DNA from: Crocinitomicaceae bacterium
GTDB lineage: Bacteria > Bacteroidota > Bacteroidia > Flavobacteriales_D > Sanyastnellaceae
Reading direction: 5' to 3'
Length of the DNA: 40,817 nt
Assembly (NCBI GenBank): GCA_002693775.1
Contig: NZRP01000018.1
Coordinates: 1-40,817, forward strand
Positions within the stretch are counted from its first letter, which is position 1. Each line of letters opens with the position of its first letter. Positions 1 to 40,817 of this stretch are shown one piece after another. Both the position numbers and the translations under genes were made by a program. The notes under the pieces were generated by a model that searched no databases, was not told the origin of the DNA, and worked only from the letters and a program-made list of their open reading frames with translations.

Positions 1-786
1 AAGCTTCCTACGCTTGCAGCTCAGGCATACAAGCACAACAAGGGGCTTCCGACGATGTACCCTAAAAACGAACTGAGCTATGAAGGTAACTTCCTTCATA
101 TGATGTTTGGTTTACCTGCTGAAGATTACGAGGTTAATCCTATCGTAGAAAAAGCACTGAACAAGCTGCTTATTCTTCACGCTGATCACGAGCAGAATTG
201 CTCAACTGCAACTGTTAGAGTTGTAGGATCTTCTCAAGCAAACCTTTACAGTTCTATATCAGCTGGTATTGCTGCACTATGGGGTCCACTTCACGGTGGA
301 GCTAACCAAGCAGTAATTGAGATGCTTGAGCAAATCAGACAAGATGGTGGTGATCTAGACAAGTGGATCGCTAAAGCAAAGGATAAGACTGATAGCTTCC
401 GTTTGATGGGCTTTGGACACAGAGTTTACAAGAACTTCGACCCTAGAGCTACTATCATCAAGAAGGCTGCTGACGAGGTGCTAGAAGCTCTTGGAGTAAA
501 TGACCCAATTCTTGACATTGCTAAAGAGCTTGAGCAAGTTGCTCTAAATGACGAGTACTTCGTTAAGAGAGGCCTCTACCCTAACGTTGATTTCTACAGC
601 GGAATCATCTACAGAGCTCTAGGAATTCCAACAGATATGTTCACAGTAATGTTCGCTCTTGGGCGTCTACCTGGATGGATAGGTCAATGGAAGGAAATGA
701 TTGAGCACTCTGCTCCTATTGGACGTCCACGTCAGGTTTACACTGGCGCTACAGCTCGTCCATTCATTCCTCTTACAGAAAGATAA
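1..786 (+). CDS. gltA: Citrate synthase, C-terminal part (5' end outside window)
   Basis: Condenses acetyl-CoA and oxaloacetate to citrate in the TCA cycle (cytoplasm). The reading frame is open from base 1, so about 40% of the protein, the N-terminal part, is missing. The remaining 261 residues follow type II (GltA, hexameric) citrate synthases closely. LHADHEQN has its His at bases 178-180. GPLHGGAN has the substrate-binding His at 292-294. MGFGHRVYK has its His at 418-420. YPNVDFYSG has the catalytic Asp at 589-591. The C-terminal RPRQVYTG block is also present. The Met at base 55 lies inside the conserved domain and is not the start. A crotonase-family gene follows after 10 nt and is probably co-transcribed. 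Recognition is by direct reading of the motifs and is very secure. Confidence 0.96.
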
Positions 787-796
787 ACCCTACATC

Positions 797-1552
797 ATGG
801 AAGCATTCGTAAAGTCTGAAAGTTCGGACGGTATTTGCACGGTTGAATTTTTCCACCCAGCATCAAACAGTCTTCCTGGAGCAATTCTAGCTTCTATTGC
901 AGATGCTATTACTACTGCAGGTAAGGATGACGCCATAAAAGTGATTATTCTTAAATCAGCAGGCGAAAGAGCCTTTTGTGCTGGAGCTAGCTTTGATGAG
1001 CTTGTTGCAATTTCGAACGAGGAGGAAGGACTTCAGTTCTTCAGTGGTTTTGCAAATGTGATCAACGCGATTCGCAAATGCCCTAAGTTCGTAATAGGTC
1101 GAGTACAAGGAAAGGCTGTAGGCGGAGGAGTTGGCCTAGCAGCTGCAGTAGACCACTGTTTTGCAACAAAGTTTGCTGCTGTTAAGCTATCTGAGCTTGC
1201 TGTTGGAATTGGACCATTTGTTGTTGGCCCTGCAGTTGAGCGTAAGCTTGGCACATCTGGGTTCGCTCAGCTTACTATAGACGCTACATCATGGAAGGAT
1301 GCAAACTGGGCTGCTCAATACGGGCTGTACAGTGAAGTACACGATGATGCTGAGTCAATGGACAACGCTGTTAAGACTCTTGCTGAAAAACTTGCTTCTA
1401 GTTCACCAGAAGCCATGTCAGAGCTTAAAAAGGTGCTTTGGAAAAGAACTGAAGATTGGGACGAACTATTGAAAGAAAGAGCAGCTATCTCTGGCAGGCT
1501 AGTACTTAGCGACTTTACTAGAAATGCTATTGCTGAATTCAAGGCCAAATAA
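797..1552 (+). CDS. Enoyl-CoA hydratase/isomerase (crotonase) family protein
   Basis: Crotonase-fold protein of 251 aa, the usual family length. It probably hydrates or isomerises an acyl-CoA in fatty-acid or branched-chain amino-acid breakdown. Oxyanion-hole elements are visible at AFCAGASFDEL and at GKAVGGGVGLAAAVD. Of the two glutamates used by classical enoyl-CoA hydratases, the first (in GGGCEL of the mitochondrial enzyme) is Gly here, while the second is kept in LSELAVGIGP. It may therefore be an isomerase or a methylglutaconyl-CoA hydratase-like member, and the substrate cannot be fixed. The open frame extends back to 701 inside gltA. I chose the ATG at 797 because the crotonase fold starts right after it and it lies 10 nt after the gltA stop, like an operon partner. 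A strong terminator follows. Confidence 0.85.
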   Translation: MEAFVKSESSDGICTVEFFHPASNSLPGAILASIADAITTAGKDDAIKVIILKSAGERAFCAGASFDELVAISNEEEGLQFFSGFANVINAIRKCPKFVIGRVQGKAVGGGVGLAAAVDHCFATKFAAVKLSELAVGIGPFVVGPAVERKLGTSGFAQLTIDATSWKDANWAAQYGLYSEVHDDAESMDNAVKTLAEKLASSSPEAMSELKKVLWKRTEDWDELLKERAAISGRLVLSDFTRNAIAEFKAK

Positions 1553-1584
1553 ATAGTATACTCAAAAAAATATTAGATCAATAA

Positions 1585-1616
1585 AAAAGCCCGGCTGATT
1601 AGCCGGGCTTTTCTTT
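1585..1616. terminator. Bidirectional rho-independent terminator
   Basis: Perfect 10-bp stem (1587-1596 with 1601-1610) with a GATT loop, A-rich on the left and T-rich on the right. It can stop transcription from both sides. It sits between the convergent crotonase gene (ends 1552) and the giant secreted protein A (ends 1632 on minus). Confidence 0.9.
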
Positions 1617-1631
1617 TATGCAGAGTGGCTA

Positions 1632-4600
1632 TTATTTAACCACTGACAATCTCCTTACTGACATTCCTGCCTCAGCAGTAATCATCACGTTATAAGTTCC
1701 AGCTGCAAGACCGTTTAAGCTAAGAACAGTGTTTCCTTGAAGGACGCCGTACTGTGTAGAGTAAACAGTTCTTCCAACTCCATCAACTACAATAATAGTT
1801 ACGTCATCAAAAGCCGTAGGCATTTGAATTGTCACATCACCTGTTGTAGGGTTAGGGAACATATTGAATGCTATAGGGTCGATGATGCTGATTGAGTTGA
1901 ATAACACTTCAACTTCAGTTGTAGCAACACAACCATTTGCGTCAGTAGCCGTCACTGTGTAAACACCGGCTGCAAGACCAGCTGGATCTACAACGTTTCC
2001 TTCTGCATCAATCCAAACAACATCGTAATCTGGAGTACCACCTGTAACTTCAGATGTACCAACTCCTAATTCAGCGGCTGTTTCATCAGTTGCAGAAGCA
2101 GATACCTCAAGAAGTTCTGGCTCTACAATTTCGATATCTACTTGAGCAGAACAATCGTTATCATCTGTCACAACAACAGTGTAAACGCCAGCTGCAAGTT
2201 CAAACACGCCAGTGTCGTTAGACTCATCGCCTACTATGTAAGTAACTGCTCCTTGGCCGCCTTCAGCAACTAAAGTTACAGAACCTAACTGACCATTACA
2301 ATCAGGATCAACTGTTGTACCACCAACAATTGCTAGGTAGCAACAAGAACCATCGTCAATAGTAGCATCAGCGTCATAGTTATTCGCTGTCTCGTCTGTA
2401 CAACCTGCACAAGACTCGTACTCACATGTTCCGTCGTCAATAGTAGCATCAGAATCGTAGTTACAAGCTCCCATGTCAGTACATCCAGCACAAGAATCAA
2501 AATCACATGAGCCATCATCCTCAGTGGCTTCAGCACTGTAGTTACAAGCACCCATATCAGTACAACCTAGTACTTCTAACTCATCACATACTCCGTCACC
2601 ATCAGTATCTACTAAACAGTTTCCATCACAGTCGTAGTAGATCTCAGCGTACTCACAAAGATCTAAGTCGTTATCTGTTGCGTCAGCATTATAGTTACAA
2701 GCTGCTTCATCTAAACAACCAACAACTTCTTCCTCATCACATACTCCGTCGCCATCAGTGTCGTTGATACATTCTCCTTCACAGTTATAGTTAGCTTCTG
2801 CATACCAACATGAACCATCATCTTCAGTAGCTTCAGCATCGTAGTTACAAGCTGTCATATCTGTACAACCAGGAACTTCTTCCTCATCACATACTCCGTC
2901 GCCATCTGCGTCGTTAATACACTCGCCTTCACAGTTGTAGTATATATCAGCGTACAAACAAGACCCATCTTCTTCTGTAGCTTCTTCGTCGTAGTTACAT
3001 GCTACCATATCAGTACAACCAGGTACTTCTAACTCATCACAAACGCCGTCGCCGTCTGTATCAACTAGACAGTTACCATCACAGTCGTAGTAAATCTCAG
3101 CGTACTCACAAGAATCATCTAGATCAGTTGCATCTGCATTGTAGTTACATGCTGCCATATCTGTACAACCAGAAACTTCTTCCTCATCACATACTCCGTC
3201 ACCATCTGCATCAGCCAAACAGTTTCCATCACAATCGTAGTAAATCTCAGCGTACTCACAGCTACCATCATCATCCGTAGCGTTTTCGTCGTAATTACAA
3301 GCAGTCTCATCTGTACAACCACAAGAGCTAGCTAATGTACCCGCTAAACCTTCGAAAGAAAGAGTAACTCTACTAACATCATCTTGAGAGCCGTGGTTAA
3401 ACAGCTGAACTTGAATTATTCCCGAAGGGATGCCATCTGTAGTAAGCTGAGCTACAAGAATCTTTTGATCGTCTCCTGAAACAGCATTAGCAGTTGAATT
3501 AGGATCTAAAACAAACCAAGACCCTCCAACTGAATCATCAATATCAATTCCGCCACCAGCTTCAAACTGATCAACCCAAGAGAACTCAGTAGATTGAATT
3601 ACTTGAGGGGCGAACTCGCCATCTGCTGGTGCTTGATCAAGACCAATAGTTACCCAGCTATCAAATTCCATTTCTGGAAATGACGGGTAAATTTCAGGAA
3701 TCATATCAGATCCAAGTACGGAACCATATATATGCTGGTAAAATGAAGTTGTTGTACCAACGTTTAATGGATCTTCTTCATCACCAAAAACAGCTGATAA
3801 GAAATCATCAGTATTAGGTGTAGTTACATATAGTCTGTATGTATTGTGACCAGCAAGCTCACCATCTGTGTGCTCTGCAACTAGCTCAACTTCTAAACCG
3901 TATCCTTCTGTTCCCGCATCTGAGCATGAGCAAAAATCACAAGTACCATCGTTTTCAGTAGCACTTAAATCGTAGTTACAAGCATTTACATCATTACAAC
4001 CTTCTACTTCATTTTCATCACATACACCGTCACCGTCTGTATCATTTAAGCAGTTACCGTCACAGTCGAAGTTATCATCTGCATAGAAACAAGACCCATC
4101 ATCATCAGTTGCTGCTGAATCGTAGTTACACGCTGCCATATCTGTGCATCCAAAGTCTTCAAACTCATCACAAATTCCGTCACCATCATTATCGTTAACA
4201 CATTCTCCATCACAGTTATAAGGGGCTGTTGCGTATTCACAAGTACCATCCTCGTAAACAGCCTCTGGATCGTAGTTACACGCATTAGGATCAGTACATC
4301 CAAGTGCTAAACAAGAAGTAAAGTCACATGATCCGTCATTGAAAGTAGCAGTAGGATCGTAGTTACAAGCTTGAGGAATTGTACATCCAAATACTTCTAG
4401 CTCATCACATGTGCCATTTTCATTTACGTCATTGATACAATCACCTTCACAACTAAGGTAATCCTCTTCAGGGTACTCACATGAACCATCATCGGCATTT
4501 GCATCAGGATTGAAGTTACAAGCTGCTTCATCAATACATCCAGAAATTGGTGAAGAACCTGCTTCGAATGTACCAACACCACAGAACTCAACTGTAAGCT

Positions 4601-5210
4601 GTTCTTGATCTGCTCCAACTCCAAGAGGGAAAACCTGAAAGTTTATTGTTCCGCAAAAATCGCCTGTTGTAGTAACCTGCATAATCTTAACTCTCAAATC
4701 AGAGTCTGGCAAACCGTTAGCGGCTGTATTAAGAACGTAGTACGAAGCTCCTGTTAGAGTACTAGCTAGCAGGTTCGTTGCTCCTGGTGTTAAGAAGAAT
4801 GGAGTAATAGGCTGTGATGCATCCTCTACAAGAGATGGATCTTCAGCTCCAGCAATACCTGATGATGCAGATGGTCCTTCAAGACCAATTGTTGCATATG
4901 TGTCATCAGCCATATCTGGAAAAAAAGGCAGGAAAGCAGGGTTAATACCTGAAGCGCTCCAGCTAGAATTGAAATCTGAATTAAACACCCCATCTAAAGC
5001 CTCAAGCTCTAATGGACTTTGATTGTTTCCATAAACTGCACTCATTCTGTCGGTTGGGTCCTGCATAACAACGTAAACATGATACACAGTACTGCCGGCA
5101 ACTGCAACAGCATCTGAGGATTCAACAGTCAATGTGTATTGACCAAAAAGAGGCGAAACAGATGCACCTACAAGTAATACAGAAAAAAAATAACGTTTTA
5201 ATAAACTCAT
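1632..5210 (-). CDS. Giant secreted GCTD-module protein A with T9SS sorting domain
   Basis: 1192 aa. Residues 1-23 are a Sec signal peptide ending near LFGQ. Residues 24-213 and 437-622 are two copies of an unnamed domain of about 190 residues (Y-x-[31 protein letters not shown]), also found in proteins B and D. Thirteen modules of the type GCTDxxACNYxxxATxDDGSC lie at 224-430 and 631-956. Many are followed by a linker [22 protein letters not shown], whose Asp/Gly pattern resembles EF-hand or thrombospondin type 3 Ca2+ loops. Full modules carry six Cys, suggesting disulfides formed in the periplasm. Residues 965-1102 hold two SprB-like repeats. Residues 1117-1192 (MFPNPTTGD through GLAAGTYNVMI) form a type A T9SS sorting domain, so export across the outer membrane and surface attachment are expected. 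An adhesin or matrix role is inference. No catalytic domain is recognised. Confidence 0.9.
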   Translation of the reverse strand: MSLLKRYFFSVLLVGASVSPLFGQYTLTVESSDAVAVAGSTVYHVYVVMQDPTDRMSAVYGNNQSPLELEALDGVFNSDFNSSWSASGINPAFLPFFPDMADDTYATIGLEGPSASSGIAGAEDPSLVEDASQPITPFFLTPGATNLLASTLTGASYYVLNTAANGLPDSDLRVKIMQVTTTGDFCGTINFQVFPLGVGADQEQLTVEFCGVGTFEAGSSPISGCIDEAACNFNPDANADDGSCEYPEEDYLSCEGDCINDVNENGTCDELEVFGCTIPQACNYDPTATFNDGSCDFTSCLALGCTDPNACNYDPEAVYEDGTCEYATAPYNCDGECVNDNDGDGICDEFEDFGCTDMAACNYDSAATDDDGSCFYADDNFDCDGNCLNDTDGDGVCDENEVEGCNDVNACNYDLSATENDGTCDFCSCSDAGTEGYGLEVELVAEHTDGELAGHNTYRLYVTTPNTDDFLSAVFGDEEDPLNVGTTTSFYQHIYGSVLGSDMIPEIYPSFPEMEFDSWVTIGLDQAPADGEFAPQVIQSTEFSWVDQFEAGGGIDIDDSVGGSWFVLDPNSTANAVSGDDQKILVAQLTTDGIPSGIIQVQLFNHGSQDDVSRVTLSFEGLAGTLASSCGCTDETACNYDENATDDDGSCEYAEIYYDCDGNCLADADGDGVCDEEEVSGCTDMAACNYNADATDLDDSCEYAEIYYDCDGNCLVDTDGDGVCDELEVPGCTDMVACNYDEEATEEDGSCLYADIYYNCEGECINDADGDGVCDEEEVPGCTDMTACNYDAEATEDDGSCWYAEANYNCEGECINDTDGDGVCDEEEVVGCLDEAACNYNADATDNDLDLCEYAEIYYDCDGNCLVDTDGDGVCDELEVLGCTDMGACNYSAEATEDDGSCDFDSCAGCTDMGACNYDSDATIDDGTCEYESCAGCTDETANNYDADATIDDGSCCYLAIVGGTTVDPDCNGQLGSVTLVAEGGQGAVTYIVGDESNDTGVFELAAGVYTVVVTDDNDCSAQVDIEIVEPELLEVSASATDETAAELGVGTSEVTGGTPDYDVVWIDAEGNVVDPAGLAAGVYTVTATDANGCVATTEVEVLFNSISIIDPIAFNMFPNPTTGDVTIQMPTAFDDVTIIVVDGVGRTVYSTQYGVLQGNTVLSLNGLAAGTYNVMITAEAGMSVRRLSVVK
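2568..3320 (-). repeat. 150-bp in-frame tandem repeat array (GCTD + Ca-loop modules)
   Basis: Five head-to-tail copies inside protein A encode residues 631-881. Copy starts, read on minus, fall at 3320, 3170, 3020, 2870 and 2720. That is exactly 150 bp (50 codons) apart. The last copy is 153 bp, with one extra codon. The copies are similar but not identical at DNA level; many differences are synonymous. A second, less regular set of the same module lies at about 3930-4540. Confidence 0.9.
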
Positions 5211-5242
5211 ATGATGTATTTCTAATTATGACTTAAAGATAA

Positions 5243-5274
5243 GAATTGTATTGAACATATGACTATCTAACAAA
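5243..5274 (-). promoter_or_regulatory. Possible promoter of protein A gene
   Basis: On the minus strand, TTTG (5271-5274) is followed after 20 nt by TACAATTC (5243-5250). This is a partial match to the Bacteroidota -33 TTTG / -7 TAnnTTTG promoter, 32 nt before the ATG. Two of the six fixed -7 positions mismatch, so this is weak. Confidence 0.3.
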
Positions 5275-5310
5275 GACAAACTTCACGGAGGAAGGTTAAA
5301 AAATTCAAGC

Positions 5311-5342
5311 AAAAAAATAAGGAGAACCAAAGGCCTCCCTAT
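5311..5342 (-). terminator. Rho-independent terminator of protein B gene
   Basis: Read on minus, AGGGAGGCC - TTT - GGTTCTCCTT forms a 9-bp stem with one bulge and one G-T pair, followed by a run of seven T (5311-5317). It lies between the end of B (5366) and the start of A (5210), so B and A are probably separate transcripts. Confidence 0.7.
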
Positions 5343-5365
5343 TATTAATATAATTCTTATCAGTT

Positions 5366-7780
5366 TTAGTTAGCTTTTACTAACGCTACTGATGAAGGAA
5401 CGCCACTAGAAACTACGTTTAATCTGTAAACACCATTATCATATGAACTCAAGTCGATTACTGTATTGAAAGATGAAGCTGTTTCATTCCAAACACCAGA
5501 TTCAATTTGTCTTCCAACAGCATCAACTATGTTGTAAAGTACGTCTCCACCCTGAGCACCATCCCAATTGATTTGGAATACTCCGTTAGATGGATTAGGG
5601 TAAACACTAACTTCTAAAAGGTTAACAAGTTCTACAACATTGTCGAAGATTACGTTAAACTGCTCAACAGCTGTACAACCATTACCATCAGTTACTTCAA
5701 GAGTGTAAACTCCTGAAACAAGATTAGTAAGATCTTGATCAGACATGCCGTTTACATTTGGCCCAGTCCAGTCGAAATAGTAATCAGGAGTACCACCTGT
5801 AACACTTGCATCAATAAATCCTTCTCCCCATAGAACGTCAGTACTATTTACAATTCCAGTAATAACAAGTTCTGCTGGTTCTTCAACTACAGCAGTTAGA
5901 CCAACTTCACATCCGTTTTCATCTTGAACGTAGAATACGTACTCACCAGCAGAAAGATTATCGAATTCTCCACTATCTCCGTAAGTGTTATCATCATCAG
6001 AGTATTGGAAGCTGCCAGCCCCACCAGTAGCAGATACAGTTACAACACCGTCAGAATCACCATTACAAAGTGGGTTTTCAACTTCTGTAGTGGCAACGAT
6101 AGGATCAGCATTTAAAACTTCTACAATTTCAGAAGCAGAACAACCGTTTGCATCTTCAACTTCAACAGTGTAGAATCCAACAGGAAGACCGTTGTAAGAA
6201 GAACCAGTTAGTGTAGAATCACCTATCATTACAGTGAAGCCATCAGCCCCTCCAGTTGGAGCCCATGCTACAGAACCATTAGCTTCATCAGTACATGCTA
6301 CTGGCGATGCAGAAGCGTTCACCTCAATTGCATCAGGACCAATTACTAGATCTTCAGAAGAACCAGTACAACCGTTAACATCAACAGCTACTACGTTAAA
6401 TGTACCTGCGTATATATTGATAGGGCTAGAAGCGTACATATTTCCATCAACCTCGAATTGAATAGTAGTTGGAGCTGCACCACCTACTGCAGAAACAACG
6501 ATTTGGCCGTCAGCGATATCTGCACATGAAGCGTCTGACGTAGCAGTAACGTAAACGTTAATTGCTGGAGGGTTACTCACCTGTGTTGCAACTGATGAAC
6601 CTGTACAACCGTTTCCATCAACAGCAATTACTGTATAGTTTCCAGCAACAAGGTCAGTGAATACGTTGTTTGGAGTCATTGTTGATGGACTTTGACCTGC
6701 GAAGTAATATTGTAGATTTCCATCACCACCTGCTCCAATAGCTTCGATTATTGCATCGTTAGTGTTGTTACAAGTCATTGCCTGTGTTAAAGAAGCAGTT
6801 ACGTTTACTTCCTCTACTTCTGGGATCTCAATGTACTGAGAGTCTTGGCAACCTGCTCCGTCCTCAACCATTACATAGTAAGTACCAGCAAGCAGGTTGT
6901 TGAAGTTACCGAAGTTTGATGGTTGCTCGTCGTCTTCGCCTAAGTAGTAATCGTCAGATCCTTGAGCACCCGTCGCAGTGATTTCCAGAGAACCGTCATT
7001 GTCACCAGAACAAGTAGGAGTTGTGATGTTCTCAATAACTAGATCAAGAGTACATGGAAGAACGCATGAGTAGTCGTCGTTAGTTGCGTTAGGATCGTAG
7101 TTAGATGCATTAGGATCAGTACAACCGAAGATTGCGTTAGGGTCGTTACTGAAACCTAGTCCGTTTACGTATTCGTTTTGTGCTTGATTACCATCGTTGA
7201 ATACCTGAAGGTTGAATACACCAGTAAATGATCCGTCTGTTGTGATTTGAGCTAGAAGCACTTTATTATCTGCTCCACCAAACTGGGGGTAGTCATCAGT
7301 GCATGTAGGACTTACTGCAGGATCACAAGGAATAGTGTTGTACCATGAACCTCCGATGGGGTCATCAATGTAGAATGAACCAGTTGCCGTAAAGTCTGCC
7401 ATAGCAGCATCAAGACCAATATTTCCAAGAACACCATTATCAAATGCCGAAAGCATTCCGATAGTCATCCATGAGTCATACTCAAGTTCTGGGAATGCAG
7501 CAAAGAAATTAGGGTTGATCTCGGATCCATATAAGAAACCAGGAGTTGAGTTGTAAATGTTACCGTCCATAGTAATTCCTAAAGGATTCTCTGCATCACC
7601 ATAAACAGCAGAAACAAAATCAGTCGAGTTCGTTGTGTTTGCGTATACGTGATAGGTTGTGTAACCATCTGGTATAATCGTTCCATCGCTTACATAGAAA
7701 GTCTCAACAGAAATACCAGTAACTTGAGCTTGCAGAGCAAGAGAATAAAAGAGACTAGTGAGAAGTAACAAATGCTTCAT
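5366..7780 (-). CDS. Secreted SprB-repeat protein B with T9SS sorting domain
   Basis: 804 aa. Residues 1-19 are a signal peptide (ends ALQAQ). Residues 21-216 are the same ~190-residue unnamed domain as in A and D (TTYHVYA, DFVSAVYGDAENP, FPELEYDSWMTIG, GGSWY, NKVLLAQITTDG). A single GCTD module follows at 219-239, with its last part slightly changed (NDDYSC). Residues 248-712 hold six repeats of the SprB type, each with a Cys near the start, a TGGxG-like turn and a LxAGxYxVxVxDxNGC ending. Residues 724-804 (VYPNPSNGVFQINW through YDNGVYRLNVV) are a T9SS type A sorting domain. SprB repeats are known from the gliding adhesin of Flavobacterium johnsoniae, so a surface or adhesin role is plausible. 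The gene has its own terminator and a good -7 box upstream. Confidence 0.9.
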   Translation of the reverse strand: MKHLLLLTSLFYSLALQAQVTGISVETFYVSDGTIIPDGYTTYHVYANTTNSTDFVSAVYGDAENPLGITMDGNIYNSTPGFLYGSEINPNFFAAFPELEYDSWMTIGMLSAFDNGVLGNIGLDAAMADFTATGSFYIDDPIGGSWYNTIPCDPAVSPTCTDDYPQFGGADNKVLLAQITTDGSFTGVFNLQVFNDGNQAQNEYVNGLGFSNDPNAIFGCTDPNASNYDPNATNDDYSCVLPCTLDLVIENITTPTCSGDNDGSLEITATGAQGSDDYYLGEDDEQPSNFGNFNNLLAGTYYVMVEDGAGCQDSQYIEIPEVEEVNVTASLTQAMTCNNTNDAIIEAIGAGGDGNLQYYFAGQSPSTMTPNNVFTDLVAGNYTVIAVDGNGCTGSSVATQVSNPPAINVYVTATSDASCADIADGQIVVSAVGGAAPTTIQFEVDGNMYASSPINIYAGTFNVVAVDVNGCTGSSEDLVIGPDAIEVNASASPVACTDEANGSVAWAPTGGADGFTVMIGDSTLTGSSYNGLPVGFYTVEVEDANGCSASEIVEVLNADPIVATTEVENPLCNGDSDGVVTVSATGGAGSFQYSDDDNTYGDSGEFDNLSAGEYVFYVQDENGCEVGLTAVVEEPAELVITGIVNSTDVLWGEGFIDASVTGGTPDYYFDWTGPNVNGMSDQDLTNLVSGVYTLEVTDGNGCTAVEQFNVIFDNVVELVNLLEVSVYPNPSNGVFQINWDGAQGGDVLYNIVDAVGRQIESGVWNETASSFNTVIDLSSYDNGVYRLNVVSSGVPSSVALVKAN

Positions 7781-7807
7781 AAATAGTAGTTTTTTTCAAG
7801 AATTTCA

Positions 7808-7815
7808 CAAATATA
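7808..7815 (-). promoter_or_regulatory. -7 box (TAnnTTTG) upstream of protein B
   Basis: Minus-strand TATATTTG fits the Bacteroidota -7 consensus at every fixed position and lies 27 nt before the ATG at 7780. No good -33 TTTG is seen at the right distance. Confidence 0.45.
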
Positions 7816-7856
7816 GTTTCCGAGGTGTTTATAACGACTTTTATATAGTTAAAATA

Positions 7857-8288
7857 TCAACACATCGAAGGCCTCCTTAAAAGGCCATTTTTTTCAATAG
7901 ACTCCCTCCATTCAGAAGGCACCGAAACAGTAGTTTTTACAATGTTATTGTAGCAAACTATAACTGTCTCAGACTCAGCCGAAAGAACTTTCTTTCCGCC
8001 TTTTAATAGATATGCTTCATAAGCAAAAGTGAGACTCTTCACTCCAACAGACTTAACCCAAACTATAATTTCCAACTCATCATCTAATGTAACTGGATGC
8101 CTATAGTCAACTTTTTGGGATGCAACAAGAACTCCGCTCTTTTTCCAATCCCAAACTCCTACAATTTTCTTGAATAAATTGATTCGGCTTTCTTCAAAAA
8201 ATAATAAAAATATTGCATTGTGAACTATTCCATAAGAATCAATATCAGCGAATCTGATTTCAGGTTTATATATCATATACTCTTTCAT
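7857..8288 (-). CDS. Acyl-CoA thioesterase, 4HBT/YbgC-like hotdog fold
   Basis: 143 aa, typical length for single hotdog-fold thioesterases, which hydrolyse acyl-CoA thioesters in the cytoplasm. The N-terminal block RFADIDSYGIVHNAIFLLFFEESRI matches the 4-hydroxybenzoyl-CoA thioesterase/YbgC pattern (D-x-D-x-x-G-x-V-x-x-x-x-Y/F-xx-FFExxR). Asp17 is the likely catalytic residue. The later QKVDYRHPVTLDDELEI block also fits. The substrate cannot be told. Its stop is 76 nt before the start of protein B on the same strand; I see no terminator between, so some read-through into B is possible. A -7-like TACCTTAG lies 4 nt before the start codon. Confidence 0.83.
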   Translation of the reverse strand: MKEYMIYKPEIRFADIDSYGIVHNAIFLLFFEESRINLFKKIVGVWDWKKSGVLVASQKVDYRHPVTLDDELEIIVWVKSVGVKSLTFAYEAYLLKGGKKVLSAESETVIVCYNNIVKTTVSVPSEWRESIEKNGLLRRPSMC

Positions 8289-8417
8289 AAAACTAAGGTA
8301 TCCTATGATGTTAGTACTTTTTGAGAGTTTTTCACTCTAAAACACTTCAATTTTTCTAGGTTTATTAACAAAAAGGCCCAGGTTCTTAACAAAATGCATG
8401 TATTATGGCTGAACCCC

Positions 8418-8474
8418 TTGACACTGCTGAGATTCTGCCGTTACATTGCGAAGACAAGATTAAAAAATTATTTG
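8418..8474 (+). promoter_or_regulatory. Candidate promoter(s) of hup
   Basis: Two overlapping candidates precede the HU gene. One is TTGACA (8418-8423), N17, TTACAT (8441-8446), which resembles a classical sigma-70 promoter. The other is TTG (8446-8448), N18, ATTATTTG (8467-8474), nearer the Bacteroidota -33/-7 form. I cannot tell from sequence which is used. Confidence 0.35.
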
Positions 8475-8496
8475 TTTAACCTAAAAAATCATTCTC

Positions 8497-8760
8497 ATGA
8501 ACAAAGCAGAATTGGTTGATGCTATGGCTTCAAGTGCAGGCATCTCAAAAGCGGACGCAGGTCGCGCACTAGACGGATTTATTTCAGCAACTAAAGGAGC
8601 TCTTGGAAAAGGAGACCGTGTATCTCTAGTAGGATTCGGTTCTTTCTCTGTAAAGCACCGTCCAGCACGTAAGGGTCGTAACCCACAAACTGGTGCTGAG
8701 ATTCAAATCGCAGCAAAGAACGTTGTAAAGTTCAAAGCTGGATCAGGCCTAGACGTATAA
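8497..8760 (+). CDS. hup: HU family DNA-binding protein
   Basis: 87 aa, the usual HU length. It is a small nucleoid protein that bends and wraps DNA as a dimer. It starts with [11 protein letters not shown], carries the core [11 protein letters not shown], and has the DNA-binding arm with the intercalating proline in [10 protein letters not shown], followed by [10 protein letters not shown]. It is monocistronic: flanked upstream by a divergent thioesterase gene and closed downstream by a long terminator at 8787-8822. The basic, Ala-rich composition and clean start leave little doubt. Confidence 0.95.
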
Positions 8761-8786
8761 GTTGCAATAGCAATTTTTTATGAATT

Positions 8787-8822
8787 AGCCCTTCTTGTCC
8801 GTGAGGCAGGAGGGGCTTTTTT
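8787..8822 (+). terminator. Rho-independent terminator of hup
   Basis: 13-bp stem (8787-8799 with 8805-8817, including G-T pairs) around the loop CGTGA, followed by a run of T. It lies 27 nt after the hup stop. Confidence 0.9.
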
Positions 8823-8833
8823 AATTCTATCAC

Positions 8834-9520
8834 ATGCCCTCTATAGACAAACTCACTGAATCCCTTTATACTTTTCTTACAGAGGAGAGAAAGCAGAGGT
8901 TTGAGAAAGTGCTAAATAAAAGAACTAGACATATAGCTCTTATTCTAGAGGATGTATACCAAAGCAGAAACACTTCTGCTATTATGCGATCTGCCGATGG
9001 AATTGGAATTCAAGACTTCCACATTATTGAAACCATTCATAAGTGGAATAAAAACAAAAGTGTTTCTAAGGGCGCATCAAGTTGGCTAACACTTAACAAA
9101 TACGATTCAATTGACTCATGTATAGAAAAAGTGAAGTCACTTGGATATCGAATAGTTGCCACCTCACCACACGAAGGAGGATACACCCCTGACACCCTTC
9201 CAATAGACAAACCTGTTGCGATAGTAATGGGGACTGAGCTCAATGGCATCACACCTCCACTCATGTCAAAAGTTGATGATTACTTGGAAATACCTATGCT
9301 TGGATTCTCAGAAAGCTTTAATATATCTGTAGCTTCTTCAATTATAACAAGTAGGCTAAGAAATAGACTAAATGAAATGAAAATAGACGATGGATTGAGT
9401 GATAAAGAAAAAGCTGAATTGAGATTAGTTTGGGCTTATAACTCATTAAATGATCCAGAAGCGATTATGAGACATTTGGGCTTAGAATTACCAGAGGAGA
9501 TAAGAAGCAAAATTTTATGA
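8834..9520 (+). CDS. trmH: tRNA (guanosine-18-2'-O)-methyltransferase
   Basis: 228 aa SPOUT-class enzyme that methylates the ribose of G18 in the tRNA D-loop with S-adenosylmethionine. The three SpoU motifs are visible: RNTSAIMRSADGIGI (Asn46 and the catalytic-type Arg52), IVMGTELNGI (Glu135), and LGFSESFNISVASSI (Asn163), which forms the trefoil-knot cofactor site. The C-terminal extension after residue 175 (ending PEEIRSKIL) is typical of TrmH rather than the shorter TrmL. Its stop overlaps the start of the MATE gene by 4 nt (ATGA), so the two are translationally coupled. Confidence 0.92.
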   Translation: MPSIDKLTESLYTFLTEERKQRFEKVLNKRTRHIALILEDVYQSRNTSAIMRSADGIGIQDFHIIETIHKWNKNKSVSKGASSWLTLNKYDSIDSCIEKVKSLGYRIVATSPHEGGYTPDTLPIDKPVAIVMGTELNGITPPLMSKVDDYLEIPMLGFSESFNISVASSIITSRLRNRLNEMKIDDGLSDKEKAELRLVWAYNSLNDPEAIMRHLGLELPEEIRSKIL

Positions 9521-10851
9521 GAACTGACTACAAGGGGCTGCTTCTAATTGCTCTTCCTATTTCAATTGGAACATTTGTACAGTTCTTGGTTCTACTAACT
9601 GACAACTATTTCCTTGCTAGAGTAAGTGAGGCAGCAATAAACGGAGCAGGAAATGCTGGACTTACCTACCTAACAATAGGCATGGCAATCTTTGGTAGCG
9701 CAACTGGCCTTCAAATCCTTGTAGCAAGACGCAAGGGAGAAGGTGACTACCAAATGCAATTAAGAACAGGCAGAACCGGTTGGATCATTCACACAATACT
9801 GGGAATAACCCTTTGCTCAATTCTGTATTTACTTAACCAAGGGGCTCTAGGTAGTCTAATAGATAGTAGCGAAGTAAGAGATGTATTCGAGCCATTCTTA
9901 GGCGTAAGGATTTGGGGTTGCATTCCATATGGAATCACATTTGCTTTTACTGCATATTGGACAGGAATTGCTAGAACTAGATTACTTCTGGTTGTAAGTC
10001 TAGCTACAGCTTTCGCTAACATTGTACTTGATTACGCTTGGATAGAGGGAAACCTGGGGTTTGAAGCTATGGGACACATGGGAGCTGCTAGAGCTTCATT
10101 GATGTCTGAAATACTTGGTTTTATTGCAGGAGCGCTCCTTATGTTAAAGGTTGAACCCAGATTTTTCAAGCTTCCTAAACAACCTGACGGAGAAGTTTTC
10201 AAGGCATGGTGGAAGATCTCTGGTCCGCTTATGGGCCAACTTTTGCTTACGGTAGGCACATGGACATCTTTCTTCTTCTTTGTAGAAAAAGTGGGATCAA
10301 CAGAGCTTAAAGTGTCGCACATAGGAAGAAATGCCTTCATGTTTGCCTTTATCGTTACTTCAGGGATAGGCCAAACCACCCGGACAGTCATCTCCACACT
10401 AATCGGAGCAAATAGAAACTCTGAGTTAATACCAACGGTTAAAAAGCTTTGGATACTCAACATCATTGGCGTCCTGCTCCTCACCCATGGATTTATACTC
10501 TACCCTGAATTCATCGCAAGCCTGTTCTTTGAAGATCCTGATCACATCGCTATTATGTCAAAAACCTTCACCACCCTTTTTATCGCGGTTCTTGGCTTTG
10601 CCAGCAGCTCAATACTCCTGTCCACTCTTGAAGGGGCAGGCGGTACTAAGAGAGCGTTTATTGTGGAAATGCTCAGCGCAGGAATGTATTTAGCTGGCGT
10701 TTGCTACTTAACAAGCGAGGTAAAAGGAAACTACAGGCCTATTGAAGTGATTTGGCGAGTTGAGTGGATATACTTCACATTCATAGCTCTTGGATGCCTT
10801 ATAGCATTAAGAAATGGTAAATGGCAACGCGGCTTAGAATCACTTAGCTAA
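9517..10851 (+). CDS. MATE family efflux transporter
   Basis: 444 aa, about twelve hydrophobic segments, a normal length for multidrug and toxic compound extrusion (MATE) exporters driven by Na+ or H+. The start LLLIALPISIGTFVQFLVLLTDNYFLARV matches the MATE opening pattern (xPxxxxxxxxxxxxxxDxxxxG/A). The second half repeats the fold from about residue 230 (KISGPLMGQLLLTVGTW). It overlaps trmH by 4 nt and is followed after 9 nt by fmt, suggesting a trmH-MATE-fmt unit. The substrate cannot be inferred. It may belong to the NorM or DinF branch. Confidence 0.88.
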   Translation: MRTDYKGLLLIALPISIGTFVQFLVLLTDNYFLARVSEAAINGAGNAGLTYLTIGMAIFGSATGLQILVARRKGEGDYQMQLRTGRTGWIIHTILGITLCSILYLLNQGALGSLIDSSEVRDVFEPFLGVRIWGCIPYGITFAFTAYWTGIARTRLLLVVSLATAFANIVLDYAWIEGNLGFEAMGHMGAARASLMSEILGFIAGALLMLKVEPRFFKLPKQPDGEVFKAWWKISGPLMGQLLLTVGTWTSFFFFVEKVGSTELKVSHIGRNAFMFAFIVTSGIGQTTRTVISTLIGANRNSELIPTVKKLWILNIIGVLLLTHGFILYPEFIASLFFEDPDHIAIMSKTFTTLFIAVLGFASSSILLSTLEGAGGTKRAFIVEMLSAGMYLAGVCYLTSEVKGNYRPIEVIWRVEWIYFTFIALGCLIALRNGKWQRGLESLS

Positions 10852-10860
10852 TTTTACAAT

Positions 10861-11799
10861 ATGAATATTGTCTTTATGGGAACACCAAATTTCGCGGCTG
10901 TATGTCTAGAATCAATTATTAGCAGCAAACACAATGTTACAGGCGTTGTTACTGCCCCAGACAGACAAAAAGGGAGAGGCAGAAAGATTAGTGAATCTGC
11001 CGTGAAAAGGGTTGCGACCGAACATGAGATTCCGTTAGCGCAGCCGGAAAAGCTTAAAGCAGAGGAGTTTCACGAGGTGCTAAGAGGTTGGAACGCTGAT
11101 CTGTTTGTTGTGGTAGCATTTAGGATGTTGCCTGAGGTAGTTTGGGCTATGCCCCCTAAAGGGACAATCAACCTACACGCCTCACTTCTTCCACAATTTA
11201 GAGGAGCCGCGCCCATACAAAGAGCAATTATGCAAGGCGCAACTGAAAGTGGCGCAACTGTCTTTAGGTTAACTGATGAGATCGACACTGGGAACATTTT
11301 GAGCTCAATTAGCTTAGAAATAGGTCCTAATGAAAACGCAGGTTCATTGCACGACAGGATTTTGAATGCAGGAAAGGATCTTTTAGTAGAAGCACTTGAC
11401 ACAATTTCAAATGGTAATGACGTAGAGACTCCTCAGGAAAGCCTAATAAACAATGATATTGATATATTTGAAGCTCCTAAAATCTTCAAAGAAGACAGGA
11501 GAATTGACTGGAGAAAGAGCACGGAGGTGGTTCACAATACAATTAGAGGATTAAGCCCATATCCAGGAGCTTTCACTGTAATTGAGGGCTCAAATGAGCC
11601 CTATAAAATCCTTGATGGTAAGACTTGCAAAAAGCAAGACTTAAAAGCTGGAGAAACTCTTGTAGTAAATAGCAAATTATACGTTGGCACATGCGATGGA
11701 TGTTACGAGATCACAAAACTTCAACCTGCAGGCAAGCCAGCAATGGATACTAGCTCTTTCGCAAGAGGATTAAGAGAAGAATTGGGCAATTTCTCTTGA
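10861..11799 (+). CDS. fmt: Methionyl-tRNA formyltransferase
   Basis: 312 aa, the usual length. It transfers a formyl group from 10-formyl-tetrahydrofolate to initiator Met-tRNA before translation starts. It opens with IVFMGTPNFA. The catalytic set Asn104-His106-Asp142 lies in INLHASLLPQFRGAAPIQ and EIDTGNIL, and the loop APDRQKGRG is typical. The C-terminal beta-barrel domain follows (RGLSPYPGAFTVI). It lies 9 nt after the MATE gene. A -7-like TAATTTTA sits 4 nt before its ATG. It meets the subtilase gene head-on with only 7 nt between stops and no clear terminator. Confidence 0.95.
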   Translation: MNIVFMGTPNFAAVCLESIISSKHNVTGVVTAPDRQKGRGRKISESAVKRVATEHEIPLAQPEKLKAEEFHEVLRGWNADLFVVVAFRMLPEVVWAMPPKGTINLHASLLPQFRGAAPIQRAIMQGATESGATVFRLTDEIDTGNILSSISLEIGPNENAGSLHDRILNAGKDLLVEALDTISNGNDVETPQESLINNDIDIFEAPKIFKEDRRIDWRKSTEVVHNTIRGLSPYPGAFTVIEGSNEPYKILDGKTCKKQDLKAGETLVVNSKLYVGTCDGCYEITKLQPAGKPAMDTSSFARGLREELGNFS

Positions 11800-11806
11800 G
11801 GCCATT

Positions 11807-11974
11807 TTAGCAAGACTGCCCGAAAGATGCAAGTAATAATAGAACATCTTGAACATTTGTAGCTCCATCACTATTTAAATCTGCATCACAGTTGCTCATG
11901 CAACCAAACTCTCCCAAAAGCAGTAAAATATCAGCTACAGATATAATTCCGTCCTCGTTAATGTCAGCTGGACA
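11807..11974 (-). other. Dockerin-like C-terminal domain of protease C
   Basis: Encodes residues 1103-1157. Two loops follow the pattern D-x-N-x-D-G-xx-x-V-x-D-xLLLLxxFG, as in type I dockerins, and the segment is bounded by Cys residues. It sits where A and B carry T9SS sorting domains. Protein D ends with a single loop of the same kind. Confidence 0.7.
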
Positions 11975-14900
11975 GTCACAACTATCATACTCACAGCTTT
12001 CATCGTCAAATGTCGCTTCAGCATTGTAGTTACATGCATCTAAATCAGTACAGCCTACTACGTCAAGCTCGTCACAAATGCCGTTTGCATTAACATCATT
12101 AAGGCAATTTCCATCGCAATCATATGGAGTTTCTTGGAACACACAAGAACCATCATCTTGAGTAGCCTCAGGCATATAGTTACATGCTTCTTCATCAGTA
12201 CAACCAAGAATATCAATTGTTATCTCTTGCTCACAAATTCCAACAAATATGATAGACAAATCATACAAAGCGCCTTCAGAGTTTGTGTAGCCATTAGCAA
12301 TAGAAACAGACCAAGTACCTTCACCCTCTATACCTAAGGCTATCATATTGATTTCAATCCCATAATTTCCCGCCACAGTTGTCTGCCACTCATTTGGGTA
12401 AAAATCCAAGTAGTTACCCAAGAAATCACATACTCCAGACTGAACATTATACCCTCCCAACTCATAACAAAGACCGTTGGGAGAAGTAAACAAAATAATC
12501 AAATCAGCAGGCCAACTTGCGCTAGACTCAACATCCTCCCAGTTCATATCTATAACAATGGATTCCAACATTCCTGTTCCTTCAAATTCTATTGGCTCAG
12601 ATTGGTCTGTTCCAACAAGTACAGTGTTGAATTCAACAAGAGACTCACAATCGCATCCAAATGCAATATCTGGGAACTCACAACTACCGTCATCAATTAT
12701 TGCTGTTACGTCATAGTTACAAGCATCTTCATCAGTACAACCAGTGCAATCATAATCACAAGAACCGTCGTCCATTGTCGCATCAGGATTGTAGTTACAA
12801 GCTGATGAATCAGTACAACCCATCTCAGTATCACCAACACAGAACATAACGCTTTCATTACTAAAGAACTCCCCTCCTGTAGCTACAACAACACCAGAAA
12901 CTACTATCTCATAATATCCTTCACCGTAGGCACAACAAATACCATCACCAAATGTATCAGAAATTGTGAATGTGTAACAACCATCTTCTAAGCACAGTTG
13001 GTTTGCGTAGTTTGTATAACTCTCAGTGTATTGAGAACTCGAAGCAACAATTTCAACAAGGCTACTCACTTGCCAAGAAGTTTCTGTTGGGTAATTATCA
13101 GTGTAAATATTAATCTCGACACCTGAACCTCCGATAATGCAAGACCCATCATCTATTGTAGCTGTTGGATCAAAATTACACGCTGCAGAATCAGTACAAC
13201 CAATACAGCCAGTGCCATCACCACCACACTCTCCACACTGATCAAAGTATTCACAAGAGCCATCGTCTATAGTTGCAAAATCATCGAAGTTACAAGCTGA
13301 CATATCAGTACAGCCTATACAATCATAAATACAAGATCCATCATCAAAGGCAGCGTTTGAATCGTAGTTACATGCTGATGAATCAGTGCAACCCATTCCA
13401 CAATCAACCCCACTTATTGAGATTAAATCCTCACCACTTGAGGTTCCATCTCCGCTCATAGCAGAATCCAAATCACCCATTGCGATTATATCTCCAGACT
13501 GAAGATCTACAAATGAATAACTTGCTCCATTCCAACCATCACCGTAGCTATCGTACATTAAAAGAGTATAACAACCCTCTCCTAAACATAGCTCTTGAGT
13601 TCCTGTTTCACCACTAACAAGTGTATTTCCATTTAGCATAAGAGTCCAAGTAATCTCACCATCCCAAGTACCTCCACCAACATAAATAGACACACTGTTT
13701 CCGTAAACGCAACTTCCATCCTCAATTGTTGCTGCAGTATTGTAGTTACAAGCTGAAGAGTCAGTACATCCTGTACAAGATGAATTGTTACCTCCACAAA
13801 TTCCGCAATCGTCAAAATAATCACACGAACCATTATCCTCAATTGCTTCAGGGCTGTAGTTACATGCAGATGGATCAGTACATCCTAAATCAGAATTACA
13901 GTTGCTCATAGCTATGCTAACCGAGTTGTATGCATTTAGCCTTCCACCTGTCACCGTTTCTCCAACTAAGTTTGGCACAACATCTACACCATCTAGAATG
14001 TAGCCTCTCACAATGTCAGCTGTGTTCTGAGGATTCGAGATTGCAGCATTTGCCAAATCTGAACAAGGCACACTATATACTAGTGCAATAGCACCAGCAA
14101 CACACGGAGTTGCAAATGATGTTCCAGAAGTAGAAGAATAATTTGATGAACCAGACGGCAAGTAAACGCTTTCCCCTGGAGCAGCTAAATCAATAGTTGT
14201 AGCTCCGTAAGCAGAGAATGTTCTTACATCATTAGAATTAGTCGCCGTTACACTCATCATGTAATCAGACCCACAACCAGTAGGCATATCACCCTGCGTA
14301 TCCACATTGTACTGCGCGTTTGCTGTTGCTCCACAGTTGATGATTCCAACCTCACCTAAGTCGTCGTAATAAGAGCACCATACCGGGTAGCTAGCTGGAT
14401 TAGCAAGGTCTATTCCCCATGAAGCGTTAGTAGCCACTACAAATGCTCCCTCTGACCCACCAGAGTTATTAAACATATCACGCATCACATATGGGTAGTT
14501 ATAAGCAGCAATCACATTAGACTCTGTAAGTCCACCCATTTGGATTTGCATTATTCCCACATTCCAATTCACACCCGCACCGCCTTGGTTGTTGTTTCCC
14601 TTAGCTCCTATCATTCCACTTACAGCAGTACCATGACCACCAGCAGAAATCACATCATTGTTTGAATTCGTGTTCCATCCGTTGTAATCATCTGTATATC
14701 CGTTTCCATCATCATCCTGACCATTGCCCGGAATTTCACCATTATTTACCCAGTGATTAGCTATCAAGTCAGTATGATCCCAATTTGAACCTCCTCCCTC
14801 AAGAACTGCTACCACAATTTGGTCTCCATTTGCTGTTTCTCCTCCAGTAGTTATATCCCAAGCCAAATCACTATCTATGTCATGATCACCACTCTGAATG

Positions 14901-15280
14901 TGATGCCATTGCTGAGAAAAAGACGGATCGTTGGGCGTGGCCCTATCCTCTACATAGTGATTGTACTGAACGGCTTCAACGGCTCTATCCTTACTAAGCT
15001 CACGCAATAAAACATCACCATCTGCTCTTTCTTCACTATATCTAAAAAGGTAGATATGCGACAGATCAGACAAAACCTTAACTGGCTCAAGGCTGGTCTT
15101 ATGGCCTTCTACATTTTTATACTTGTCAGCAAACAACTGAGGGTTTAAATCACCATGAAACATTATGATCAATTCACCTGGAACTGTAGTCCCTTGAGGA
15201 GCTGTTAATGATTGTTTTTGGGCAAAGAAAGGGGTTGCAATTGCACAAAAAACAAATAGGATAGCAATAAGTTTTCTCAT
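11807..15280 (-). CDS. Secreted subtilisin-like protease C with GCTD modules and dockerin-like end
   Basis: 1157 aa. Residues 1-20 are a signal peptide, ~30-115 a propeptide-like region, and ~130-460 an S8 peptidase domain with His216 (GGHGT), Asn285 (NASWG) and Ser388 (SGTSFATP). The position of the triad Asp (usually VAVxDTG) reads VAVLEGG, so it is Glu161. Nine GCTD modules follow from residue 466. Two ~100-residue domains of the DSYGDGWNG kind lie among them, at 527-627 and 718-816 (the second reads DTFGDGICC). Residues ~878-1016 resemble a proprotein-convertase P domain. Residues 1103-1157 contain two dockerin-like Ca2+ loops (DINEDGIISVADILLLLGEFG and its partner), ending in Cys. No T9SS type A domain is present. 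It is probably an exported surface protease. Activity with Glu in place of Asp is uncertain. Confidence 0.88.
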   Translation of the reverse strand: MRKLIAILFVFCAIATPFFAQKQSLTAPQGTTVPGELIIMFHGDLNPQLFADKYKNVEGHKTSLEPVKVLSDLSHIYLFRYSEERADGDVLLRELSKDRAVEAVQYNHYVEDRATPNDPSFSQQWHHIQSGDHDIDSDLAWDITTGGETANGDQIVVAVLEGGGSNWDHTDLIANHWVNNGEIPGNGQDDDGNGYTDDYNGWNTNSNNDVISAGGHGTAVSGMIGAKGNNNQGGAGVNWNVGIMQIQMGGLTESNVIAAYNYPYVMRDMFNNSGGSEGAFVVATNASWGIDLANPASYPVWCSYYDDLGEVGIINCGATANAQYNVDTQGDMPTGCGSDYMMSVTATNSNDVRTFSAYGATTIDLAAPGESVYLPSGSSNYSSTSGTSFATPCVAGAIALVYSVPCSDLANAAISNPQNTADIVRGYILDGVDVVPNLVGETVTGGRLNAYNSVSIAMSNCNSDLGCTDPSACNYSPEAIEDNGSCDYFDDCGICGGNNSSCTGCTDSSACNYNTAATIEDGSCVYGNSVSIYVGGGTWDGEITWTLMLNGNTLVSGETGTQELCLGEGCYTLLMYDSYGDGWNGASYSFVDLQSGDIIAMGDLDSAMSGDGTSSGEDLISISGVDCGMGCTDSSACNYDSNAAFDDGSCIYDCIGCTDMSACNFDDFATIDDGSCEYFDQCGECGGDGTGCIGCTDSAACNFDPTATIDDGSCIIGGSGVEINIYTDNYPTETSWQVSSLVEIVASSSQYTESYTNYANQLCLEDGCYTFTISDTFGDGICCAYGEGYYEIVVSGVVVATGGEFFSNESVMFCVGDTEMGCTDSSACNYNPDATMDDGSCDYDCTGCTDEDACNYDVTAIIDDGSCEFPDIAFGCDCESLVEFNTVLVGTDQSEPIEFEGTGMLESIVIDMNWEDVESSASWPADLIILFTSPNGLCYELGGYNVQSGVCDFLGNYLDFYPNEWQTTVAGNYGIEINMIALGIEGEGTWSVSIANGYTNSEGALYDLSIIFVGICEQEITIDILGCTDEEACNYMPEATQDDGSCVFQETPYDCDGNCLNDVNANGICDELDVVGCTDLDACNYNAEATFDDESCEYDSCDCPADINEDGIISVADILLLLGEFGCMSNCDADLNSDGATNVQDVLLLLASFGQSC

Positions 15281-15319
15281 ATCGTAACTAAGACGCTTTT
15301 AAGATTAATAGGTTGCGTA

Positions 15320-18300
15320 TTATTCGTAAGATGAAATTAACACATTAAGTATCTCTGAAGCTGATGAAGTGATTGGTGTACCAGGGCCAAACACTCCCAC
15401 AACCCCCATCTTATACAGCTGATCGTAGTCCGAAGGCGGTATCACTCCTCCCGCTACTACTAAAATATCGGGTCTTCCTAGCTGTTCAAGCTCAGCGATT
15501 AATCCTGGAACTAGGGTCATGTGCCCTGCAGCAAGAGTCGAAATACCAACAACGTGAACATCGTTTTCAATTGCCTGTCGAGCAACTTCTTCTGGAGTAG
15601 AGAACAACGGACCTAAATCAACATCAAAACCCAAATCAGCAAATGACGAAGCCACCACCTTAGCTCCTCTATCATGCCCATCTTGCCCCATTTTAGCAAC
15701 AAGAATTCTAGGTCTACGACCTGCAAGTCCAGCAAACTTATTGCTTGCATTTAGTACTTCATTAAATTTTTCTTCTCCGCTCATATTTTTCGAAAATACG
15801 CCACTTACTCTTCTATCCTTTGGCTTAAATCTATCAAAGACTTTCTCAAGAGCTTCACTAATTTCTCCCAGTGTTGCCCTACACCTTGCAGCTTCAACAG
15901 AAAGCGCAAGCAGATTACCGTCTGATTTAGCACCATTTTCAAGATTACTTAAAGCTTTTGATACAGCCTTTGAATCTCTATCTGACTTTAGTTTTTCAAG
16001 AAGACTCACCTGTTGATTTCTAACTGCATTTGCGTCAACATTAAGCAAGTCTAATTCAGAATCGATCTCATCTTCTACTTGAAAGATATTTACTCCAATA
16101 ATTTTATCTACCCCTCTATCTATTCTTGCCTGCTTACTAGCAGCAGCTTCTTCAATTCTAAGTTTAGGCAGCCCCACTTCGATAGCTTGAGACATACCGC
16201 CGTGTGCTTCAATTTCATCCATGAGCGATTTTGCCCTTGTAGCAATTTCAGCTGTCAAGTATTCAATCAAATCTGAACCTTCCCAAGGATCAACAGCGCC
16301 AGTGTAGCCCGCTTCCATTTGAAGCATAAGCTGAGTGTTTCTTGCAATTCTTGCAGAGGCATCAGTTGGCAAGGCAATTGCCTCATCCAGTGAATTTGTA
16401 TGAAGACTCTGAGTCCCACCAAACGTTGCAGACAATGCCTCAATTGCTGTTCGAGCAACATTATTCCAAGGGTCCTGAGCAGTCAGAGACCAACCTGAAG
16501 TCTGTGTATGAGTTCTAAGCATCGAACTTCTAGGGTCTGAAGGTGAGAATTGCTGCATTTTTTCAGCCCAAATCATTCGAGCTGCTCTCATTTTAGCAAT
16601 TTCCATTACATGGTGCATGCCGTTTGCCCAAAAGAAACTCAGTCTTGGGGCAAAGTCGTCGACACTAAGGCCTGCTTCAATTCCGGTTTTTACGTATTCA
16701 AGCCCGTCTGAAATCGTATAGGCAAGTTCCAATTCAGGAGTGGCGCCCGCTTCCTGCATGTGATATCCTGAGATACTAATGGAGTTAAACTTGGGCATAT
16801 TCTCAGAGGTGTATTTGAAAATGTCAGATACTATCCTCATAGATGGGGCTGGTGGGTAGATAAAGGTATTCCTCACCATGAATTCTTTAAGAATGTCGTT
16901 TTGGATTGTGCCGGCAAGCTTATCAGCACTCACTCCTTGCTCTTCAGCAGCGACAACATAGAAGGCTAGAATGGGCAATACTGCACCATTCATAGTCATA
17001 CTCACAGACATCTTATCGAGAGGGATTCCTTCGAAAAGACGCTTCATATCATCAACGCTATCGATAGCTACTCCCGCCTTCCCTACGTCGCCAGTCACTC
17101 TTGGATGATCACTATCATACCCTCTATGGGTGGCGAGGTCGAAGGCGACTGAGAGGCCCTTTTGGCCTGCGGCTAGATTCCTTCTATAAAAAGCATTTGA
17201 TTCCTCAGCGGTAGAAAAACCTGCGTACTGCCTGACAGTCCAAGGCCTACTCGCATACATAGTTGGATAAGGCCCCCCCAAATACGGTGGCAATCCAGCC
17301 TTGAATCCTTTGTGCGGAGCTGTGTAAGGATTCTGAGCAAAACTAACCGGGACATCAATACCCTCAGCAGTTTCTATAGTTTTATTACTCTTCGCTTTAA
17401 GGTTTAACAAGTTCTTGAACTTAAACTCTTCAGAACCAACAGCTGTAGTTTGAACTCCATCGACAAAAGGATGGTCAAGAACAAAGAAATCTACTGTATC
17501 ATCTGACGAAATCGCCATATCACCTCTTTCTGAATCACTTGGCACATAGACTGGCGCAGTACACCAAATCTTTCTACCCTCTTTTATAGCTGCAGCAACT
17601 CCCCTAAAATCTCCTAGTGCACAATTTGCAAAATATCTAGTCGCCAAATCCAAATGCCTACTCCCACCCATTGGGTCGTTAGTCCTACCCAGCATAGCTT
17701 CCTCTCTAAGAATGTGACTAACGTTTCTAGCAAGTCTCCTTGCTCTCTCTTTGTCCTTTTCTACAGGGTTTCTTATATCGTGCCTTCTTACTTCCACACC
17801 GTCAGCTCCACCTAGGACTGCTGAATACCCCATTAAAGTGTTGCGCAAAATATTATCCTCTTGCTTATCTCCAACTAACAGTACTGAGGTAGTTCTTGCA
17901 TCAATTCTTATGGGTGCTGATGCAATACTTGCCAAGGCCACCCTCAATCCTCTAATCATAGCTGCTGATGCAATGATATCCGTTGAAACAGCAACTCTCA
18001 CTACACACTTGTTAGCAGCCTCTTCAGCCGAGTAACCCTCTGCTACCAAAGCCTCAACTCCCCACTTTACTGCTTCTACAACTCCTGCAACAGCGTCCCC
18101 GGCCATCATACCCCTGTCTTGCCATACTGAAGCATCTACTCCCCAAGTTCTGAATTGCGGCAAAGCTGTAGACCAAACCTGCACGTGCCTAGCAAAATCA
18201 CTCACATCCTCTGGCAAACCCTTACCCAAATCCCAGGCTGCCGAACCATCAACCTTGCATCCATCAGCCCAATTTAAAACGGACCTCAATATGCCTTCAT

Positions 18301-18649
18301 TCATGTGCCCATCAACGTGAACGCCTACCATCCCAGGCTTAACCCCCTCAAGTACTTCTCCGCTTTGAATTCGAATGGCTTCCACCCCCTGCTCGAGAGC
18401 TTTCATCAAACTCGCTCCGTCCTCAAAGCTTTCCGTTATCTCCCACGGATGACCCAAGTCATCACGAAGCGAAACAGGACGATCTGGTATTTTAACACAC
18501 TCATGACCACAATCAACGGTAAGCGGCAACGGCATTCCGTCCCACCTGGACCTCTCTAAATCATCAATGGACCGACCTCTTAACGACTCCACGGCTTTCT
18601 TCCTCCATTCAGAGGGTGTTGGAACAGAAAATATTTGAGAATTTTTCAC
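15320..18649 (-). CDS. Single-chain methylmalonyl-CoA mutase (MutA-MutB fusion)
   Basis: 1109 aa. It interconverts (R)-methylmalonyl-CoA and succinyl-CoA using adenosylcobalamin. Residues 1 to ~420 look like the small subunit MutA ([44 protein letters not shown]). Residues ~440-1109 are a full catalytic subunit: [16 protein letters not shown] with active-site Tyr465, [12 protein letters not shown] with the substrate His, then a C-terminal B12 domain with [10 protein letters not shown] (cobalt-ligand His992), GISTLAAGH and VVAGGVIP. No GTPase motifs are present, so it is not the IcmF fusion, which also has its B12 domain at the N terminus. The subunits are usually two genes. The frame is uninterrupted across the junction. 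The start is GTG: a stop lies two codons upstream and the next Met is at residue 39. A -7-like TATTTTTA precedes it by 4 nt. Confidence 0.92.
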
Positions 18650-18653
18650 GGCT

Positions 18654-18661
18654 TAAAAATA
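18654..18661 (-). promoter_or_regulatory. -7-like box before methylmalonyl-CoA mutase
   Basis: Minus-strand TATTTTTA matches TAnnTTTG at all fixed positions but the last and lies 4 nt before the GTG start, a spacing that would give an almost leaderless mRNA. No -33 element is clear. Confidence 0.3.
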
Positions 18662-18684
18662 CGAATTCAACCTCCGATGAAGGT

Positions 18685-18692
18685 TAGATTTG
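18685..18692 (+). promoter_or_regulatory. -7 box (TAGATTTG) before HAD phosphatase gene
   Basis: Fits TAnnTTTG at every fixed position and lies 5 nt before the ATG at 18698. If used, it would start transcription at or next to that ATG and exclude the upstream ATG at 18677. The -33 region is poor. Confidence 0.35.
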
Positions 18693-18697
18693 TCATT

Positions 18698-19222
18698 ATG
18701 GATAAGGATAATATTTTCCACAATACTTCAAGAGAGCCACAGCTAAAGGCCATATTTCTCGACCGAGACGGCGTGATTAACTACGACCCGGGCGATTACA
18801 CAAGGAATTTAAGAGAGTTCACGATTCTACCTACTGTGATGAAGTCATTAAAGGTGCTAAAAGACAGAGGTTTTGTCTTTGTGCTTATCACTAATCAAGG
18901 TGGGATTGCTAAAGGGATTTATGGGCATGAAGAAGTGCGAGAAATTCACACCTATTTACAGAAGGTGTGCGAGGATAATGGCACGCCGATATTAGACATT
19001 TACTACAGCCCACATCACGAGACTACAGGTCTTTCATTAACTAGAAAGCCTGGGTCGATGATGGTAGAAAGGGCTGTCGCGAGATATAACATTGACCCAA
19101 AAAAGTCATGGATGGTGGGTGACAAGCAAAGGGATTTGGACTCAGCCGCTGCCTTAGGCGTCCCCGGAGTGTTAATTGCTCCCAACGATCCACTTGAAGA
19201 CTATTTAGACAAGCTCATTTAA
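18698..19222 (+). CDS. HAD phosphatase, GmhB / histidinol-phosphatase-like
   Basis: 174 aa, the length of D-glycero-D-manno-heptose-1,7-bisphosphate 7-phosphatases and HisB-N phosphatases. HAD motifs are present: FLDRDGVIN (Asp nucleophile), LITNQGG (Ser/Thr motif), RKPGSMM (Lys), and MVGDKQRDLDSA (metal Asp). The Zn-binding Cys cluster of classical GmhB, expected just before RKPG, is missing; that loop reads SPHHETTGLSLT. The substrate is therefore uncertain: heptose bisphosphate for LPS core, histidinol phosphate or another sugar phosphate. Starts at 18635, 18677 and 18698 are all in frame. I prefer 18698 because a -7 box lies 5 nt before it. The methylmalonyl-CoA mutase gene is divergent, and a PabC-like gene follows after 16 nt. 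Confidence 0.8.
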   Translation: MDKDNIFHNTSREPQLKAIFLDRDGVINYDPGDYTRNLREFTILPTVMKSLKVLKDRGFVFVLITNQGGIAKGIYGHEEVREIHTYLQKVCEDNGTPILDIYYSPHHETTGLSLTRKPGSMMVERAVARYNIDPKKSWMVGDKQRDLDSAAALGVPGVLIAPNDPLEDYLDKLI

Positions 19223-19238
19223 GTGTATATTTAGGTTG

Positions 19239-20096
19239 ATGCAGTCCTCTAGAAAATATTTATACAATTCCGAGGTAGTTGAGGAGTTCAACCTACCTAA
19301 CGGTTTTGAATCTAGAGGATTCCTATACGCTGATGGTTTTTTTGAAACTTTTAGATGCATAGAAGGGAGACTACCACTCTTTAACTTACATCACGCAAGG
19401 ATTGTTGCTAGTGCGGAGGCTTACAAGATGGAAGTGCCGGTTTGGCTTAAAAAAGAAGAACTAAAGGAGCTTTTACTTAAGCTTTATAAGGCGTCAAACC
19501 TGAGTGGTGACGCAAGAATCAGGCTTACAATTTTCAGGGATGGCGATGGGAGATTTGCACCTACAATCAACACAGCCACAGCTGTAGGTAGCATTGAGCA
19601 TATTGATGGAAGAGGATATGAAATTAATGAAAACGGGATAGCAATTGGATTATACCAGGATCTTCTGAAGACACCTTCTAGTATTTCCAATTACAAGAAT
19701 CTTCATTCTCATCTATATGTTCAGGCGGGAAATTACGCTAAGAAAAAAGGCTTGGGAGATGTGCTTATTCTTAATGACAACAATCAACTTATTGAAGCCA
19801 TTTCATCAAATATTTTCTTGGTCTTAAACGGAGCTTTACACACGCCTAAACTTGAATCGGGCCCTGTAGGCGGTGTGATGAGAGCGGCAGTAATCAACCT
19901 TGCTATTGCATTAGGCATAAAAGTATATGAGTGTAATCTAGAGGCTCACGAACTGCTTAAAGCAGACGAGGTATTCCTAACAAATGCAATCCATGGAATT
20001 CAATGGGTAGCCAGTTACAGAACTAAGAGATACTTTAATAAAACTGCTTTGATGCTTCTTGAAGAACTCAACAAGGTTGTTCTTACTAATTCTTAA
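19239..20096 (+). CDS. Class IV aminotransferase, probable aminodeoxychorismate lyase
   Basis: 285 aa, a fold-type IV PLP enzyme. Features are RGFLYADGFFETFRC near the N terminus, the Schiff-base Lys153 in SNYKNLHS, Glu185 in NQLIEAISSNIF, and the phosphate-binding GPVGGVMR segment. The family includes 4-amino-4-deoxychorismate lyase (PabC, giving p-aminobenzoate for folate), branched-chain aminotransferase (IlvE) and D-amino-acid aminotransferase. PabC is my preference from the DGxFET opening and size. It also fits that folP, the next user of p-aminobenzoate, lies 3 kb downstream. ATG at 19239 is chosen over a TTG one codon earlier. The gene converges on the ABC permease gene. Confidence 0.75.
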   Translation: MQSSRKYLYNSEVVEEFNLPNGFESRGFLYADGFFETFRCIEGRLPLFNLHHARIVASAEAYKMEVPVWLKKEELKELLLKLYKASNLSGDARIRLTIFRDGDGRFAPTINTATAVGSIEHIDGRGYEINENGIAIGLYQDLLKTPSSISNYKNLHSHLYVQAGNYAKKKGLGDVLILNDNNQLIEAISSNIFLVLNGALHTPKLESGPVGGVMRAAVINLAIALGIKVYECNLEAHELLKADEVFLTNAIHGIQWVASYRTKRYFNKTALMLLEELNKVVLTNS

Positions 20097-20106
20097 GACC
20101 TAACAA

Positions 20107-21099
20107 CTAAGATCTAACTCTAGGATCTAGCACTGCATAAAGAACGTCTACAACAATATTTACTAAAACGAATATTGTCGCAATAACAATGGTTGATCCC
20201 ATTACAATAGGTAGATCAACGTTTTCGAGGGCTTTAAAAATCAGTAGTCCCATTCCCTTCCAACCAAACACAAATTCCACGAAAACAGCCCCTGCAAGCA
20301 TAGATGCAAACCATCCGGAGGTAGCTGTAATAACAGGGTTTAATGAATTCCTCAAAACGTGTTTAAACAAAATTCTTGACTGTGAAAGCCCCTTAGCCTT
20401 AGCTGTTCTAATGTATGGCTCAGAAATAACCTCAACAGCTGAATTTCTAGTAAGCTGAATAATCACTGCAAGGGGACGAATCCCTAAAGTCAAAGCTGGC
20501 AAAATCAAATGTGTAAGAGCAATTCTAGGGCCCTCAAATGGATCTACTTCCACCATACCCCCTGTCATAGGAAGCCCAGTGTAACTGTGAAGCACATACC
20601 CGAAAAGCCATGCTACAATAATGGCAACAACAAAGCTTGGGGCGCTCATACCCAGAGAGCACACAGAAAGTATTGCATCACCCCACCAACTTTTACCTTG
20701 GACAGCTATCAACAATCCTATTGAAACCCCCACGATTGTAGCAAAAAGAATAGCTACAACAGCAAGAAGCATGGTAGAAGGCAATGCATTTTTAATACTG
20801 GAAACTACTGGCTCACTCGTGTAATAAGACCTACCTAAATCCGGAGCTCTAAAGCCCCAACCACCATCAGCTTTTTTACCAACTGGGCTCAATCCACAGA
20901 TGTAATTAAAATACCTAGTTGGAACAGTTTGGTCTAATCCATGAAGCTCTCTGAAATTTTGAATGAATTCTTCTGTTGCGTTTTGACCAGCAATTTCCCT
21001 AGATGGATCTGGCACCCAAGCGAAGATGAAAAAAACAAGGGTTAGAGTTCCAAGTAGAACCCCCAACCCTTGCACAAATCTTTTGAGGATAAACAGCAC
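20107..21099 (-). CDS. ABC transporter permease, dipeptide/oligopeptide (DppB/OppB) type
   Basis: 330 aa inner-membrane permease with about six transmembrane segments. It opens with FILKRFVQGLGVLLGTLTLVFFI as DppB/OppB proteins do. The loop that docks the ATPase (EAA motif) is seen at EPYIRTAKAKGLSQSRILFKHVLRNSLNPV, and the C terminus VDVLYAVLDPRVR is typical. The usual partners (DppC permease, two ATPases, binding protein) are not in this window. It starts with GTG, since a TAG stop lies directly upstream and no ATG is available. Only 8 nt separate it from the DoxX-like gene, so the two are likely one operon. The substrate is probably a peptide, but this is inference from the family. Confidence 0.88.
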   Translation of the reverse strand: MLFILKRFVQGLGVLLGTLTLVFFIFAWVPDPSREIAGQNATEEFIQNFRELHGLDQTVPTRYFNYICGLSPVGKKADGGWGFRAPDLGRSYYTSEPVVSSIKNALPSTMLLAVVAILFATIVGVSIGLLIAVQGKSWWGDAILSVCSLGMSAPSFVVAIIVAWLFGYVLHSYTGLPMTGGMVEVDPFEGPRIALTHLILPALTLGIRPLAVIIQLTRNSAVEVISEPYIRTAKAKGLSQSRILFKHVLRNSLNPVITATSGWFASMLAGAVFVEFVFGWKGMGLLIFKALENVDLPIVMGSTIVIATIFVLVNIVVDVLYAVLDPRVRS

Positions 21100-21107
21100 C
21101 TACTCTA

Positions 21108-22487
21108 TCACTTTAATTCTAACTCTTCAAAAGTAGGTATATCTCTCCAAGCCCACTTTTCAACCACCTCACCTCCTTTAATCAAAACAAGACCTGGATT
21201 AGATCTAATAATAATCTTCAGCTCTGTCTGATCACAAGTAAGGAACTCGTAAGGCACTTGAAATTCATGCTTAAAGTCCTCACTCGATTCATAACCTTCA
21301 TTCGACAAACAGTAGAAGTCATGACCTGCTTCGATAGCATTTATTGCTAGTGAGTTTAGCTCAGCTGAAGCTACGCCTCCTGAAGCAGTTAAATCGTTAG
21401 AAATATGTATGAAGGTATATCCATTATTAGCTAGTACCTGTTCAGTCAAATCCTCTCCATCTGAGTTCTCCATAATCAAGTCCATGATTCTAGGCTGATC
21501 GAAATATCCAGCATCAGCCTCATTAACAAGTACCTTTTTATTTCCAGTTGAAGTATGCGTTGCTTGGAAAGCTGAGTCTACTTGATTTGACCAATCTGTC
21601 ACAATTACTTCCTCTCCTGTATCATTGTTTTCAAACAGGAAGTGGTAATCATAAACCGCAGCTTTAAAACCCTGCTCCTCTGCAGTAAGCATGTTCCAAT
21701 TAATGTTTTCTCCTTCAGCATAAGGCCTGTAATCCTTAACTGGCAAGTGCGCTAGTGTGTAGTATTGGAATAGCGAAGCTATCAATAACACCGTTAAAGC
21801 CATAACAACTTGCTTTGATGAAGACTTTACCCTCCTCTTCACTGCTTCAGCCCCTAGGAGCAAAATCACCAAATAAAGCGTTGGAAAATTCCAATCAAGC
21901 ATAATATACCCGAACAAGAATGTCATCACAATTGCTCCAGTGTATATAAAGAATGATTCTATCGTATCGTTTAGCTTGACTATTTTACAAAATGCACCAA
22001 TTACTATTGGAAGCACCAATACAAGCAAAATAATATCCTTTATAAAGCTTTGCCAAGGTGTAAGTGGTATGGCGTTACCAAAGCATCCGCACTCTAACAC
22101 ACATTGATTTGATATCTCCATTTCCTGCCCCATAGCATCAACAATCACAGATGTTCCTTGCGGATCACACGTTGCTGTATACCACGTAAGAAAGGTGAAG
22201 AACACCATCATGACTGTAGTAAGAGTTATTGTGAGTTTAGGAAAAGCACCAACTAAAAGAGCTATACCTAAAAGGACTTCAGCCACACAAACAAAAACTG
22301 CTAAATGCAATGCATATGGATCTAAGAACATCATATCCATAGCTCCAGGCTCAAAGTACTCCTGAAGTTTATACATGAAACCATATGCGTCGTTAGACTT
22401 TATCAGTCCAGAAACAACAAATAAGGCTCCTACTATTGTCCTAAATATTCCTACTATTGTCCTACATATAACTTTAAAGACTTTCAT
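21108..22487 (-). CDS. BT_3928-type DoxX/MauE-like membrane protein with thioredoxin-like tail
   Basis: 459 aa. The N-terminal part has about eight membrane segments. The first four form a DoxX/MauE-like unit (FRTIVGALFVVSGLIKSNDAYGFMYKLQEYF, LLGIALLVG) with the conserved Cys-rich loop ECGCFGNAIPLTPWQSFIKD. From about residue 245 a soluble C-terminal part follows and ends like a thioredoxin fold (PYEFLTCDQTELK, NPGLVLIKGGEVVEKW) without a CxxC pair. It matches what I know of the BT_3928 family of Bacteroidota, whose function is undefined; a role in redox or envelope homeostasis is only suggested by the fold. It overlaps the DUF1599 gene by 4 nt, a pairing I recall from other Flavobacteria. 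Confidence 0.8.
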   Translation of the reverse strand: MKVFKVICRTIVGIFRTIVGALFVVSGLIKSNDAYGFMYKLQEYFEPGAMDMMFLDPYALHLAVFVCVAEVLLGIALLVGAFPKLTITLTTVMMVFFTFLTWYTATCDPQGTSVIVDAMGQEMEISNQCVLECGCFGNAIPLTPWQSFIKDIILLVLVLPIVIGAFCKIVKLNDTIESFFIYTGAIVMTFLFGYIMLDWNFPTLYLVILLLGAEAVKRRVKSSSKQVVMALTVLLIASLFQYYTLAHLPVKDYRPYAEGENINWNMLTAEEQGFKAAVYDYHFLFENNDTGEEVIVTDWSNQVDSAFQATHTSTGNKKVLVNEADAGYFDQPRIMDLIMENSDGEDLTEQVLANNGYTFIHISNDLTASGGVASAELNSLAINAIEAGHDFYCLSNEGYESSEDFKHEFQVPYEFLTCDQTELKIIIRSNPGLVLIKGGEVVEKWAWRDIPTFEELELK

Positions 22488-23035
22488 TCTTCTTCAGTAA
22501 TTAAGATTAATGCGAATAGAGCGTAGTTAGCAATGTCCATATAATTAGCATCTACGCCCTCAGACACAACTGTCTTACCATTGTTATCCTCAATCTGCTT
22601 AACTCTAAGAAGCTTCATTAAAATGAGATCAGTTAAAGAACTAACCCTCATATCTCTCCACGCTTCCCCGTAATCGTGATTCTTTCTAAGCATCAAATTA
22701 CGAGTAGTTTCAGCTACCTCTCTAAACCTTTGGTTTGCCTCTTCAACTGGTATTTCAAGAGGATGACTCTCGGGCAGATCACACTGAATTAACGCCATAA
22801 GGCTATAGTTTACAATTCCAATGAATTCTGGCACAATGCCTTCATCAACCTTTGATTCAGAAACCTTTTGAAGGGTTCTGATTCTAGATGCTTTAATGAA
22901 TATTTGGTCAGTCAAAGACGAAGGTCTTAGGATGCGCCAAGCAGTCCCATAATCAGATGTCTTTTTACGAAAAAGTGCCTCACATTTACCTAGTGCTGCG
23001 TCGTATTGTTCAGTAGTTGGTTCCACGATTGTCAA
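22484..23035 (-). CDS. DUF1599 domain protein
   Basis: 183 aa, built of two copies of one unit: KTSDYGTAWRILRPSSLTDQIFIKASRI (about residues 25-52) and KNHDYGEAWRDMRVSSLTDLILMKLLRV (about 118-145). This is the hallmark of DUF1599, also called nucleotide modification associated domain 1. Biochemical function is unknown to me. The start is uncertain: TTG at 23035 or GTG at 23026, with no ATG available upstream of the conserved part. It is divergent from folP with a very short gap and overlaps the DoxX-like gene by 4 nt. Confidence 0.85.
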   Translation of the reverse strand: MTIVEPTTEQYDAALGKCEALFRKKTSDYGTAWRILRPSSLTDQIFIKASRIRTLQKVSESKVDEGIVPEFIGIVNYSLMALIQCDLPESHPLEIPVEEANQRFREVAETTRNLMLRKNHDYGEAWRDMRVSSLTDLILMKLLRVKQIEDNNGKTVVSEGVDANYMDIANYALFALILITEEE

Positions 23036-23073
23036 AAGTTCTCCGAGTGTTGAATAACTTGCGCCAAGTTACG

Positions 23074-23925
23074 ATGACTAGCAACTCAAACACTCGAAAA
23101 TTTCGCAAAGAACTGCGAACAATTGCAAAAGCAAATCGCTGTCAATTGTTAGGAATTTTAAACACAACTCCTGATTCTTTCTTCGATGGCGGAAAAAATT
23201 TCTCACCTAAAACAGCAGTACATGCTGGTTTACAGATGATTAAGGAAGGAGCGTTCATTATAGACGTTGGTGGAGCTAGTTCAAGGCCTGGAGCTGAAAA
23301 GCTATCTCCAGAAGATGAGTGGCAGAGGGTTAAACCTGTAATCGAAGGTATTCTCAATGAAAACCCAGAAGCGTTCATCAGCATAGACACCTACCACTCT
23401 CTTGTGGCAAGAAATGCTGTTCAATCTGGCGCCGTTATGGTCAACGATATATCAGCAGGTAGCATTGACCCTCAAATGTTCCAAACTGTTGCAGAACTAA
23501 ATGTTCCATATGTACTCATGCACATGAAGGGAACTCCAGCTAATATGCAAGACAACCCTACGTACTCAAACGTGATTGAAGAGGTTTACTCTTTCTTTGA
23601 AACCAAACTTGAAGAATTAAAGAAGTTGGGAGTTGATGATGTGGTTCTTGATCCTGGGTTTGGGTTTGGAAAAACTCTTCAAGACAATTACACTTTGCTC
23701 AACAACCTAAATATATTCTCAGATTTAGGTTCAATCATTCTTTCTGGTATCAGCCGAAAATCCATGATTTATAAAGCTCTTGACTGCACCGCACAAGAAG
23801 CTCTTAACGGAACAACAGCTCTTAATATGATTGCCCTGAAAAACGGTGCTCAACTGCTCAGGGTTCACGATATTGCAGAATCAAACGAAGTAATCAAACT
23901 TCACAACCTTCTAAATGGCTTTTAA
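23074..23925 (+). CDS. folP: Dihydropteroate synthase
   Basis: 283 aa. It joins p-aminobenzoate to dihydropterin pyrophosphate in folate synthesis and is the sulfonamide target. The TIM-barrel signatures are present: LGILNTTPDSFFDGG (binding Asn and Asp), IIDVGGASSRPGAE, ISIDTYHS, MVNDISAG, LMHMKGTP, VLDPGFGFGKT and the SGISRKSMI Lys/Arg pair. The frame is open back to 23017 with a TTG, but the ATG at 23074 gives a normal N terminus. cdaA follows after 6 nt and is probably in the same transcript. Confidence 0.95.
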   Translation: MTSNSNTRKFRKELRTIAKANRCQLLGILNTTPDSFFDGGKNFSPKTAVHAGLQMIKEGAFIIDVGGASSRPGAEKLSPEDEWQRVKPVIEGILNENPEAFISIDTYHSLVARNAVQSGAVMVNDISAGSIDPQMFQTVAELNVPYVLMHMKGTPANMQDNPTYSNVIEEVYSFFETKLEELKKLGVDDVVLDPGFGFGKTLQDNYTLLNNLNIFSDLGSIILSGISRKSMIYKALDCTAQEALNGTTALNMIALKNGAQLLRVHDIAESNEVIKLHNLLNGF

Positions 23926-23931
23926 TCAAGG

Positions 23932-24732
23932 ATGGAGATAATCAAGGATATAGAAATCATATACGACATTGGTATTATTCTATTCGATGCCTTAGTAGTT
24001 CTTCTTATAATATTTTGGATTTATCGGGTAACTCGTGGCACTTCAGCTATACCTATTCTCCTTGGCCTTTTAGCCATATTCTTAGCATGGCTAGTTGCAG
24101 AATTTCTAGGAATGTACATGATGGGGATGCTACTAAATCAATTCGTCAATGTAGGTTTCATCGCTATTATTATTTTATTTCAAAATGAGATCAGACAATT
24201 CCTTTTCTCAATCGGAGACAGAGCTAACATCAAGGGCCCGTCTAAGATTTTAGAGAAGGTGATGACTCTAAGGCACGAAAACAGAAACCCATTTAATGTC
24301 GAAGAAGTAACTACTTCTTTAGTAAATCTGGCATCAAGAAAAGATGGCGCTCTAATTATTATTCAGCGTAGCTCTGACTTAACTATTCACTTCCATGGAA
24401 CTACGCCTCTTGTAGCTGATTTATATGCTCCATTAATTGAAGCCTCATTCGCAAAAAGCAGTGCTATGCACGATGGCGGCATGTACATAGCTAACGGAAG
24501 AATTAGAGCTGTGAAATGCGTACTACCCGTATCTCAGAAGTCAGACCTTCCATCAGAACTAGGAATGAGACATAGGGCAGCTCTAGGGCTTGCTGAAAAA
24601 ACCGACGCGCTTGTTCTAATAGTCAGTGAAGAAACAGGCCTAATAAGCATCGCAATGGACGGTAATCTTCACAGAGGACTTGCTCCTGAAGATATTCTAG
24701 AAATTCTAGAAAGAGAATTAATTAAGGACTAG
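23932..24732 (+). CDS. cdaA: Diadenylate cyclase CdaA (c-di-AMP synthesis)
   Basis: 266 aa. It makes cyclic di-AMP from two ATP at the membrane. Three transmembrane helices lie at about residues 12-31, 38-58 and 70-88, then the DAC domain from about 105. The RHR motif is intact (GMRHRAALGL, 213-215). The usual DGA motif reads DGG at 181-183 (MHDGGMYI), a small change that keeps the Asp. LPVSQKSDLPSELG and VLIVSEETGLISIA also fit the family. Only 6 nt separate it from folP. Its last 15 nt overlap the end of the convergent choice-of-anchor-B gene. Confidence 0.93.
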   Translation: MEIIKDIEIIYDIGIILFDALVVLLIIFWIYRVTRGTSAIPILLGLLAIFLAWLVAEFLGMYMMGMLLNQFVNVGFIAIIILFQNEIRQFLFSIGDRANIKGPSKILEKVMTLRHENRNPFNVEEVTTSLVNLASRKDGALIIIQRSSDLTIHFHGTTPLVADLYAPLIEASFAKSSAMHDGGMYIANGRIRAVKCVLPVSQKSDLPSELGMRHRAALGLAEKTDALVLIVSEETGLISIAMDGNLHRGLAPEDILEILERELIKD

Positions 24733-26172
24733 CTTTTCGCTTAAGACCTTCTCTCCCATTTTATTAATAATAACAACTTGGTATAAGCCAGGAGTCAATT
24801 CTGGCAATATTAAATTGAGGCCATCGATTGCTACAATTTCAGGCGAAGAGTATACTAGCCTCGATCTAGAATCGTATATACCTACTGAGCAGTCTCTTTG
24901 ACTTCCGTTTAACCTAATTGAACCCGACGCAGGGTTAGGGCTAATAGTGAATGGGGTTTCATTAGAAGCTGTAGGATCAAGAGAATCAATCCAATCAGAT
25001 GAACGTACCAAGAACAAGCCGTCAAAATTGCTAATTGCAATGGTACCTGAAGGGAAGTATGGGTAGTTAGACCATGTTCCATCAAATGTTGGAGCATCAT
25101 CACTTGGGTATGAGTCAAAATATCCTTGAGGAGATATTGTACCATCATTATTAATAGTAGAAACTCTTAAACCACTTGTGTAGTTAGATGCGTATACTTT
25201 GCCCTCATGAGTGTAAAGGTTGTGATCAACAGACGTGTTGTCAGACTCGTAAAAGCCAACAATAACTGGATTGTCTAAATCTTCAACATTCATCATGTAG
25301 GTTCTAGTATTATTTCCAATGTATTGCTCATCTAATTCGTCATTGAAATAAACCATAGTATGATCAGCACTCAACCAACCTTGGTGAGTGTAAGCGCTCT
25401 CTTCATAAGTCACTTGCTTGATGAGCTGAATATCCATTTTATCCTCAGCATTAAGAATAGCTATGCCTGAAGATCCATTAAAACAAATAACAATCTCATC
25501 TCCTTGATAGTCTTCATCTGGGCCGTTATACACCACTGCTTGAGCATCGTGAGTGTAGAATTCACCATACGAACCAGCAAGTGAAGGCATAGATGGGTCG
25601 CTCACATCAACAACGTGTAAACCTCCATTAAATGTGTTAGTACCTACACCGTATATATAGCCTGTTTCAGGGTTTGCTACTATGTTATGAGCATTCCCAA
25701 ATCCAGTATAATGGTTATCAGCACTTATGTTGAAGGTGAAGCTTTCAAGATTCAATAACTGCGTAAGATCAACTATCTGCAAACCGTGTTGAGGAGCCTC
25801 AGAACCTATGAATGCGTAATCTCCAATAACCTTAATATCTCGCCATAAACTAGAAGAAGAAGCAGTAGGAAGAGTTGCAATAAATTGAGGGGCTAATGGA
25901 TTAGTAATTTCCACAAAGCTTGTCCCATTAGATCGCCCAAATATCACGTATTCTCTTCCACTCTCAGCATCTACCCATCCCCAACAATCATTACCATTGT
26001 CTCCTCCGCCTACAGCAGAAAGAGGGTAATGAGTTAGCAGGTCGTAGCCATCACATGGATAATCCCCTGCCATTCCATTTTCACAAGGCGTTATGGTTTG
26101 GGTTAAAAGAGAAAGTGATAGGCTAAGGGATGCAGTTAGAATAAATAGATGTTTCATTTTCTCTGATTTCAT
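24718..26172 (-). CDS. Choice-of-anchor-B family surface protein with T9SS sorting domain
   Basis: 484 aa. A signal peptide (KHLFILTASLSLSLSLLTQT) is followed by a beta-propeller-like region of LVIVD type repeats (YAFIGSEAPQHGLQIVDLTQL, GGLHVVDVSDPSMPSLAGSY, YMMNVEDLDNPVIVGFYES). These are characteristic of the choice-of-anchor-B family. Asp/His-rich motifs (NAHNIV, THDAQAV, SVDHNLYTHEG) recur between blades. The last ~80 residues (FTISPNPASGSIRLNG through GLYQVVIINKMGEKVL) are a T9SS sorting domain, predicting surface display. Function is unknown. ATGs exist at 26172 and 26157; the second gives a more standard signal peptide. The first lies 1 nt after the stop of the M49 peptidase gene, suggesting coupling. 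Confidence 0.85.
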   Translation of the reverse strand: MKSEKMKHLFILTASLSLSLSLLTQTITPCENGMAGDYPCDGYDLLTHYPLSAVGGGDNGNDCWGWVDAESGREYVIFGRSNGTSFVEITNPLAPQFIATLPTASSSSLWRDIKVIGDYAFIGSEAPQHGLQIVDLTQLLNLESFTFNISADNHYTGFGNAHNIVANPETGYIYGVGTNTFNGGLHVVDVSDPSMPSLAGSYGEFYTHDAQAVVYNGPDEDYQGDEIVICFNGSSGIAILNAEDKMDIQLIKQVTYEESAYTHQGWLSADHTMVYFNDELDEQYIGNNTRTYMMNVEDLDNPVIVGFYESDNTSVDHNLYTHEGKVYASNYTSGLRVSTINNDGTISPQGYFDSYPSDDAPTFDGTWSNYPYFPSGTIAISNFDGLFLVRSSDWIDSLDPTASNETPFTISPNPASGSIRLNGSQRDCSVGIYDSRSRLVYSSPEIVAIDGLNLILPELTPGLYQVVIINKMGEKVLSEKLVLN

Positions 26173-26173
26173 T

Positions 26174-28249
26174 TTAGTGAATTGAATTCACTTCAGGTAG
26201 GAAGCTAAACTGAGAGCTGTAGTACAGCATCTGTTCAGTAAAGTTGTCAGGAAAAGTAACATCAACTGAAATAATCTCTCCACTTTCTGCTCTAGTAGAC
26301 TCCATCTGAGGATTGATAAATCCTCCGTAAGGAGCAATATCCAGTGCTTCAGAACGCTCTAAAACTTCTTTATGGATAACTTGATCAACTTTAACTCCAT
26401 ATCCCTCAACAAGATTCTTTGCAGCTTCGTAATCACCCTGAGATTTAATTCGCTGAACCTCACGTAGAAGCTCACCAAACAAACCTCTCAACGCCTCGTA
26501 ATCCGTTATATCAACATATGTTTTACCCTCGCGCACGTATTTTCTGATTATTCCCTTACTAAGACCTTTTTCATAACACCAGTTACTCACCCAAGCTCTG
26601 TTTCTCATGTGAGCTTCTTCAATATCATCACCAAGCTCTAGTCTTACAACCTGAGTCATCATTCCATTTCTGATGTAGCTGTCGTATTCTGCTCTACCAA
26701 CTTCGATAGTCTTCATTAAGCCTAGTTCTACAAGCTTTTCATCAAGCAGGAAGTATAGTGCTACAAGGTCAGCTCTCCCCTCTTCAAGAGTTGAGCTGTA
26801 TTCCTTAATTGTCTCCTTAGGCGTATCAACGTCTTCTTCTAGTTTGCCTGACGCGTGACCTATCACCTCGTGCATAGCGGTATGAAGCTTTCCGGCAAGA
26901 GTGCCGTGAGCTTTCACTCTCTTGATCTCAACCTCATCGTGAGCAAACTCACTTAACATTCCACCACCGGAAGCTTTATCATAAGCGCTTACAATGTTTC
27001 CAAGGCTAACAGACTTAGATCCGTGGAGTTGGCGAATCCAGTTAGAGTTAGGAAGATTAACACCAATTGGTGTAGATGGCGACGCATCACCTGCTTCTCC
27101 AGCAACATTAACAACGTTGTAAGTGATACCAACTACCTCTTCCTTTTTATGCTCTTCCATAAATGGCATGTGATCCTCAAACCACTGAGCATTCTCCATA
27201 AGAGTTTGCATTCTAGCACTAGCCTCAAAGTCCTTAATCTCTACAACTGTTTCGTAACTTCCAGTGTATCCAAGTGGATCGTTGTATACCTCGATGAAAC
27301 CATTTATATAATCCACATCACCTTCAGTGTCTTGTACCCAGTTGATATTGTAAAGGCTCCACTTCTCAAGATCTCCTGTCTCGTAGTAATCAATCAGATG
27401 AGCTAGAGCAATGCTTTGTTTTTCGTTCTCAGTATAATTTTGAGCTTCATTTAACCACTTTACAATCTCTTCAATAGCATCGTTGTAAAGACCTCCAATC
27501 TTGTATACCTCTTCTACGATTTCTCCAGATTCTGTTTTTATAAGTCTAGAGTTCAAACCATACTCAACTGGACTTCTGTCACCTTCAATTTTAATTGAAG
27601 CGAAATATGCTTTTGCTTCTTCTGTAGTTACTTTAGGCCCGTAAAAATTAACAGCTGAACTTTCTACAAGGCCTAAGGTTCCATCCTGCTCTACTTTTTT
27701 ACTCTCAATTTCAGGGTTGAAAATCACCTCCATTAAATCATCAGAACACACTAAAGACGTTTCAGATAGCAAGTGATTAAAGTATTCCTTGCTGAATTCA
27801 GGCTGATGCTTCTTGTTTGAGTAGTGATGGTGTATTCCATTTGAAAACCAAATCCTCTTCAAGTACACCTCAAACTTACCCCATCCTTTTGTGCCTTTAT
27901 CACCTTTATAACTAGTGTAAATATTTTCAAGAAGGTTACGGACTCGCAGATTGTAGCGGTTATTCTGGTCATACATAATATCTCTTCCGCTAAGTCCAGC
28001 CATGTTCAAACAATACACTAATGCTTGTTGACGTTGAGAAAGCTGCTCCCATCCTGGGATTTGGTATCTAACAATTTTTAAATCAGCAAACTGCTCTGTT
28101 TGCCAAACAAAACCATCATCATCAGGCTCGCTAGCACCAACGTTTCCAGATGCATCTGCAGGTTGAAAATCCACAGAAGTGGGACCACCACATCCAGTAA
28201 TAACTATCAGGGAAAAGATTACTAAAATGGTATATTGACGCTTAGTCAT
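26174..28249 (-). CDS. Dipeptidyl-peptidase III-like M49 zinc peptidase, lipoprotein
   Basis: 691 aa from the ATG at 28249. Peptidases of family M49 remove dipeptides from the N terminus of oligopeptides. The zinc motif HEVIGH (residues 460-465) and the second motif EEGRAD (489-494; Glu490 the likely third ligand) are clear. The distance between them, about 24 residues, is shorter than in the human enzyme. The N terminus has a lipoprotein signal, a hydrophobic run ending VITGC, so it is probably anchored in the envelope and faces the periplasm. A longer frame begins at 28312, but that extension would bury the signal peptide. It is probably co-transcribed with the choice-of-anchor-B gene and divergent from lptF/G. 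Confidence 0.9.
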   Translation of the reverse strand: MTKRQYTILVIFSLIVITGCGGPTSVDFQPADASGNVGASEPDDDGFVWQTEQFADLKIVRYQIPGWEQLSQRQQALVYCLNMAGLSGRDIMYDQNNRYNLRVRNLLENIYTSYKGDKGTKGWGKFEVYLKRIWFSNGIHHHYSNKKHQPEFSKEYFNHLLSETSLVCSDDLMEVIFNPEIESKKVEQDGTLGLVESSAVNFYGPKVTTEEAKAYFASIKIEGDRSPVEYGLNSRLIKTESGEIVEEVYKIGGLYNDAIEEIVKWLNEAQNYTENEKQSIALAHLIDYYETGDLEKWSLYNINWVQDTEGDVDYINGFIEVYNDPLGYTGSYETVVEIKDFEASARMQTLMENAQWFEDHMPFMEEHKKEEVVGITYNVVNVAGEAGDASPSTPIGVNLPNSNWIRQLHGSKSVSLGNIVSAYDKASGGGMLSEFAHDEVEIKRVKAHGTLAGKLHTAMHEVIGHASGKLEEDVDTPKETIKEYSSTLEEGRADLVALYFLLDEKLVELGLMKTIEVGRAEYDSYIRNGMMTQVVRLELGDDIEEAHMRNRAWVSNWCYEKGLSKGIIRKYVREGKTYVDITDYEALRGLFGELLREVQRIKSQGDYEAAKNLVEGYGVKVDQVIHKEVLERSEALDIAPYGGFINPQMESTRAESGEIISVDVTFPDNFTEQMLYYSSQFSFLPEVNSIH

Positions 28250-28293
28250 GAAAAAGGATTCAAATGATATTAATAGGCTGCAATTTACGGGAG

Positions 28294-28301
28294 TATCTTT
28301 G
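28294..28301 (+). promoter_or_regulatory. -7 box (TATCTTTG) upstream of lptF/G
   Basis: Fits TAnnTTTG at every fixed position, 16 nt before the ATG at 28318, in the 68-nt gap between divergent genes. No clear -33 TTTG. Confidence 0.45.
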
Positions 28302-28317
28302 AGCCGAAGCAAATCTC

Positions 28318-29700
28318 ATGCGTAAAACCTCATATATAATGCTTCAGGCCTTTTTAAGGCCTCTTGCCATCACATTTCCAGTAGCTTTATTCGTACTGGA
28401 TATGCAGTTTCTGTGGGTATATGCAGACGATTTTATGGGAAAAGGCTTAGATATATTTGTTATAATGAAGCTTCTATTTTTTGCTTCAGCAAGGATTGTA
28501 AACTTAGCCCTTCCGCTAGCTGTTCTTGTTGCGAGCATTATGGCAATGGGTAATTTGTCAGAAAGAAATGAGTTAACTGCCATAAAGTCTGCGGGTATGC
28601 CTTTTCTAAAGATTCTAAGGCCTTTAATAATCTTAATGTTTTTCGTTTCAGCAGGGGCTCTATGGTTTAGCAGTTCCGCTTGGCCTACAGCAAACATGAA
28701 ATTCAGGGCTCTACTCTATTCTGTAACAAAGCAGAGACCAGCTCTAAACATTAAGCCTGGAGTATTCTACAATGGAATTGAAGGATTTGCTATTAGAGTT
28801 GAAGACAAATCGCTTGATGGCACATTAACTAACATCCTAATTCACGATCACAGAAGCCCAGATAATAATGCATCGAGGGTAATTAAAGCTAGCTCAGGGC
28901 TTATGTTTAATGATGAGAGTCGAGATGAGCTAGTAATTGAACTTAAAGATGGTATTAGTTATGAAGACCAAACTGAACCAAATGTCCGCCGTAAAGAGAA
29001 AACCTACCCGCACATTATATCTGAGTTTGACCATCAAGTTTTAAGAATAGACCTTAGATCATTAGATTTCGACTTAGCCGATGAAGGTCTTTTTAAAAGA
29101 TCATATGAAATGATGTCATTGCCGAAGCTTAAAGCTGCAACAGACTCACTTTATAATGAAGTTGAAAAGGAAAGAGAAGACCTTGTTAAGTATGGTAGAA
29201 GAGCTGTTTCATTAATTAATGACTCACTTACTACATCAGGAATAACAGCTTCTAACAATTCATTTATTAACGATCTAAGTCGAGTAGATAGAAATACGAC
29301 TTTTGCTGCAGCAAAGGACATAGCAAGAAATCAGGTTAGAGGGATTGAAAATCACATTAATAAAATTGAAGGTAAGCTTTTAAGAAGAGACAGGCACTCT
29401 ATAGAATGGCATAGAAAATTCATACTTGCAATTAGCTGTCTCGTTCTGTTTTTTGTTGGTGCACCACTCGGAGCGTTATTAAGAAAAGGCGGAATAGGCC
29501 TACCAATTGTAATTGCCTTAATTGTTTTTATGGCTTATTACATAATTTCTATGGTAGGTGAAGAAATGGTAAAGAGCGGATCTCTTAATCCAGGAATAGG
29601 CATGTGGTTGAGTACAATAGTTTTAATACCCATTGCAACTGTGCTAACGTATTTAGCAGCTAAAGGTGGAGGTAGATTTATTTTCACAAAAGCAAGCTGA
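28318..29700 (+). CDS. LptF/LptG-family permease (YjgP/YjgQ)
   Basis: 460 aa inner-membrane subunit of the Lpt ABC system that extracts lipopolysaccharide and passes it to the LptA bridge. There are three transmembrane segments at each end (N-terminal unit with NLALPLAVLVASIMAMGNLSERNELTAIKSAG; C-terminal unit with LVLFFVGAPLGALLRKGGIGLPIVIALI). Between them lies a periplasmic beta-jellyroll (residues ~130-240) and, unusually, a long charged, partly coiled-coil region (~255-355). Whether it is LptF or LptG cannot be told. A glycosyltransferase starts directly at the next base, which suggests an envelope-polysaccharide operon. Confidence 0.9.
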   Translation: MRKTSYIMLQAFLRPLAITFPVALFVLDMQFLWVYADDFMGKGLDIFVIMKLLFFASARIVNLALPLAVLVASIMAMGNLSERNELTAIKSAGMPFLKILRPLIILMFFVSAGALWFSSSAWPTANMKFRALLYSVTKQRPALNIKPGVFYNGIEGFAIRVEDKSLDGTLTNILIHDHRSPDNNASRVIKASSGLMFNDESRDELVIELKDGISYEDQTEPNVRRKEKTYPHIISEFDHQVLRIDLRSLDFDLADEGLFKRSYEMMSLPKLKAATDSLYNEVEKEREDLVKYGRRAVSLINDSLTTSGITASNNSFINDLSRVDRNTTFAAAKDIARNQVRGIENHINKIEGKLLRRDRHSIEWHRKFILAISCLVLFFVGAPLGALLRKGGIGLPIVIALIVFMAYYIISMVGEEMVKSGSLNPGIGMWLSTIVLIPIATVLTYLAAKGGGRFIFTKAS

Positions 29701-30867
29701 ATGAAGATTTTACAAATTTGTCCTAAACCACCTAGACCTCAAGTAGACGGAGGGTGTATTGCGATGGATGCAATGTCTAGTGGGCTTGAAAAGAATGGAC
29801 ACGATGTAAGAATCATAGCAATGTGTACAGAAAAGCATCCTGCTCCCAAAAATTCAGCTGATAAGTACAAACACATACGAATTTCTACTGCACTCAATCC
29901 CTTTAGTGCTCTAAATCACTTAATTCTAAATAAAAGCTATAATCTAGCAAGGTTTTTCAACGAGGATGTAGAACGAGAAATCACAAATGAATTAAGATCG
30001 TGCGAATATGATTTAGTAATTCTAGAATCTCTTTATGCGACTCCGTATTTAGGTGCAATAAGATGTACTAGCAAAGCTAAAGTTGTACTTAGATCTCACA
30101 ATCTTGAGCATGAGATTTGGAATGGACTTTCTGCGAAAAACTGGGGGCTGAAGAAATGGTATTTGAGAGTACTTGCTAAGCAGCTTGAAACAGCGGAAAG
30201 AGAGGTTGTGACCGGTGTTGATGCCGTAATTTCAATAACAGTCGAAGATGGGTCGTGGTTTAAGGAGGCTGGTGCGAGGAAGGTGCATGTAATGCCATTT
30301 GGATTAGATTTTAACAAATTAAAATCTGTAGGTGAAGTTGATCACGTTTTTCACTTTGGTTCGATGGATTGGGCACCAAACGTAGAAGGTGTGAGGTGGC
30401 TGTTGAAAGAGGTTTGGCCTAAGGTGTTAGAAATGAAAGCAGACGCCCAACTTGTACTAGCAGGGAGGAATATGCCTGAGGAATTCAAAACCAATTCGGA
30501 AAGAAACATAGCGGTGATAGGTGAAGTAGAGTCAGCTGAAGAATTCTTTAAGAGAAATGGTGTTGCGCTTGTTCCAATTCTAAGCGGATCAGGTATGAGG
30601 ATAAAGGCAGTTGAAGCACTAGGAAGAGGATTACCTATTATTGGGACATCATTGGGTTTGTGTGGATTAGGCCTCAAAGATGGCGTTAATGCTCAGATAG
30701 CTGATTCTGCAGAAGGGTTTGCACAAAAAATCTTATTATATTTAAACAGCAATGAACTTGCTGTCAAACAAGCATCATTGGGTGCTAAACACATCAGGAG
30801 TATATTCGATAACAACATCATTATCAAAGAACTAGAATTGTTTTTAAATAATTATATTGCATCATGA
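29701..30867 (+). CDS. Glycosyltransferase, GT4-like (GT-B fold)
   Basis: 388 aa. The N-terminal Rossmann half starts MKILQICPKPPRPQVDGG, with an acceptor-side Gly-rich turn. The C-terminal half has FGSMDWAPNVEGVRWLLKEV, QLVLAGRN and the donor-sugar site GSGMRIKAVEALGRGLPIIGT, with the conserved Glu. This fits retaining GT-B family 4 or a closely related group 1 transferase. Acceptor and sugar are unknown. The start codon follows the lptF/G stop with no gap, and its end overlaps the oxygenase gene by 4 nt, so all three are probably translated from one mRNA. A role in cell-surface glycan or LPS synthesis is inference. Confidence 0.87.
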   Translation: MKILQICPKPPRPQVDGGCIAMDAMSSGLEKNGHDVRIIAMCTEKHPAPKNSADKYKHIRISTALNPFSALNHLILNKSYNLARFFNEDVEREITNELRSCEYDLVILESLYATPYLGAIRCTSKAKVVLRSHNLEHEIWNGLSAKNWGLKKWYLRVLAKQLETAEREVVTGVDAVISITVEDGSWFKEAGARKVHVMPFGLDFNKLKSVGEVDHVFHFGSMDWAPNVEGVRWLLKEVWPKVLEMKADAQLVLAGRNMPEEFKTNSERNIAVIGEVESAEEFFKRNGVALVPILSGSGMRIKAVEALGRGLPIIGTSLGLCGLGLKDGVNAQIADSAEGFAQKILLYLNSNELAVKQASLGAKHIRSIFDNNIIIKELELFLNNYIAS

Positions 30868-31844
30868 CTTCAATCAAATTTAATCTTCAAGCGGGGATAC
30901 CAACATTGGATTTAAGGCGCTACACAAAAGGTACTGACGCTGATAAAAAAGCTTTTGCAGAAGAGCTTGGCGCAGCTTATAGACAGGTAGGGTTTGCTGC
31001 AATTAGTGGTCATGGAGTAAGGGATAAGCTTATTAAAGAAATGTATTCGGAAGTAAAATCTTTCTTTAGCATGCCTAAAAAAGATAAGCTCAAGTACTCA
31101 CTTTCTGGTAGTAATAATCAGAGAGGATTTGTTAAGTTTGGACAGGAACATGCAAAGGGAAATGACAGTGCTGATTTGAAGGAGTTTTGGCAAGTAGGCC
31201 AAACCCAAATACCCAACGGCGCTGACCTTAGCCACTACCCTCCCAATGTAGTTGTAGATGAATTCCCTGAGTTCTCTAAAAGGGCTGATGAACTTTATAA
31301 GAGCTTAGAATCTGTTGGCATTATCGTATTGGAAGCTATTGCAATGCATCTAGAATTGCCTCTTGATTATTTCACTGGGTACATGAAGGGTGGAAACAGC
31401 ATCTTGAGAGCAATACACTACCCTCCTATTACTAATGAGCCTGACTCTTCTGTTAGATCTGCAGCTCACGAGGATATTAATTTAATCACTCTTTTAATTG
31501 GAGCATCTGCTTCTGGACTTGAAGTGATGGGTGTTGATGGGAAATGGAATAAGGTGACTGCTGATAGTGAACATATCGTTATGAACTGTGGTGACATGCT
31601 GCAAAGACTGACTAACCATCAATTAAAATCCACGACACATCGGGTTGTGAATCCGCCGCGCGAGCTTTGGCATACGCCTAGATACAGCATCCCATTTTTT
31701 TGCCATCCTCAACCTCATATGAAGTTAGATGCACTTTCACAGTGTGTGCCAGCTGGTGCATCTCCAGTAGACGAACCTATTACAGCTGGAGAATACTTAA
31801 ATGAGAGACTTACTGAAATTGGTTTAAAAAATCAGCAAAAATAG
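30864..31844 (+). CDS. 2-oxoglutarate/Fe(II) oxygenase, isopenicillin-N-synthase-like
   Basis: 326 aa, the normal length for the isopenicillin N synthase-like family of non-haem iron dioxygenases. The N-terminal DIOX_N block reads IPTLDLRRYTKG and GFAAISGHGV. The iron facial triad is His202-Asp204 (SAAHEDINLITLL) and His259 (KSTTHRVVNPP). The co-substrate pair Arg273-Ser275 sits in PRYSIPFF. The substrate is unknown; members act on amino acids, peptides, flavonoids and gibberellins. It overlaps the glycosyltransferase gene by 4 nt. A lipoprotein gene follows after 33 nt. Confidence 0.9.
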   Translation: MTSIKFNLQAGIPTLDLRRYTKGTDADKKAFAEELGAAYRQVGFAAISGHGVRDKLIKEMYSEVKSFFSMPKKDKLKYSLSGSNNQRGFVKFGQEHAKGNDSADLKEFWQVGQTQIPNGADLSHYPPNVVVDEFPEFSKRADELYKSLESVGIIVLEAIAMHLELPLDYFTGYMKGGNSILRAIHYPPITNEPDSSVRSAAHEDINLITLLIGASASGLEVMGVDGKWNKVTADSEHIVMNCGDMLQRLTNHQLKSTTHRVVNPPRELWHTPRYSIPFFCHPQPHMKLDALSQCVPAGASPVDEPITAGEYLNERLTEIGLKNQQK

Positions 31845-31877
31845 GTGCTTGTCTTGCGCTCTTAGTATCTTCGCGAC

Positions 31878-32636
31878 ATGAAGTTTTTTATGTCAATTTT
31901 ATCTGTAATTATTTTAGCTGCTTCTATATATAGCTGTCAATCAGCCGAAGCTCATGATGTGAAACAAATCTCAAGTAATCCAACCAACTTTGATTGGAGC
32001 AACGACCCACTCGTGGTGAAAATTGACTATGACAATCTTCAGTCAGATTTAGATATAGATGAATTAGAAAATATAGTAGCTGATTTATACAATTATTTTC
32101 ACTTACAACAGACTGGTGATTCGGCAGATTTCCATGCTCATTTTCACTATTTCCCTAAGTATTATGATAATGACACTGTATTTAAGCCCATGTTATATAC
32201 GCAGACAAAGTCTTGGTGGGACAAGGGTTACAGGAATTCAGTAAAAGAAATCAATGTGGATTTTGCTAGTGAGTGGATTGATGAAAACACTCAAAAGGTA
32301 GCTCTTATTGGGTTTGACATAATCTACAGTCTAGAGTTTAGTGAAATTTTCCAAGGAACACCATCTTCTTTTGAGTTATTTATTAAGAATAAAATGCCAG
32401 ACGCTGATGTAAGGTATGAAGAGGAGTACGTTACAGGTTATAATGGAAAAACTGAACTAATTAGAAGAGTTGTTGCAGATGGAAACTCAGGTGTGTTTGT
32501 TTTTTCTGACCTGGATAAATATGACCCTCGTTTTATGTCATTAGATATTGGTAAAAACCCAGACACTAATAAACTGCTTAAGTGGGACACTAAGATTGAG
32601 CTTCTAAGAGCTAAAAAAGAAGCTGATGATAAGTAA
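31878..32636 (+). CDS. Hypothetical lipoprotein
   Basis: 252 aa, not recognised. The N terminus is a lipoprotein signal: MKFFMSILSVIILAASIYSC, with Cys20 as the likely lipidated residue. The mature part is acidic and rich in aromatic residues, with NYFHLQQTGDSADFHAHFHYFP in the first third and a mixed alpha/beta pattern (VALIGFDIIYSLEF). I see no known motif. A -7-like TATCTTCG lies 4 nt before the ATG. Its end overlaps the truncated dimethylargininase-like reading frame by 11 nt. Confidence 0.75.
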   Translation: MKFFMSILSVIILAASIYSCQSAEAHDVKQISSNPTNFDWSNDPLVVKIDYDNLQSDLDIDELENIVADLYNYFHLQQTGDSADFHAHFHYFPKYYDNDTVFKPMLYTQTKSWWDKGYRNSVKEINVDFASEWIDENTQKVALIGFDIIYSLEFSEIFQGTPSSFELFIKNKMPDADVRYEEEYVTGYNGKTELIRRVVADGNSGVFVFSDLDKYDPRFMSLDIGKNPDTNKLLKWDTKIELLRAKKEADDK

Positions 32637-32868
32637 GCTTTGTGTTAAAGACGAATCTTCTAAGTTAGAGGCAGTTGTTGTTGGTATTGCAGATGATTGG
32701 GGCCCCAACCCACTACCAGAGGAAGCAGTAGATCCTAAATCTAGAGAGCACCTTATAAATGGCACCTACCCTATTGAGTCAGATGTAAAAGCTGAACTTG
32801 AATGCCTTGCTAACAAACTTCAAGAAAATGGAGGGTCTACTTCGTTATGTAACACTACCTATTTTTAG
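32626..32868 (+). pseudogene. Truncated dimethylargininase/amidinotransferase-like remnant
   Basis: An 80-codon frame that resembles only the N terminus of Bacteroidota dimethylarginine dimethylaminohydrolase-like proteins (about 300 aa in full). The first ~70 residues fit: LEAVVVGIADDWG, DPKSREHLINGTYPIESDV, LANKLQENGG. Similarity then stops, the last ten residues look random, and a stop follows. All catalytic residues (Asp, His, Cys of the guanidino-modifying fold) would lie in the lost part. The next gene, ctlX, starts 12 nt later and is a complete member of the same superfamily. An internal deletion that removed about three quarters of the gene is the simplest reading. A short functional protein cannot be excluded, since the frame itself is intact. 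Confidence 0.7.
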
Positions 32869-32880
32869 GTCTTAAAATCT

Positions 32881-33828
32881 ATGCAAAGAACTCATAACAT
32901 ACTTATGATTAGACCAGCTGCCTTTAGAATGAATGAAGAAACAGCTGGAAACAACTACTATCAAAAAGTCCTAGACAACCTTAGTCCTCAAGAAGTAATG
33001 GACAAGGCAATCGAGGAGTTTGACGCTATGGTTGAAACTCTAAGATCTGAGGGAATGAACGTAATAGTGTTTGAGGACAATCCTGACTCTGACACACCTG
33101 ATTGTTTGTTCCCAAATAATTGGATTAGCTTTCACACTAATGGTCAAGCTGGTCTCGTAGGACTCTACCCTATGTTTGCCCCAAATAGAAGAGAAGAAAG
33201 AAGAGAAGACGTAATTGTAGACCTTAAACATATCCACAATTTTCAAATAGACGAAGTTGTTGATTTCACAGAGTTTGAAGATCATAATGTTTTTCTTGAG
33301 GGAACTGGCAGCATAGTCCTAGACAGAAATAACCGGAAAGCATACGCTGCAATCAGTCCTCGCACAGACCGAGTAGCATTTGAGCATTTTTGCGAAACTC
33401 TAGATTACGAAGGTGTAGTTTTCGAGGCAATGCAAACTGTTGGCGACAAGCGTGAGCAGATTTACCACACTAACGTGATGATGTGCGTAGGAAGTTCTTT
33501 TGCTACAATTTGTCTTGATAGCGTTGACCACCCAGAAGACAAAGCTCTTTTAAAAGAATCATTAGAGTCAGACGGCCTTGAAGTTATTACTCTTACTGAA
33601 GGGCAAATCGCGCAGTTTGCAGGCAATATGCTAGAAGTTGCCTCTAAGGATGACGACAAAGCTAGAATTGTTATGAGTAAATCAGCATTTAACACTCTTA
33701 CTGAAGACGACAGAGCGACTCTTTCAAAGCACGGAAAACTAGTTCCTGTTAGTCTTGACGTTATTGAAGCTTGCGGAGGAGGATCTGCAAGATGTATGAT
33801 GGCTGAAATCCACCTACCGACATGTTAA
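32881..33828 (+). CDS. ctlX: Citrulline utilization hydrolase CtlX (amidinotransferase superfamily)
   Basis: 315 aa, full length. It belongs to the guanidino-group-modifying (pentein) superfamily, with a buried Cys-His-Asp/Glu centre. Visible landmarks are the N-terminal ILMIRPAAFRMNEETAGNNYYQ, the PDCLFPNNWISFH motif, FLEGTGSIVLDR, QIYHTNVMMCVG (catalytic-type His) and CGGGSARCMMAEI (Cys305 near the C terminus). The family is proposed to release ammonia from citrulline; that assignment is family knowledge, not read here. It overlaps argS by 7 nt, so arginine-related genes are coupled here. Confidence 0.9.
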   Translation: MQRTHNILMIRPAAFRMNEETAGNNYYQKVLDNLSPQEVMDKAIEEFDAMVETLRSEGMNVIVFEDNPDSDTPDCLFPNNWISFHTNGQAGLVGLYPMFAPNRREERREDVIVDLKHIHNFQIDEVVDFTEFEDHNVFLEGTGSIVLDRNNRKAYAAISPRTDRVAFEHFCETLDYEGVVFEAMQTVGDKREQIYHTNVMMCVGSSFATICLDSVDHPEDKALLKESLESDGLEVITLTEGQIAQFAGNMLEVASKDDDKARIVMSKSAFNTLTEDDRATLSKHGKLVPVSLDVIEACGGGSARCMMAEIHLPTC

Positions 33829-35591
33829 GAATAGACGAGATACTAACTTCAGCAGTCCAAACCGGTTGCTCTGAACTTTTCACATCAACTCCAGAAATTA
33901 CTCAGATTTCTGTTCAGCAAACACGTCCGGAATTTAAAGGCGAAAGAACAGTTGTAGTCTTCCCATTTACACGTCTTTCTAGAAAGACACCTGAAGAAAC
34001 GGGCACCTTACTTGGAGAATATATAGTTGAAAACTGCGAAGACGTAACGTCGTTCCAAGTGGTAAAAGGCTTCCTTAACCTAAGCATATCAGATTCATAT
34101 TGGGCATCTGAACTTCAAGAAGCTGTAACTTGTGGCGCAGAGTTTGGGCTTCAGCCTGAATCATCTAAACCTCAGATAATGGTTGAGTACAGCTCTCCCA
34201 ACACCAACAAGCCCCTACACCTGGGCCACCTCAGAAACAACTTCCTGGGCTTCAGCGTTGCTGAAATTTTAAAAGCAGCTGGCCATTCTGTAGTAAAAGT
34301 CCAAATCATCAATGACCGTGGGATTCACATCTGCAAGTCCATGGTAGCATGGATCAAATTCGGAAATGGCGAAACCCCAGAATCATCTGGCCTCAAGGGT
34401 GATAAACTCGTAGGGAAATACTATGTTGCATTTGACAAGGCCTACAAAGCTGAAATCGCAGAACACGGCGAAAACAGCGCCCCCATCCTTCTAGAGGCTC
34501 GCGAAATGCTGCACAAGTGGGAAGCCGGCGACTCAGAAGTCCGCGCTCTCTGGTCTAAAATGAACGGCTGGGTCTATGACGGCTTCGACGCAACATACAC
34601 GGAAATGGGCGTAGACTTCAACAAGCTATACTACGAATCTGACACCTACCTCATAGGAAAGGTACAAGTAGAAAAAGGTGTTTCATCTGGAGCATTCAAA
34701 AAGCGCGAAGATGGTTCAGTTTGGGTTGACCTAACTGATAGTGGTCTTGACGAGAAACTTCTTCTCAGAAAAGACGGCACTGCTGTCTACATGACTCAAG
34801 ACATCGGAACAGCTATTCTACGCTTTGAAGACTTCCCTGCTTTAGACAGACAGGTCTACACTGTTGGAAACGAGCAAGAATATCACTTCAAGGTTTTATT
34901 TGAAATCCTAGGCAAACTAGGTGTTGAGCAAGGAGAACGATGTCACCACCTGAGCTACGGAATGGTAGAGCTTCCTGAGGGCAAAATGAAATCTCGTGAA
35001 GGCACTGTCGTTGACGCTGACGATCTACTACAAGAAATGCGCGAAACAGCTGAGGCTGTAGCAGTAGAAGCTGGAAAACTCGATAACATTCCCGAAGCTG
35101 ATCGTCCTGAGCTATTTAAGCAGGTGGGATACGGAGCACTTAAATATTTCCTTTTAAGAGTTGACCCCAAAAAATCAATAATGTTTGACCCTAAGGGAAG
35201 CATTGATTTCATCGGAAACACGGGACCATACATACAGTTCAACTACGTCCGTTCTCGCTCTGTCTTGCGCAACGCTAGTATTAAAGACTCGACTACATTA
35301 AAGATTAGCCAATCAGTTACTCTTGACGATACTGAAAAGGCACTTTTAATGACTGTATTAAGCCTTCCTGATGTTATTGAAGAGGCTGGCAAACTGTATG
35401 ACCCTTCGCTTGTAGCAAACCTATGCTACGATATCACTAAATCTTACAGCAGTTGGTATCAAGACCACCCTATTTTAAAGGAGGAAAACGAAGAGCTTCG
35501 CGATGCACGTCTTGCTATCTGCGCTCTTTGCAGTTCAGCTGTAAAAACAGGAATGTCACTATTGGGCGTTAGTATGCCAGAGCGCATGTAA
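33822..35591 (+). CDS. argS: Arginyl-tRNA synthetase
   Basis: 589 aa, the normal length. It charges tRNA-Arg with arginine (class I). Domains in order are an N-terminal additional domain (1-110), the catalytic Rossmann fold with VEYSSPNTNKPLHLGHLRNN (HIGH-type motif HLGH), the KMSKS-like loop EGKMKSREGT, and an alpha-helical anticodon-binding domain ending LLGVSMPERM. FIGNTGPYIQFNYVRSRSVLR is also characteristic. The start overlaps the end of ctlX by 7 nt. It converges with the DUF493 gene 14 nt downstream. Confidence 0.96.
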   Translation: MLRIDEILTSAVQTGCSELFTSTPEITQISVQQTRPEFKGERTVVVFPFTRLSRKTPEETGTLLGEYIVENCEDVTSFQVVKGFLNLSISDSYWASELQEAVTCGAEFGLQPESSKPQIMVEYSSPNTNKPLHLGHLRNNFLGFSVAEILKAAGHSVVKVQIINDRGIHICKSMVAWIKFGNGETPESSGLKGDKLVGKYYVAFDKAYKAEIAEHGENSAPILLEAREMLHKWEAGDSEVRALWSKMNGWVYDGFDATYTEMGVDFNKLYYESDTYLIGKVQVEKGVSSGAFKKREDGSVWVDLTDSGLDEKLLLRKDGTAVYMTQDIGTAILRFEDFPALDRQVYTVGNEQEYHFKVLFEILGKLGVEQGERCHHLSYGMVELPEGKMKSREGTVVDADDLLQEMRETAEAVAVEAGKLDNIPEADRPELFKQVGYGALKYFLLRVDPKKSIMFDPKGSIDFIGNTGPYIQFNYVRSRSVLRNASIKDSTTLKISQSVTLDDTEKALLMTVLSLPDVIEEAGKLYDPSLVANLCYDITKSYSSWYQDHPILKEENEELRDARLAICALCSSAVKTGMSLLGVSMPERM

Positions 35592-35605
35592 CGGTCTGGT
35601 CTTTA

Positions 35606-35881
35606 TTAAAGCGAAATAATTCCTGGAATTTTTGCCGCTGCTTCATAACGTACAAAAACCGCATCTGCAGAGTCCACATTATCCACTACTGTAAAGGACC
35701 TGTACTTACCAGTCTTAGAATCTTTCATTTTAAATCTTGCTTTAAGGCCAAATATTGCTCTGAGCGCAGCCTCATTTTCGCTAGCCTTAGGTACTATGAA
35801 CTTGAACATAAAATCACATGGCCAATCATGTGTTTCATCAAGTTGCTTGCGCATTCTTTCCCTATCAGATTCTTTTGACAT
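35606..35881 (-). CDS. DUF493 (YbeD-like) family protein
   Basis: 91 aa, the usual size for the YbeD/DUF493 ferredoxin-like fold. The pattern WPCDFMFKFIVPKASENEAALRAIFG, followed by KTGKYRSFTVVDNVDSADAVFVRYEAAAKIPGIISL, fits this family, where E. coli YbeD lies beside lipoic-acid genes. Molecular role is unknown. A TAAATTTG box, fitting every fixed -7 position, lies 4 nt before the ATG (35886-35893). Upstream is the terminator of the giant protein D gene, so DUF493 needs its own promoter. Confidence 0.85.
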   Translation of the reverse strand: MSKESDRERMRKQLDETHDWPCDFMFKFIVPKASENEAALRAIFGLKARFKMKDSKTGKYRSFTVVDNVDSADAVFVRYEAAAKIPGIISL

Positions 35882-35885
35882 GAAG

Positions 35886-35893
35886 CAAATTTA
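35886..35893 (-). promoter_or_regulatory. -7 box (TAAATTTG) before DUF493 gene
   Basis: Minus-strand TAAATTTG fits TAnnTTTG at every fixed position. It is 4 nt from the ATG and directly after the terminator of the upstream gene D, which makes a promoter here likely. Confidence 0.5.
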
Positions 35894-35902
35894 TACAAAG
35901 AA

Positions 35903-35935
35903 AAACGGGCCACCCGAAGGCAGCCCGTTTCTTTT
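35903..35935 (-). terminator. Rho-independent terminator of giant protein D gene
   Basis: AAACGGGC (35903-35910) pairs with GCCCGTTT (35923-35930), with further pairing possible in the 12-nt interior. Both flanks are A- or T-rich. It lies 17 nt after the stop of D on minus. Confidence 0.8.
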
Positions 35936-35951
35936 ATCTATTTTGAGTGAA

Positions 35952-38900
35952 TTACTCTTCACATACATTACCCCATAGCTGGAAGAAATCAAGAAGGTCA
36001 CTTACGTCAACCTCGAGGTCTCCGTTAAGGTCTCCAGGACAATTCTCTGGGTATTCACACCCACAGCTTAGGTTAGCATCAGCATCGTAGTTAAGTGCTT
36101 CTGAATCCATACAACCGATGTATAGACAAGAACCATCGTCATTCGATGCTCCCTCGTTGTAGTTGATTGCTCCTGGGTCAGTACAACCTACAGTTAGACA
36201 AGAGAAGTCACAAGAACCATCTTCAACGTTAGCGTCTGCATCGAAATTACAAGCATCAGCGTACGTACAACCGTCTACTTCTAGCTCGTCACAAATACTG
36301 TTTCCATTAGCGTCGTTTAAGCAGTTGCCATCACAATCATAGAATTCAGCAGCGTACAGGCATGATCCATCCTCAAGGATAGCGTCAGCGTTGTAGTTAC
36401 ACGCTGAAGCGTCTGTACAACCAGCACATGAAACGTATTCACAAGAACCATCGTCATCAGTTGCAGCTGAGCCGTAGTTACAAGCTCCAGAATCAGTACA
36501 TCCACCAATTTCAAGCTCGTCACATACTCCGTCACCGTCTGAATCATTTATACATACTCCATCACAGTCGTACACGTATGCTTCAGTAACTGGTGCAACA
36601 GCACATGTATTTACATCTTCACCGTTAACTATGAATGTGTCAAACTCAATGTCTCCACTAGAGAATTGTACCTTAACAGTACGATTAAATGCAACACCAG
36701 GAACAGTCTTAGTGTTTACACCCTCATTTAATGAAACAGCAGGGCCATTATTCCAGTTACCGTTAGCAACAGTTTTTACAATTCTGTAATTCGCTCCACC
36801 ATCAGGTAAAGATGTTACATTAATAGTAAATGACTGTGCTGAAGAACTGTTATCATCACTTGACGTTGTTAAAGTGTAAACATGTGTCCACGTTGCGTTT
36901 GGTCCATTATCAAACAAATCGCAATCTCCAATGGTTGCAACTGGAACTGGAGTTGAACAAGAACCTGTGAAGTCGTGAGCACCAAGACCAGTCCAATCGT
37001 TTTGGTCTAAAACAATCCACTCTGAATCGTCTGCGTTTGTTCCTGCAGAAGAAGCCCAATCTCCAGCGTTACCACTGTTTACATCAGACTTACGAATAAG
37101 TGAGTGATCCTTAGTACCTTGAGCAACACCTGCTACATCCCATCCAGAACCTGGATCAGCTTCCCAAGTACCAATTATATCAACAATTGTGTAATCAGAA
37201 TCAGTTCCCTGAACTAGAGCGTATCCATCATCACCGTTTGAAAGGTATTGGTGGAAGTGGTCAGCCTCAGCTGTGATAAAGTCATCAGCAGATGGGTGTG
37301 CGATTACGTAAACATCACCAGCAGCAACAACTGCTCCATCTGGGAATGCGTTCCAGTACTCGTACTCACCTGGAGTTGTTGGAGCGTTACTTACACTTGG
37401 GAAAGCGAAATCAGCAAGACTCACATCACCATCAGTTGGATTGTAGATCTCTAAGAACTTGTTGTTAGAAGACCCCTCTGCGTATCCGCTGAAGAATAGT
37501 CCGCACGAAGGTGCATTATCAACCGCACCTGGAAGCGCAGTTAATTCTTGATATTCACATGTACCATCTTCTTCTGTAGCAGCTTCGTCATAGTTACAAG
37601 CTTCAGCATCAGTACATCCGTCAACTTCGAACTCATCACATACTCCGTCAGCATCAGCGTCGTTTAGACAGTTGCCATCACAGTCGTAACCGTCAGCTGG
37701 CATGTTGCCATCACAGTCACAAGCTCCTTCAGCAATTCCGTCACCGCCACAAACACCACACTCATCAAGTTGGTTTCCATCACAGTCACAATCTCCCTCA
37801 GGAATGTCGTTACAACCACACTCGTATACAGCACCAGGTCCGTTACAAACGCCACAGTCATCGTATGAACCTACACAATCGTCAACGTCGTCACAAACTC
37901 CATCTGCGTCAGCGTCAGCAGAACAGTCACCACCACATACTCCTAGAGCATCTAGCTGATTTCCGTCACAATCACAATCCCCTTCAGCAATTCCTGCACC
38001 ACCACAAACACCACACTCATCGTTAACAGTACAAGAACCGTCATCATACACAGCGCTAGCATCGTAGTTACAAGCAGTAGCATCAGTACATCCACAACCT
38101 ACAGTACCAAACGATAGGTTAAGAAGAAGCTCCTGTGAAGAGTCTCCACCTGGGAAGATTTGAGTGTAAAGTGAACCAGTAATGTTACCATCAGTAGTCA
38201 GCTGAGCTACAAGTACTCTGTTATCATCGCCAGCAAAACCGTTGCTTACGTTGTTTAGAGAGAACCAGCTACCTCCGAAGAAGCTGTTAAGCTCAAGATT
38301 TCCACCAGTTTCGAAATCAGAAGTCCAAGTATCACCTGCAGCAACAGCTGTAGAGATAGCACCTTCACCTTCACCTGGAGCTTGGTCGATACCAATGGTA
38401 ATCCAGCTATCAAGAGCAAGCTCTGGGAACATTGGGAAGAAGAGTGGATTGATGTTATCGGCAGTCAAACCTCCCATTGGATTCTGGTAGAATGAAGTAG
38501 TAGTTCTTAAGTATGATGGGTTACTAACGTCACCAGACACAGACGATACAAAGTCGTTTGATCCAGGAGTAGTAACGTATACTCTATATGTAGTGTTGAT
38601 ACCGTTATTAGACACCTCCTCTAGCTCTAATCCAAATCCGTCTTGTCCACCTGCTGCATTTGAACATGAGCAGTAGTCACAAGAACCGTCTTCCTGAGTA
38701 GCATCAGCATCGTAGTTACAAGCAGCATCATCCATACAACCTAGGCATGAAGAGTAATCACAGTCACCAGCATCAGTAGCTGAAGCATTGTAGTTACAAG
38801 CTGTTGAATCTTGACAACCAACTACCTCGTTAGCGTCACAGATATCATCACCATCAACGTCACCTAGACAAACACCGTCACAATCGTAACCTGGCTCTGG

Positions 38901-40817
38901 GTAAACACATGGTACAAGCTGTGTTGGAAGAGCTACGTAGTTACAAGCACCAGGAACAACACAACCGTAAACTTCGTCTTCATCACAAAGACCGTCACCG
39001 TCCTCGTCATTTAGACAGTTACCGTCACAGTCAAGGTTCTCAGCTGCGTAAGCACAAGAGTCATCAGGAATATTAGCAGACTCATCGTAGTTACATGCAG
39101 TTTGATCCATACAACCTGAAATACAAGTACCTACTAAGCCAGACTCATCACCTCCAGAAGCAAGCTCACCGCTTTCATCATATAGGGACCAGCTGTTCTC
39201 GTAGCTCCAAGAGTCAGTTGATGCATAAACAACATCGATACAAGTTGAAAGATCAAGACATAATGTAAAGTTTTCTGAAGAACCTGATTCAAGCGTGTAA
39301 GTAACACCGTTGATAGTTACAGAACCACCACCGTCTCCGTATGAATCAGAAAGAGTAAGTGTAACATTCGATCCTTCGAAACAATCACCATTACAATCGA
39401 ATAGATCAGTTTCGTAAGTACAAGAACCATCATCCTGAGATGCAGAGTCGTCGTAGTTACAAGCGCCTGCGTCAGTACAACCTAGACAAGACTCGTAATC
39501 ACAAAGAACTGTTTCACCTCCAGTTACAGTAACCTCAACAGATCCAGCAGCACTTTCTACAATTAAACTGTAAGAAGTGCCTGAGTTAACATCTGTTATA
39601 ATAAGCTCACCACCGTTCCATCCGTCACCGTAAGAATCAGTACCACTTACAGTATATGTACCTGCCTCTAGTGCAAGATCGAATTCCTGACCAGCAAGGT
39701 ATGAAGCTCCATTGATTTCCCAAGCAATTTCACCTGGCCAAGAACCAATTGATGGCCAATTGAAAGAAAGTGATCCTGTATCACTGTAGCCTACAGCTTG
39801 GATAGTTGCACTTGCATCGTAATCACAAGCACTTTCGTCCATACAACCTGTACATGAAGAATTATCTCCGTTACATACTCCACAATCATCGTATGATCCA
39901 ACGCAGTCATCCTCGTCGTCACACACTCCATCTTCGTCAATATCATCACATGCAGGACATGGAGTTCCACCATATGTCACACACAAGTCTTCACCAAATT
40001 CAGGATTGAAGAATCCAAATCCATCAGCGTATATACATCCAGGTGCTGGAATATCATCACATGAAGCATATACACATGCAAGATTACCATATTGATCATA
40101 TGCTTGTTCTTCGGCTGCTGAATCATAGTTAGATGCATTTTCATCCATACATCCATAAACAATAGCACATCCAGCCTCTAAAGAAGTAGAAGTTGTCGTT
40201 CCAGCATCTCCAGCAGTTACAGCTACATTTGTGTTTGCACATCCGTTACCCCACTGAATTCCCCATCCAGACCATCCGTCAGCTGCGCCTGTAACAGCTA
40301 CAACATATTCAAAAGTAGTACCAGGATTAACAAGAAGAGATCCAGTGAAAACACCATCTCCATCATCGTCTGAAAGCTGAACACCCCAACCGTTCCAGCC
40401 ATTCCAAGATCCGTTGACTACAACATTGTCATAATCGGCATTCGGGTAATCAACAAGGTTCATATCAACTGAGAATACAACTGTAGCTAAACAAGAAGAA
40501 TTATCTCCTCCGCAAACACCACAATCGTCTAGTACGTTACCATCACAGTCACAAGAACCTTCAGCAATACCGTTACCATTACAAACTCCACAATCATCAT
40601 ATGTTCCGACACAATCGTCCACATCATCACATACTCCATCAGAATCAGAATCAGCAGAACAAGTACCTCCACATACGCCTAGAGCGTCAGTTTGGTTTCC
40701 ATCACAGTCACAATCACCTTCAGCTATACCATTACCATTACAAACTCCACACTCATCGTATGCTCCAACTCAATCGTCAAGTTCATCCCATCCTCCATCT
40801 CCATCAGCATCGGTTAC
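35952..40817 (-). CDS. Giant GCTD-module surface protein D, N-terminus outside window
   Basis: More than 1600 residues, N terminus cut by the window end. In coding order: CGVCGG / CDCDGN repeats; a starch-binding-like beta domain (about 40160-40490, [20 protein letters not shown]); GCTD modules, fourteen in all; two DSYGDGWNG-type domains (about 39485-39800 and 39115-39385); the ~190-residue unnamed domain shared with A and B (about 38100-38650); more CGVCGG repeats; a lamin-tail-like domain (about 36960-37545, [25 protein letters not shown]); an unrecognised beta-rich block (36590-36960); five GCTD modules and a remnant-like sixth; then one dockerin-like loop ([23 protein letters not shown]). 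An apparent start is a GTG at 40622, but coding continues upstream. A TGA at 40770-40772 replaces a conserved Cys codon and is probably a sequencing error. It is likely a secreted surface or matrix protein. Confidence 0.88.

Follow-up and report, generated by a model that had tools for sequence, protein, structure and literature searches.

The window analysed here, the whole 40,817-nucleotide stretch of contig NZRP01000018.1 from a Crocinitomicaceae bacterium, encodes three large proteins in which a segment of about 190 residues recurs. The locus raises the question of what this segment is and what it may do on the proteins that carry it.

A recurring domain in three proteins of the window

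Four homologous copies of the ∼190-residue segment had been proposed in a preliminary description of the window, and these were confirmed, with HMM envelopes lying within about 20 bases of the original coordinates (Table 1). Pairwise BLASTP comparisons among the four copies gave 29–43% identity (E 2e-14 to 1e-50), and a search of all six frames of the window using a profile of the four copies returned no fifth. The motifs reported as common to all copies were recovered, with small changes, in A2, B and D; most of them differ in copy A1, where the corresponding versions read VYHVYVVM, RMSAVYGNNQSP, DTYATIG, GASYY and IMQVTTTG. Across 42 domain sequences, the invariant columns were D84, T88, Q155 and T157 (copy A2 numbering).

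Table 1. Coordinates of the domain copies, their carrier proteins and the dockerin features in the window, and of gene pairs in two loci from other families.
Feature	Position	Strand	Remarks
Domain copy A1	4557-5144	-	HMM envelope; immediately follows the protein A signal peptide; a divergent subtype
Domain copy A2	3327-3911	-	HMM envelope; copy modelled by AlphaFold2
Domain copy B	7127-7729	-	HMM envelope; immediately follows the protein B signal peptide
Domain copy D	38097-38657	-	HMM envelope; mid-protein in protein D
Protein A, 1192 aa	1632-5210	-	Signal peptide (by eye), two domain copies, GCTD/TSP3-like modules, T9SS tail
Protein B, 804 aa	5366-7780	-	Signal peptide (by eye), domain, one GCTD, SprB repeats, T9SS tail
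Protein D, 1556 aa from the listed GTG	35952-40622	-	Domain, GCTD/TSP3-like modules, LTD-like region
T9SS type A sorting domain, protein A	1644-1862	-	Por_Secre_tail / TIGR04183
T9SS type A sorting domain, protein B	5402-5605	-	Por_Secre_tail / TIGR04183
Single dockerin-like EF-hand repeat, C-terminus of protein D	35958-36041	-	Tail profile E 5.9e-14, the profile having been built with this repeat included
Secreted subtilase	11807-15280	-	Peptidase_S8 at residues 158-409 of the frame from 15298; without T9SS tail
Two-repeat dockerin, C-terminus of the subtilase	11810-11980	-	Proposed ligand type of the domain
Locus L261, repeat gene and T9SS-tailed domain gene	5661-7328, then 7332-13538		3-base gap
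Locus L260, repeat gene and T9SS-tailed domain gene	5208-7889 beside 1473-5198		

Proteins A and B both scored above the cut-off for T9SS type A cargo (PF18962 / TIGR04183) at their C-termini, and gene B is the upstream neighbour of gene A. Genes of the B kind (about 805 aa) and of the A kind (two copies, 1118–1590 aa) are also paired, as judged by match coordinates, in several genomes of the genus (G001, G003, G006, G008 and G011). Protein D ends in one dockerin-like repeat in place of a T9SS tail, with weak matches to Dockerin_1 and NF041540. Its reading frame stays open to 40769 and is interrupted above, and the true N-terminus is missing. The interruption is an in-frame TGA (40770-40772, minus strand) that stands in for a Cys of the repeat pattern and lies 46 bases short of the contig end; beyond it the frame goes on upstream with TSP3-like sequence. 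Either a nonsense change or an error in the assembly could account for this TGA.

Family status and distribution

The statement that the segment belongs to no named family stood up to a search for a Pfam or TIGRFAM family covering its whole length: Pfam and NCBIfam scans gave no match over the domain in the three proteins or in 42 relatives. PHROGs and PDB sequences likewise held no match to any of the 42 relatives, and no account of the domain, or of dockerins in Flavobacteriales, was found in the literature. The ∼190-residue unit is a new family of secreted beta-sandwich domains, lineage-specific among the Bacteroidota genomes covered.

The domain was found in 113 of the 114 genomes of the family-level clade to which the window belongs and in 3 of 395 genomes sampled across the phylum; it also occurs in a few genomes from three other families of the order. 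Named carriers were marine MAGs labelled Crocinitomicaceae or Flavobacteriales; the archaeal label of one further record, PBNL01 (L061, L086; “Euryarchaeota archaeon SP189”), is probably wrong. Since phage records, plasmid records and IMG/VR contained no match, the domain is not viral or plasmid-borne in these collections.

Within the genome of the window, 17 domain copies were located in 12 ORFs (a broader profile gave 18 matches). The smallest carrier is a secreted protein of 213 aa that consists of a signal peptide and one domain and nothing else, which indicates that the domain is an independent folding unit. Complete domain proteins have two kinds of ending, one being a T9SS sorting domain and the other a brief sequence of the form CPxDxNGDGxIxxxDLLDFLxxxGxxC. 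Most bear the former, often with several domain copies, and the domain is therefore expected at the cell surface. One carrier (L020, 6708-10349, plus strand) has an apparent blue-copper (plastocyanin-like) domain, recognised by eye, between its first and second copies.

Association with GCTD modules

The preliminary description had also noted a constant position of the domain just before a GCTD module and had suggested a functional pairing of the two. The adjacency is usual, in that among the 232 copies followed by such a module at any distance, 202 have it no more than 60 residues away, but it is not constant: a GCTD is lacking from 3 of the 12 domain ORFs of the window's genome and, in two other families, from 4 of the 6 domain proteins (of these four, one is incomplete). 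GCTD modules are also about seven times more numerous than the domain (1778 versus 258). The pairing is thus weak and non-specific and, although a GCTD adjoins all four copies in the window, we consider it extremely unlikely that the domain acts together with this module.

The same architecture, with the domain often repeated and then followed by GCTD/TSP3-like modules, would suit a structural spacer or matrix unit of long, Cys-rich GCTD/TSP3-like stalks that has no protein ligand. Such a role appears distinctly unlikely; the domain also stands alone in the 213 aa protein and occurs without GCTD in this and other genomes, and a spacer would leave the covariation described below unexplained. 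The module that does covary with the domain is the dockerin, which had escaped the earlier reading of the sequence.

Dockerin modules of the same genome

A search with the tail of the domain proteins yielded 36 repeat matches spread over 23 ORFs of the window's genome, at the extreme C-terminus in 20 of these ORFs and as tandem pairs in 12. The [YF]PNP motif of the T9SS tail was present near the end of none of the 23, and only two also contain the domain. In two proteins (L255 and L249) the repeats lie near the N-terminus, just past the signal peptide, rather than at the C-terminus. Carriers include the subtilase of the window, an M12B reprolysin-like peptidase (L248), an esterase, vanadium-haloperoxidase-like proteins, choice-of-anchor B propellers and a sortilin/BNR protein.

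The 57-residue module at the end of the subtilase contains two repeats of a Ca-loop and a helix, with DxNxDG...D conserved in both, and its model (pLDDT 93.8) places the helices at residues 15-23 and 43-51. A profile search matched it to the solved dockerin 2y3n_B (E 1.4e-8), and its predicted structure superposes on that chain at 1.2 Å over 56 of 57 residues, with 38% identity and Z 10.7. VIA-align listed 26 structures, every one of them a dockerin-bearing chain, and Foldseek gave E 6e-5. Judged by its sequence and predicted structure, this tandem repeat module is a real dockerin. It resembles Dockerin type I (PF00404) and the GC-type (NF041540) in its two repeats of a Ca-loop and F-helix and in its C-terminal place on enzymes. 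Unlike those families, many large proteins here have a single repeat, and the best proteins fall 3–5 bits under both curated cut-offs (19.7 of 22.9 bits for Pfam and 25.9 of 29 bits for NCBIfam); the window subtilase itself is not among the listed matches to PF00404 or NF041540.

The Pfam cohesin model gave no match in this genome and matched in only 3 of 37 genomes of the family, once in each. Across the phylum Bacteroidota the same search found cohesins in 97 of 296 genomes, so the absence from the window's genome is not a failure of the tool.

Covariation and gene neighbourhood

Domain and dockerin-repeat counts were compared in a sample of 60 genomes, with up to 37 domain copies and 124 dockerin repeats per genome. 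The two counts were correlated over 21 genera of the family (Spearman rho 0.88, the genera not being fully independent) and over its 22 genomes that were at least 90% complete (rho 0.77). Outside the family, each of the three domain-bearing genomes contained dockerin repeats (E ≤ 1e-3), whereas the 20 that lack the domain had none (Fisher p 6e-4, which like the other p-values is naive because genomes share ancestry). Some of the sequences behind the dockerin-repeat profile were tails taken from domain-bearing proteins; in the window's genome, 21 of the 23 repeat carriers have no domain. As a control, the number of T9SS-tail candidates was used as a measure of secretome size (for many genomes as first-look counts only); it showed no correlation with the domain (rho -0.17) and was rejected as a confounder. 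The covariation could still reflect common ancestry or a shared surface lifestyle.

Gene order was read in two of the three outgroup genomes that have the domain (the third being G440). In both, G027 and G032, the gene with the sole dockerin-repeat match of the genome adjoins a domain gene that has a T9SS tail, the gaps being 3 and 9 bases (Table 1), and the dockerin proteins of the two loci are alike by eye. Each cluster also contains a TonB-dependent receptor, at 10663-13776 (minus strand) in L260 and at 16249-19323 (plus strand) in L261. The genes for the domain, the dockerin and the TonB-dependent receptor form a conserved locus in these two other families.

These observations bear on the possibility that the dockerin-like module serves mainly as a sorting or retention signal, with the domain an unrelated particle or polysaccharide adhesin and both expanded in a surface-attached lineage. 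Dockerin and T9SS tails are mutually exclusive at the C-terminus, as such a signal would have it, and no further export signal is known for the dockerin proteins; we know of no outer-membrane route for dockerin proteins with a signal peptide only. Furthermore, the LVIVD / choice-of-anchor B core occurs with either tail: it is dockerin-tailed in L254 and L257 and T9SS-tailed in the window, where an LVIVD-repeat protein (24721-26172, minus strand) has a sub-threshold T9SS tail. This fits dockerin and T9SS tails as interchangeable C-terminal anchors on the LVIVD core, which is compatible with either a sorting signal or a ligand for a receptor. Against a sorting role, the module is a full dockerin that superposes closely on a solved structure, a general signal does not predict that a lone dockerin gene should adjoin domain genes in two other families, and the domain count does not track the number of T9SS tails. 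On balance we regard this alternative as somewhat unlikely.

Predicted fold and comparison with cohesins

The AlphaFold2 model of copy A2, based on a 42-row alignment (pLDDT 95.7, pTM 0.91), is an all-beta sandwich with short helices. Foldseek found no PDB match to it at E ≤ 1e-3; one unnamed viral-library protein, G4YC55_4, was matched at E 3e-4. Using VIA-align, the best match was a tie at Z 6.2 between the adhesin Als9-2 and the type II cohesin 2y3n_A, the latter spanning the model end to end (128 residues, 3.9 Å). Cohesins, of which the PDB contains many, made up 29 of the best 50 rows at Z 4.8–6.2, under the value of 8 that serves VIA-align as a yardstick. As all VIA-align matches are below Z 8, a cohesin-like jelly-roll fold of the domain is a lead only. 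2y3n_A is the partner of 2y3n_B, the best structural match of the window dockerin, so that the two halves of one complex are the best (or tied best) matches of the two modules, significantly for the dockerin and not for the domain.

A relation to cohesins by sequence was rejected, with an hhalign probability of 0.1% against a 28-sequence cohesin profile, and PF00963 matched none of the domain relatives scanned. Given the failed sequence test and fold matches that stay below significance, we do not claim membership of the cohesin family. The domain is like cohesins in being secreted, and its modelled beta-sandwich may share their topology (113–134 residues aligned end to end at 3.5–4.4 Å); like the cohesins of cellulosomal and non-cellulosomal scaffoldins, it occurs in multiple copies on anchored, putatively scaffolding proteins, and dockerins abound in the genomes that encode it. 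It differs from them in having no detectable sequence relation, a Z of at most 6.2 and a greater length (190 versus about 140 residues). Cohesins are also recognised by their occurrence with dockerins on scaffold or anchor proteins, and this was observed for the domain in the covariation, the outgroup adjacency and the T9SS-anchored multi-domain carriers.

The tie with the N-terminal domain of Als adhesins (2y7l, 4lee) would suit an Als- or Sdr-like adhesin whose groove would capture an extended peptide or a surface ligand. Among the fold matches, Als9-2 (Z 6.2) and Als3 (Z 6.0) rank first or share first place, and Foldseek listed Als3 at E 1.4e-3. These scores are as insignificant as those of the cohesins, with fewer such rows, no sequence relation and a different architecture, and an adhesin of this kind would leave the dockerins unexplained; we therefore consider it very unlikely.

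A putative dockerin receptor

The genomes that encode the domain also encode many secreted proteins with a C-terminal dockerin in place of a T9SS tail. The best explanation of these data, to which we give an even chance, is that the domain works like a cohesin, as a surface receptor that putatively binds these Ca-binding dockerins. The T9SS-anchored proteins A and B would then be scaffold and anchor, proteins with both domain and dockerin (D and L020) would be adaptors, and dockerin enzymes such as the window subtilase would plug into the domain receptors, with Ca2+-dependent binding leading to assembly at the surface.

A comparable scheme has been hypothesised for freshwater Planctomycetes as the “planctosome” (PMC6461901), a non-cellulosic cohesin-dockerin arrangement with LTD, TSP3 and M12B reprolysin-like peptidases. 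The genome of the window is similar in having a dockerin reprolysin (L248) and a domain protein with LTD- and TSP3-like regions (D). Unlike in that model, which names cohesins, there is no Pfam cohesin here and the candidate receptor is an unnamed domain; the phylum differs as well, and the anchors here are of the T9SS type.

With this work, an abundant domain absent from Pfam and NCBIfam is now named. It is puzzling that the dockerins of these genomes have no recognised cohesin partner; this would be explained if the domain is their receptor, and the two modules would then make up an orthogonal receptor-plug pair. We tentatively propose, at somewhat short of an even chance, a second, sequence-unrelated class of cohesin: a T9SS-displayed putative dockerin receptor that gathers peptidases and other exoenzymes on the surface of marine Flavobacteriales. 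If true, a sequence profile of the domain could be used to seek this solution in other organisms, and a large clade of marine Flavobacteriales would have a non-cellulosic counterpart of the cellulosome, showing how marine flavobacteria could hold peptidases and exoenzymes on the cell rather than lose them to seawater.
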